IMG/VR virus record: IMGVR_UViG_3300050821_003150 | Coordinates: 1 to 39,689 of that record | Direction: 5' to 3' (one strand) | DNA: 39,689 nucleotides | Source: a virus | Notes under the pieces: generated by a model | Seen by the model: the letters and a program-made list of their open reading frames with translations, nothing else | Database searches by the model: none | Told to the model about the DNA's origin: nothing | Position numbers and translations under genes: made by a program | Shown here: positions 1 to 39,689 of the stretch, in pieces | Layout: the number at the start of each line of letters is the position of its first letter | How positions within the stretch are numbered: position 1 is the first letter of the stretch

Positions 1-155
1 TCGACCCCGACCTCGACCTCGACCCCGACCCCGACCCCGACCACGACCCCGACCCCGACCCCGACCTCGACCCCGACCTCGACCTCGACCCCGACCCCGA
101 CCCCGACCACGACCCCGACCCCGACCCCGACCTCGACCCCGACCTCGACCTCGAC
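1..155. repeat. Hexanucleotide array with 66-bp higher-order period
   Basis: Twenty-six consecutive hexamers of form NCGACC (the last one altered). The variable first base runs T C T T C C C A C C C and this 11-hexamer order repeats exactly, giving two full 66-bp copies and a partial third. In the plus frame starting at base 1 it encodes alternating Thr with Ser, Pro or Thr. It lies at the window edge, so its true length is unknown and it may have been collapsed or cut by assembly. Confidence 0.95.
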
Positions 156-177
156 ACGCTATGCCACCATGTATTGA
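1..177 (+). CDS. 3' part of Thr-Pro/Thr-Ser repeat protein (likely continues from 39669)
   Basis: The plus frame beginning at base 1 is open from the edge to TGA at 175-177. It encodes about 50 residues of alternating Thr with Pro, Ser or Thr, then the tail RYATMY. If the window ends are contiguous it is the continuation of the gene starting at 39669, because 39669-39689 is exactly seven codons and the frame is kept. The full product would be about 65 residues. Such dipeptide tracts are extended linkers or glycosylation-prone stalks; no function is claimed. It converges with the minus-strand gene ending at 199, only 21 bp away. Chance agreement of frame is one in three, so continuity is an inference. 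Confidence 0.5.
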   Translation, partial: STPTSTSTPTPTPTTTPTPTPTSTPTSTSTPTPTPTTTPTPTPTSTPTSTSTRYATMY

Positions 178-198
178 TATTGCCGAGAACTGCTGTGT

Positions 199-531
199 TC
201 ACTTTGTTTCCTTCGGTACTTTATTCTCCCAAGGGAAGAAGTCCACGATGGCAGTTTTGTTGATGCCCATGTTCCCGACGTACTCCACTTCATTAAACGT
301 CCCTTTTGAAATACATTCGCTAAAGCGGCCAGAATCAGCTACCCAAGACGCATCTTTGAAGATTAGAAAATCCCCTTGGATGTCTTTCAGGATTCCGATT
401 TGGTGCATTGTCACGGTTCGGATTAAGTAGGCTTGCCCGATCTTGAAGGGTCCTTCTTCGTTTACCTGTTCATCGTCTACGCCATCTTCTACCAACTTTT
501 CAATGAGTTTTTCGATCAACTTTGTTTTCAT
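199..531 (-). CDS. Conserved phage hypothetical protein
   Basis: 110 residues. After a Lys/Glu-rich N-terminus (about 1-28) comes a globular domain with FKIGQAYLIRTVTMHQIG, DASWVADSGRF and a final AIVDFFPW...LP/VP-x-x-T-K type end. I recognise this pattern (GKxYLIRTVT, DASWIADTGRF, AIVD) from small conserved hypothetical proteins in many environmental phages; their function is not known to me. GGAGG lies 6 bases upstream of the ATG. It is the last gene of the minus-strand block. Confidence 0.85.
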   Translation of the reverse strand: MKTKLIEKLIEKLVEDGVDDEQVNEEGPFKIGQAYLIRTVTMHQIGILKDIQGDFLIFKDASWVADSGRFSECISKGTFNEVEYVGNMGINKTAIVDFFPWENKVPKETK

Positions 532-577
532 GTGACCTCCGTTAGGTTAAGTTATCGTCTTTTCAGCCTCTCGGATT

Positions 578-664
578 TCATTTACAAGGAACCCATCGTA
601 CTGTCCCCAACGCCCAGAACATCATCAGCACGGACAGCGGCAAGATCCAGAAAATGTGTTTCAT
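578..664 (-). CDS. 28-residue membrane peptide
   Basis: The ATG overlaps the stop of the upstream gene as ATGA. The product starts MKHIFWILPLSVLMMFWAL and ends VPCK: one hydrophobic segment (about 4-20) with a basic start and end. No homologue recognised. Support comes from the tight junction and clear membrane composition; there is no independent evidence of expression. It could be a small regulatory or lysis-related peptide, but this is a guess. Confidence 0.5.
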   Translation of the reverse strand: MKHIFWILPLSVLMMFWALGTVRWVPCK

Positions 665-861
665 TTTGCACACTCATTGCACCGACGGGGATGAGCTTTT
701 TTATCGGTTGCCGTGACTATCGGCCATTTTGCGAATTTAACGGGGTAGCTTCGGATCATGGGATAATGCCATTCGCTCGTGCGGTTTTGGAGACAAATCT
801 CACATATCGTGGTGGGCTCCTCGTATTGGGGTTCACCTTGGCGTCGTCCTAATTGATTCAT
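661..861 (-). CDS. Small zinc-ribbon-like protein
   Basis: 66 residues with CEIC at about 20-23 and CNEC at 61-64, a likely single zinc ribbon joined by about 37 residues. GAGGAG precedes the ATG, which overlaps the upstream gene's stop as ATGA. Family unknown. Several such small Cys-rich proteins occur along this operon (3176-3313, 12235-12450). Confidence 0.75.
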   Translation of the reverse strand: MNQLGRRQGEPQYEEPTTICEICLQNRTSEWHYPMIRSYPVKFAKWPIVTATDKKAHPRRCNECAK

Positions 862-1202
862 TTCTCCTCTTTTTTGTCGAGACTTTCTCTTAAACCGATC
901 TCGCCGGATTGGTAGGCTTCGGCTTGTTCGCGACTTAAATTGTCTTTTGGCCCACGCTGATGTGAGACCTTCATTCCGATGACGATATAGGGGCCGTGTC
1001 TTTCCGGAGGTTCGGCACAGCAGTTGAGTTCAACATAATAGTGGTCGTCTTGGGGCATTTTACTGAGCCATTTTATAAGGACATCACGCAGGTCGTTCAG
1101 TAATAATTTCTGATCTTCGCCATAGTAACCATCTGATTTCTCTAGTTTCAAGCAAGCGATATGATCGATGACCTTGCCGACTCCCCAATATGTGACGCTC
1201 AT
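858..1202 (-). CDS. Hypothetical protein
   Basis: 114 residues, beginning MSVTYWGVGKV. The ATG at 1202 is chosen because it overlaps the TGA of the upstream 58-residue gene as ATGA; a TTG 33 bases earlier in the same frame would lie inside that gene. The sequence is a mixed alpha/beta protein (LNDLRDVLIKWLSKMP; PYIVIGMKVS) with a charged C-terminal helix. No family recognised. Confidence 0.7.
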   Translation of the reverse strand: MSVTYWGVGKVIDHIACLKLEKSDGYYGEDQKLLLNDLRDVLIKWLSKMPQDDHYYVELNCCAEPPERHGPYIVIGMKVSHQRGPKDNLSREQAEAYQSGEIGLRESLDKKEEK

Positions 1203-1375
1203 TTCAACCCCGCCGCCTTGTTCATCTGCCGACAAAAATCCTCGGCAAGTTCTTTGGCGGCTTCGTCGTAGAAAACGGCTTTTGTGGTATCCGTGAATAA
1301 GTCATCGACGCAAAACGCACCTTTACGGTGCTTGAGTTCAATGACTACAAAGCGCAGCTGCGTTTTGTCTTTCAT
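1199..1375 (-). CDS. Small hypothetical protein
   Basis: 58 residues starting MKDKTQLRFVVIELK and ending NKAAGLK. AAGGAG lies about 8 bases before the ATG, and the stop overlaps the next start (ATGA), so it fits the operon. N-terminal beta strands, then two helices (ELAEDFCRQMNKAA). No homologue recognised. Confidence 0.65.
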   Translation of the reverse strand: MKDKTQLRFVVIELKHRKGAFCVDDLFTDTTKAVFYDEAAKELAEDFCRQMNKAAGLK

Positions 1376-1388
1376 TTCAATCTCCTTT

Positions 1389-1796
1389 TCATGGTCGGCA
1401 TCCTTTCAGGCGCGGGTGGTCAAGGCAGTAATCAGTATGGCAATCATTAAAGGCATTCATGCACGAACGCAACCCATTCACATATGATGGATCGATCTTG
1501 GTAATGTAGACGGGGTAGGGGGAAAGGATGGGTTCGTTGAGATTTAGCATCTCCCGAATGGAATAACTTGTCCATAGAAAATATGAGATCAGCATTCCAA
1601 CCGTTAATATACGAACCCACCACGGCAACACCTCTTTCTCGACGATCTTTTCCATAGGCTCTTTCAAGCTGTTCATCTTTGCTTCCACCACCATATCCTG
1701 ATACCGCCGTTCGGCGGCGTCTCTCTCAATTCGTAGGCGGTTACAGCCGTCCTGACAGGCGTCGTAGAGCTTTTTATAGTCGGGATGAAATTTCAT
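1389..1796 (-). CDS. Single-pass membrane protein with N-terminal coiled coil
   Basis: 135 residues. Residues about 5-50 are a charged helix with coiled-coil character (NRLRIERDAAERRYQDM). A transmembrane segment follows at about 59-77 (WWVRILTVGMLISYFLW). The C-terminal part has five cysteines (SCMNAFNDCHTDYC...GC) and could form disulfides if periplasmic. GAGGA precedes the ATG; the start overlaps the upstream stop. The layout resembles inner-membrane spanins or superinfection proteins, but there is no sequence support for either. Confidence 0.7.
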   Translation of the reverse strand: MKFHPDYKKLYDACQDGCNRLRIERDAAERRYQDMVVEAKMNSLKEPMEKIVEKEVLPWWVRILTVGMLISYFLWTSYSIREMLNLNEPILSPYPVYITKIDPSYVNGLRSCMNAFNDCHTDYCLDHPRLKGCRP

Positions 1797-2095
1797 GCTT
1801 CCTCAATTTTAATTGGAAATTCCGATTCGATCATCTTTTTTTTGACTTTATACATCGGTGTTCTAATGCCCTTAACATCCACCACTCTGACAGTCCCATC
1901 AGCCCAAAATTCGAGAAAGTCAACAACGTATCGAACGCCAGAGCTATGGTGGAAAGGCACCTGTCGCAGAGCAAATAACAACTCCCCTGATCTTTTCGCA
2001 AGGAGAAGGTCATTCCAATGAGCGGCCTCTTTCTTTGAACTGAACTTGGCATTTCCAACCTCCGTGGGGATATTATGGAATTTATGCCTGACCAT
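1793..2095 (-). CDS. DUF1064-family protein (nuclease-like)
   Basis: 100 residues. Recognised by a start with FSSKKEAAHWNDLLLAKRSGE, then Arg-Tyr-Val-Val-Asp-Phe and VVDVKGIRTPMYKVKKK. The motif ADF/VDFLEF...VDVKG is the signature of phage DUF1064 proteins. The D...D-x-K arrangement (VDF, then DVKG) resembles PD-(D/E)XK or endonuclease I-type nucleases, so a resolvase-like role is plausible but inferred. It sits directly downstream of the exonuclease gene, overlapping its end by 14 bases, with no obvious Shine-Dalgarno, so translation is probably coupled. Confidence 0.8.
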   Translation of the reverse strand: MVRHKFHNIPTEVGNAKFSSKKEAAHWNDLLLAKRSGELLFALRQVPFHHSSGVRYVVDFLEFWADGTVRVVDVKGIRTPMYKVKKKMIESEFPIKIEEA

Positions 2096-2666
2096 TGATC
2101 TTGGTCCGGGGATGCGTTTTCTTCCACCACTCGAAGCATTTCATCACAGAAGGCCATGTATCGATCTTGTCGCCATACTCGAAGACTTTGAAAGATCCGT
2201 CGCCAGGGAACTGTATAACTTCAAACGGCAAAAAAGGCGGTCCGTAGAGGAGCTTCAATCCTTCGCCCTGAAGCTCTGCCACCCTATCGTGATCCTTTGA
2301 ACATTTCCAATCTCGAATCCGTGTGTTTGTCACAAGATCGGCGGTCCCTGCAAAACCATATTCTTCGCAATATTGAGGAGTTTCTATGAAGGTGGGTTTC
2401 TCCTTGTGTTTTTCCCAGTAGCGTTTAAACCCCTCCCAATAGGGGATGAGAACAGGATCGATGGTTGTTTCATCGAGTGTCCCCTTCAAAAAGAGTTCAA
2501 TGGCTTTATGAACTGCTTGACCGCGTTCTTTATAAAAATCTGCGATACCTCCGAAATCTTTTGACAGACCTACCGCACGCAAAATTCCAGTGACACTCGG
2601 AACTTGTTTTCCGTCCCAAAGATATTCATGATTTTCTTCCGCAAAAGTTAATCTACCCATGCCCAT
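2082..2666 (-). CDS. PD-(D/E)XK exonuclease, recombination partner of Bet
   Basis: 194 residues with the Cas4/RecB/YqaJ-type nuclease layout: GQAVHKAIE (His53), IETPQY (Glu95), FAGTADLV (Asp110), IRDWKCS (Asp119-x-Lys121) and AELQGE (Gln133). These are the expected motif residues for a metal-dependent DNA exonuclease. With the Bet annealing protein two genes upstream it would make a two-component recombination system: the nuclease resects duplex ends and Bet anneals the exposed strand. The ATG overlaps the end of the upstream HNH gene by 19 bases. Confidence 0.85.
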
Positions 2667-3175
2667 CTCTCCTTTCTGACAATTCTCTGCGCCTGAGACC
2701 CGCTTATCCCAAATAGTCTTCCAATTTTAAAAAACGACCACTTGCTATCTTCCCGCATGGCTCGAATTGCTTGCACAGAAGAAGAAGTTAATTTACACAT
2801 GGGATTCCTTTCGCCATTCAGCCTTTTATATAAGCCCTTTTTTGCGGCATCAGAAGAATTTTCTTTTGATGTTCCCAGCCATAGATGTCTTGGGTTTACA
2901 CACGGCGGATTGTCGCAAGAATGACAAACACATTTGCCCTTAGGAATAGGGCCGCAGAATAGCTCATAAGAAAGTCGGTGCGCTTTAATAATTTTCTTTT
3001 GGTTCCAGAATACGCCGTACCCTCCCGCAAGCGCTCCTTTCCATATCCAACAGCCATCTTGAATATCGAAATGTGCAAAGAATTTCTCGCGCCAGTTTAT
3101 CTTTGCACATTTTCCACATTGACCTAAATAAAAATCCTTTGGTCCCCCACAATCAGGGCAAGTTCGTTTATTCAT
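2648..3175 (-). CDS. HNH homing-type endonuclease
   Basis: 175 residues. N-terminal zinc knuckle (CPDCGG...CGKC, 6-23). HNH_3-type core at about 64-112: [34 protein letters not shown] and N-x-x-DAAKKG. A C-terminal helix-turn-helix follows ([24 protein letters not shown]), typical of the DNA-binding tail of these nucleases. It lies between the Bet and exonuclease genes, interrupting an otherwise functional pair, as expected of a free-standing mobile nuclease. A second member with the same layout is at 15750-16217. Confidence 0.9.
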
Positions 3176-3313
3176 TTAGTTTTTTTCTTCCTGTTGTAAA
3201 CACTTTTTGCATGTAGCATCTTGGCGAGCCATAACCCAACAGCCATCGTCATCTGCCCCGCAAACGCATTTCAATTCTTTACCATCATAAAAAGCTAAGT
3301 GAACAGGGTTCAC
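3176..3313 (-). CDS. 45-residue zinc-finger peptide
   Basis: GTG start overlapping the Bet stop as GTGA; stop TAA immediately before the HNH gene's ATG. Product begins MNPVHLAFYDGKELKCVCG and carries CVC, one Cys (GCW) and CKKC, four or five cysteines suited to one zinc site. The fit between both neighbours supports a real gene. Function unknown. Confidence 0.6.
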   Translation of the reverse strand: MNPVHLAFYDGKELKCVCGADDDGCWVMARQDATCKKCLQQEEKN

Positions 3314-4263
3314 CTTATACCCCCCCGTTCGACCAGTTTTATAAGAGCCACTATCTGCTCGTCATCCAAGTCTTTTGAGCTGTCTTTTCCATACAAAACC
3401 TTAATACTCGTTTTCATCTTTTCATCCGTAATGCCCTTTTCCCTCACCATCTTCTTGAGTTGAGCATAGAACTTCGACACCGGGGGCCGTAGGGCTTTCT
3501 CAACCTCCTCTTTTGTCGATGGAGCCTGCGCTTCGTGAGCCGCTTGATGTTCCTCATGCTTGTAACCTACAGGCGGTTCCGAGAACTCTATGGGAGCCTC
3601 CTGGGCTTCCAAGGATGGGCTAGATTCAACGATCTCCGCTTCTGGCGGCTCTTTTACGTCTTTTGGCTTCGGCATGGCTATTTTGGGCATTTTGGTGCCC
3701 TTGTCGGCCTGTTCCATTTCTTCGGCGGCGTAGAGTCCTCCCAGCTTACGTGGGAAAGCCTTCCTAAGAGCGATAGCTTCCGCGCACTTAGCGAGCTGAT
3801 TGGAAGGCATTTTCTTCCAAATAAAGTCATTATCGGCGGGTTTATATTCCGTCCAAAGTGCAATGCCCACAAAAGGTTTATCGATTCCCTTTCTAAAGAC
3901 GGATACTTTTGATGCAAAAGGCGGCATACCGGACACCCACACATCAACCCACTTTCCATCGGTATCGCACCACTGGGTTTCCTGACCGTTGTATTCATCG
4001 GTTTCCTCCGCTTTCATCCGTAGCGCGTCAATGCCGATCTGAAACGTGACACGGTCTTTGCGCTTGATCGAATAAATCTCCCGACCAAACGGGTCCATGC
4101 CCTTCGCCTGACAATACTGCAAGAACAACTGAATCTCGTCCGGCGTATGGTCTTTACAGACGGTTCTCTGCAACAGATCCACCTGTTCCTGAGTCAGCGC
4201 AACCTTACGGATGGCCAGCTCCCCTGTTTCTTTGTCTAAGATTTCGATTTCTTTGTCAGTCAT
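3310..4263 (-). CDS. bet: Phage recombination protein Bet (RecT/Red-beta family annealase)
   Basis: 317 residues. The first 185 match the Bet pattern: DEIQLFLQYCQAKGMDPFGREIYSIKR, FQIGIDALRMKAEETDEYNGQ, a W-C-x-x-DG-W segment and KCAEAIALRKAFPRKLGGLY with EEM. This family binds single-stranded DNA and anneals complementary strands. The C-terminus (about 190-317) is Pro/Glu/Lys-rich followed by a helical end that may bind partners. AAGGA precedes the ATG, one base after the methyltransferase stop. It works with the exonuclease at 2082-2666. Confidence 0.92.
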   Translation of the reverse strand: MTDKEIEILDKETGELAIRKVALTQEQVDLLQRTVCKDHTPDEIQLFLQYCQAKGMDPFGREIYSIKRKDRVTFQIGIDALRMKAEETDEYNGQETQWCDTDGKWVDVWVSGMPPFASKVSVFRKGIDKPFVGIALWTEYKPADNDFIWKKMPSNQLAKCAEAIALRKAFPRKLGGLYAAEEMEQADKGTKMPKIAMPKPKDVKEPPEAEIVESSPSLEAQEAPIEFSEPPVGYKHEEHQAAHEAQAPSTKEEVEKALRPPVSKFYAQLKKMVREKGITDEKMKTSIKVLYGKDSSKDLDDEQIVALIKLVERGGIR

Positions 4264-4264
4264 T

Positions 4265-5245
4265 TCATTTTCCTTTCAATCCCATCAATCTTTCAAATGC
4301 TTCTCTCGCTTGGGCTGGAACCACGCTATTGCCCAAACACTTAAGACGGTCCACTCGGAAGGGTATCCCATAAGCCACTCGACCCACGTTGGGTTCAGAC
4401 TCCCACCAACCTTTTCTTCCAGCGTCGGGTGGAGCCCGACGCTGGAATATCCTCCGACTTTGTTTGCTCTTGGCGTGGGCCATTTTTTCACTTGCCCAGG
4501 AAGATCCAGGGCAAGTCCTTTGTATGCCCTGCCCTGCGGTCCCTTCCAATCCCTTGCTTGAGGGGTTCTCCAATGGACTGCTCGTCCGAGCAGTCCATTC
4601 TCGGGAACATTTCGACAGCTCTTCGCTGTTCCGTCTTTCCAATCTCTTTGCGTCGGTGTCGGCCACCTTACCTGATCGTTTAAGCTGATCAGCATTTTCT
4701 TTTTGAGCTTCCAATTCATTCTTTCCCTGCTCGCGGGTCCCCGCGAGCAGTTCGCATCGGGAGTGCGCCAGAAGGAACCATCGCTCTCTTTTGTGGTTCG
4801 CTCCCACATCGGCAGCGGATAACATTCCATACCGACAGTCATAGCCGATTTCGGCCAGAGCTTTGAGGACAGCTCCAAGTCCTTTAGTGCGAATGTTCGA
4901 GACATTTTCGAGGAAGATCCATTCGGCTTTTGTTTCTTTTGCCAATCGGCATATTTCGCTAAATAGACCGCTCCGTTTTCCTTCCAAGCCAACCTGCTTT
5001 CCTGCAACACTGATATCCTGACAGGGGAAGCCTCCATAGATAATGTCGATGGGTGGCAACAAGCCTGATTGCAATGTCCGAACGTCATCCCAAACAGGAG
5101 CGACGGGCAGATCTCCGCTGGACATTCTCGATAACAGGACGCCGATTGCATATCTATCGTTTTCACAATAGGCAACGGGCCTGACGTAGCCTTCCAGAGC
5201 CTTTGTGATTCCTCCGATTCCGCTAAATAAATCCAAGCCATTCAC
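4265..5245 (-). CDS. dcm: DNA (cytosine-5) methyltransferase
   Basis: 326 residues with motifs in canonical order: FSGIGG (I, 7-12), CENDRYA (II), GGFPCQDIS with nucleophile Cys75 (IV), FLENVSNI (VI, 111-118), HKRERWFLLA (VIII, 151-160) and LKCLGNSVVPAQA (X, about 302-314). The specificity region between VIII and X is repetitive (VADTDAKRLERR, LENPSSKGLEG, MAHAKSKQSRR). GTG start overlaps the upstream TGA as GTGA, with GAGAGG 5 bases before. It would methylate cytosines, probably protecting phage DNA from host restriction. The whole gene is also open in a second frame on the same strand (4285-5241). Confidence 0.93.
   Translation of the reverse strand: MNGLDLFSGIGGITKALEGYVRPVAYCENDRYAIGVLLSRMSSGDLPVAPVWDDVRTLQSGLLPPIDIIYGGFPCQDISVAGKQVGLEGKRSGLFSEICRLAKETKAEWIFLENVSNIRTKGLGAVLKALAEIGYDCRYGMLSAADVGANHKRERWFLLAHSRCELLAGTREQGKNELEAQKENADQLKRSGKVADTDAKRLERRNSEELSKCSREWTARTSSPLENPSSKGLEGTAGQGIQRTCPGSSWASEKMAHAKSKQSRRIFQRRAPPDAGRKGWWESEPNVGRVAYGIPFRVDRLKCLGNSVVPAQAREAFERLMGLKGK
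4285..5241 (-). CDS. Overlapping second reading frame inside the methyltransferase gene
   Basis: 318 codons, open in another frame of the same strand, spanning almost the whole methyltransferase. Its ATG follows directly on the upstream gene's TGA (TGAATG), with GAGAGG 9 bases upstream, a better-spaced start than the methyltransferase's GTG. The product has four Trp-[Pro/Arg]-Thr-Pro repeats (158, 193, 224, 254), e.g. WPTPTQRDWKDG, and ends with SLNPTWVEWLMGYPSEWT. I recall hypothetical phage proteins with this WPTPT...NPxWVEWLMGxP pattern. These repeats are the shifted reading of the methyltransferase repeats. It may be a real overprinted gene or an echo of constrained sequence in frame one. 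Confidence 0.4.
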   Translation of the reverse strand: MAWIYLAESEESQRLWKATSGPLPIVKTIDMQSASCYRECPAEICPSLLFGMTFGHCNQACCHPSTLSMEASPVRISVLQESRLAWKENGAVYLAKYADWQKKQKPNGSSSKMSRTFALKDLELSSKLWPKSAMTVGMECYPLPMWERTTKESDGSFWRTPDANCSRGPASRERMNWKLKKKMLISLNDQVRWPTPTQRDWKDGTAKSCRNVPENGLLGRAVHWRTPQARDWKGPQGRAYKGLALDLPGQVKKWPTPRANKVGGYSSVGLHPTLEEKVGGSLNPTWVEWLMGYPSEWTVLSVWAIAWFQPKREKHLKD

Positions 5246-5427
5246 GCTAACCTCTCTTTGAACTGCGATTGATGAATCATCCCGATAAATCCTCTGGCGG
5301 TCATCAGCCGGATAAACCCTCCCGGCCTCTTCTCTAAAACCGTAACCTCAGACCCATCCGTCAGCCTCCACTTTTCCCCTCGTAATTGAGGCAGCACTTT
5401 CTTAACCTTGGGATTCTTGGGTGGCAT
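5242..5427 (-). CDS. Small basic hypothetical protein
   Basis: 61 residues, beta-rich (KWRLTDGSEVTVLEKRPGGFIRLM), resembling a small SH3- or KOW-like barrel, without a recognised family. Start overlaps the end of the SLOG gene by 26 bases; no strong Shine-Dalgarno, so coupled translation is likely. Its TGA doubles as part of the GTGA start of the methyltransferase. Confidence 0.6.
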   Translation of the reverse strand: MPPKNPKVKKVLPQLRGEKWRLTDGSEVTVLEKRPGGFIRLMTARGFIGMIHQSQFKERLA

Positions 5428-5758
5428 TTTTAATCACCGAATGTAATTTTCCTGCTTTTTTTGCAATAGCAATAGAAATCTTTGTTCCCTTTGATTCCCC
5501 ATCCCAGAACGCAACCAATTTATCGCAGTAATCTACAATCTGCTGATTGCGTAGGGCTCCGGCTTTTTTCCCGTATTTTTTCCAATCCGGCCTAAATACT
5601 TTGACGGGGACAAAAAAGACAGTACTCCATTCTTCTGCTATCCTATCTGCTCCTTCGGCCCCGCCTGTTACAATTTCCGAAGGATTCAATTCATCAAGAA
5701 CCCTGAAAATACTTCTCATGTCGTTCCATGTTCTTGACCCCACTACGGCCAACTTCAT
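5402..5758 (-). CDS. SLOG-fold protein (DUF2493/YspA-like)
   Basis: 118 residues with the full pattern: KLAVVGSRTW (1-10), EIVTGGAEGADRIAEEW (28-44), VFRPDWKKYGKKAGALRNQQIV and DKLVAFWDGESKGTKISI. This is the Rossmann-like SLOG domain (DUF2493), whose relatives bind nucleotides or nucleotide-derived ligands. The GGAxGAD loop is the expected phosphate-binding site. Phage copies have no settled role; nucleotide signalling or DNA metabolism is possible. TGAGG precedes the ATG. Confidence 0.88.
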   Translation of the reverse strand: MKLAVVGSRTWNDMRSIFRVLDELNPSEIVTGGAEGADRIAEEWSTVFFVPVKVFRPDWKKYGKKAGALRNQQIVDYCDKLVAFWDGESKGTKISIAIAKKAGKLHSVIKNATQESQG

Positions 5759-5937
5759 TTTTTAACCTCAGACCTCAAAGCCATGTCGACCGCTTCCGTA
5801 AACGTCGGGGCCATCCCGAGAACATTCAGTGACCCATCCTCAACCTCAACCCCCACCGCAAAGAGATTGCCCATCCAATTCGATTGAGCGGCCCAGTTCT
5901 TTTCCTTTAAGACCTTGCAAGCTTCCGTATGCGTCAT
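5755..5937 (-). CDS. Small hypothetical protein
   Basis: 60 residues; ATGA overlap with the upstream gene and GAGG 6-7 bases before the ATG. Pattern of an N-terminal helix (THTEACKVLKEKN), central strands (LFAVGVEVEDGSLNVLG) and a C-terminal helix (FTEAVDMALRSE). No family recognised. Confidence 0.65.
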   Translation of the reverse strand: MTHTEACKVLKEKNWAAQSNWMGNLFAVGVEVEDGSLNVLGMAPTFTEAVDMALRSEVKK

Positions 5938-6266
5938 ACCAAACCTCTTTCTTTGAGTGAGTCCAGAACCGATTTTTCACCCGTGGGAATATAGAGAACC
6001 TTCGAGGTCGGAAGCAAGGCGTATTTCTCCAACCTGATTTTAATCACGACCAGATTTTCAGGACGATTGTCGGATTTGTTCAGTCCGATATGAAAGACGC
6101 GCTCATCCTGAGCGATAGCCTTGCCCCGTTCGCGTTCCATGACGGCATGGGATTCCGGTATCCAGGCGCGTTCCCCTCCCGGCTTCACCTTGATCTTGAT
6201 GTAACCTCGGCGGGAACACGTGACCGAACCGACAGGATAGCGGGACTGTCTTTCGTAAATCTTCAT
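5934..6266 (-). CDS. HNH-like protein, active site altered
   Basis: 110 residues. Residues about 37-75 follow the HNH_3 pattern: SHAVMERERGKAIA, then VFHIGLNKSDNRPENLVVI. Usual members have His-His before the Asp/Gly-Asn segment; here the first is Phe, so activity is doubtful. The N-terminal part (RGYIKIKVKPG) is the small beta region common in these proteins. AGAGG precedes the start. It may be a retired nuclease kept as a DNA-binding protein. Confidence 0.65.
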   Translation of the reverse strand: MKIYERQSRYPVGSVTCSRRGYIKIKVKPGGERAWIPESHAVMERERGKAIAQDERVFHIGLNKSDNRPENLVVIKIRLEKYALLPTSKVLYIPTGEKSVLDSLKERGLV

Positions 6267-6736
6267 GGTTTAACCTCTTTCCGAAGCACGATAAAGAGAT
6301 TCCGGCTTTTGGAATAGCGCACCGTAAAGGGAAGATCCGCTTTACGGATGGCCCCAGACGTAGCGACATGAATGGAATGAACCTCTTTCTTATTCCCATC
6401 CTTCGGCCCTGAGAATGTCAGAGCGTTTGGTTTTCGCAAACCTCGTAATTGCTCGACCAGAGATTCCTTAAGAGCCTGAAACCTCCCGAACCTTGACGTT
6501 TCAACCCATAGTCGGGCTTCCCGGTCCTGCACAACATTAAACTCTAACCCCGTGGGAGCGTTCTCTGTAACCTTTTTTGGAGTGTGTCCATTGCCGTTAA
6601 ACAGCTTGCGCCAGGTATAGATCGAATAGTCTGAAACACCCGCTAACTGGCAGAACTTCCTGGGACTGATATGATCCGGCCTGGCATCGAACTCTGCGAC
6701 TAACCTTTTTTTCTCTTCGTTGGTATAGGTTTTCAT
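6263..6736 (-). CDS. Helix-turn-helix protein, putative regulator
   Basis: 157 residues. The first 45 form a transposase/Sigma70-like HTH: YTNEEKKRLVAEFDARPDH, SPRKFCQLAGVSDYSIYTW. The rest has no recognised domain but looks globular, ending in strands (FTVRYSKSRNLFIVLRKE). No catalytic DDE residues or inverted repeats are seen, so it is not an insertion sequence. Its place two genes downstream of the ribbon-helix-helix gene and the strong promoter suggests a regulator. Confidence 0.6.
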   Translation of the reverse strand: MKTYTNEEKKRLVAEFDARPDHISPRKFCQLAGVSDYSIYTWRKLFNGNGHTPKKVTENAPTGLEFNVVQDREARLWVETSRFGRFQALKESLVEQLRGLRKPNALTFSGPKDGNKKEVHSIHVATSGAIRKADLPFTVRYSKSRNLFIVLRKEVKP

Positions 6737-6743
6737 TTCATCC

Positions 6744-6812
6744 TCACTTTCTAAGAAATAGGCACAACCGCCCGGCTAAGATTCCAATACAAAAGATCGT
6801 TAAGCACGACAC
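6744..6812 (-). CDS. 22-residue hydrophobic peptide
   Basis: GTG directly after the TAG of the ribbon-helix-helix gene, with AAAGG about 8 bases upstream. Product MSCLTIFCIGILAGRLCLFLRK looks like a tiny membrane peptide. It fills the gap to the HTH gene. Short length means the call rests on position and composition only. Confidence 0.35.
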   Translation of the reverse strand: MSCLTIFCIGILAGRLCLFLRK

Positions 6813-6986
6813 CTACTTGACCTTTGCCAGCTCTTTGTCATGCTCCATCGTAAAGCTGATACAATGCCGGAAAAACTCTGCCTCAGAGCGGAACTGTCTT
6901 TCCGGGCCCACATGAGAGGCAAGCAAATCCTGCAACACCTTGCGATCTTCCTGCCCGAAATAAACCGTCATTCTACCGTCAATCAT
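6813..6986 (-). CDS. Ribbon-helix-helix type small regulator
   Basis: 57 residues. Strand GRMTVYFG (4-11), helix EDRKVLQDLLASH, turn, then helix SEAEFFRHCISFTMEHDKEL: the CopG/Arc-like pattern of dimeric DNA-binding repressors. TGAGG lies 8 bases before the ATG. It is the first gene after the sigma70 promoter at 7025-7053 and could bind the GTTAC/GTAAC dyad over that promoter, i.e. autoregulation (inferred). Confidence 0.65.
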   Translation of the reverse strand: MIDGRMTVYFGQEDRKVLQDLLASHVGPERQFRSEAEFFRHCISFTMEHDKELAKVK

Positions 6987-7024
6987 AATCGTAACCTCAT
7001 TCCAATAGTTTAGTTTACGTTACT

Positions 7025-7053
7025 CTTATACCATGTAACTCCTGTACTGTCAA
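7025..7053 (-). promoter_or_regulatory. Sigma70 promoter with overlapping dyad
   Basis: On the minus strand: TTGACA (7053-7048), 17-bp spacer, TATAAG (7030-7025), nearly consensus. The inverted repeat GTTAC-N11-GTAAC (7039-7019) covers the -10 box. Further GTAAC half sites lie at 7066-7070 and 6991-6995. It drives leftward transcription into the regulator gene starting at 6986 and overlaps the 3' end of the upstream gene. Confidence 0.8.
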
Positions 7054-7916
7054 GATCTTTTTACCGTAACTTTTTCAGCGTCTTTTATCGACGACAAAAT
7101 CATTTTCCTTATATTTTCTTCACTATGTCCGGTCATTTGATCGACGTTAAAGACGACGGCATTAGGGATTCCTGATACGTCGATAGCGTTTTGACGGGTC
7201 ATGCTGGTGCTATGGCCATACCCGCCGCCTCTTTCAATTCCATGATCGCCACGGAACTTGCTTGTTCTTGTTTCCCACCACGAAAAAACCAGACGCCTGA
7301 AAAACCACGTCCGGGTCATTGCCGCCAGCCGGGAAATATCGAACGCACCACCCGCCGTCATATCAATGGCAGTGATATCGGTATCTCTTCCGTCATTCCG
7401 GTAACAGAGATAGAGGGATACCTGAATCCCGGACGCTTTCAGGCCCAGAATGGTCCCTCCTACTCCCACCATCACTTTTTCGTAATCGCTGGCATTGACA
7501 AAACAATTCACCCCGGCACCTAAAACGACGGCAACCCGTCGTGCCCGTCTTTCTGCGTTGTCATCGATCATATCTCCCCACACTTCCGGTTCACCTGAGA
7601 GATAGCGGGATACGTCAATCCAGATCCCCCTGTCAGCCCGGAATACCGGATCAAGTCTAGTCACCTGGCCCATGATCCGGTTTGCGCCGCGAATGATCCC
7701 TTGACGCAAGAGCAAGCCCGTCTGAATATCGCCAGCCAATCCCTTGGTTTTTGCCTCTTCCCAAGTCCCTCCATAAAAACTCTCCCGGTCTTTATCCCTG
7801 GAGCTACGCTCCGAATCTGCCATAGCTGACGGGCCTAGTGCCGCTTTCATAAACGTGCCGTAAGACTCAAAGCGCATAATCCTGCCGGGCCTTCCTGTCA
7901 GCTTGATTTCATGCAC
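7050..7916 (-). CDS. VWA-like partner of the CobS-type ATPase
   Basis: 288 residues with GTG start at 7916, chosen because GGGGGG lies 6 bases upstream and it overlaps the ATPase stop by 8 bases; earlier in-frame ATGs would overlap it by 60-80 bases. Features: RFESYGTFMKAA near the start, WIDVSRYLSGEPEVWGDM, then an alternating strand-helix region (RRVAVVLGAGVNCFVNASDYE, VMVGVGGTILGLKASGIQVSLYLCYR) like a von Willebrand A-type fold without an intact DxSxS site. Phages often place such proteins next to CobS/MoxR-type ATPases, comparable to CobS-CobT or RavA-ViaA pairs. Substrate unknown. Confidence 0.65.
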   Translation of the reverse strand: MHEIKLTGRPGRIMRFESYGTFMKAALGPSAMADSERSSRDKDRESFYGGTWEEAKTKGLAGDIQTGLLLRQGIIRGANRIMGQVTRLDPVFRADRGIWIDVSRYLSGEPEVWGDMIDDNAERRARRVAVVLGAGVNCFVNASDYEKVMVGVGGTILGLKASGIQVSLYLCYRNDGRDTDITAIDMTAGGAFDISRLAAMTRTWFFRRLVFSWWETRTSKFRGDHGIERGGGYGHSTSMTRQNAIDVSGIPNAVVFNVDQMTGHSEENIRKMILSSIKDAEKVTVKRS

Positions 7917-9141
7917 TTTTAACCCCCCGGGCAATCGTCGCCGCTTCAATTTCTGTCTTATTGAACCCATTGGCGACCAGTAAAGCACTCTGGATATAGG
8001 CCCGGGGACTAATCACCAGCTCCGGATACTTGGCCCGATACTCTTTTGCTTTCCCGTCTACCCAGTCCATATGCTCAGAGCACTTATCCCCAAGAATACC
8101 GCCGACAATCGCCAGCGTTAACTTATTGTCGTATTCCCATTCCAGAAATACAAAACGCTCTAAAAACGCACTATCTAACGCGCGTCTTTCCGGATAATAG
8201 ATATCGCCGCCCCGGCCTATTGTGTTCGCGGTACAAATACACACAAAGTCCGGGTGCCGGGCGTATACCCCATGAGGAAAAGCACCGTGTCCGTTTTCGA
8301 GTGCGCTATTAAGGGTAGTAACAAACGAAGCGGAAGCGTTATCAATTTCGTCAAAGCAGAAAACGCCACCCTCTGTATACCGCTTAAAGAACTCCGTCCC
8401 GACATAATCCCCTCCTGCGTGCATGAACCCAAGAGCCCGGCTATCCGGGGTCATGGGGTTGAGTGAACTGTAGCCGAACGGCAAGCCCAATGCGTCTGCT
8501 ACTTGATGGGCTGCTGTACTCTTGCCTGAGCCCGCCGGGCCGTGCATGTAGATATTTAATCTATGCCCATTCGTGTTGCGGGTATTGACCATTTTCAAGA
8601 GTACAGGCAGATCTTCGTGAGCTAAGTCTAATTTCTTTTGCTCTCCATGCCCGTCTTTAATCACGAGCGTCTGGACCATCCGCGAATTGACCGCCCGTTT
8701 TACCTGACTCTCCACCTCTTCGGGTTTTACCAGAATACCGCTAGATACCAGCGTATCGATCTTGTTTTTAACGAGCAATTCTATTTCCGATGTTCGCGCC
8801 GATAGTCCCTCACTTACTAATCGTTCAATCTCGGATTGCTTGCTTTCTAAGGCTCTCTGTAATACGTCTAACGCTCCATTAACGTCAGTTTCCATTTTGA
8901 CAATCTCCTTTTTGCGTTCTTTAAGTTTGAAGTACCGAATTTCTACTTCATAAACGTGTCCCTCAAAACCACTATTCGGCAACCCCTTAATGACCCTCAC
9001 CTCCATAACTCGCAAGCTTGTTAGCTTTACTACTTGGCTGATACTTCCCGGTCCTGTGATACCATATGAGGGTGTTCGTATATCCAGTCCCTCGACAATA
9101 TCGCCTACCTGAAACACCTGATTTTCTATGGCTGATTCCAT
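7909..9141 (-). CDS. CobS/MoxR-type AAA+ ATPase
   Basis: 410 residues from the ATG at 9141 (AAGGAG 9 bases upstream); an ATG at 9186 in the same frame lies within a hairpin and lacks a site. Residues 1-80 form a beta-rich domain (FQVGDIVEGLDI). A coiled stretch follows (about 83-160), then the AAA+ core: GPAGSGKST (201-209), GGVFCFDEID (258-267), CTANT sensor region and LDSAFLERFV arginine-finger region. A perfect AAGGAG before Met at 8895 gives a likely second start for a 328-residue form lacking the N-terminal domain. Such ATPases remodel partner proteins; the partner is probably the next gene. Confidence 0.85.
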   Translation of the reverse strand: MESAIENQVFQVGDIVEGLDIRTPSYGITGPGSISQVVKLTSLRVMEVRVIKGLPNSGFEGHVYEVEIRYFKLKERKKEIVKMETDVNGALDVLQRALESKQSEIERLVSEGLSARTSEIELLVKNKIDTLVSSGILVKPEEVESQVKRAVNSRMVQTLVIKDGHGEQKKLDLAHEDLPVLLKMVNTRNTNGHRLNIYMHGPAGSGKSTAAHQVADALGLPFGYSSLNPMTPDSRALGFMHAGGDYVGTEFFKRYTEGGVFCFDEIDNASASFVTTLNSALENGHGAFPHGVYARHPDFVCICTANTIGRGGDIYYPERRALDSAFLERFVFLEWEYDNKLTLAIVGGILGDKCSEHMDWVDGKAKEYRAKYPELVISPRAYIQSALLVANGFNKTEIEAATIARGVKSA

Positions 9142-9172
9142 GCGCTTGCACTCCTTTTCGTTAGTCTTACAT

Positions 9173-9200
9173 CCCTGCTTTCCCATCCAGAAAAGCAGGG
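9173..9200. other. Intergenic hairpin
   Basis: Perfect 9-bp stem, ccctgcttt/aaagcaggg, with a 10-base loop. On the minus strand it begins 7 bases after the stop of the gene ending at 9208 and precedes the ATPase. No U-tract follows, so it is not a standard terminator; mRNA processing or stability is possible. Confidence 0.7.
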
Positions 9201-9207
9201 GATAAGG

Positions 9208-9534
9208 CTAGACGGATTTAGTACCCGGATCAATCAGGATACGATCTCCTTCGATGATGTAATGCTGATCGACGGGTAGACCATGGACCTGATACAAACG
9301 TCCCCAGAACTCTTTCTTAATCACGTTACCTTGCGCTTCCAGGGCCAGATGCTTCATGTAGAGCAAACTATCCTCTTCGACTATTCTCTTGATCTCTCTA
9401 TCCATTGCTTTTTTAAGGGCCAGCGTTTCAGCGTTGAGCACGGCTACGCTCTCCCACCCGGCGGGTTGAACAGGCTTATCCGTCATTTTCTCGGTCATGC
9501 CTGCGAGCATTTCCAGCAGTTTGTCTTTTTCCAT
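9208..9534 (-). CDS. Hypothetical protein
   Basis: 108 residues from ATG 9534, chosen because GGAGG lies 10 bases upstream and it follows the previous stop by 2 bases. Largely helical: MEKDKLLEMLAGMTEKM, TLALKKAMDREIKRIVEED, LALEAQGNVIKKEFWGRLY, ending in strands (HYIIEGDRILIDPG). No family recognised. It precedes the ATPase pair. Confidence 0.7.
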   Translation of the reverse strand: MEKDKLLEMLAGMTEKMTDKPVQPAGWESVAVLNAETLALKKAMDREIKRIVEEDSLLYMKHLALEAQGNVIKKEFWGRLYQVHGLPVDQHYIIEGDRILIDPGTKSV

Positions 9535-9536
9535 GA

Positions 9537-9875
9537 CTATTTCACCTCCGACATTTTGCGGTTCATCAAGAACTGCGTTAACGCCTGACGCGCGCCCCGC
9601 TGAATCAGTTCCAGAAGATTCGCGAAACCCTCTTCTCTCGTGCATAGCCCGTCATGGATATTCAGCATCCCGTTTATCAGTTCAAAGAAATATTCCGCCG
9701 GATCTAAAAACGGCAGGAGATCGACGGGCCTAACGCTCTCTTTGGATTTCTCCAGCAAACTCTGACAAGCCTGTAAAGACATTCGAGAAAGCAGGAACGC
9801 TCCAATGTCTGACATACCGTTTGCCACCTTTACAAACTCTTCCGATTTTCTATCGTATTGCTTCATTTCTTTCAT
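9537..9875 (-). CDS. Hypothetical helical protein
   Basis: 112 residues, all-helical, with FLLSRMSLQACQSLLEKS, LDPAEYFFELINGMLNIHDG and EGFANLLELIQRGARQALTQFL. GGAGAT lies about 8 bases before the ATG. No homologue recognised. Probably the same transcription unit as the ATPase pair. Confidence 0.7.
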   Translation of the reverse strand: MKEMKQYDRKSEEFVKVANGMSDIGAFLLSRMSLQACQSLLEKSKESVRPVDLLPFLDPAEYFFELINGMLNIHDGLCTREEGFANLLELIQRGARQALTQFLMNRKMSEVK

Positions 9876-9889
9876 TGGTTTTATCTCCT

Positions 9890-10093
9890 TTAATTATCGC
9901 CGGATTCACAACTATTGCCCGCTCCACAATGCGCGTCCTGCCAGCCTTGCGCGTAGCCCTTATTGGCACCGGCTTTGTAGACCTGCGCGAATACCGTGAC
10001 CGTTACGAGAATGACAATGGCAACGGCGATCACTTTTTCAATCGCGCTCCATGCCGGGCGGTCCTCTTCTGCCATTTCTGCTACCGCTCTCAT
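9890..10093 (-). CDS. Small membrane protein
   Basis: 67 residues with one transmembrane segment at about 20-37 (VIAVAIVILVTVTVFAQV) after a charged N-terminus, then AGANKGYAQGWQDAHCG and a short Cys-containing tail. Start overlaps the upstream stop as ATGA. The KGYxQGW motif after a membrane anchor is common in small phage inner-membrane proteins of unknown role. Confidence 0.7.
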   Translation of the reverse strand: MRAVAEMAEEDRPAWSAIEKVIAVAIVILVTVTVFAQVYKAGANKGYAQGWQDAHCGAGNSCESGDN

Positions 10094-10395
10094 GCGTTCA
10101 CCGCCACCCGTTGCAGGATCATCCCATCTTCAAAGGGGATGACCGTACCGGAGCGCATATTGAAGCGCACAAACCATTGACCCATTCTCTGATAGACGGT
10201 AAACCCTAGTCCAAACTGATTACTGGCCTGATTCATTCGCAGTTTTGTGGTATTAGTTCGCCAGCCACCGCTATTCAGTGTGATATGCGCGTCCGAGAAT
10301 TTCACCACGTCTGTGGCGTGATACCGGACAATGGTTAAGATTCCCTCATGCTGGACGCTCGTTGCGACTTTGCCCAAGGTTTGCGTTTGACTCAT
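10090..10395 (-). CDS. Conserved phage hypothetical protein
   Basis: 101 residues, beta-rich. The pattern V-V-x-F...ITLNSGGWRTNTTKLRMNQASNQFGLGFTVYQR...WFVRF...FEDGM is one I recognise from many phage genomes (SGGWRTxTTKxRxNQ). Function not known to me. ATGA overlap on both sides. Confidence 0.8.
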   Translation of the reverse strand: MSQTQTLGKVATSVQHEGILTIVRYHATDVVKFSDAHITLNSGGWRTNTTKLRMNQASNQFGLGFTVYQRMGQWFVRFNMRSGTVIPFEDGMILQRVAVNA

Positions 10396-10493
10396 CGGGC
10401 CACCCCCTGCAATTTTCGGAGCGCGTCCGCATTGACAATCACTTGACCGCCATTGACGTAAAGTATCGTTTTCCAGCCGTGTTGTTTACTCAT
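10392..10493 (-). CDS. 33-residue hypothetical peptide
   Basis: GGAGG lies about 9 bases before the ATG; start and stop overlap both neighbours (ATGA). Sequence starts MSKQHGWKTILYVNGGQVIV and ends LQGVAR. Two strands and a helix. No homologue recognised. Confidence 0.5.
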   Translation of the reverse strand: MSKQHGWKTILYVNGGQVIVNADALRKLQGVAR

Positions 10494-10984
10494 GTTTTGA
10501 ATCCTCCTTTTAATAATTTAATTCCATAGTTAAGGATTTTTATCTGCATCTCTTTTCGCACATCATCATCAGCAGCAGCATCAGCAGCATAAGCATCAGC
10601 AGCAGTATCAGCAGCAGCATCAGCAGCAGCAGCATCAGCATCAGCATAAGCAGCAGCATAAGCAGCATCAGCAGCAGCATAAGCAGCATCAGCAGCAGCA
10701 GCATAAGCATCAGCAGCAGCATCAGCAGCATCAGCAGCATAAGCCCTATTTTCGGGCGTATCATTTTTCAATACAGCCCGCGCCGCCTCAACTGCTTTTC
10801 TTGGGCGTTTATCTTCGGGGTGCCTTTTCTCGAAAATATCGAGCACCTGCTCCGCTGAAAAAATGGCATAAGCTAAACACTGCTTACGCTCCATGACACG
10901 CACTATGAGCCAGTTCGCCCATGACAATTCATCATCAGAGATAAGAGATTCTAAGACGGTCAAGCTATCCGTTTTCTTTACCAT
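10490..10984 (-). CDS. Imm5-like Ala-rich phage protein, probably lacking its first ~20 residues
   Basis: 164 residues. SWANWLIVRVMERKQCLAYAIFSAEQVLDIF and RPRKAVEAARAVL match the phage relatives of the Imm5-type immunity domain. Residues about 81-141 are an Ala/Tyr/Asp/Thr repeat, then a helix (EMQIKILNYGIKLLKGG). In relatives I recall, this core is preceded by a segment like ITxxWLxxKxACxEGxxWF. That segment is encoded just upstream in another frame (10978-11040), so a one-base loss appears to have split the gene. Function in phages unknown; immunity against toxins is a name, not a demonstrated role. Confidence 0.7.
   Translation of the reverse strand: MVKKTDSLTVLESLISDDELSWANWLIVRVMERKQCLAYAIFSAEQVLDIFEKRHPEDKRPRKAVEAARAVLKNDTPENRAYAADAADAAADAYAAAADAAYAAADAAYAAAYADADAAAADAAADTAADAYAADAAADDDVRKEMQIKILNYGIKLLKGGFKT
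10561..10743. repeat. Trinucleotide-type repeat (AGC/CAT/TAA triplets)
   Basis: About 183 bases built of agc, atc, ata triplets, encoding the Ala/Asp/Tyr helix repeats of the Imm5-like protein on the minus strand. Repeat length is likely variable between relatives. The leucine/methionine frame also open here is a by-product of the repeat. Confidence 0.9.
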
Positions 10985-11040
10985 TGCACACCCTCACTAC
11001 AGGCCGATTTTTCAGTCAGCCATTTTTGTGTTATTTCCAA
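10978..11040 (-). pseudogene. Detached N-terminal segment of the Imm5-like gene
   Basis: TTG start with GGAGG 6 bases upstream; product MEITQKWLTEKSACSEGVQW then TAA, overlapping the ATG of the next gene. WLTEKSACSEGVQW is what I expect at the N-terminus of the Imm5-like phage family. Adding one base at the TGGTAAAG junction would join it to the downstream frame (..GVQW-x-KKTDSL..). Either a real frameshift or a base-call error. Confidence 0.6.
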
Positions 11041-11191
11041 GCGTTTCCTCCTTTAACTTTTTTAACTGCTCCGTTGCCCGTAAAACAAAAGCTTTGTTTT
11101 TGAGATCGTGTAACCATGCGCGCTCTGCGTCTGTTAAACGCTCCAGATCTAAGGCTAAGACTCTTTCGAGTAACGTCCTATCAGCACCCAC
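11012..11191 (-). CDS. Small helical protein
   Basis: 59 residues, GTG start overlapping the upstream lipoprotein stop; AAGGG precedes it. Amphipathic helices throughout (LLERVLALDLERLTDAERAW, VLRATEQLKKLKEETL), coiled-coil-like. No family recognised. Confidence 0.55.
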   Translation of the reverse strand: MGADRTLLERVLALDLERLTDAERAWLHDLKNKAFVLRATEQLKKLKEETLGNNTKMAD

Positions 11192-11330
11192 AAGGGCCCT
11201 TATCCGTCACGCACCGGGGACACAACGTATCCGTGGTGCCGGGGAATGTTCCGAGGCCCGCCGTCTGCGATTGCTTTGATTTTTCGCACCCGCAAAAAAG
11301 TAACAGCCCGATAAGCGCGAACGCTTTCAC
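11181..11330 (-). CDS. Putative small Cys-rich lipoprotein
   Basis: 49 residues, GTG directly after the upstream TAA with GGAGG well placed. Signal-like start MKAFALIGLLLFCGCEKS: one Lys, a hydrophobic core, then cysteines at the expected lipidation position, though the lipobox (FCGC) is imperfect. The mature part ends CPRC...CGC, six cysteines in all. It could be an outer-membrane lipoprotein of the o-spanin or superinfection type; neither is shown. Confidence 0.55.
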   Translation of the reverse strand: MKAFALIGLLLFCGCEKSKQSQTAGLGTFPGTTDTLCPRCVTDKGPCGC

Positions 11331-11606
11331 TTATTTCCCCTCCGCTTTGGCGATGGCTTCATCAATATAGTCATACCTATGAGAATCATTCAATTCACGT
11401 CTTGCAGCTTTTAAGGTTTCCAGTAGTTCTTCATGGCTATTGACAGCGCGGACGATGAAGGCGGCGTCTGTTTCCGCTTGCTCTGTCTTTAACCAGAGTG
11501 AACCGATTTCTATTTTATGGTCAAGCGATAGCAAGCGAACCGTTTTACAACTATCGAATGTCCACGGCGTCGGCGTGTGGGCGGGCTTGGCCTTATTCTC
11601 TTTCAT
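11331..11606 (-). CDS. Conserved phage protein with HTPTPW start
   Basis: 91 residues. HTPTPWTFD at 10-18, AAFIVRAVNSHEELLETLKAARREL at about 48-72 and ID-EAIAKAEGK at the end. This HTPTPW...FIVRAVNxHxELL...AIAKAxG layout is a common small phage family of unknown function. AAGGAG lies 8-10 bases before the ATG. Confidence 0.85.
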   Translation of the reverse strand: MKENKAKPAHTPTPWTFDSCKTVRLLSLDHKIEIGSLWLKTEQAETDAAFIVRAVNSHEELLETLKAARRELNDSHRYDYIDEAIAKAEGK

Positions 11607-11621
11607 AGTTTTACTCTCCTT

Positions 11622-11795
11622 TTAATGTAATTTGTGGATTGCCAACGCTTGGACGGGATGGCGCGTTGCCCACTTATACGCATTTGAACGCTTCCAAAGG
11701 AACACAATCGCCTTCTGTTCCTCGGTCAGTTCTTCCCCTAAATCCCATTCGTCCCAAAGGCTTTCTGCTAATTTTACTGCCTGTTTATCATCCAT
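11622..11795 (-). CDS. Small hypothetical protein
   Basis: 57 residues: MDDKQAVKLAESLWDEW, LGEELTEEQKAIVFLWKRS, YKWATRHPVQALAI. GAGAGG is about 9 bases before the ATG. Helical, tryptophan-rich. No family recognised. Confidence 0.6.
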   Translation of the reverse strand: MDDKQAVKLAESLWDEWDLGEELTEEQKAIVFLWKRSNAYKWATRHPVQALAIHKLH

Positions 11796-11825
11796 GGTAT
11801 TACCTCTCTTTTTGAGCCGTTCATT

Positions 11826-11860
11826 GGGACGCTTGAGGCTGAAGGGCCTTCGAGCGTCCC
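11826..11860. other. Intergenic hairpin
   Basis: gggacgct/agcgtccc 8-bp stem extended by an imperfect inner stem (gaggc/gcctt). On the minus strand it begins 9 bases after the stop at 11870. No U-tract follows. Confidence 0.7.
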
Positions 11861-11869
11861 AGGAAGGGC

Positions 11870-12019
11870 CTACGCGAACTTACGCAACACTAAGATTTCA
11901 ACCTGTTCCGTGTTGGGGGGTAGCCCTTCTGTGAGAGCATCCCAAATACCGAGGTCTAAACCATGCTCCGAAAGATCACCTCTTTCAATTACAACCGTAT
12001 TACGCTTTTCCTTTTTCAT
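11870..12019 (-). CDS. Small hypothetical protein
   Basis: 49 residues from ATG 12019 (GGAGGAGG upstream, ATGA overlap with the upstream gene). Sequence includes NTVVIERGDLSEHG and EQVEILVLRKFA. The same frame is open for 53 codons upstream without a usable start (see finding on 12016-12190), so it may be the end of a longer protein. Confidence 0.6.
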   Translation of the reverse strand: MKKEKRNTVVIERGDLSEHGLDLGIWDALTEGLPPNTEQVEILVLRKFA

Positions 12020-12186
12020 GACAGCACCTCCTCCTTTTTTTCTTGATCCAATTTCGCTTGCAACTTCTCCCACTCTTTCAGACAATACAGGTAATACCGC
12101 TTCGATTGCCTGATAGATAATATGAGTATGGATTTTTCCCTCTTCATTCCTTGCATACTCGGAATCAAATCTAACAGTTTAGCCAT
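12016..12186 (-). CDS. Small basic hypothetical protein, frame uncertain
   Basis: 56 residues, start MAKLLDLIPSMQGMKREK, ending KLDQEKKEEVLS; ATGA junction with the next gene. Helical and basic. The overlapping frame (TVRFDSEYARNEEGK...) looks equally protein-like and would be joined to MAK by one extra A, so this frame could be an artefact of a base deletion. Confidence 0.4.
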   Translation of the reverse strand: MAKLLDLIPSMQGMKREKSILILSIRQSKRYYLYCLKEWEKLQAKLDQEKKEEVLS

Positions 12187-12193
12187 ACATCCC

Positions 12194-12224
12194 GTCAGCC
12201 CAAGGCCCTAAAGCCTGGGCTGAC
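12194..12224. other. Intergenic hairpin
   Basis: gtcagccc/gggctgac 8-bp stem extended by aggc/gcct with one bulged base, 6-base loop. It starts 10 bases after the stop at 12235 on the minus strand. No U-tract. Confidence 0.75.
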
Positions 12225-12234
12225 TGGTCTAGGG

Positions 12235-12450
12235 CTATTCTCCGTATTCGTTCAAGGAATGGTCACGGTCAAAGCGGTCCTCACACGCATTGATCCGGTC
12301 CTGCTCACGCTGACACGGTGGGCAAAGTTCTCCGAACTGATTTGGCGTTTCACACTCAGGACACATTTGAACGCTGTCATCATAATCCGGTTCACCATCA
12401 GTATCCGGTTCCAATTCCATTAACAAATCACCATTTGGAAACATTCTCAT
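12235..12450 (-). CDS. Small acidic zinc-ribbon protein, first gene of the minus block
   Basis: 71 residues from ATG 12450, since AAGGG is 6 bases upstream of it; an ATG at 12456 touches that site. Acidic N-terminal half (ELEPDTDGEPDYDDS), then CPEC and CPPC (zinc ribbon), then charged helix. It is the promoter-proximal gene of the leftward transcript. Possibly a small regulator or inhibitor of a host protein; not shown. Confidence 0.7.
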   Translation of the reverse strand: MRMFPNGDLLMELEPDTDGEPDYDDSVQMCPECETPNQFGELCPPCQREQDRINACEDRFDRDHSLNEYGE

Positions 12451-12477
12451 CACCATCCCTTCTATAATACCATTAAT

Positions 12478-12566
12478 TTAATGTAAGGTAAGTATACCAG
12501 TGTAGGAGATGAAGTCAAGGGAATAATGAGTAAAACCATGGGTCTAAAGACTCATAATTACATTAA
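12478..12566. promoter_or_regulatory. Paired 9-bp operator candidates
   Basis: TTAATGTAA at 12478-12486 and its exact reverse complement TTACATTAA at 12558-12566 flank the leftward promoter. Each is itself nearly palindromic (TTA-N3-TAA). Candidate binding sites of a repressor in the divergent region. Confidence 0.45.
12491..12518 (-). promoter_or_regulatory. Leftward sigma70 promoter of the early block
   Basis: On the minus strand: TTGACT (12518-12513), 16-bp spacer, TATACT (12496-12491). It lies 41 bases upstream of the first minus-strand start and should drive the long leftward operon. Confidence 0.7.
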
Positions 12567-12644
12567 GTTACTGGCATGATAAGTATCGATTGGACCCATA
12601 ATAATGCGTTAAATTGAATCCTGGAGCGTGTGGGAAAGTATAAA

Positions 12645-12674
12645 TTGACGCTACAATCGTTTTTAGAGTAATAT
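12645..12674 (+). promoter_or_regulatory. Rightward sigma70 promoter
   Basis: TTGACG (12645-12650), 18-bp spacer, TAATAT (12669-12674). The expected start site is near 12681, upstream of a terminator at 12713-12742 and of the ATPase gene at 12816. Confidence 0.65.
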
Positions 12675-12712
12675 GGGCCTATGGGTTCACGCACACTCTT
12701 AAACGATACGCT

Positions 12713-12742
12713 CCGACGGTGATACTCTCCGTCGGTATTTTT
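12713..12742 (+). terminator. Intrinsic terminator in the leader of the rightward transcript
   Basis: Stem ccgacgg/ccgtcgg (12713-12719 with 12729-12735), 9-base loop, then tatttttat. A 13-codon frame ATG 12681 to TGA 12720 (MGSRTLLNDTLRR) ends at the loop, so attenuation linked to translation is conceivable. Confidence 0.7.
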
Positions 12743-12744
12743 AT

Positions 12745-12792
12745 GCCTCTCCTTGCCGGATATCGTGTGCGCCGGACCCATCGGGGAGAGGC
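12745..12792. other. Large hairpin before the ATPase gene
   Basis: gcctctcc/ggagaggc 8-bp stem enclosing a ccgg/ccgg inner stem. It lies between the leader terminator and the ribosome site of the gene at 12816. With the terminator it forms a structured leader of unknown regulatory use. Confidence 0.6.
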
Positions 12793-12815
12793 ATTGAAAT
12801 TTTGCGGGGGAATTT

Positions 12816-14165
12816 ATGGCGAAATCCGTCGATGAAATTTTAGGGGAACTACAAGGCGGTCAACCCCGATTTTCTCTTTTGAATGGTCAAGAGTTTTTGA
12901 GTCAACCGCAACGGGAAATCGGATGGATGGTGGAGGGGATTTGGGTCAAAGGCGCAAGAGGTCTTATCGCCGGAAATCCTGGGGTAGGAAAGACCTGGTT
13001 AGCCCTGGATATGCTACTGGCGGTAGCGACGGGGGGTTTGTGCATGGGCAGGTATCAAGCGATCAAATCCCCCGCTCTTTTAGTGGAGGAGGAGGGATCA
13101 GAGCTTCATTTACAGAGAAGGATACACGCTCTGGCCAGAGCACGACAGCTTAAAGAATCGGAGCTTGCTTCCTTGTTTTTTATCATCCGTCAATTTACCA
13201 AAATACCACAAGATTTAAAGGCGTTATGTCATTTAATTATGTTGAATGATATTAAACTGGTCGTGTTTGATTCCTTGCGGAGATTCCATAACAAAGAGGA
13301 AAATTCCAGTTCCGAGATGCAAGAGGTTTTAGACGCTTTTGGGCGGTTAAATCAAATCACCGGAGCGGCCGTTATTTTAATCCATCATTTATCCAAACAA
13401 ACGGAAAATTCACATCGACCGCTCTTTGAACGCTTGCGCGGATCAAGCGATTTCCTGGCCTGGCGCGATTGCGTTATCGGAGTGGAGGGGGAAGAGGATG
13501 CTACGGAATCCGTCGCTAGTTTCCAGTTTAGGGATGCCGATCCAACGGCCCCTATCCGTATCAAGCGTCACGTCGGAGAGTTGACGGGTGCTATTTCCCT
13601 GGAAGCAACAGGCCTGGAAGAGTCTGAAGAAGTAGCCGATAAAATAGCGTCTATACTTAATGTAATGACAGCCCATTTAGAGCCCTTATCGAAGGATCAA
13701 ATCCTCACCAGCACTAAGGGACGTAAACAGGATTTGGCTAGAGCATTTAAGATTATGATAGACCGTCACATGGTGCTAAAATCAGGTTCAAAATGGATCG
13801 TTCCCGATTCGGCCGGAACGAATAGGAACGACGGGAACGAAATTCTGGATGTAATCGTTCCCAGTTCCGCCCCCCTAAAGGGGGGGGCGGGAACGATGGG
13901 AAGCGATTCCAAACATCCACCAGCGGAACGGGAGGAAACGGAAGATGAAAACATGGCAAGAGTACGAAATGGAAAAACGAAAATTGAAACAACGGGAAGC
14001 GAACGGCGAAATTCTGAATTGGGAAACGGAGATCAAAAAGATAACCGACAAACTGAATTTGTAGTACCTAAACGTAATGATAACGGCCCAGAGGAAGAAG
14101 AGGACTATAGCCCGTCCTGGGATTTGAGCGGAGGCCCTAGCGGTAAACCGGAAGGAAATTTCTGA
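12816..14165 (+). CDS. RecA-fold helicase-like ATPase (RepA/AAA_25 type)
   Basis: 449 residues. Walker A GNPGVGKT (53-60), VEEEG (90-94) with the catalytic Glu, Walker B LVVFDSLRRF (149-157), and VILIHHLSK (187-194) as the sensor. This is the hexameric RepA/DnaB-like class found in plasmid and phage replication, so it probably loads or acts as the replication helicase. Residues about 270-330 resemble a winged helix (ILTSTKGRKQDLARAFKIMI); 330-449 are Gly/Asn/Glu-rich and disordered. GGGGG precedes the ATG. No DNA polymerase is seen, so host replisome use is likely. The disordered region contains iteron-like repeats (13798-13896). Confidence 0.85.
   Translation: MAKSVDEILGELQGGQPRFSLLNGQEFLSQPQREIGWMVEGIWVKGARGLIAGNPGVGKTWLALDMLLAVATGGLCMGRYQAIKSPALLVEEEGSELHLQRRIHALARARQLKESELASLFFIIRQFTKIPQDLKALCHLIMLNDIKLVVFDSLRRFHNKEENSSSEMQEVLDAFGRLNQITGAAVILIHHLSKQTENSHRPLFERLRGSSDFLAWRDCVIGVEGEEDATESVASFQFRDADPTAPIRIKRHVGELTGAISLEATGLEESEEVADKIASILNVMTAHLEPLSKDQILTSTKGRKQDLARAFKIMIDRHMVLKSGSKWIVPDSAGTNRNDGNEILDVIVPSSAPLKGGAGTMGSDSKHPPAEREETEDENMARVRNGKTKIETTGSERRNSELGNGDQKDNRQTEFVVPKRNDNGPEEEEDYSPSWDLSGGPSGKPEGNF
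13798..13896. repeat. Iteron-like GGAACGA cluster, candidate replication origin
   Basis: Six exact copies of GGAACGA or its complement in 99 bases: direct at 13815, 13825, 13834 and 13890; inverted (TCGTTCC) at 13798 and 13855. The three central copies are 9-10 bp apart, one helical turn. A strong GC hairpin (13864-13894) overlaps the last copy. Location inside the initiator/helicase-like gene parallels the lambda O gene origin. Confidence 0.6.
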
Positions 14166-14219
14166 AACTGTTTTTACGCTGCGCTTGTGATTTTTCAAAA
14201 TGTCTGCTAGACTTGGCGC

Positions 14220-14816
14220 ATGATCGGAAATTTTACGGGACATAGTTTGGTGGTTGATCCGGTGTCCGGTTTTCTCATAAAGTCTAACCATGCCGTTGAC
14301 CGTGACGTAAAACGTCGAGAAGATGGGACGTACGCTGAAAGCCCGTTTGATGGGACTGAATCCGTCCTGGTGTTCGGGCCCGATCAGAAGTTAGAATTTC
14401 TGCGAATTGCCTCTGAACTTTGGCCCAATATCACCGCCGTTTGTGATCGTATCGGCATTGATCGCGACACCTACCGCAATCATTACGCCGTCGATGAAAA
14501 GTTCAGGCGTGAATGTGATTTGATCCGTGACCGGACTATTGACCGTATCGAGAATGTCCGCATGACCGTCGCTCATCAACCGTCAGGTAGCTTTGACCGG
14601 ATGTGCGTCTTAAACGCCTACCGCCCCGAAGTCTACAATCCCAAAGTCAAGATCGAAATCGAACACACCGTCAGTCGCGAAGAAGGGGCAAGGCGTTTAA
14701 ACGTTTTGTCCCAGGCGGTTGACGCTGAAATTGTCGATACCGTCCAGAAGATCAAGGCCCAGAGAGCCAGGGCCCGCCGCCGCCAAAACCCAAACGGCCA
14801 TGGCGATCCGAAGTGA
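14220..14816 (+). CDS. Putative small terminase subunit
   Basis: 198 residues. The centre reads FLRIASELWPNITAVCDRIG, IDRDTYRNHYAVDEKFRRECD and DRMCVLNAYRPEVYNPKVKIE. This is the layout of phage TerS proteins: HTH with a x-I-x-x-x-T-[YF] step, 'D-x-x-F' helix, then a 'KARRPExY' end. TerS recognises the packaging site and hands DNA to the large subunit at 18096-19829. The start is the first ATG, without a good Shine-Dalgarno; TTGTGA-17-TAGACT just upstream is a possible weak promoter. Confidence 0.65.
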   Translation: MIGNFTGHSLVVDPVSGFLIKSNHAVDRDVKRREDGTYAESPFDGTESVLVFGPDQKLEFLRIASELWPNITAVCDRIGIDRDTYRNHYAVDEKFRRECDLIRDRTIDRIENVRMTVAHQPSGSFDRMCVLNAYRPEVYNPKVKIEIEHTVSREEGARRLNVLSQAVDAEIVDTVQKIKAQRARARRRQNPNGHGDPK

Positions 14817-14854
14817 CCCAACCCAAATCTTTCCGCGCCAAAAATAAAAAAGCC

Positions 14855-14883
14855 TTGACAGGCTTCAAAATGCGGAGTAGGCT
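14855..14883 (+). promoter_or_regulatory. Candidate promoter with perfect -35
   Basis: TTGACA (14855-14860), 17-bp spacer, TAGGCT (14878-14883; weak -10). The TTGACA lies in the loop of aagcc/ggctt; on the minus strand this small hairpin is followed by a T-run and could instead end antisense transcription. Confidence 0.4.
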
Positions 14884-14912
14884 CTTGGTGTGAGAACGTC
14901 AGTTCCATTCCG

Positions 14913-15743
14913 ATGACCAAGTTCTTCGAGCAAGAGAAATGGGAATTTCTGACACGGGGGAAGGACCGGCGTCAGTCGAAAAAGAGGCTCATGAATCTGC
15001 ATTTAAAAGACCGAGAGAGAAATTATCTTCAGGGCGACGGTGTGCAAAACTCTCTCGATAAAGATTTCGGGAAAACCCCTAAACCCAAATTCAATCCGAT
15101 TTTAGTGGCCGCCTTCCTGGCGGTTTTTTTATTTCCGGTAAAGAGTTTTGCCGTTTGGTTTGCGGGGAGTGGTCCTGATTACAGCCAGGGCGCGGCCAGT
15201 GAGTTTTACTGTGCGGACGTAGCGGGGAGTCCTGTGACCACGGCGGCGGGGCTTTCGCAGACCGGTCCCGCTTTGGTGTTGGTCAATCCCTCGGCTTCCG
15301 GGAAGAACCTGGTGATCCTGGATGTGGGCATCGATATCACGGCGGCACCGGCGGCGGCGGCGCAGTTTATGTTGGCCTATTCCACCGGCGGCGTCAACAT
15401 ATCGACATCGGTCGTCACGTCTTCCGGCGGCATTGTGGGATTTAGCACCAACACGCTGGTCACGCCTGCCCGGCTCTTGACGGTGGTGGACTCCTCTCAG
15501 ACGCAGGTGGGACTCTCCCTCGGCCAGTGTTTGGGGGGGCAAGGGACGGCGCTGCCGTCTAAACCTACGGCGTTCCGCTATATCGGCGGCACGACGGGAG
15601 CAGCGGCGATCTCGGGGGTGACCTTGACGGATCAGACGCAGGGAAAAGTGGTGGTGCCGCCGGGCGGCGTGGTGAGCATCCAGTCGACTTCCGCCGCCAG
15701 CATTCTGGCGCATCTGTTGTGGCGTGAAGATCCAGGAAATTAA
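14913..15743 (+). CDS. Structural-like protein with hydrophobic leader
   Basis: 276 residues from ATG 14913 (no clear ribosome site); ATG 14991 (GAGG upstream) or GTG 15040 are alternatives giving shorter leaders. A strong hydrophobic stretch ending in a cleavage-like site (LVAAFLAVFLFPVKSFA-VWF) is at about 60-78. The remainder is beta-rich and Gly/Ala/Thr/Ser-rich. LVILDVGIDIT and KVVVPPGGVVSIQST...LLWRED resemble small head-decoration or fibre-like phage proteins. An exported form would be unusual for a virion protein (see findings). Confidence 0.6.
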   Translation: MTKFFEQEKWEFLTRGKDRRQSKKRLMNLHLKDRERNYLQGDGVQNSLDKDFGKTPKPKFNPILVAAFLAVFLFPVKSFAVWFAGSGPDYSQGAASEFYCADVAGSPVTTAAGLSQTGPALVLVNPSASGKNLVILDVGIDITAAPAAAAQFMLAYSTGGVNISTSVVTSSGGIVGFSTNTLVTPARLLTVVDSSQTQVGLSLGQCLGGQGTALPSKPTAFRYIGGTTGAAAISGVTLTDQTQGKVVVPPGGVVSIQSTSAASILAHLLWREDPGN

Positions 15744-15749
15744 ATTTCA

Positions 15750-16217
15750 ATGCGAGTTTTAGATATAAAATCTAGATTTGAGCGACATGTTTTGAGGACC
15801 CGGAATTGCTGGGTCTGGACGGGGGCTTTGCAAGCGGGTGGTTATGGATCTTTTGGGTGGCCGGGGAAGACTTGGAAGGAATGGAAAACACGTAAAGCTC
15901 ATAAGCCACGCGATGCGCTTTACGTGGGCCCCATTCCCGATGGCCTGGACATTCTTCATTCCTGTGACAACCCCCCTTGCGTTCGTGCCTCGCATCTTTT
16001 CCCCGGAACGGATTTCGATAATCAACAGGATTGTTTGAAGAAGGGGCGACGCGCCGATTGTCGGGGAGAAAAGAATCCGAATGCGAAATTGGTTTTTTCG
16101 CAGGTTCAGGATATTCGGAATTTTCATCCCATGCTATCGGAGAGAAAGCTAGCGAACCACTTCGGTGTTGGTAAAGCGGCGGTGCATAAAATTCTTAAGG
16201 GCAGGAAGTGGTCATGA
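15750..16217 (+). CDS. HNH endonuclease
   Basis: 155 residues with the same plan as the gene at 2648-3175: [48 protein letters not shown], then NPNAKL and a C-terminal HTH (ERKLANHFGVGKAAVHKILKG). The usual KAHRLSYE helix is altered. A free-standing mobile nuclease inserted in the early part of the rightward block. Confidence 0.88.
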   Translation: MRVLDIKSRFERHVLRTRNCWVWTGALQAGGYGSFGWPGKTWKEWKTRKAHKPRDALYVGPIPDGLDILHSCDNPPCVRASHLFPGTDFDNQQDCLKKGRRADCRGEKNPNAKLVFSQVQDIRNFHPMLSERKLANHFGVGKAAVHKILKGRKWS

Positions 16218-16393
16218 AGACTCACGCCTGTCCCACCTGCCTGCATGAAAAGTCTGTCGAGGAACTGAACGACGACCGTTCGGTGTCGCCCAAGATAAAA
16301 TTAGACGAGCTGGTGCAAATTCAAGATCACGGGAGTGCGATGTACCGGGTGATGAAATTAGACGGAATGATCTTGGAACTGGAGAAGCTGTGA
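16214..16393 (+). CDS. Small hypothetical protein
   Basis: 59 residues, ATGA overlap with the HNH gene; AGGAAG upstream. Starts MKTHACPTCLHEKS with one CPTC pair, then a beta-rich part (LVQIQDHGSAMYRVMKLDG), like a small SH3-type domain. No family recognised. Confidence 0.6.
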   Translation: MKTHACPTCLHEKSVEELNDDRSVSPKIKLDELVQIQDHGSAMYRVMKLDGMILELEKL

Positions 16394-16424
16394 AGATCGA
16401 GAAGACTCTCCTGGAGGTGCTATC

Positions 16425-16625
16425 TTGAAAATATGCCAACAGTGTAACGGCGAGGGCGTGACTCAAAACCTGAGCGAAGCCTTGGACTTTACGGCCAATG
16501 ATTTTCCCCAGCCGTTTCAGGGCGGGACCTTAGGCAGGCCGAACAGTTTTCCGGATTGCGAAATCAAATGCACAGGATGCGGCGGAAGCGGACTCTACAA
16601 CAGTTTCGGAAGTACGGGGTACTGA
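16425..16625 (+). CDS. DnaJ-type zinc-finger mini-protein 1
   Basis: 66 residues, TTG start with GGAGGT 6-7 bases upstream. Carries CQQCNGEG near the start and CTGCGGSG near the end, the CxxCxGxG motif pair of the DnaJ zinc domain, with about 40 residues between. First of three tandem genes of this type. The motif pair could bind one zinc. Confidence 0.75.
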   Translation: MKICQQCNGEGVTQNLSEALDFTANDFPQPFQGGTLGRPNSFPDCEIKCTGCGGSGLYNSFGSTGY

Positions 16626-16626
16626 G

Positions 16627-16800
16627 ATGACCACCTGCCCGACCTGCAACGGCAAAGGCGGCATGTATGCGACGACCGATTATGTCGTCGACCAGAATGC
16701 GGGAACGACGGAACAAAACGCCAACAACCAGACCCAGGGCGTGGTCCCCTGTTCGACGTGCAACGGCAAAGGCTACTTGACGAATTTCGGAGTGGCCTAG
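16627..16800 (+). CDS. DnaJ-type zinc-finger mini-protein 2
   Basis: 57 residues starting MTTCPTCNGKGG, with a second motif CSTCNGKG near the end. The linker (TTDYVVDQNAGTTEQNAN) is polar. It is immediately downstream of mini-protein 1 and overlaps the start of mini-protein 3 by one base. Confidence 0.72.
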   Translation: MTTCPTCNGKGGMYATTDYVVDQNAGTTEQNANNQTQGVVPCSTCNGKGYLTNFGVA

Positions 16801-16985
16801 TGGCGACCCTTGTTTGTCAATTCTGCGGCGGTGTCGGATCGGTCTCGAAGTCCACGGCCACCAACGACAAGCAAGGCGCGAAAGGAAAAACCGTGAAGCA
16901 GTCGCATAATGCCGAAGCGGAATCCGGGGCCGGGTGCTCCTCATGTGGTGGAACCGGCATTTTGAGGACGCATTATCCGCAATGA
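16800..16985 (+). CDS. DnaJ-type zinc-finger mini-protein 3
   Basis: 61 residues from GTG 16800, overlapping the previous TAG. CQFCGGVG at the start, CSSCGGTG near the end, with a polar Lys/Glu-rich linker. No J domain occurs in the window, so these are stand-alone zinc modules. Confidence 0.72.
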   Translation: MATLVCQFCGGVGSVSKSTATNDKQGAKGKTVKQSHNAEAESGAGCSSCGGTGILRTHYPQ

Positions 16986-17368
16986 GCCTCTTGGTCCAAT
17001 CCGGGAAGGTTCGGCCACGTAGGCGCATCCTGGTGCGGATGCTCCCTATCGTAGAAGACTATGCCAACGGTCTTGGGCTTCATCTCATCAGCCGAAAGAA
17101 ACATTGGGATTTTAATTTTAGGCGTGGAGTCATTGAGGCGATGGACCCGGCGATCAGCTGGCGGATTCCCGAGGTGATGTTGGGGGATGTGGTGATTCTA
17201 AAGGGCTCGGCGGGTTTCACCCTCGACGGCGATTTGCTTGATGAAGACGACAAATATGATGATCCCCTGAAAGGAGAAAATTTTCGCTGGTGTCATTGGA
17301 AAGAGATTGAAGCGATTGACGACAACTCTACTCAAAAACGATTGGAGGTCTCTCATGCCTCAGCCTAG
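16982..17368 (+). CDS. Hypothetical protein
   Basis: 128 residues from ATG 16982, ATGA overlap with the preceding gene. Basic N-terminus (GKVRPRRRILVRMLPIVEDYA), later acidic stretch (LDEDDKYDDPLKGEN). No recognised family. Confidence 0.65.
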   Translation: MSLLVQSGKVRPRRRILVRMLPIVEDYANGLGLHLISRKKHWDFNFRRGVIEAMDPAISWRIPEVMLGDVVILKGSAGFTLDGDLLDEDDKYDDPLKGENFRWCHWKEIEAIDDNSTQKRLEVSHASA

Positions 17369-17720
17369 TGTTTCATCGACATTTATGCCTCAATTTAAAA
17401 ACGAGGCAGAGGTGAATCTCCCGTCCGGCATCAAGGTCCGTTTTTATCGCAACGAACCCTTCAAGTTTTTGAATGACATTCATAAATTTTTGGAGGGTCT
17501 CAATATTGGAGAAATCCAGGTCTGTCAAATGAATACGGATGCCAACGGTTGGTGTAATTTTGTGATCGCCTACCGCGAGCCTGCGCCGCCCAAACCCGAA
17601 GGGCCGGACCCGGCGATGGTCTTATTTGACACGGTCATGGCCTTAAAAGATTTGACGGACGTGGTGAACGCGTTGGGTGAGAAACTTTTAAATCAGGAGG
17701 ACAAGGACGGTGGCTCCTGA
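17355..17720 (+). CDS. Hypothetical protein
   Basis: 121 residues from ATG 17355 (GGAGG 6 bases upstream). PSGIKVRFYRNEPFKFLND and CQMNTDANGWCNFVIAYRE are beta-rich, followed by a helix (MALKDLTDVVNALGEKLL). No family recognised. Confidence 0.7.
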   Translation: MPQPSVSSTFMPQFKNEAEVNLPSGIKVRFYRNEPFKFLNDIHKFLEGLNIGEIQVCQMNTDANGWCNFVIAYREPAPPKPEGPDPAMVLFDTVMALKDLTDVVNALGEKLLNQEDKDGGS

Positions 17721-18099
17721 AGTTCTTCGCGAAGAGACGGTGTCGGGTCTTCCTCCCGATGATGAGCGCCTTTTGGAAGTGGACGTGGAGGGGTATTGTG
17801 TCACTATAGGCCTCAATGATCACACTTGCGAACGTTTGGTTTCCGAGCACAAATCCCGACATCCTCATTGTCTATGGCTGCATGCTTTACGCGCTGTTGG
17901 TTCTCATCTTATTTGCTGCATTGAGGGCAAGGGACAAGTCCCGTTTGGGACCTTTCAGCAAGTGGGGAAGCTCGCCATTGAATACTCCCGCAGTCGGGGC
18001 ACGACGGTCCGATTTGCAGCCCTTGAAAATGTATTTAAACCGGAGGGTGCGTCCGCCGGAATCTGGCAAGCCAAGCCCTATCGGACCTTCGACATATGA
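17710..18099 (+). CDS. Hypothetical protein preceding the terminase
   Basis: 129 residues, GTG start overlapping the upstream gene; its TGA overlaps the terminase ATG as ATGA, so it fits the operon at both ends. Contains LLEVDVEGYCVTIGL and GKLAIEYSRSRGTTVRFAALENV. No family recognised. A membrane-type frame overlaps its second half (17816-18259). Confidence 0.6.
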   Translation: MAPEVLREETVSGLPPDDERLLEVDVEGYCVTIGLNDHTCERLVSEHKSRHPHCLWLHALRAVGSHLICCIEGKGQVPFGTFQQVGKLAIEYSRSRGTTVRFAALENVFKPEGASAGIWQAKPYRTFDI

Positions 18100-18259
18100 A
18101 TCTAAAACTCCCTTATCCGAACACCGAGAGATTGAACTTGGACAATCCGGCGATCCAGATCATGATGGAAAAAAAGATGTTCGAGGACGACCCCGTCGCT
18201 CTCTTAAAGCTCGCGTACCTAAAAATCAAGACCAAGGAAGGAGATCTCATCCCCTTTGA
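17816..18259 (+). CDS. Overlapping frame with a membrane segment
   Basis: 147 codons in another frame across the previous gene and the terminase 5' end. Near the start it encodes ILIVYGCMLYALLVLILFAALRA-RDK, a strong transmembrane helix with a basic stop signal, then a polar tail. Only weak ribosome signal. Could be a nested holin-like gene or a chance open frame. Confidence 0.2.
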   Translation: MITLANVWFPSTNPDILIVYGCMLYALLVLILFAALRARDKSRLGPFSKWGSSPLNTPAVGARRSDLQPLKMYLNRRVRPPESGKPSPIGPSTYESKTPLSEHREIELGQSGDPDHDGKKDVRGRPRRSLKARVPKNQDQGRRSHPL

Positions 18260-19829
18260 ACTCAACTCGTCTCAGAAAAGGATTGTCGAAGCGATCCAGC
18301 AGCAACGACGACTCGGACTCCCCGTCCGAATCGTTGTCCTCAAGTCCAGGCAAATGGGCACTTCTACGCTTTCTGAGGCGATCATCTATGCGTTCTGCTC
18401 GTTACGGGGTGTTTCCCAGGGATTGGTATTGGCGGATGACGAAGAAGGCGCATCGGATATTTTCAAAATGAACGAAACGTTCTGGGGCGAGATGCACAAA
18501 GACCATCCGCACTTAACGCCCCAGAAAACGAGGTCCGATGAAAAACGCATGGAGTTCTATCAGACGAAATCCGCCATTAGAATCGAGACTGCACGCAATA
18601 AGCGAGCAGGTCGTAAATACACTTATCGATACGCGCACCTTACCGAGGTCGCCTTCTATCCGGCGCTTAAAGATTTGCTTGCAGGTCTCTTGCCGTCGAT
18701 TCCCGACCAGCCGGAAACCATCCTTATCCTGGAGACTACAGCGAACGGACTGGGGGATTTTCATCAGTTCTGGCAGGAAAAAAAGAAAGCCTACGAAGAA
18801 GGGAGAACCGAATGGATACCGATCTTTCTGCCGTGGTCAGAGCACGAAGAATACGAACGGCCCTTCTTAAACGAGGAGGTGAGAGAGCGCTTTTTAAGTA
18901 CCCTTTCGAACGACGAGAAGCTGATTATGAAAGTCCATCGGCTCACGGTCGAGCAGATGAACTGGCGGAGACATCAGATCCAGGATGTGTACAATGGCGA
19001 CCAAGATAAGTTCGAGGTCGAGTATCCTCTGTCGGATCGGGAAGCGTTCAAGTCGACTTCCAGGCGGATCTTCCCCGACCGCCTTACCGAACCCCAGCGG
19101 GTCCACGTGGTGGTCAGTCCTAAATTCCGAGGCGAGATGGAAATGGTTCATCGCCGACCTTCTCCGCTCTCCGACCCCCAGGGGTTCCTAAAAATCTACA
19201 AGGAGGCGCAACCCGAATGGACTTATGTCATTGGCGCAGACAGTTGTGAGTCGGCCCTCTCGCACGACGAAGCGTGTGCACAGGTATTGGCCCGACAGAC
19301 CTGGCAAATTGTGGCGCACCTTCACGGTCACATCAGTCCTGATGATTTCGCTCGGAAGCTCTTTGCATTGGGCCAGTATTACAATATGGCTTTGGTGTGT
19401 CCTGAGCGTAATGGTCCTGGAGCTGTTACGGTCCAACAGTTGGCGGAGCTAGGCTATCCGAATCTCTGTCGGACCCCCAAGTCCGTTATTACCGACGGCG
19501 GAAAATGGATTGAGACGGAAGAGTTCGGATTCCACACAAATGTCAAGACGAAGCCTGTTATCATCGACAAACTTTCGGCGGCCCTGCGCGATTTGTTGGT
19601 GGTGATCCCGGATGCCAAGATCATTGACCAGCTTTCGACGTTTGTGATTAAGAAAGTCAACGAGGAGGGCCACATTCAGACAGGGGCAGAAGAAGGCTTC
19701 CAAGACGACTGCGTGATGGCTTTGGCGGTGGCCGTGTGGTATGCTCATCAATTAAGCCCCATACGGTCTCATGCGGAAGTGCCGAGGCAGAGTTTTATGA
19801 GCGGTTCGAGAACAGGCTATGGCGGATGA
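18096..19829 (+). CDS. terL: Terminase large subunit
   Basis: 577 residues. ATPase: Walker A variant LKSRQMGTST (82-91), Walker B region RYAHLTEVA (178-186), coupling motif ETTANG (213-218). Nuclease: VIGADSCES (Asp382), CPERNGPG (Glu437) and GFQDDCVM (Asp537), the three acidic positions of the RNase H-like domain. It cuts concatemeric DNA and pumps it into the head through the portal. Circularly permuted ends would fit a headful nuclease of this type. Confidence 0.95.
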   Translation: MNLKLPYPNTERLNLDNPAIQIMMEKKMFEDDPVALLKLAYLKIKTKEGDLIPFELNSSQKRIVEAIQQQRRLGLPVRIVVLKSRQMGTSTLSEAIIYAFCSLRGVSQGLVLADDEEGASDIFKMNETFWGEMHKDHPHLTPQKTRSDEKRMEFYQTKSAIRIETARNKRAGRKYTYRYAHLTEVAFYPALKDLLAGLLPSIPDQPETILILETTANGLGDFHQFWQEKKKAYEEGRTEWIPIFLPWSEHEEYERPFLNEEVRERFLSTLSNDEKLIMKVHRLTVEQMNWRRHQIQDVYNGDQDKFEVEYPLSDREAFKSTSRRIFPDRLTEPQRVHVVVSPKFRGEMEMVHRRPSPLSDPQGFLKIYKEAQPEWTYVIGADSCESALSHDEACAQVLARQTWQIVAHLHGHISPDDFARKLFALGQYYNMALVCPERNGPGAVTVQQLAELGYPNLCRTPKSVITDGGKWIETEEFGFHTNVKTKPVIIDKLSAALRDLLVVIPDAKIIDQLSTFVIKKVNEEGHIQTGAEEGFQDDCVMALAVAVWYAHQLSPIRSHAEVPRQSFMSGSRTGYGG

Positions 19830-20140
19830 GATGGTCTTTTCCTGTTTCCGAGATGCGCCTCTTAGTGAACGCGCTTCCCGACACGAGGCTAAACAAAATG
19901 CCGAGGCCCGTTAGCGTGTTCTTTGACCACCAGGGGAAGTTTGATTGTCCCGTATGCGGCAAGTCCTTGATCCGTGCTCATCTTCAGGGATGGTTTTGGC
20001 ATTGCTTAAAATGCGACCGGCAGTTTGCGCTGTACGAGTTAAAGCCGAAGGTGGAAGAGGCAGAGAAGATCGTTTCAGATAGGCCGGAAGGATTTTTTGA
20101 TCGTGTGAAGAAAGTTTTTACGGGAGGGAAAAATGGCTAA
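19826..20140 (+). CDS. Zinc-ribbon protein
   Basis: 104 residues from ATG 19826 (ATGA overlap with the terminase). Contains FDCPVCGKSLIRAHLQGWFWHCLKCDRQF, i.e. one CxxC...CxxC ribbon. Then a charged helix (KVEEAEKIVSDRPEG). An alternative start is Met10. Could assist packaging; no evidence beyond position. Confidence 0.65.
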   Translation: MRWSFPVSEMRLLVNALPDTRLNKMPRPVSVFFDHQGKFDCPVCGKSLIRAHLQGWFWHCLKCDRQFALYELKPKVEEAEKIVSDRPEGFFDRVKKVFTGGKNG

Positions 20141-20276
20141 GAAATCAGACCCAGTCATGGAGAAATCATACTCAGCGGCCAGGAAGAAAATGGGCTATGG
20201 CGGAAAGTCCAAAGGCAATGCGTCTCTCGGCAAGAAGGGCGCTAAGGGGATGATGAGGCCTGCGGGGAAAACGTGA
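20133..20276 (+). CDS. Small basic protein 1
   Basis: 47 residues; GGGAGGG precedes the ATG, which overlaps the previous gene. Lys/Gly-rich (KKMGYGGKSKGNASLGKKG). First of a belt of small, mostly basic genes between terminase and portal; perhaps DNA-binding or head-associated. Confidence 0.55.
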   Translation: MAKKSDPVMEKSYSAARKKMGYGGKSKGNASLGKKGAKGMMRPAGKT

Positions 20277-20279
20277 GTC

Positions 20280-20441
20280 ATGCCGTATGATTCCAAAAGG
20301 CAAATGAGATGGGCCCATACCGCCTCCTCGAAGAAAAAGGGGTTCCCTACGAAGGAATTCGACAAAGCTTCGAAGGGGAAGAGTTTGCCGGAGACCTCAA
20401 AGAAGGCGAAGTCGATGTCGAAGAAGATGACGCGGAGATAG
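20280..20441 (+). CDS. Small basic protein 2
   Basis: 53 residues: MPYDSKRQMRWAHTASSKKKG, KEFDKASKGKSLPE. The MPYxSKxQxRxxH...EFDxASKGKxLP pattern is one I recognise from small phage proteins near head genes; role unknown. Confidence 0.65.
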   Translation: MPYDSKRQMRWAHTASSKKKGFPTKEFDKASKGKSLPETSKKAKSMSKKMTRR

Positions 20442-20450
20442 GAGGCTGAT

Positions 20451-20774
20451 ATGCTGGGCGATGAATCCAATGGAAACTCAGGAAAGCCGGAAGAAGACAA
20501 GCCCGTTGTTCTGGAAGAGTCTGCGAAGAAAGACGAGAAACCGGCAGCGGTTACAGAAGCGGAAGCTCCAAAAATTAATAAGGCAAGAATTGACAACGGA
20601 ACCATGACCGTCACCTTGGAGTTGGAAGGTCCGGACAATTCCTTTGCCGCCGCCATTGGGTCGCTCGTCTTGGCGCAGGACATGGTGCGGAATTATTTTG
20701 CCAAGAAGATGATGGCGGAGCAGCTCATGAAAGAGCGCGTGATGGCCAAGATCATCCGCTCGGAGATCCATTAG
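20451..20774 (+). CDS. Hypothetical head-region protein
   Basis: 107 residues; AGGAGG upstream. Acidic disordered N-terminus (1-45), then a compact domain: ARIDNGTMTVTLELEGPDN, SLVLAQDMVRNYFAKKMMAE. No family recognised. Confidence 0.65.
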   Translation: MLGDESNGNSGKPEEDKPVVLEESAKKDEKPAAVTEAEAPKINKARIDNGTMTVTLELEGPDNSFAAAIGSLVLAQDMVRNYFAKKMMAEQLMKERVMAKIIRSEIH

Positions 20775-20775
20775 T

Positions 20776-20955
20776 GTGGCGACGCTTCTTCCCAAAAAGA
20801 AGAAAAAGACTCGGGCCATGAAGGCGCAGCGGGCATCGCAGACGATGTCGCAGCGTCCGGTGGCGATTTCGATTGTGCACGTGAATACGACCGAGTCTTC
20901 CGGCAACAGCGCCGATCAAGATCTTCGTCGATTAATCAATGCGGGGGCGATATGA
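20776..20955 (+). CDS. Small protein with Lys-rich start
   Basis: 59 residues, GTG start just after the previous TAG; stop overlaps the next ATG (ATGA). MATLLPKKKKKTRAMKAQR then RPVAISIVHVNTTES and a helical end. No family recognised. Confidence 0.5.
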   Translation: MATLLPKKKKKTRAMKAQRASQTMSQRPVAISIVHVNTTESSGNSADQDLRRLINAGAI

Positions 20956-21113
20956 AGAAATTGGGTGGTCCACATGGTAGGCACAAGATTCGAGGACCGG
21001 CGAAGGACCGCAAGAAGGGGGTCACGCCCAAGTCCATTAACTTTAATACGATGACGCCCAAGGTGGCCAATAGCGCGGATCGGGCGTTGGGGCAGTTGCG
21101 TGGCGGTCGCTAA
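20952..21113 (+). CDS. Small basic protein 3
   Basis: 53 residues, ATGA overlap with the upstream gene. Very basic: MKKLGGPHGRHKIRGPAKDR, KVANSADRALGQLRGGR. Possibly DNA-binding. Confidence 0.5.
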   Translation: MKKLGGPHGRHKIRGPAKDRKKGVTPKSINFNTMTPKVANSADRALGQLRGGR

Positions 21114-21327
21114 AAAACGCCGGAGATTCACCAAGGAGAATTGGATGAAGCTCGTGGCGTCCATCCGTGAGCAGCAGAAGGAAACGGCGGAACCGAAGAA
21201 AGAGGAGCCTAAAGTGGAAGTGCATATACACAATAATCTACCGAGTTTTGATCGCGAGGCCAATTCTGCGGATATTTCGATGCAGAGAATGATTGGAAAT
21301 AACAAGGCCAAGTGGAGGCCCTCATGA
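21100..21327 (+). CDS. Small protein with basic start and acidic middle
   Basis: 75 residues, GTG start overlapping the previous gene by 14 bases. Helical: RRRFTKENWMKLVASIREQQ, then EPKKEEPKVEVHIHNN. No family recognised. Confidence 0.55.
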   Translation: MAVAKKRRRFTKENWMKLVASIREQQKETAEPKKEEPKVEVHIHNNLPSFDREANSADISMQRMIGNNKAKWRPS

Positions 21328-21569
21328 GAAAAGAAAAACAAGCCACGCCATCCAAGAGTCGTCTGGGAGGGGCTTTCAAGGATATGAAGGTTCATTCGGA
21401 CGACATTCGGGCATTTAAAGTCGACGATGAGCCGTCCTTCCGGATGTTGGCGGACACGGAATCACCGAATAAGGCCGACCGCGATTTAAAGAAGTTGATC
21501 GAAGACAACGTCATGCCTGCGCGTAGGAATGCAGGAATCAAACCACAAACTAATCGGAGGTATCGTTAA
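21324..21569 (+). CDS. Small hypothetical protein
   Basis: 81 residues from ATG 21324 (GGAGG upstream, ATGA overlap). Contains VDDEPSFRMLADTESPNKADR and a basic end (PQTNRRYR). No family recognised. Confidence 0.6.
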   Translation: MRKEKQATPSKSRLGGAFKDMKVHSDDIRAFKVDDEPSFRMLADTESPNKADRDLKKLIEDNVMPARRNAGIKPQTNRRYR

Positions 21570-21737
21570 ATGGGACAAGAACAAATGCGTACCGATGGAC
21601 CTTCAGGATCAAGGACAGAAAAGACGCCGCCGATAGAAAAAGATCGGGCAGTCGTGTCGAAGTTTGATGAGCGGATGCAGAACAATGACGCGATGAAATA
21701 CAAAGGCAAACAATCGCCGCTATCAAAGCCGACCTAA
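21570..21737 (+). CDS. Small hydrophilic protein
   Basis: 55 residues between two touching genes; GGAGG 9-10 bases upstream, stop TAA directly followed by the portal ATG. Polar, disordered (SGSRTEKTPPIEKDRAV). Last of the small-gene belt. Confidence 0.55.
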   Translation: MGQEQMRTDGPSGSRTEKTPPIEKDRAVVSKFDERMQNNDAMKYKGKQSPLSKPT

Positions 21738-23864
21738 ATGCCGGTCCTCTCTCCAGAGGAACAGCAGGCGCTTGGCGTCACGGGTCCGCCGCCGAAGGAG
21801 CAGGAACGTGACCCGAAAACCAAGATCACCCGACTGGCCACGCTGGAGTCGGGGATTTACCGGCGTCGGCTTAAACTCAAAGAAGAAGATAAGAAATTAG
21901 TGGTCGATCTTCTTTGGGACTGCTGGCGCGAATGGGACACCAATACTTCTCTCTTACGTTCTAAGCTTCTCAAATACAATAACCGTTTAGAAGGAATTTC
22001 GTCCCCGCGCTCAGACCCCTGGCCGGGGGCGTGTTCTTTGATGGTTCCGTTAATTGAGCTCCATATTGTGGGGCTTCATTCCTTGATTGCGGCCACGATG
22101 CTCGATAACGACCCCATCTGGTTTGTAAAAGAAATGGTTCCGCCTACGGCGGCAGGCGGTGAAGAAGTCGATCCGAATGTGGAGTGGTTCTTGAACTTCA
22201 AGGCCAAAGTGGAGCTTTCGATCAACCAGGCCTTATCGGAAGCCTTCTACAATGCCCTAGCCACTCCGCTTTCGATTGGAGTCATGGACTGGGTGGAAGA
22301 AGTCGGGAAGGAGTACCACGTTAATGCTTACGACAAGATCGAAGAGTTTGAACAGGACTTCCCATCACCAGACGAAGCCGGATGCAGCCCCGCCAGATAC
22401 ACCGAATATCTTTCTGACCTCACGCAAGGCACCCAGGTTCAAATCAAGATTGAAGAAGAGAAAGTCCGATACCGAGGGCCAAGGCTCCGCATCGTGGAAC
22501 TTAAAGACTTGGTCCGGGTGCCCGTCGATGCTCCGTCCTTGGAATACACGGTTCTTCATGGAGACATGTTCCGGCAACGGGCCAACTATTTTCGCAAAGG
22601 AGCCAACCGCGACTGGCTTGATAAAGCCGAAGTCGAGAAGATGCTTAAGGAGCCTGGCGAAACTACGGCGATGGATAAAGTCTCTCAGCAGCAAAACCGC
22701 AATGAGGGTCTCGGGACAACGCCTATTCGTAAGGCGGACGAATATTATTGTTTAAGAGGCAATCTCTGCATTGACTTAAATGATGACGGGGAAGAGGAGA
22801 TGTACCATGTCCTCTTTCATCCCAAATCCAAAACGCTTCTGCGTATCGAGGATTATCCCTATTGGCACAACCGCGTCAACTACATTCCGTTTAAGATCCG
22901 CCCCAAGTCCGGGCGTTTGATGGGTCGGTGTGTCACCGACATGCTCTGGGATATCAACGAAGAAGCGGATACTCAGCATCACCTGCGGATTGATTCTAGA
23001 GCCATCTCGACCGTGCCTTCGTTTAAGAAGAAGTTGACGGAAACCACGATTGATTTTTCCCGCAAGGACCAGAAGTTTTATCCCGGCGTGGTCTTTACGG
23101 TCCAGTCCATGGACGGGTTTGAGCAGTTGGAAATCAAGCAAACCGACATGGGCCAATCTCAGCAGGAAGAACAAACGCTTTTTCAGTTGGCGGTGTGGTT
23201 AATCGGAAATGATCCGGGACTACGTTCAGGAACGCCACAGGTTAAAGACCCCAGGGCGTCTGGGAAGAAGACCCAGCAGCAACTACAGCAGTCTAATGTA
23301 AGGGTAGACGACTATATCCGCCAACTGATGCAGGGCACTAACGAAGTGGGGACCCAGTGTTTGGAACTCTATTTCCAGTTCGCTCCGGATGCGGTTATTC
23401 CTTACGCTCAGTACGACCAGAACACGGGTCAATGGATTAAGAAAGAAATTGAGCGGGTGAAGCTCCGCAACAAGTCCATGCACGTCCAGGTGGCGCGGAT
23501 CTCAGTCATGGACAATCCCGATGCGGTCATGCAGAGGGCGCTTGTGAACTATCAGCTTTGGAGTCAGGAGCCCTTGATCGGGCAAAATATGCAAAGGCGT
23601 CATGAGTTGGTCAAGCGGACATTGTTCGCGGAGCGTGAGAAGGATATTACGAAACTCCTTCCGCCCATTGAGCAGATCATGCAGGAGATGCAGCAGCAGA
23701 AGGCGCAGGCGCAGCCGGGGACAGCCCATGGCGATATGCACGATGCGCTTCAGAATAAAACCAATAAAGGGGCGTCGGATGATAAGTCTGCGCTCGGTAA
23801 GAGGCAAGGCGGTAGTGATCTTTCGCCAGGGTCTCTTGGCAAGAAAGCACCAGGTAATCCGTGA
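21738..23864 (+). CDS. Portal protein (P22-like)
   Basis: 708 residues, the usual size of P22-type portals. N-terminal helices, SDPWPGACSLMVPLIELHI (about 91-110), central clip/wing region with VELKDLVRVPVDA, YIPFKIRPKSGRLMGRCV, a long helix region (LFQLAVWLIGND...KKTQQQLQQSNVRVDD), and a Gln/Lys-rich C-terminal coil with QEMQQQKAQAQ. It would form the dodecameric DNA channel at one capsid vertex and dock the connector protein at 28903-29679. Confidence 0.88.
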   Translation: MPVLSPEEQQALGVTGPPPKEQERDPKTKITRLATLESGIYRRRLKLKEEDKKLVVDLLWDCWREWDTNTSLLRSKLLKYNNRLEGISSPRSDPWPGACSLMVPLIELHIVGLHSLIAATMLDNDPIWFVKEMVPPTAAGGEEVDPNVEWFLNFKAKVELSINQALSEAFYNALATPLSIGVMDWVEEVGKEYHVNAYDKIEEFEQDFPSPDEAGCSPARYTEYLSDLTQGTQVQIKIEEEKVRYRGPRLRIVELKDLVRVPVDAPSLEYTVLHGDMFRQRANYFRKGANRDWLDKAEVEKMLKEPGETTAMDKVSQQQNRNEGLGTTPIRKADEYYCLRGNLCIDLNDDGEEEMYHVLFHPKSKTLLRIEDYPYWHNRVNYIPFKIRPKSGRLMGRCVTDMLWDINEEADTQHHLRIDSRAISTVPSFKKKLTETTIDFSRKDQKFYPGVVFTVQSMDGFEQLEIKQTDMGQSQQEEQTLFQLAVWLIGNDPGLRSGTPQVKDPRASGKKTQQQLQQSNVRVDDYIRQLMQGTNEVGTQCLELYFQFAPDAVIPYAQYDQNTGQWIKKEIERVKLRNKSMHVQVARISVMDNPDAVMQRALVNYQLWSQEPLIGQNMQRRHELVKRTLFAEREKDITKLLPPIEQIMQEMQQQKAQAQPGTAHGDMHDALQNKTNKGASDDKSALGKRQGGSDLSPGSLGKKAPGNP

Positions 23865-24256
23865 TGGACCTTGACATCGATCAGCTCCAATTAGCCCTTA
23901 ATCAGATGGAATCGGATTTGGCCTATTGGAAAGAAGTCTTGCAAAAGTCTGAAAAGTATGAAAGACTTATGGAGGACGAGGACTTTAAGGACTTCTTAAA
24001 AGACTTTAAAGAAGGTTTTGCGATTCATGGCGAACAGATCAAAGAAGCGCTTGAGGAACTTTCTCAGGCGGGTCCCAAAAGGCAGGATGACCTTTTCCGG
24101 ATTATCCTGGTCCATCAGTCCAAGAAGGAATCGGTCGAGGCCTTGACGGAGAGGCCCAAAAAGATTGTAGAGTTGTCCAGGGAAGCGCAGAAGAAGATCC
24201 CGGAATTGGAAGAAAAGATCGCTCAAGCGAAAAAGGAGATCCATGGCCAAGGATAA
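23864..24256 (+). CDS. Coiled-coil protein next to the portal
   Basis: 130 residues from ATG 23864 (TGATG overlap with the portal stop). Almost entirely charged helix: QLALNQMESDLAYWKEV, LEEKIAQAKKEI at the end. May be a scaffold cofactor; no family recognised. Confidence 0.7.
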   Translation: MDLDIDQLQLALNQMESDLAYWKEVLQKSEKYERLMEDEDFKDFLKDFKEGFAIHGEQIKEALEELSQAGPKRQDDLFRIILVHQSKKESVEALTERPKKIVELSREAQKKIPELEEKIAQAKKEIHGQG

Positions 24257-25046
24257 AGACGGAAACGACATCGTAGAAGATCCCAACAAGCCGGGAGAAC
24301 TCCCCGAAGCGGCCAAGAAGATTTTAGACGCAATGCAGGAAAAGCTCGATAAGAAAGACAATCCTCCTGTTGATTCTCAACCCAAGGACGACCCCAAGAA
24401 ACAATATGAAGCATGGCGTGAAGACACCAAAAAGAAAATGGGCTGGAATGATGACCAGTTGGCTTTCCATGAACAGTCAATTCGTGCTGCTCAGGCTCCT
24501 TTGGTCCGTGATAATGCATTAATGAAGATGCGGACCTCTCAGAAGGATTTTGACAAACTGGAGAAGGCGTTTATGGAAGAAGTGGGTCGTTACGAGAAGA
24601 TGGGACGCATCGTCGATTCCAGTTTAGCGGAGGAGCTTTTCTATATGGTCAAGGGCAAAGAGCTTTCCGCCGGTCGCTATACTCCCGAAGTTCCTGGTTC
24701 ACAGCCTGCCAAACGTCCTGCGGACGCGGAGCGTTCTCCCAGGCGCATGGCCCCTTCGTACAATGCGTCCGATCCTGGAACGGGCGGAGGGACAGAGAAA
24801 GAAGACGCTTCTTCAAAGCTCTCGGAGATGGAAAAAGACTATCTCGACTTCGTGGATAAGAGCGCAGGTCAAGTCGGGAGTGAGGTCAGCGCAGAAGACT
24901 ATGTCAAGAATCGAGAAGATATTAAGAACGGGAAACGCGAGATTGCCGATCATGCGGTGAGAAAGATCGAGGTCGCGCCAGGGGCGGGTCCGGCAGATCG
25001 GGACATGGCCGCTCTCTGGAATCGTTCGGCGGCCACCAGGAGATAA
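24243..25046 (+). CDS. Putative scaffolding protein
   Basis: 267 residues; AAGGAG upstream, start inside the previous gene. Highly charged and Pro/Gly/Lys-rich with short helices (KKILDAMQEKLDKK; DFDKLEKAFMEEVGRYEKMG) and acid/Ser linkers, typical of capsid scaffolds, placed between portal and capsid genes. A basic C-terminal end (RRMAPSYN earlier, WNRSAATRR at the end) may contact the capsid. Confidence 0.65.
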   Translation: MAKDKDGNDIVEDPNKPGELPEAAKKILDAMQEKLDKKDNPPVDSQPKDDPKKQYEAWREDTKKKMGWNDDQLAFHEQSIRAAQAPLVRDNALMKMRTSQKDFDKLEKAFMEEVGRYEKMGRIVDSSLAEELFYMVKGKELSAGRYTPEVPGSQPAKRPADAERSPRRMAPSYNASDPGTGGGTEKEDASSKLSEMEKDYLDFVDKSAGQVGSEVSAEDYVKNREDIKNGKREIADHAVRKIEVAPGAGPADRDMAALWNRSAATRR

Positions 25047-25409
25047 ATGTTTTCATCCCTTCATCCTAGCCCAACGTCTGGTGACGGCAAGGCCATTGAG
25101 CAGGCTCGCTATCATTATCCTACCGACCCTCAAGAGGGTCACATTCGTTGCGCGTTATGCGGGTTTCAGAAAGATTTGAATATCCAGCAAGAGGGAGATA
25201 CGCTTCTTTCTCCTGGAATCAGTTATGGCGTGGCGCAAACGCTGACAGTTAATCTGCCAGTTCCAACGGGTGCCGCGCCGATTTCTTTTTCGTACAAGAG
25301 CATCGAACCGTCGGTTGTCGGAGGATGCCCTTTCTGTGGGACGTTTAACAGCCGTGGAGCCCTGGTGGGTGATCCTTTTGACAACGGGATCGATATAACA
25401 AATCAGTAA
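25047..25409 (+). CDS. Zinc-knuckle protein in the head block
   Basis: 120 residues starting directly after the previous stop. CALC at about 35-38 and CPFC at about 94-97 form a split zinc site around a beta-rich part (LLSPGISYGVAQTLTVNLP). Position before the capsid suggests a head-related role. Confidence 0.65.
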   Translation: MFSSLHPSPTSGDGKAIEQARYHYPTDPQEGHIRCALCGFQKDLNIQQEGDTLLSPGISYGVAQTLTVNLPVPTGAAPISFSYKSIEPSVVGGCPFCGTFNSRGALVGDPFDNGIDITNQ

Positions 25410-25482
25410 GTAGTTCCTCTTCTTTTCTACTCTCCTTCCTAATTCCTATTATGTCGGACCAATCTATTGAATGAGGTGATTT

Positions 25483-26223
25483 ATGATTCCAGCTCGCGAT
25501 GCCGTGATGGGACAATCCTACGTCAAGCCGTGGCCGCTCTTTGGAAACGCCACGAACATTATTAAGGGCGCAGCGCTTGTTTTAGGAGCTTCCGATGGAA
25601 CGAACTTGGGGTACGGGATTATTGCTCCCGTCAATACGTCGATGGCGGGTATTTTCTTGGGCGTGACCGAGGCCCCGTTTAACGCGGCCACTTTAGACAA
25701 CGATCCGACGGCGGGAACCAAGTACATTCTGACTCCGGTTAATATAGGTCCGAAGCAGATCTATGAGGCCCAGTTCGATAACCGTTATGGGGCCAACGCC
25801 TTATCGGTGACAGGGGTAGGGGCGACTACGGTTGTGACTTCGGGCGAGAACATCGGAGGCGGGTGGCTGATGTTTGATAACTTCGAGCTGCATTTTGTGG
25901 ACTCTTCGTCTTCGGGGACCTATACAACCAAAACTGCAACGTCTGCCGCCATTACGACCGCTAACAAAGTGGCGAAGATCTATTACATCGGGGAACCCAA
26001 GATCACGCTCATTACGGCAGGGGACAAAATCGGGACAGCCACGGCGGCCCAGGGCGCGATCCAGGCGATGGTCTTAGAAACGCGCATTCGGGCGGTAGGC
26101 TATGACAACGTGGCCTTAGACCCCACGAAGCACGATAACTTGATCTTACCGACGGTGAACGGGGTGTCTCCGGCGATTTACGCCGACATCATGTTCACGC
26201 AGAGCTTTTTGGGTACGCACTAA
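25483..26223 (+). CDS. Putative head decoration protein
   Basis: 246 residues, beta-rich, Gly/Ala/Thr-rich (GAALVLGASDGTNLGYGIIA, AGIFLGVTEAPFNA, LTPVNIGPKQIYEAQFDN). Proteins of this size and type directly upstream of the capsid are usually decoration or cement proteins. GAGGTGA precedes the ATG; the 73-base gap upstream is pyrimidine-rich and shows no clear promoter. Confidence 0.7.
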   Translation: MIPARDAVMGQSYVKPWPLFGNATNIIKGAALVLGASDGTNLGYGIIAPVNTSMAGIFLGVTEAPFNAATLDNDPTAGTKYILTPVNIGPKQIYEAQFDNRYGANALSVTGVGATTVVTSGENIGGGWLMFDNFELHFVDSSSSGTYTTKTATSAAITTANKVAKIYYIGEPKITLITAGDKIGTATAAQGAIQAMVLETRIRAVGYDNVALDPTKHDNLILPTVNGVSPAIYADIMFTQSFLGTH

Positions 26224-26267
26224 TAGACGCAACTGGCGAAGGCCAGAATCTTTAAGGAGGAAACACT

Positions 26268-27161
26268 GTGTATACATCAGCGAACTGGCCGGATCTCTTG
26301 GAGCCGGGTCTTCGGAAGGTATTCTCCGATGCCTGGTGGCTGGAGCAGTTGCAAGCTATAGCGCCTATTCTTTTCAATATCGAAGACTCGATGAAGGCCG
26401 TCGAGCATGACCTGGAAGACGGGGACATCCTGGATTTTGCCCCGTTCTCTGGCCAAGTCGCTTATGATGACACGGGAGAAGGATACAAGACCAACTACAC
26501 CCATGCCCAGTTCGCGCGTGGGATGAAGATTGAAAGGACGTTGGTGGATGACGATCTCTATCGCGTCATTAGTCGGCGTCCTCAGAAGTTGGGACTGGCG
26601 GCTTTCCGTAAGCGCGAGACCGATGCGGCGAGCGTTTTCAATAACGCTTTCAATTCGGGATTTACGGGCGGGGACGGACAGTCGTTGGGTTCTTCGGCGC
26701 ATCCATCGAACAACGGTGGACCGTCGCAGTCGAATCTAGGCACTACGTCCCTGTCGCCTACGGAAGTGGACAACGCACGGATCAAGATGAAGGGGTTCCT
26801 GACCAACCGTGGGAACTTCCAGACGATCCAGCCGGACTTGCTCTTGGTGCCGATGGCTCTGGAATCCTATGCGTTTGAAATCATCAATTCCAACGGCAAA
26901 GTGGATACGGCCAACAACAACCCTAACTTCCACAGGGGGCGCTATAAGCTCGTGGTGTGGGACAACTACTTGACGAGCGGCACCCACTGGTACTTGATTG
27001 ATTCCAAGTTGATGAAAGAGTTCCTGTTGTGGTTTGACCGGATTAAACCGGAGTTCTACAAGGACAGTGAGTTTGATACCTTAGTCGCAAAATTCGCCGG
27101 TTATATGCGCTATTCCTATGGATGGAGCGACTGGCGTTGGCTCTACGCCGAGAACAGCTAG
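26268..27161 (+). CDS. Major capsid protein (HK97-fold)
   Basis: 297 residues, GTG start with AAGGAGG upstream. Sequence order fits the phage major head family: LEPGLRKVFSDAWW, an E-loop region (AYDDTGEGYKTNYTHAQFARG), a Gly/Ser/Asn-rich loop (SAHPSNNGGPSQSN), PDLLLVPMALESYAFEII, YKLVVWDNYL and a Trp-rich end SYGWSDWRWLYAENS. Forms the icosahedral shell with scaffold and decoration proteins encoded just upstream. Confidence 0.85.
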   Translation: MYTSANWPDLLEPGLRKVFSDAWWLEQLQAIAPILFNIEDSMKAVEHDLEDGDILDFAPFSGQVAYDDTGEGYKTNYTHAQFARGMKIERTLVDDDLYRVISRRPQKLGLAAFRKRETDAASVFNNAFNSGFTGGDGQSLGSSAHPSNNGGPSQSNLGTTSLSPTEVDNARIKMKGFLTNRGNFQTIQPDLLLVPMALESYAFEIINSNGKVDTANNNPNFHRGRYKLVVWDNYLTSGTHWYLIDSKLMKEFLLWFDRIKPEFYKDSEFDTLVAKFAGYMRYSYGWSDWRWLYAENS

Positions 27162-27185
27162 TAAAATAAATATGTTTTTTACTAG
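27158..27185. other. AT-rich inverted repeat after the capsid gene
   Basis: ctagtaaaa/ttttactag, 9-bp perfect arms with a 10-base loop, including the capsid stop codon. It could form an mRNA 3' hairpin that limits read-through, or relate to insertion of the following nuclease gene. Confidence 0.65.
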
Positions 27186-27265
27186 AACTTTAGGTCTTGT
27201 TAAGTTGTGTATTTCGAGTAATGGGGCAACAGTTAGACAGCGGGACGATAACTCTGGAGTATATT

Positions 27266-27709
27266 ATGGATATTTCTAATCAGTATTGGGCTGGGTTTTT
27301 TGACGGAGAAGGAAATATCTACTTCGCCAAAGACCTTGTTCATATGAAGGTTGGTATATCTCAAAAGGAAACTGAAACCCTGTATCTTCTAAAGATGAGA
27401 TTCGGAGGTTATCTTAGTCGTACAGGAGGGAAATATCCGTGTGCGCGATGGGAGGTTGGTGGTAAGAAGGAGATTGTCTCTTTCCTGGAAGCTGTTTGTC
27501 CATATCTTATCGTTAAGCGTGTAGAGGCTGAGATTGCTCTTGAGGCTTTAAAAGGATGGAGAGAAAGCCGCAACTATAAGAGTGGTCTTAATGGTCCATT
27601 GCCACAAGAAGAGATTGATAGAAGGCGTAATTTGAAAAAAAAGTTTGACGAAGACCGAAATGATCCAAAGATAAATCCTACTTCTACTGAAGGAGTTCAA
27701 CATGCCTAA
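27266..27709 (+). CDS. LAGLIDADG homing endonuclease
   Basis: 147 residues from ATG 27266 (GGAG 6 bases upstream). YWAGFFDGEGNIYF at 7-20 is the single LAGLIDADG motif with its acidic residue; then strands and EIVSFLEAVCPYLIVKRVEAE. One-motif members act as dimers. The capsid gene upstream looks complete, so this is free-standing rather than inside a split gene. The region 27162-27265 holds no gene beyond the inverted repeat. Confidence 0.85.
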   Translation: MDISNQYWAGFFDGEGNIYFAKDLVHMKVGISQKETETLYLLKMRFGGYLSRTGGKYPCARWEVGGKKEIVSFLEAVCPYLIVKRVEAEIALEALKGWRESRNYKSGLNGPLPQEEIDRRRNLKKKFDEDRNDPKINPTSTEGVQHA

Positions 27710-28232
27710 GCGTTCTTTAGCATCATTATCTGGTACCACGCAAGAAAGGCCTGACCCGACGAAGTCTTCTCCTGAAAAACAGGTGGAGAAGGTGGACCGG
27801 AAGATGACCTTTCAGGAGCGCGAGATGTTGCGTCATGAAATCGAGATGACGGAACGCTCCATGAATCAGGACATCAAACAGGCGGATGACCCCAGGGCCA
27901 AAAAGGAGCTCTACCGCAAGAAGATGCTACTCGCGCACGATGATGAGTTGACCTTTCAGGGGAACGATAAGGAACTGGCCTATCACGAACTGAAAGAGAT
28001 TGAGAAGGTCATTGTCCCTGAGATGCCGACTAAAAACGAAATGTGGCCGAAGAATGACATTTCGTTAAAAGCCCAGGCGCTCCGTCATCAGCAGGCTTTT
28101 GAAAAGAAGTTTAATGATCCCAATTCGGGGAGTGAGACGGGTGGGCTTGTTTTGAGATGGCAGGAACTCAAAAGACGTTTGGAGCCGGATAATCCTCATG
28201 CACAAAATCTGGATAACATCCGGCCCGACTAA
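27702..28232 (+). CDS. Hypothetical helical protein after the capsid gene
   Basis: 176 residues; AAGGAG upstream. Strongly charged helices (MTFQEREMLRHEIEMTERSM, DDPRAKKELYRKKMLLAHDD), coiled-coil-like. Probably a head or head-completion accessory protein by position; family unknown. No leader sequence. Confidence 0.65.
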   Translation: MPKRSLASLSGTTQERPDPTKSSPEKQVEKVDRKMTFQEREMLRHEIEMTERSMNQDIKQADDPRAKKELYRKKMLLAHDDELTFQGNDKELAYHELKEIEKVIVPEMPTKNEMWPKNDISLKAQALRHQQAFEKKFNDPNSGSETGGLVLRWQELKRRLEPDNPHAQNLDNIRPD

Positions 28233-28250
28233 ATTATTGGGAGGCTTTCG

Positions 28251-28886
28251 ATGAAGAAGTTATTGTCTGTTGTTCTGGCCTATGCTTTGGTTCTTTTGCC
28301 TCTCACGTCTTATGCCACCTGTTTAACCCCTTTGGCCAACAAGAACGTGGAGGGGCCTCCATATCTGGTGGACTACACCACTGGGGCGAACCAGTCCTGT
28401 ATTGAGTATTACCTGGACACGAGCGGCAACGGCGCTTATTTCGGGAATCTTTCGGTTACCGGGAACACCGCCACGACGGGCTCAACAACCAATTCGGGGA
28501 TTACGGTCTATCCTCCCTTGGGTGCGCCAGTCGTTTCTACGGGGACCAATAGCAGCACCGTCTATCTTTCGACTTGTTCTACCATCAACCCGACAGCAAC
28601 GGTTTTGGTTGTCGTGTCTACGGGTGCCAACATCAACATGGCCGGGTGCCAACAGGTGGTTCCGGCACCTGTGATTGCCACCGCCACAGCGACGGCTGGT
28701 CAATGGCTTGTGTTGGAGTCCACGTCGGAGTTGAACGTCGGAGGGTCGGTGATTATTTCATCGTCTGCGGTCAATGGTATCCATTTGGGATCAGCGACTC
28801 GCTCTATATCACAGAACTCGGTGCTAACGTTGATCTTTGATGGTGTGCAACACATCTGGAAAGAAGTCAGCTATACCGGAGAATGA
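28251..28886 (+). CDS. Tail/fibre-like protein with Sec signal peptide
   Basis: 211 residues. Starts MKKLLSVVLAYALVLLPL, ending SYA-T: a textbook signal peptide (basic n-region, hydrophobic core, A-x-A-like site near residue 23). The rest is Ser/Thr/Gly/Val-rich beta sequence (GNLSVTGNTATTGSTTNSG, LNVGGSVIISSSAVNG) ending LTLIFDGVQHIWKEVSY, typical of a fibre or appendage head domain. GGGAGG precedes the ATG. First of four consecutive genes with signal-like N-termini. Confidence 0.7.
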   Translation: MKKLLSVVLAYALVLLPLTSYATCLTPLANKNVEGPPYLVDYTTGANQSCIEYYLDTSGNGAYFGNLSVTGNTATTGSTTNSGITVYPPLGAPVVSTGTNSSTVYLSTCSTINPTATVLVVVSTGANINMAGCQQVVPAPVIATATATAGQWLVLESTSELNVGGSVIISSSAVNGIHLGSATRSISQNSVLTLIFDGVQHIWKEVSYTGE

Positions 28887-28902
28887 CCGAACGTTTAAAT
28901 GC

Positions 28903-29679
28903 GTGAGAAAACTTCTTTTATCCCTCGCCCTAGCCCTCGCCGTCCGGGTTCCCTGTTGGGGAACCCTGGCGGCGTCCGATTTAATCAGCCGAACAAGAAC
29001 CCTTCTTAAAGACGCCTCCCTTACGGCCAATCGCCAGCAATTCTCGGACGCTCAATATCTCGCCTGGGCTTCGGATGGCCAACGGGAAGCCAATGCCCTG
29101 AACTGGCTTCTCCAATCATCCGTCACAATTACTTTAACCAACAACGTTCAAGAGTACGCCATGCCCGCCGATTTCATGTTTGCCAATCGCGTGTGGGCGA
29201 ATATCCCCGCGTCGCAGCCCTGGCAGAAGATTCCGGCCTCTTCCATGAATGACCTGGATGCGCGGTATCCGGGATGGTTCAATGTGACGGGCGGTCCTCC
29301 TATTGCCTACTTTTCGGATATGTCTGAAGGAACCGTTTTCCTTGGTTTTTATCCGATCCCCGTGAATCCTTCCACAGGGACCGTCCTCATTTACTACGTC
29401 CAAAACACAGTGGACCTTTCGGCCTCCAATGAATCCGCCATCCCCTTTAACGGATGGGTTGTTCTTCAGCCCTACGTATCGGCGCTCACCTACTACATGG
29501 CCTACCGCGCGTATATCACTTTAGAAGAAACGGAACTGGCGCAGGTCTACTACAAAGAGTGGATCAATTTTCTGATGGTGATGAGGCAAGGCCTCAATCG
29601 TCAGCCTGATTTTAATCCGGCGGCAGGAGCCTTACGGAGCGGTTCCCCGAACAGCCAGAGTGGACTGGGAGGGCCGTAA
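28903..29679 (+). CDS. Head-tail connector/adaptor-like protein with N-terminal leader
   Basis: 258 residues from GTG 28903. Leader MRKLLLSLALALAVRVPCWG-TLA, then SDLISRTRTLLKDASLT, FSDAQYLAWASDGQREANAL, VQEYAMPADFMFANRVW, LDARYPGWFNVTGGPPIAYF and LGFYPIPVNP. This order (R-x-x-L-x-D, W-x-x-x-x-QREA, Y-x-x-P-A-D, ARxPGW...G-x-P) is that of phage adaptor proteins below the portal. These are normally cytoplasmic and start at the RTRTLL segment, so the leader is unexpected. An alternative upstream start at 28840 would overlap the previous gene. Confidence 0.75.
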   Translation: MRKLLLSLALALAVRVPCWGTLAASDLISRTRTLLKDASLTANRQQFSDAQYLAWASDGQREANALNWLLQSSVTITLTNNVQEYAMPADFMFANRVWANIPASQPWQKIPASSMNDLDARYPGWFNVTGGPPIAYFSDMSEGTVFLGFYPIPVNPSTGTVLIYYVQNTVDLSASNESAIPFNGWVVLQPYVSALTYYMAYRAYITLEETELAQVYYKEWINFLMVMRQGLNRQPDFNPAAGALRSGSPNSQSGLGGP

Positions 29680-32484
29680 ATGTGTGGAAAGTTTACATAC
29701 ACCCTTTCGCTATGTATAGTTTTAGGCGTTTCCTTTACATACGGGTCTCCCCTTAAAGAGGGGAAGCACTACGACTATTCTAAGGGCCTAGACACCTACC
29801 ACTCTTCACTATCTCTCCCGGACGGGTTTGTTCAGAAGTCCCTAAACGTTCTCTTTGATGCCCAGGCTCCTGTCACCAAGCGGCAAGGATATTCTGTGGC
29901 CTTTTCAAGCAAAGGGTATTCCTACCAGCAGGCGTGGACGTATGTCGACCCCACTAACACGTCCTGGATCATTGTTCGGGCATCTGATTCCGTTATTGCC
30001 AACAGTTTGTCGGGCGGTTTAAGTGTCCTGGTCGCCACCGTGTCCGCCAATAATTTGGTCGGAGAAGCCAATGCGTTTGGGGACGCTTTCTTTACCGATC
30101 AAACCCAGGGGGTCTATTTCTGGAACGGGACTTCCACCACCTATGTATCGGGGAGCCCGAAAGGGTCCTTAATGGCCCAGTGGCATGGACGCGTGTGGGT
30201 GGCGGGTTTGGCTGTGCCAAGTGGAAATCAACTGTGGGGTTCTAGGCAATATGATGCGATCTCAGGAACCGCCTGGGGGACAGGGGTCAACCCGAACGAC
30301 CCCGTGACGCTCGTGGTGGGTCTCCAGGATAACTTTGACAATATCTCAGCGCTTTATCCTTTCCTCGATACACTCTACACGTTCCGCCACTTCTCGACCT
30401 ATGCCGTCTATGGGTTTGACCAGACCTCTTTCCAACTGTCCTTTATTACCGCCGAGTGCGGATGCGTGGATCAGAACTCTATTCAGACCTATAACCATGC
30501 TCTGGTGTTCGTTTCAGAGCGCGGGGTAGAGTCTTTTAACGGGTATACCTGTACCCGCATTTCGGATGCGGTGAAGAACATGGTGGATGCTTCGATTCAG
30601 GCCCAAGGGGGTGTGAATCAGCAATCCTGGGTCCAGGCGTCGCCAGCCGATTGGAATGCGGGGACCTTCACGCCTTCTGCCAATCTCAATACAGTCATTG
30701 CGTCCCCTGCGTTGGTTCTTTCGACTTTTAGTGTGACGGAAAACTCAAATACACAGTGGTCTCTAGGAAGTACGAGCAATGTCGTTGTCGGCGTGAGTTC
30801 TATTTCTTTGGTGATTAATAATTTAGGGAATCTTACGAACCCGAGTTTCGAGAGTTCGATCTCTGGGAATTGGACCGCGAATGGTGGCCTTCCTACATTC
30901 CAGCGCGTTTCGAGTATTGGGGGCCTTAATTGCGGGACGATTAATCCTCAAAGTGGTTCGTCGTTAATGCAATATTCAGACTCCCCGCTTGATTATGTTT
31001 CTGGTGACACGGTTGAATTTGATGCGACGAATGATACTGCGGTAAACCCCACCATTCTTCAGCAAGTGTTTGCGACCGTTACCTTTGATTGTACATGGAG
31101 ACAATACACGCTAACGCCTTCTGCGGCTAATTTTGGAACTCGCGTGAGGTTTCAATTCCGATTTCGTACAGGGTCAACCGGGGAGACGTTACAGACCTCC
31201 GATTCTTATATATGGGGAGGCCCTATTACATTTTATGCAGCTATGGGGGACGTTAATGCAGTTCCTACCAATGGAATTCCATATTACGGTTTTGATAATG
31301 TCCAGAATGGATCAGATACGATTACCTCTGGGTCATTCACATCTCAGGTATATAACACGGGCATTGCGTCTAATTCCTATTCCATCACGAACTTTTCTTG
31401 GACTCCAAATATTACTACCCCGACTTTCAATTTACAGACTTCCGGAGGAGCCAGCGGTCCTTGGACATCAATCTTGGCGTCAAGCGCCACAAATGCCTTT
31501 GGATTTCAATACTTCCAGTACACGAGCACCATCACGGCAGAGCCGGGAGACAACGTTTTTGCAGCCATTAATTCCGCTACGGTCCAAGCCACGGCCTCCA
31601 CGGGAACGATCAAATCCCAGATTCATAATTTGGGAACGATCAACTCCTTCGGGAACTTTGCTGTGACGGATGTCTTAAATTCCGGAAACATTAATTTCTC
31701 TATTTGCACATCGAGCAATCCGACGATGAATGGCGGTGCGGGAAACACCGCCTCTTGCGCGAATCAAACGGTCAATTCACAGATTACCGTCTCAACAGGA
31801 GTCACAGGGGCCTCTACCTATGTCCAGTGGTATGCCACCTTTAGCGTCACTGCCGCCACCCAGACGCCAACGCTGAACTCGGGAGTCGTCCAGTGGTTCT
31901 CAGGAAACAACTCTCCGCCGATGGCTTCAACGGTCTGGGATAACCGCTACTGGTTGTCTTTGACCACGACGACAGCCGACACCGCTGACGATGCGGTTTT
32001 GGTTTTAGGTATCTCGGGGGCCTGGGCGCTTTTGGATCTCCATGCCGGTGGATTCGTCCAGTATAAGAATAGCCTCTACCATTCTGATTCCTTGGCCTCC
32101 GGAAATGTATACCTGGACAATCAGGGCTATCGGGACAATAATAAAGCTATCAATGCCTTTATCCAGACGAAGGATCTATGCGGGGAGGACCTCGATACAG
32201 AGGACTATTACGAATCCCTTTATACGTCCATGGACAATCTTGGGAGTTTCAATATGACCATCCAATATGCCATGGACCGCTTAAACACGTCCCCTTATAC
32301 GCTTTCATCCATTAACCAGACGGAGTTTTCGGGAAATACGGCCATTAAGATCCCATTTATTCAAAGTGTCAATAACCAGAACTTTTCCAAATGCATCAAT
32401 TTCACTTTTACAGAACCGGATTTGGATAGTCCATGGCTTTGGTATGGTTTCACGACCTATTCTCACCCCAGGGAGGTCCAATGA
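29680..32484 (+). CDS. Large tail hub/needle-region protein with signal-like start
   Basis: 934 residues; GGGAGGG upstream and start right after the previous TAA. Leader MCGKFTYTLSLCIVLGVSF, TYG-SP. Residues about 25-330 resemble the hub/'stabilisation' class of short-tailed phages: YDYSKGLDTYHSSLSLPDGF, APVTKRQGYS, LDTLYTFRHFSTYAVYG, HALVFVSERGVESFNG. The middle (about 350-760) is Ser/Thr/Asn-rich beta repeats, and the C-terminus (760-934) is a globular domain (VWDNRYWLSLTTT; LWYGFTTYSHPREVQ). Probably a tail hub with receptor-binding arms. Confidence 0.7.
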   Translation: MCGKFTYTLSLCIVLGVSFTYGSPLKEGKHYDYSKGLDTYHSSLSLPDGFVQKSLNVLFDAQAPVTKRQGYSVAFSSKGYSYQQAWTYVDPTNTSWIIVRASDSVIANSLSGGLSVLVATVSANNLVGEANAFGDAFFTDQTQGVYFWNGTSTTYVSGSPKGSLMAQWHGRVWVAGLAVPSGNQLWGSRQYDAISGTAWGTGVNPNDPVTLVVGLQDNFDNISALYPFLDTLYTFRHFSTYAVYGFDQTSFQLSFITAECGCVDQNSIQTYNHALVFVSERGVESFNGYTCTRISDAVKNMVDASIQAQGGVNQQSWVQASPADWNAGTFTPSANLNTVIASPALVLSTFSVTENSNTQWSLGSTSNVVVGVSSISLVINNLGNLTNPSFESSISGNWTANGGLPTFQRVSSIGGLNCGTINPQSGSSLMQYSDSPLDYVSGDTVEFDATNDTAVNPTILQQVFATVTFDCTWRQYTLTPSAANFGTRVRFQFRFRTGSTGETLQTSDSYIWGGPITFYAAMGDVNAVPTNGIPYYGFDNVQNGSDTITSGSFTSQVYNTGIASNSYSITNFSWTPNITTPTFNLQTSGGASGPWTSILASSATNAFGFQYFQYTSTITAEPGDNVFAAINSATVQATASTGTIKSQIHNLGTINSFGNFAVTDVLNSGNINFSICTSSNPTMNGGAGNTASCANQTVNSQITVSTGVTGASTYVQWYATFSVTAATQTPTLNSGVVQWFSGNNSPPMASTVWDNRYWLSLTTTTADTADDAVLVLGISGAWALLDLHAGGFVQYKNSLYHSDSLASGNVYLDNQGYRDNNKAINAFIQTKDLCGEDLDTEDYYESLYTSMDNLGSFNMTIQYAMDRLNTSPYTLSSINQTEFSGNTAIKIPFIQSVNNQNFSKCINFTFTEPDLDSPWLWYGFTTYSHPREVQ

Positions 32485-33188
32485 GGATTCGGGATTGGAG
32501 GATTCCTTTTGGTGTTCTTCTTCTCTGCGCTTTGGCAGAGTTTTCCTGGGGCGCGTCGCCTACGTCCAGTTCAGTTTTATTGCCTGTCCCAGACCCCGCC
32601 ACCTACCGGGACCTTCAGAATCTTCAGCAGGCGATCATCAATCCGACGATTTCAACGGGAACGGCTAAGGGATTTATGGTCTCTTCTTTTACGGCCACAA
32701 ACTTTACGGCTACCAATGGCACGATCACGACAAAACTGACCGTTCCGAATGGTGTTGCGGCAACAGACGCAGCGGCATTCGGCCAACTCCCAGTTTTCAC
32801 CAACATGACGACTTACGCGGGCGGGGTCAATGGGAATGGTTCTATTTCAGGTGGGGTATTTGAATATAGACAGATGGGTGATGTGATTGATGTATGGGCT
32901 ACGTATACCTCAGGGATACCCACAGGAACGGCGTGGAGTATGACCCTTCCTGTCAATATCAATTTAACGTCGCTTCAGAACACGCAGGCCATCTTAGGTG
33001 TTTTAGGAGCTTCAGACGCGGGGACATCCAACGGACTTTTGATTTTTACGGACGGGTCGGATGCAACGAAAGTCTATGTTACTTTGCCGACGGCAGGAAC
33101 CGCCGGAGGTGCCTTTCACAAAGAACTAGGTAATGTCCGCATGAATAATACGGATACCGTAAGCGTTCGATTTACGTATCCAAAATAG
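32481..33188 (+). CDS. Tail fibre-like protein with signal peptide
   Basis: 235 residues from ATG 32481 (GGGAGG upstream, ATGA overlap). Leader MRIRDWRIPFGVLLLCAL, EFSWG-ASP. Then a short helix (DPATYRDLQNLQQAIINPT) and repeats (SFTATNFTATNGTITTKLTV) as in fibre shafts, and a C-terminal head domain (VIDVWATYTSGIPTGTAWSM, KVYVTLPTAG). Probably receptor-binding. Confidence 0.7.
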   Translation: MRIRDWRIPFGVLLLCALAEFSWGASPTSSSVLLPVPDPATYRDLQNLQQAIINPTISTGTAKGFMVSSFTATNFTATNGTITTKLTVPNGVAATDAAAFGQLPVFTNMTTYAGGVNGNGSISGGVFEYRQMGDVIDVWATYTSGIPTGTAWSMTLPVNINLTSLQNTQAILGVLGASDAGTSNGLLIFTDGSDATKVYVTLPTAGTAGGAFHKELGNVRMNNTDTVSVRFTYPK

Positions 33189-33197
33189 GAGGAGTAT

Positions 33198-34283
33198 ATG
33201 GCCACAGGCGGAATTTTACCGACAGACACAGAGAATACAGGAGGGCCTCTTGGCGGGGATAATAGTGGTGGGACGGGAGGAGCCGATCCCAATCCCATTA
33301 CAGACCCTACAGGCGGACAACCCAATTTTAATATAGAAGCCATTTTTCAGAGCTTCGGGTATACGCCCTCACAGGCCGAAATCAACGCTTTGTCCCCCGC
33401 TTTTGAAGGACGCACGAACGTCCTTCAAACGGGGACTTCGGCAGTAGCGGAATACGTCCAGGCCCACCAAGAATTGGCGGGTGCCCAAAGTCAGATTCAG
33501 GGCAATCTCTTGTCTGAACAGGAGGCGGCCAAGAACTCCCAGACCTTAGCCGATGTCTATGCTTCTGGAGGCCAGGCGGCTTACGATGCGGCGGCACAGG
33601 TCTTTACACAGGCCCCAAAGCTCTTTGGGTCTTTGACGGCAGATCAGATCACGCAGTATCTCCAGCCCGCTCAGGATGCTTTCAATAAGGCACAAGGGAC
33701 TACGACGGGAGCGATGTCCGCCAGAGGCTTAGGTGGATCTTCTATTGAATCCCAGGCTTTAAGTCAGAATCTTTCCCAGTTCATGACGCAGACGCTCATG
33801 ACGGGTCTTGGGATTGGTCAGCAGCAACAAGCAAATCAGGCGGGAGTGCTACAGAACAAGGGGGCTGGGCTCTTTGGTCTTTCGCAGACCGAGACTGGAG
33901 TGGGTGCTCAGTACCAGGGTCTTGCCAATGCCTCAGCAGCCAATAACGCAACGCTGGCGGGTCAAAAGACGGGGTTGGCGGGAGGGGCTGTGAATGAGGC
34001 GATTGCTCAAGAGGCAGCGATTCGGGCTTTAAATCCTCAGTCACAGAGTTTCGGAGGCCAGATCTTATCGGGCCTAGAAAGTGCGGGAGTGCAAGATATC
34101 ACGAATCTGGGACAGAACCTGGTTGGAAGCATACCTGGATTGGGGCCTTTGACCAAACCAGGAGGAGGGTTTCCTGGAATGACGCTTGGAGGAGGAAGTT
34201 CTGGAGTTTCACCGACAGGAGCTCCGATCTCAACATCCACGGCGGCTCCAGCACTTCCTGATTTCACGTCAGGATTGGCGTAA
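33198..34283 (+). CDS. Putative ejection/internal virion protein
   Basis: 361 residues; AGGAGG upstream. Gly/Pro-rich ends, and a long Ala/Gln/Ser helix centre (AYDAAAQVFTQAP, NKAQGTTTGAMSARGLGGSS, QALSQNLSQFMTQTLMTGLG). Low complexity, no leader. This type of Ala/Gln/Gly-rich protein after tail genes of P22-like phages is usually ejected with the DNA. Confidence 0.6.
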   Translation: MATGGILPTDTENTGGPLGGDNSGGTGGADPNPITDPTGGQPNFNIEAIFQSFGYTPSQAEINALSPAFEGRTNVLQTGTSAVAEYVQAHQELAGAQSQIQGNLLSEQEAAKNSQTLADVYASGGQAAYDAAAQVFTQAPKLFGSLTADQITQYLQPAQDAFNKAQGTTTGAMSARGLGGSSIESQALSQNLSQFMTQTLMTGLGIGQQQQANQAGVLQNKGAGLFGLSQTETGVGAQYQGLANASAANNATLAGQKTGLAGGAVNEAIAQEAAIRALNPQSQSFGGQILSGLESAGVQDITNLGQNLVGSIPGLGPLTKPGGGFPGMTLGGGSSGVSPTGAPISTSTAAPALPDFTSGLA

Positions 34284-34292
34284 GGAGGTTTT

Positions 34293-35126
34293 ATGTTAGG
34301 CGATACAGATGCCGTTTTAGGAAGCGTCCCTCAGAATGCTTCGATCATTCAAGGGCAACAGGACAGACAACAGAATCTTGGGATAGACAGGGCCAATGTG
34401 GCTATGAAGCCGGGGCAAGAGGAGGCTTCCGCTCAGGCGACTGCTCAAGGGACCAATATAGGTAATCAAGTGACGATCTCTCCACAAATAGCGAAGGGAT
34501 TAGAGAAGATGACGGGGCAAAAATGGGACCAGGCCGTCGGGACCAAATGGAATGCCAATGTCTTTACCGCCATCGTCACGGGCATGACCCAAGCCAAATA
34601 CCATCAGGATGTTCAGGCCGGGAAGATCGTTGTGGAGGGGATGAAAGTGGGGGAGTCTGAGAAGAAAACGGAAACGACAGAGGCAGGAAAGGATAATCGC
34701 CAAAATAAGTCTATTGAAGCTAAGCACGAGGATGTGGCCACCCAAGTCAAAGGGCGAAAGGATGTGGCCACTACTCCAAAACCCAAAGTCGCTACGCCCA
34801 AAGACCCCTCCGAGGAGGGTCGTCAACTCTTGGATGGCATCAATAAAGCTTCTAAATCTGGAGATGATGTAGCCAAACAGACGGCGATTACCAACTATAA
34901 CAACTTCGCCAAAGAGCATGGTTTGGCCACTTATACGCCAGAAGAAGGAGATCTAAAGAAGTTTTCGGAATTTGTAATGAATGGACTTGGAAAGTTAAAG
35001 GCCAAATTCGATCAAGCGGGGAAGAATGATGGTTCTGAAAAGGCAAAGGCATGGTTACAGAAGAATCATCCCGAACTTAAAAATCCCACGGATCAGGATA
35101 TCGAGTGGGCAAAGAAGAAAATGTAA
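34293..35126 (+). CDS. Hydrophilic virion-like protein
   Basis: 277 residues; AAGGAGG upstream. Gln/Lys/Glu/Thr-rich with a central charged linker (TTPKPKVATPKDPSEEG) and a helical C-terminus ending KNPTDQDIEWAKKKM. The final 'HPELxxPTxxDIxWA' looks like a small phage C-terminal motif. Likely a second ejection protein; no catalytic motif seen. Confidence 0.55.
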   Translation: MLGDTDAVLGSVPQNASIIQGQQDRQQNLGIDRANVAMKPGQEEASAQATAQGTNIGNQVTISPQIAKGLEKMTGQKWDQAVGTKWNANVFTAIVTGMTQAKYHQDVQAGKIVVEGMKVGESEKKTETTEAGKDNRQNKSIEAKHEDVATQVKGRKDVATTPKPKVATPKDPSEEGRQLLDGINKASKSGDDVAKQTAITNYNNFAKEHGLATYTPEEGDLKKFSEFVMNGLGKLKAKFDQAGKNDGSEKAKAWLQKNHPELKNPTDQDIEWAKKKM

Positions 35127-38100
35127 TGGCTGACGACGATCTTCCTCCATCCTTAAGAGCTTCGGGTGATGTTCCGCCGTCTATGAGGACACCGGATCAA
35201 ACGCCTCCTTCCATGCGATCAGGTATGGTCTCTGCGCCCATGCCCTCCCGTCCCGATCCTATGCAGGCCACATTTGAACAGGATAAGAATGTAAAAGCAG
35301 GAGAAGAAGTCCCTGCTGAAGGAAAAGCGTTTATGGCTGCTGAATCTGCTGCTGGCGGTTACTATCTTCCTCAGCTTCCAGGGCAGATCATCCGTGGAGC
35401 AAAGGCTTTAGGAGAACTTCCGAAGACAGTAGAAGAAGCTATGAATGCCGTAAAGACGGGCGGTGGGGCTGAAGAGTTCCCAAGAGCTTCTATTGAGGGC
35501 GATAAAATAGTAAAAGCTCCTTGGGATATGACAAAAGAGGAATTTTCAAAAGAAGAAGCCAAAGGTATGGGTATAAGTTGGCAAAATGCGGTTAAGGATG
35601 ATAATGGAAATATCCATGTTTCCAATACGGCAGAGCATGGCGACATGGTTCCAAAGCTTAGAGATCAAGGATTAATCGGAGACGAAGACAAACCGCAGTA
35701 TCGCGGATGGGTTTGGAAAGGCTTGGATAAGGATAAAACATTTATTGATGTTGGTGATCTCCAAAAGTCTGGAGGAGATTTTCATCAAGCGTATCTGAAC
35801 AAGAAGCCAGAAGATCCAAAGCATGGGAGTATCGCTGATATCTTTAAGTTTGAGAAAGAACCAGGAACGATGTACCACGGCACTGCCCTTCGGTCGCTGG
35901 ATTCAATTTTGAAACAGGGAGAGATAAGACCGAACATTTCGGCAGATGCCGATAATATTATGAAGGAGCATCCATCAATTTCGTTGAGCCGAGAACCAAA
36001 GATCGCAGAATGTTTTGGGAATGTGGTCTTCCACGTAAAGGAAGACAAGGTCCCCGATGCTTATGAGGCTGAAAAGATGTGGGCTCAGTATGGCGATAAA
36101 TATAAGGGCATTGAACATCGTCTTGATAGGCCAATTCCCTTGAAGGATGTGGATAAGGTCACTATTCAGTTGGGTTCCAAGGAAGGAATGGACTATAAAT
36201 TCGCCGGTTCTAAAACCGTCCAAGAGTATGTCGATGATCTCAAAAGCAGAGGGATTCAGGTCGATATCCAAAAACCTCAAGACCCAAGAGATGTTTTAAA
36301 GCAAGTTGCCAAAGACTCCGTAGAAAAAGTCCTTCCTCAGTCCTCCAAATCTGCCGAGCATCTGGCGATTGATGCGGAAACAGCAGGTTCCCAAGCTCCG
36401 AGAGCGCTGGGTGTTCCTTCAGCGATGGTGGATTCTTCTTCCAAGCTCAAGGGAACTGAAACAGCTCCTGCACTTAAACCAGAGATCATCCCAGGCACAA
36501 GAGCTTGGTCGACTCAAATTTGGCAACGGCTCGTCACTCCGGCGGCTAAGGCGATTGCCGCGCAAGGGCCATCGGGTCAATCCCTGGCAGCCGATATTAT
36601 TAAGGTCCGCGATGTTCCGAGCGTCCGATACGGTATGGAATTTGGAGCAGGGTTTGAAGAACTTTATAATCAGCTCCCTAAAAAGTTTGTGGAGCAGGTC
36701 GGAAACGAAATCCAGATGTCTCTTGAAAACAAGTCTTTTGAAAGCGACCTTCCTTCCGACGTTAAAATTATTCGTTCTAAATTGGCGGAAGAAGCCAAGA
36801 ACGGCCTAAAGCGCATCAGTGATTGGGCGCAAATCGCCAACGACGGAAAACCGATTAAGATCCACCGCACCAATGGCGATGTGGTCGATTGGGCACCGCG
36901 CGGAGACTATTACCCGCGATGGGTGAAAACCGATATTTTAGAAGACATTGTTCGTGGCCAAGAAGGAAGAATGAAACAATTGGCCCAGCATCTTTTGGAT
37001 TCTCGCCAAGCACCAAATTCCCAGGCCGCGATGGAGCAGGTGAGAAATTTTAGGAAAGGGCTCTTGGATAGAAAGTTCGGTCACATCGAGCGCTCGCGTG
37101 AGATGGACCTCCCTCCCATGTTCTATGAAACCAATGCTTTTAAGGTCATTCCGCAGTATATGAAAACGGCTTATCAGCGTCTTTCGGAAGTGGAGACCTT
37201 TGGTCTAAATGATCACAAGGCCATCGGAAAGATCATGAATATTGCCCATGAAGGAGGAGATGAGGATTTGGCCATTCGTTCTTATCGTCGGATTACGGGG
37301 CGCGATCCCGTGGACGCTGTGGCCAAAGGCATGTTCTCCGCCCTTCGGAACTGGGCGACCGGGTCCATGATTCAATTCCAGACTACGCTATACCATCTTC
37401 CCAGGACGCTTTATCCCGCCCTGGAAGCGGGGTTCCTAAAATCCTTTAAAGGGCTATGGAACGCCATTGGAGAATCGGGCGATCTTGAAGCAACCCGTAT
37501 GGGAGTGAACTTGTCCAGAGGGATGTCCGAGTTCTTACAAGAGGAATATGGCGGAGGAAAAGGGGTTTCTGGGAAGTTTGCACAAAAGATGCTGACACTT
37601 GAGGGGATCAAGCCCTTAGACCGTTTTGACCGGAAGTATTCGGCCATTGTGGGGAAGGACTATATAGAAAATGATTTAGTCAAAACGCTTCTAAAAAAGC
37701 CGGGAAATTCGAGAGCTAGAGAGGGTCTTCAATCGCTCGGTATTGATACCGATAAAATCCTTGCCAATAAAAAGATTGATCCTTTGGATTTAAACGTAGG
37801 AGCCAAGCGCTTCTCGGACCGCTGGCAGGGAGCTCCCGATCCGACCCGACTCCCGATGTGGGCGACGACCAATCCTATTGTTCACTCCGCCTTTCAGTTC
37901 AAGAACTTTATCTATGTCATCAGCCGGGAAATGGGTGGTTCGATTGCTAGGGCCGCCAGGACGGGAGACATGGCCACACTCGCCCGTTTTGGATCTTTGC
38001 CGATGGCCGGAGGAGTGGTTTACGGCATTCGCCACGAGATGGGATTGCATGATACGAAGTATGTCGATGACCCGAAGCTCAATCAGGCCTTGAATGTCCT

Positions 38101-38329
38101 CCGAGACTCCGCTCCACTGCCCATCGGTGTGGATGTGGTCTTTAAAATCCTTCAAGGCCGTCGAGGAGTGAATGACATGATGACTTCTATGTTCCCTTCG
38201 ATTAACGCTCCGTTGGACCTTTTGGGCGATGTAGGGGAAACGATCAAGAAAGGAAAAATGGATAAGCAGACGAAGAAAGACTTTGAACGCCATATCCCAG
38301 GAGTTGGTACTTTCATATCTCATACATGA
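35126..38329 (+). CDS. Large ejection-type protein with ART-like domain
   Basis: 1067 residues from ATG 35126 (TAATG overlap). N-terminus has three PPSxR repeats (LPPSLRAS, VPPSMRTP, TPPSMRSG). Residues about 245-365 look like an ADP-ribosyltransferase fold: MYHGTALRSLDSILKQGEIR (249-), SISLSREPKIAECFG (286-) and YKGIEHRL with Glu330, matching the H-Y/H-G-T, S-T/L-S and E positions in order. The C-terminal ~580 residues are helical with AFQFKNFIYVISREMGGSIARAA as in large internal virion proteins. An injected enzyme acting on host factors (compare T4 Alt) is plausible but inferred. Confidence 0.65.
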   Translation: MADDDLPPSLRASGDVPPSMRTPDQTPPSMRSGMVSAPMPSRPDPMQATFEQDKNVKAGEEVPAEGKAFMAAESAAGGYYLPQLPGQIIRGAKALGELPKTVEEAMNAVKTGGGAEEFPRASIEGDKIVKAPWDMTKEEFSKEEAKGMGISWQNAVKDDNGNIHVSNTAEHGDMVPKLRDQGLIGDEDKPQYRGWVWKGLDKDKTFIDVGDLQKSGGDFHQAYLNKKPEDPKHGSIADIFKFEKEPGTMYHGTALRSLDSILKQGEIRPNISADADNIMKEHPSISLSREPKIAECFGNVVFHVKEDKVPDAYEAEKMWAQYGDKYKGIEHRLDRPIPLKDVDKVTIQLGSKEGMDYKFAGSKTVQEYVDDLKSRGIQVDIQKPQDPRDVLKQVAKDSVEKVLPQSSKSAEHLAIDAETAGSQAPRALGVPSAMVDSSSKLKGTETAPALKPEIIPGTRAWSTQIWQRLVTPAAKAIAAQGPSGQSLAADIIKVRDVPSVRYGMEFGAGFEELYNQLPKKFVEQVGNEIQMSLENKSFESDLPSDVKIIRSKLAEEAKNGLKRISDWAQIANDGKPIKIHRTNGDVVDWAPRGDYYPRWVKTDILEDIVRGQEGRMKQLAQHLLDSRQAPNSQAAMEQVRNFRKGLLDRKFGHIERSREMDLPPMFYETNAFKVIPQYMKTAYQRLSEVETFGLNDHKAIGKIMNIAHEGGDEDLAIRSYRRITGRDPVDAVAKGMFSALRNWATGSMIQFQTTLYHLPRTLYPALEAGFLKSFKGLWNAIGESGDLEATRMGVNLSRGMSEFLQEEYGGGKGVSGKFAQKMLTLEGIKPLDRFDRKYSAIVGKDYIENDLVKTLLKKPGNSRAREGLQSLGIDTDKILANKKIDPLDLNVGAKRFSDRWQGAPDPTRLPMWATTNPIVHSAFQFKNFIYVISREMGGSIARAARTGDMATLARFGSLPMAGGVVYGIRHEMGLHDTKYVDDPKLNQALNVLRDSAPLPIGVDVVFKILQGRRGVNDMMTSMFPSINAPLDLLGDVGETIKKGKMDKQTKKDFERHIPGVGTFISHT

Positions 38330-39672
38330 AGATACTCTACCTCTCAGCGAAAGGCGACTCTTTCCCTCTCGGATGCGAGATGGTCAAAGAGGGCCATGAG
38401 GTCAAATTCTACACCAAGTCCCCGAAGGATAAGGACGCGGGCACGGGATTTGTGCCTTTGGTCGATAACTATGTCGATCATTTGAAGTGGGCGGATTTGG
38501 TGATTACAGACGACACGATCTGGGGGAAGATCAATGACTCCATTCGGAAAATGGGAATACCGGTTATCGGTGGAACGCCGGTTACGGACAAGCTCGAAGA
38601 AGACCGTCAAGCCGGACAAGAGATGTTTAAAGCCCTTGACATGCAGACGCTCGACTCCAAGGACTTCACGGACATGGACGAAGCCATCGCCTATATCGAA
38701 GAAAACCCCCGTAAATTCGTGGTCAAAGTATCGGGAAAGGCCCAAGACGACAAGACCCTGACGTATGTGGGCCAAATGGAGGATGGTTCAGATGTGCCTA
38801 AAGTCCTAGAACATTATAGGTCCAAGATGGGTTCTGGAATAGCCTCTGTGCAGGTCCAGGATGTGGCCGAAGGGGTGGAAGTGGCCCTGGGCGGGTGGTT
38901 TAATGGTTCTGAGTTCTTAGACCCCTTGCTGCTAAACTTCGAGCACAAAAAGTTAATGAGTTGTCGTTACGAGCAGGCCGGAATAGGTCCTGCCACAGGC
39001 GAGATGGGTACCATCGGATGCTGGAAGGATAAGGGGTTTGAGTTGTATGAAGAGACTCTGGCTAAATTCATTCCCGTTTTAAAGAAGGAGGGCTATCATG
39101 GATACTTTGACATTAACTGCATTGTTCACCCGTATATTGGTCTTGAGCCAAACACTCCTTTTCACGTTCACCCGCTTGAGATGACAAACCGCTTTGGCTG
39201 GCCGACTATTCTTATGCAGATGGAGGCCATGAAGATCCAGGATTTGGGAGAGCTATTCTTAGGCATTGCAAACGGGACCGCCACGGATTATAAAGTGAAT
39301 GGGTACTATTGTGCCTGCGTGGTGATAGGATGCCCGCCACTTCCCTATATCTCTCAGGAGATCGCAGACAAGATGTCCAATGGTCTGCCGATCATTTTTA
39401 AGGACGGGGACTGTGAAGGCGTTTATCCAGGGGATGCGATCCTAAAGGGCGAGGATTGGATTTGTCAGGGAGAGAAGGGCTATCCCTGTGTGGCGACCGG
39501 ATGCGGAGACACTATTCAGGACGCTCAAGCCAAGGCCTACTCCCGTGTCCGTAATATCATCATTCCGAATGCCATGTACCGTGAAGACATCGGAGACCTG
39601 ATTCCTGGAAAGTTAATGCAGATCCAAAGGCTTTTAGAGCATAATAAAATCATGGCGGAAACCATTTCATGA
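38326..39672 (+). CDS. PurD-like ATP-grasp ligase
   Basis: 448 residues, ATGA overlap with the previous gene. KILYLSAKGDSFPLGCEMV (2-20) pre-domain, VIGGTPVTDKLEEDRQ, FVVKVSGKAQDDKT (ATP-binding strands), VEVALGGWFNG, GTIGCW, GYFDINCIVHP, EMTNRFGWPT, and C-terminal TGCGDTIQDAQAKAYSRV. The order matches PurD (phosphoribosylamine-glycine ligase), with Mg/ATP residues at NRFG-x-P. PurD-family ATP-grasp enzymes join a carboxylate to an amine. In a phage it may serve purine synthesis or make a modified nucleotide or peptide bond; substrate unknown. Confidence 0.8.
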   Translation: MKILYLSAKGDSFPLGCEMVKEGHEVKFYTKSPKDKDAGTGFVPLVDNYVDHLKWADLVITDDTIWGKINDSIRKMGIPVIGGTPVTDKLEEDRQAGQEMFKALDMQTLDSKDFTDMDEAIAYIEENPRKFVVKVSGKAQDDKTLTYVGQMEDGSDVPKVLEHYRSKMGSGIASVQVQDVAEGVEVALGGWFNGSEFLDPLLLNFEHKKLMSCRYEQAGIGPATGEMGTIGCWKDKGFELYEETLAKFIPVLKKEGYHGYFDINCIVHPYIGLEPNTPFHVHPLEMTNRFGWPTILMQMEAMKIQDLGELFLGIANGTATDYKVNGYYCACVVIGCPPLPYISQEIADKMSNGLPIIFKDGDCEGVYPGDAILKGEDWICQGEKGYPCVATGCGDTIQDAQAKAYSRVRNIIIPNAMYREDIGDLIPGKLMQIQRLLEHNKIMAETIS

Positions 39673-39689
39673 GCCTCTTCCCGCTCCCT
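39669..39689 (+). CDS. 5' end of last gene, runs off the window
   Basis: ATG overlaps the ATP-grasp stop (ATGA) and encodes MSLFPLP before the edge. If the window is circular, the frame continues exactly into base 1 and ends at 177 as the Thr-Pro/Ser repeat protein. Confidence 0.5.

Follow-up and report, generated by a model that had tools for sequence, protein, structure and literature searches.

Two long open reading frames share nearly all of their DNA on the minus strand of the 39,689-nucleotide viral stretch analysed here (IMG/VR record IMGVR_UViG_3300050821_003150, hereafter the window). The first, called alpha, starts at a GTG codon and encodes a C5 cytosine methyltransferase frame of 326 amino acids (4265-5245, minus strand), identified by Pfam, NCBIfam model TIGR00675 and Foldseek. 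The second, called beta, starts at an ATG codon and is overprinted in frame +1 over 318 codons (4285-5241, minus strand), as indicated by stop depletion, frame dominance and a match to PHROG 1008. The two start codons lie 4 nt apart. An upstream reading frame of 61 amino acids (5242-5427, minus strand), with no family match in Pfam or PHROG, is in the same frame as beta; its TGA stop codon overlaps the GTG of alpha (GTGA), and the ATG of beta follows directly. A Shine-Dalgarno-like GAGAGG (5251-5256, minus strand), spaced 5 nt from the alpha GTG and 9 nt from the beta ATG, could serve both starts. The original prediction described two open frames of 326 and 318 codons on one strand with a start signal each (GTGA for one, TGAATG with GAGAGG for the other), and both the coordinates on the minus strand and the start signals were confirmed. 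Directly upstream of the methyltransferase cluster lies a gene for a SLOG-family (YspA-like) protein (5402-5758, minus strand; Pfam YAcAr, 3e-14). Elsewhere in the window, a phage gene at 38326-39672 (plus strand) resembles the ATP-grasp domain of phosphoribosylglycinamide synthetase (Pfam GARS_A, 9.6e-9) and has no PHROG match, a predicted protein at 10490-10984 (minus strand) contains a long low-complexity tract of A, D and Y (AADAYAAAADAAY...), and the GC skew changes sign at about 12000-13000, where the genes switch from the minus to the plus strand.

The alpha frame carries motif I (DLFSGIGG, 5210-5233), motif IV with the catalytic PCQ loop (GGFPCQD, 5015-5035), motif VI (ENV, 4901-4909), motif VIII (HKRERWF, 4775-4795) and motif X (LGNSVVPAQ, 4310-4336), all on the minus strand. 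Motifs IV and VI are invariant in alignment A2, and the F-G, PCQ, ENV and R.R residues of the PF00145 catalytic domain are invariant across 55 homologues. The match to Pfam DNA_methylase (PF00145, 5e-40) covers residues 2-223 only, and residues 1-168 match the catalytic domain of M.HhaI by sequence at 1e-36. In the AlphaFold2 model, predicted from a 55-row alignment, the catalytic domain is confident over residues 1-162, apart from a drop around 70-90, and the motif X helices are formed; Foldseek matched this model to the M.HhaI catalytic domain at 1.6e-15 and also to M.HaeIII. Residues 165-296 were modelled at low confidence (pLDDT about 35-67) with no folded small domain seen, and because of this alpha has no recognisable target-recognition domain. 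The corresponding codons (4358-4753, minus strand) form a "passenger" stretch that, by its substitution pattern, is variable in frame 1 and conserved in frame 2, and the product of alpha codons 165-300, variable in frame 1, is predicted to be disordered. Alpha thus departs from the single-chain form of PF00145, since neither a target-recognition domain nor motif IX was found in its chain.

Beta contains four W[PR]TP repeats on the minus strand, WRTPDANCSRGPASRE (4723-4770), WPTPTQRDWKDGTAKS (4618-4665), WRTPQARDWKGPQGRA (4525-4572) and WPTPRANKVGGYSSVG (4435-4482), which lie at beta residues 158, 193, 224 and 254 and are shifted readings of LAHS, VADT, LENP and MAHA in alpha. Near the C-terminus, where the consensus is LNPxWVEWLMGYPxxW, a motif-IX-like block, LNPTWVEWLMGYPSEWTVL (4342-4398, minus strand; EPNVGRVAYGIP in the alpha frame), is nearly invariant in alignment A1. 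That the repeats are shifted readings of alpha had been claimed from the letters alone and was borne out at the positions given; likewise, the WLMGYP region had been described as the shifted reading of a conserved alpha stretch before motif X, and NPTWVEWLMGYP in beta does correspond to EPNVGRVAYGIP in alpha. When the beta profile was compared with ordinary C5 methyltransferases by hhalign, a single weak alignment was obtained, placing LNPxWVEWLMGYPxxWT on motif IX (E 0.086); with the betas of rearranged loci the alignment reaches motif X too, again weakly (0.028). The window beta matches PHROG 1008 at 4e-24 and has no model in Pfam or NCBIfam. Modelled alone with AlphaFold2 from a 67-row alignment, it gave a poor prediction (mean pLDDT 59) that is uninformative on the true fold, and neither Foldseek (PDB and viral models) nor VIA-align found a meaningful match to this model. 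Searched against PDB sequences, neither the beta profile nor short motif-IX pieces yielded a relative.

Selection on the second frame was assessed by counting stop codons against an expectation obtained by shuffling synonymous codons within each gene, which preserves both protein and codon usage; the homologues were taken from viral contigs. In the window gene, frame +1 contains 3 stops where 10.2 are expected, all in the first codon or the last 8. Across 129 homologues, 433 stops were found in frame +1 versus 1252 expected, and frame +2 showed no depletion (2780 versus 2683). The 109 non-redundant viral homologues, comprising 81 near and 28 far relatives, were also counted by region. Near relatives have 4 stops in frame +1 between codons 20 and 300 (484 expected), and far relatives have 3 between codons 100 and 300 (184 expected). 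Before about codon 55, stops occur freely in frame +1 of the far relatives, so beta is shorter there. In a control set of 57 ordinary C5 methyltransferases from bacterial genomes, frame +1 contained 979 stops versus 999 expected. These counts argue that the second frame is genuinely protein-coding and not an echo of the methyltransferase. Normal synonymous variation and frequent second-frame stops in homologues, which the original prediction had named as evidence against it, were found neither in the 109 non-redundant viral homologues nor in 80 bacterial ones.

The two frames dominate in different parts of the gene. In homologue pairs, the fastest-changing sites of codons 1-100 and 300-326 are the third positions of frame 1, the pattern of any single gene, whereas in codons 165-300 position 1 of frame 1, where frame 2 has its wobble position, changes fastest. 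Third positions are slowed in codons 100-165, as expected if both proteins matter there. In nucleotide alignments, amino acid identity over codons 165-300 was higher in frame 2 than in frame 1 in 82 of 87 pairs, with the reverse elsewhere; over codons 165-240 it was 0.59 in frame 2 versus 0.41 in frame 1. By these substitution patterns, frame 1 dominates where motifs I-VIII (codons 1-165) and motif X (codons 300-326) are encoded, and frame 2 dominates in between (codons 165-300). Beta residues 1 to about 100 are under constraint in near relatives, without an explained function. Near relatives keep ATGGCTTGGATTTATTTAGC, read as MAWIYLA in beta and NGLDLFS in alpha. In a subset of them (L001, L076, L079, L085 and L091) a beta start of the form MxWxYL lies upstream of the alpha NGLDLF block, alpha using other codons there, and this indicates that the N-terminus of beta is conserved in its own right.

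Bacterial relatives were found with the beta profile, and in 80 of 80 such loci the match overlaps a methyltransferase in frame +1; no standalone beta occurred among them. Three of the bacterial relatives, L223 (Bacillota), L180 (Spirochaetia) and L196 (Paraburkholderia), are natural rearrangements in which alpha ends at a TAA right after motif VIII and beta reads on into motif X, the two genes still overlapping across most of the length of alpha. The stretch matched by beta holds 9, 10 and 6 alpha-frame stops, respectively, and none in the beta frame. In the viral locus L159 alpha likewise stops past motif VIII, the beta frame closes past the motif-IX-like block, and a separate small reading frame, whose ATG begins 2 nt beyond the beta stop, holds motif X; this locus (L159:2401-3675) is possibly a three-piece methyltransferase. 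The rearranged loci show that the middle stretch of alpha is needed only for reaching motif X, and they tie beta to the enzyme. Three Synergistaceae relatives, L182 (near 2073-2110), L184 (near 1950-1990) and L203 (near 1917-1960), carry short insertions at the PCQ loop of alpha. An in-frame TAA follows PCQ directly in L182 and L184, with beta open through the insertion, and the site is altered differently, by a frame shift, in L203.

Hundreds of phages and bacteria conserve beta, in most cases without annotation or under a wrong name. Only the second frame is annotated in Klebsiella phage VLCpiM12a (as "DNA methyltransferase"), Salmonella phage W5_chr3 ("Mte8-like protein") and Komagataeibacter phage phiKX1 ("hypothetical"). 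Only alpha is annotated in Acinetobacter phage ABMM1, Lacticaseibacillus phage R9.1 and two enterobacterial plasmids, and both frames are annotated in Paenibacillus phage Diva, where beta is "g49 internal gene". Of 120 evenly sampled Pseudomonadota genomes, 73 contained a match to C5 methyltransferases and 10 a match to beta. The betas of the Klebsiella, Salmonella, Paenibacillus and Komagataeibacter phages match PHROG 1008 ("DNA methyltransferase") at 3e-22 or better, and the end of that profile also matches motif X of the window alpha. The family is named as the enzyme itself, yet its core corresponds to the second-frame subunit, which has no catalytic motifs.

Known C5 methyltransferases offer partial parallels to this arrangement. 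The window alpha shares its catalytic domain with M.HhaI and M.HaeIII, but these are single-chain enzymes, in which the one frame encodes the target-recognition domain and motif IX as well. Two-subunit enzymes are also known: M.EcoHK31I recognises YGGCCR and M.AquI recognises CYCGRG. The beta subunit of M.EcoHK31I (176 aa) was reportedly found by Lee, Kam and Shaw in 1995 to be encoded by a second frame lying within the alpha gene. In M.EcoHK31I, motifs I-VIII and X are located on the large subunit and motif IX on the small one, with the predicted target-recognition domain assigned to the large subunit; M.AquI is split between motif VIII and motifs IX-X (PMC3404938). By description, the window resembles M.EcoHK31I, as an extreme case of that kind, in that alpha has motifs I-VIII and X without motif IX, and in that a second polypeptide would come from another frame of the large-subunit gene, which here is seen as coding constraint on frame +1. 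The differences are that the window beta has 318 residues, overlaps nearly all of alpha and starts 4 nt from it, that the target-recognition region apparently lies in the second frame and not in alpha, and that no restriction enzyme gene was recognised near the window methyltransferase. The M.AquI layout, with motif X on beta, is approached only in the relatives L180, L196 and L223; in the window motif X is on alpha, and a second subunit with both motifs IX and X was not found. In the open-licence literature, the two-subunit precedent was found but no report of such an overlap in phages.

At this locus, the two subunits of one C5 cytosine methyltransferase are most likely encoded by the same DNA in two frames, and beta is proposed as the target-recognition and motif-IX subunit. 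Alpha would provide motifs I-VIII, which make up the catalytic domain, and the motif X helix at its C-terminus, with the stretch between motifs VIII and X, which is without conserved sequence, serving as a linker. Beta would supply the part that ordinary enzymes hold between motifs VIII and X, namely a target-recognition region (the WPTP repeats) and the motif-IX-like block. Both would be translated from starts 4 nt apart behind one ribosome-binding site and would assemble into one enzyme, which probably methylates phage DNA and protects it against host restriction. Such protection is what would ordinarily be expected of an orphan phage methyltransferase. The comparisons establish dual coding, the dominance of each frame in its own region, the conservation of the beta start and motif, and rearrangements in nature that place motif X on beta; that both frames are translated in this phage, that alpha and beta form a complex, that beta gives specificity and that the role is protective is what we infer for the locus. 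A more far-reaching reading is somewhat doubtful: that a catalytic and a DNA-reading subunit are overprinted over nearly their full length; that the latter belongs to an undescribed WPTP-repeat family, whose repeats differ in number from relative to relative and may determine specificity; and that the overlap was dissolved and re-split several times in evolution.

Several observations weigh against the two-subunit reading, namely the poor predicted fold of beta alone, its lack of a structure match, the weak motif-IX match, the unexplained role of its first ~100 residues and the placement of the M.EcoHK31I target-recognition domain on the large subunit. In a rival reading, beta is a real overprinted protein of phages or mobile elements that happened to be born inside methyltransferase genes and acts independently, for example as an anti-restriction or regulatory factor. 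Such a protein would fit the absence of a recognisable fold or family function, and in the clade of the window beta spans nearly all of alpha, beyond what motif IX needs. An independent protein is nevertheless unlikely, since a methyltransferase overlaps the beta relative at the same offset in all 80 bacterial loci, three natural rearrangements fuse the motif X of the enzyme to beta, and alpha is without a folded target-recognition domain and motif IX. By analogy with M.EcoHK31I, the most likely role of beta is that of a second subunit in this one enzyme, bearing the target-recognition region and motif IX.

The ordinary motif order would also be restored in one hybrid protein if ribosomes shifted from frame 1 to frame 2 after motif VIII and back before motif X, giving frame-1 codons 1-165, frame-2 codons 165-300 and frame-1 motif X, and a single shift would suffice in L180, L196 and L223. 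The window, however, would require two opposite shifts, and frame 2 is open well upstream of codon 165. A double frameshift hybrid was rejected as very improbable on two further grounds: beta has its own conserved start and N-terminus, and the stop contexts of alpha differ among the rearranged loci (three TAA, one TGA) with no shared slip site. The original prediction had left a choice between an expressed overprinted gene and database entries that merely echo the methyltransferase, the second frame being open only through the protein sequence, codon bias and internal repeats of the enzyme. The coding constraint favours the first; echoes do account for the weak second-frame profile matches in ordinary methyltransferases (L268, L269 and L299), which contain many stops, but not for the whole. 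As a full explanation an echo is hardly credible, because synonymous shuffles predict three times more stops overall and far more in the core, and the frame-2 wobble position is the fast site in codons 165-300. With these shuffles and the 57 ordinary enzymes, which have no stop depletion, as controls, an origin from codon bias was rejected.

To our knowledge, DNA genomes rarely contain long overlaps between two proven proteins on the same strand, and gene finders exclude them; the overlap described here is supported by hundreds of diverse homologues. Since both products likely belong to one enzyme, theory on dual coding could be tested at this locus by a simple methylation readout. If alpha were cloned by itself, the product would probably be inactive, and the activity in the name of PHROG 1008 may be one that the members of this family lack on their own. 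For a widespread class of methyltransferases in phages and bacteria, the annotation would thus cover one half of an enzyme, and it may be either half.

Follow-up and report, generated by a model that had tools for sequence, protein, structure and literature searches.

Four consecutive tail genes encode proteins with Sec-type leaders

The window, the whole 39,689-nucleotide stretch analysed here (IMG/VR record IMGVR_UViG_3300050821_003150), belongs to a lineage of uncultured, podovirus-like tailed bacterial viruses; neither tRNA nor Rfam matches were found in it. Four consecutive genes on its plus strand encode a spike/fibre-like protein of 211 aa (28251..28886), a head-tail adaptor of 258 aa (28903..29679), a putative tail nozzle, or gp10-like 'stabilization protein', of 934 aa (29680..32484), and a small tail/fibre protein of 235 aa without an assigned family (32481..33188). 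The preliminary description had claimed a Sec-type leader on each of them, and all four were read directly from the sequence: MKKLLSVVLAYALVLLPLTSYA in gene 28251 (28251-28316, next residue T), MRKLLLSLALALAVRVPCWG in gene 28903 (28903-28962, next residue T), which starts with GTG and has a weak or absent SD, MCGKFTYTLSLCIVLGVSFTYG in gene 29680 (29680-29745, next residue S), and MRIRDWRIPFGVLLLCALAEFSWG in gene 32481 (32481-32552, next residue A), which overlaps the preceding gene in an ATGA.

Each leader is composed of a positively charged n-region, a hydrophobic core of ~9-13 residues and small residues at positions -3/-1 of the cleavage site, as expected for Sec (SPI) signal peptides, and the cores match those of E. 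coli signal peptides in hydrophobicity and length. The n/h/c scores were 7.83 (28251), 6.8 (28903), 5.94 (29680) and 7.43 (32481), on a scale where thirteen well-known E. coli signal peptides ranged from 5.3 to 8.9; a score above 5.5 was reached by 10 of 1067 genes of at least 90 aa from leaderless related loci. Shuffling of residues 2-30 gave P values of 0.008, 0.045, 0.001 and 0.0005, respectively, indicating that composition and residue order both contribute to the score. The cleavage sites proposed earlier are predictions as to exact position, and the scorer shifted some of them, for example to between ALA and VR in 28903. Lipoprotein (SPII) and Tat leaders were rejected, as neither a lipobox with Cys at +1 nor a twin-arginine (RR) motif occurs in the five leaders of the window (the fifth, in gene 15042, is described below). 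Lysines are present among the early mature residues of some nozzles, which is less usual directly past a cleavage site.

The adaptor matched the Pfam family SU10_adaptor (PF24175) with 80.8 bits (curated cut-off 27) starting at residue 24, and phrog_399 from residue 23, and its profile aligned with a solved adaptor, PDB 8jov chain 2, beginning at residue 4 of that chain. The mature protein thus matches this family over its length, and differs from it by ~20 extra N-terminal residues that constitute the signal peptide. The leader was present in all clade members, whereas ~40 wider SU10-adaptor homologues were leaderless and started where the leader ends. Pfam, PHROGs, the solved adaptor and these homologues together confirm the earlier statement that the family normally begins at that point. 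The nozzle had no match among Pfam, PHROG and PDB profiles, and its AlphaFold model (pLDDT 37) was set aside. A tblastn search detected a leaderless 'phage stabilization protein' (24% identity, E 7e-4) and an HMO-2011 protein (E 1e-4), and the position beside the adaptor fits a P22 gp10-like nozzle. For the spike/fibre-like protein, the match to Pfam Phage_depo_C was weak (E 0.0037, below cut-off). Its AlphaFold model (pLDDT 61) comprised a helix at 2-22, a low-confidence stretch and beta structure, and the top Foldseek match was the phage tailspike depolymerase 24qj (E 1.5e-5), at a TM of only 0.33 from a weak model. Homologues of the small tail/fibre protein were 87-235 aa long and carried leaders at the same position.

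The P22 tail consists of 12 gp4, 6 gp10, gp26 and six gp9 trimers (PMC8402733). The block resembles the P22 set (gp4 adaptor, gp10 hub, gp26 needle, gp9 tailspike) in the order and roles of its genes, in that the SU10/gp4-type adaptor precedes a putative gp10-like stabilization protein and fibres. P22 tail proteins, however, are not known to carry leaders and are assembled on heads in the cytoplasm, unlike the tail parts of the present lineage, which bear Sec leaders. Distantly related nozzle proteins, in comparable gene order, occur in HMO-2011-type and Manatee Spring podoviruses (GU557055, MW202803), but the tail genes of these viruses are leaderless. In INPHARED, tblastn returned no adaptor or fibre match, and distant records only for portal, capsid and nozzle. 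A capsid-profile scan of genome contigs, made in search of a host, retrieved only a distant Rhodospirillales MAG locus, also leaderless.

Head, packaging and ejection proteins are leaderless

On the plus strand as well, the terminase (18096-19829; phrog_2), the portal (21738-23864), the products of genes 23861, 24243 (scaffold-like), 25047 and 25483, and the capsid protein (26268-27161; Pfam Phage_capsid_4) are leaderless, as are the putative ejection proteins downstream of the block (33198-34283, 34293-35126 and 35105-38329), which are almost Cys-free and are leaderless in relatives too. Of 60 proteins assigned to head, portal, scaffold or ejection, none carried a leader. Between capsid and leadered block lies a conserved leaderless gene of 176 aa (27702..28232, plus strand), without a Pfam or PHROG match. 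Its position is kept across the clade and in L039, which is less closely related (43% capsid identity), and its C-terminus reads ..LxxIRPD/LERLRPD. In L039 the same 176-aa gene is followed by three leadered proteins that form a different set.

Leaders are conserved in relatives and extend beyond the block

The same genes were leadered in every relative with >50% capsid identity whose contig covers the block; sister phages lacking the leaders, whose existence would have spoken against the proposal, were not found among them. The nozzle leader was present in all clade homologues. The leader sequences themselves are poorly conserved: mean identity was 0.24 in the leader and 0.52 in the mature part for the adaptor, and 0.28 and 0.45 for the nozzle. 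Leader identity was the lower in 21/21, 14/15 and 11/15 pairs, while the signal-peptide features were kept.

Misassigned starts, chance hydrophobic N-termini or assembly errors could in principle create such a pattern, and a few details would fit: gene 28903 has no clear SD, and the otherwise conserved leaders contain an ATA in L004 and an in-frame TAA in L013. The comparative data effectively refute this explanation, to which we assign a negligible probability, since the leaders are conserved independently across at least 10 contigs that come from different metagenomes, the background is 10/1067, and a good SD precedes the leader start in 27 of 43 leadered genes. Genes 1 and 4 of L004 and the nozzle of L013, considered as leaderless exceptions, proved to be a matter of frame or start choice, and their leaders are present.

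An SD-preceded in-frame start within codons 13-45 occurred in only 3 of the 43 leadered genes, so misassignment is not suggested from this side either. The rarity of such internal starts, from which an unexported form could be made, also argues against two pools of tail protein, one exported for receptor masking, superinfection exclusion or as decoys, and another kept in the cytoplasm for virions. Phage proteins of the periplasm or cell surface are known to cause superinfection exclusion, and the leader region of one fibre bears a weak resemblance to the Cor profile (E 0.0095), which probably reflects no more than its being a leader. Nevertheless, leaders on the portal-binding adaptor and the nozzle would be left unexplained, and we consider two pools decidedly unlikely.

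The leaders were not confined to the block. A fifth leadered protein is encoded upstream of the terminase by gene 15042 (15042..15743, plus strand; 233 aa from the GTG at 15042, within a longer ORF from 14913), with a leader at ~15042-15152, a score of 5.65 and homologues in four relatives. The complete relatives had leaders on at least 15 unrelated families, among them large fibre and spike genes and 15042, which indicates that leaders track virion location and not the descent of one gene. The claim that the feature marks exactly the connector-to-fibre block is therefore too narrow, as fibres, spikes and 15042 belong to the set too. Since all leadered proteins belong to the tail or surface, the side facing the host, the leaders might also remain part of the virion and serve as hydrophobic N-terminal helices that, for example, line or plug the connector or contact the host membrane at DNA entry. 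However, adaptor, fibres and spikes sit apart, so that one common helix could hardly be of use to each of these proteins, the small -3/-1 residues would be purposeless, and the leader sequence is poorly conserved; retention in the virion thus appears highly improbable.

Cysteines change in matched pairs in leadered proteins

Overall Cys parity of the leadered proteins (19 even, 19 odd) and overall Cys content relative to all non-virion genes were uninformative, and the comparison among virion proteins and the covariation of columns were used. Leadered virion proteins contained 1.14% Cys and leaderless ones 0.31%. Concordant pairs of variable Cys columns numbered 6 against 0.7 expected in the nozzle and 3 against 0.25 in the 28251 family, compared with 1, 1 and 0 in the leaderless controls (portal, terminase and 25483 family); the shuffles behind the expected values ignore relatedness, for which the same-clade controls account partly. 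In 29680 the covarying pairs are 260/291, 676/693 and 857/917. Homologues of 15042 have exactly two invariant Cys each, except that L176, the sole leaderless one, has lost one of the two. Leaderless nozzle homologues also contain Cys (6 in 523 aa).

In the alignments, Cys residues of leadered proteins are thus gained and lost in matched pairs, as disulfides would be, which lends indirect support to cleavage and translocation in the host. The preliminary description had left two possibilities, assembly at or across the membrane, or leaders acting as tethers. Because the Cys columns covary in pairs, passage across the membrane is preferred to a tether, with the site of assembly itself a prediction. 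As tethers, the leaders would hold untranslocated tail proteins on the cytoplasmic side of the inner membrane, and tails would be built beside membrane-bound proheads and freed by cleavage or lysis. Membrane-linked morphogenesis does exist, as in T4 prohead initiation (PMC9958956), and head and tail would share one compartment, avoiding the problem of DNA leakage. But the cores have signal-peptide length and are not 19-residue anchors, A/G-type cleavage motifs recur, the paired Cys indicate an oxidising compartment, and a large domain after an N-in leader would end up outside unless translocation is blocked. Tethering is accordingly regarded as unlikely.

A proposed route for tail assembly outside the cytoplasm

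Export of the tail and fibre proteins is well supported as a prediction from sequence. That leaders occur on tail, fibre and spike proteins but on no head protein further suggests that tails are built outside the cytoplasm. We somewhat favour the view that the leaders work as true Sec signal peptides for the proteins on the outside of the virion, and that a periplasmic tail is joined to cytoplasmic heads. The fuller proposal, in which the whole tail is built outside the cytoplasm, all connector, fibre and spike proteins being Sec-exported and disulfide-bonded in the periplasm and virions finished only on breach of the inner membrane, is evenly balanced in our judgement. Adaptor, nozzle, fibre and spike proteins would be targeted to the inner membrane and translocated by Sec, their leaders probably cut by the host signal peptidase, and the exported proteins would fold with disulfides and form the tail in the periplasm. 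The leaderless capsid, portal, scaffold, terminase and ejection proteins would support head assembly and DNA packaging in the cytoplasm. Head and tail might meet when a holin opens the inner membrane, or a DNA-filled head might dock on it. In P22 without the plug gp26, packaged DNA leaks before lysis (PMC8402733), so a cytoplasmic head without adaptor and tail would need another seal, at which we can only guess. A leaderless plug would have to close the portal until the tail arrives, and the product of 27702 is a candidate for this cytoplasmic portal plug or for a head-completion protein.

Partial parallels exist. Filamentous phages have virion proteins with Sec signals (M13 pIII, pVIII) and are assembled and released via the host export route (PMC4823517). 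The present lineage shares with them virion proteins carrying Sec signal peptides; filamentous phages, however, are without head, portal and terminase, whereas this is a dsDNA tailed phage in which only tail and surface proteins are leadered. Assembly of the filamentous type, with all coat proteins membrane-inserted and extrusion without lysis, was rejected, as this phage has a terminase, a portal and a capsid, none of them leadered. Assembly of the T4 prohead begins at a portal dodecamer bound to the membrane, with gp40 and YidC (PMC9958956). The proposed route resembles this initiation (gp20, gp40, YidC) in tying morphogenesis to the inner membrane, but in T4 it is the head that sits at the membrane, via a chaperone, and here the targeting signal is on the tail proteins.

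The usual view is that a tailed phage makes its head and its tail in the same compartment. Full-text searches of open-licence papers yielded no account of Sec leaders on the tail proteins of tailed phages, and no description, for any tailed virus, of a route that builds the tail outside the cytoplasm. Export signals on tail, fibre and spike proteins, and never on head proteins, suggest that head and tail may be made on opposite sides of the membrane. If true, this would be a new assembly route that explains the disulfides in such fibres and raises the testable question of what keeps a filled head sealed before its tail is added. Leadered tail genes offer a simple sequence marker for finding similar phages.

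Sec-type leaders on four consecutive tail-region genes

The 39,689-base virus record has a podovirus-like layout of terminase (phrog_2), portal, a scaffold-like gene, capsid (Phage_capsid_4), an SU10-type adaptor, a gp10-like nozzle and ejection proteins, the portal, nozzle and ejection roles being putative assignments from position and weak similarity. A PurD/GARS-like ATP-grasp protein (38326-39672; PF01071, E 9.6e-9) lies immediately 3' of the ejection genes, and homologues occupy the equivalent place in three related loci (G001, G002 and G008). An AAA ATPase (7050-9186, minus strand; phrog_249, labelled porphyrin biosynthesis in PHROGs) adjoins a DUF7192 protein (PF23822), together forming a two-gene unit.

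The preliminary description had read Sec-type leaders at the starts of four genes, at 28251 (spike/fibre-like), 28903 (adaptor), 29680 (nozzle) and 32481 (small tail or fibre protein). All four were borne out, scoring 5.9-7.8 with a custom n/h/c signal-peptide scorer, used throughout with a custom gene caller. Thirteen E. coli signal peptides (range 5.3-8.9) served to calibrate the scorer, and the threshold of 5.5, set against these controls and the same everywhere, left one of the 13 (PhoA) slightly under; in leaderless related loci, 10 of 1067 genes of at least 90 aa passed. The hydrophobic cores equal those of the E. coli signal peptides, and exact cleavage sites are predicted from sequence. 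The adaptor starts with GTG and has no clear Shine-Dalgarno (SD) sequence. A seven-codon ORF (28883-28906; ATG 28883, SD GGAG ahead) overlaps the stop codon of gene 28251 and terminates in a TGA that itself overlaps this GTG; stop-start reinitiation is a possible mode of adaptor translation.

Conservation among relatives

Relatives were collected by scanning viral contigs for capsid, adaptor and nozzle. Leaders were present in every relative with 51-96% capsid identity whose contig covers the block (L004, L006, L007, L010, L011/L012, L013, L014, L015, L058, L135 and L139), always 3' of a conserved leaderless gene of 150-190 aa. L010 has five leadered genes rather than four, the first leader scoring low with an Asp within its core and still reading as a leader. 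In almost every pair the leaders shared less identity than the mature parts, so the property is kept rather than the letters. Genes 1 and 4 of L004 and the L013 nozzle were rejected as leaderless exceptions, their leaders being found by reading the DNA. The conserved leader of L004 gene 4 (14097-14160) has ATA at the start-codon position and that of the L013 nozzle (about 4190-4250) an in-frame TAA at codon 3, possibly reflecting a rare start, read-through or sequencing error. A LAGLIDADG-like ORF (27197-27709; by eye, without a Pfam match) between the capsid gene and 27702 is present in L004 and missing from L006 and L007, and is probably a mobile homing endonuclease.

That the adaptor family normally starts where the 28903 leader ends was confirmed by about 40 wider SU10-adaptor homologues, isolate phages included, none of which has a leader; Pfam, PHROG and solved-adaptor (8jov) alignments begin at residues 23-24 of the query. 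Likewise, the distant nozzle homologues of Manatee Spring podovirus and HMO-2011 are leaderless, whereas the nozzle here is leadered. Capsid relatives below about 50% identity mostly have another downstream module without leaders, and several have a single leadered protein, about 120 aa long. In L022 (10019), L033 (9713) and L036 (8882), at about 48% capsid identity, this short protein (..DPCESF or similar) lies slightly downstream of the capsid gene. L039 (43%) encodes three proteins with leaders (9450-13199), all from other families, 3' of a homologue of the 176-aa gene 27702, so the trait may have an older origin or may have spread.

Leaders and virion location

The earlier claim that leaders mark exactly the connector-to-fibre block held in part: a leader is absent from all 60 proteins assigned by position to head, portal, scaffold or ejection roles, but leaders also occur on the window gene 15042 and on large fibres and spikes. 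An HNH homing endonuclease (15750-16217; phrog_1872, E 3e-19) adjoins 15042, and the ORF at 2648-3175 resembles a second by eye. In the long relatives G001, G002, G003, G004 and G008, large fibre and spike-like genes are leadered (551, 716, 676; 1089, 263, 308, 689; 411; 596, 239, 964 aa), as are the 15042 homologues. Leaderless small proteins also exist among the fibres (112 aa in G001; 99 and 115 aa in G008). In G001, the product of L157 1018-1446 has collagen-like Gly-X-Y repeats behind a lipoprotein-type leader (LLMA|C). Clustered by their mature parts, the leadered proteins form 19 groups, of which at least 15 seem unrelated; together with the leaderless head and ejection proteins, this indicates that the leader tracks a protein's place in the virion, not its gene family, and provides the strongest argument that use in the particle would require a leader.

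Paired cysteines and the assembly route

Cysteine content was 1.14% in leadered versus 0.31% in leaderless virion proteins, and variable Cys columns of the leadered families were gained or lost in pairs (nozzle 74/112, 260/291, 676/693 and 857/917; 28251 family 28/41, 43/51 and 130/141). Concordant pairs numbered 6 against 0.7 expected in the nozzle (two of the six include column 262, whose pattern is that of 676/693) and 3 against 0.25 in the 28251 family, from small alignments and shuffles that ignore relatedness; same-clade controls gave 1 for portal, 1 for terminase and 0 for the leaderless head-region 25483 family. Homologues of 15042 have exactly two invariant cysteines, and the sole leaderless one, L176, has Gly at the first. 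Such a pattern is what disulfides formed in an oxidising compartment would leave, and the Cys content, the paired columns and the L176 loss make translocation likely. The main rival, membrane-tethered assembly, has a partial precedent in T4 prohead initiation (PMC9958956).

In the favoured model, the leadered proteins would be exported by Sec and fold in the periplasm, and the tail would be assembled there, joining DNA-filled heads once the inner membrane is opened. The chief difficulty for this export model is that in P22 DNA escapes before lysis from heads without gp26, the plug protein (PMC8402733), so a leaderless plug would be needed to seal the filled head beforehand; the sole nameable candidate is gene 27702, conserved and leaderless, by its position between the capsid gene and the leadered block. 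Full-text searching of a collection of open-licence papers turned up no description of Sec leaders on a tailed-phage tail module. Virion proteins with Sec leaders are already known from filamentous phages. Here, a podovirus-type virion would use an apparently new assembly route. A fibre of foreign origin would need to acquire a leader.
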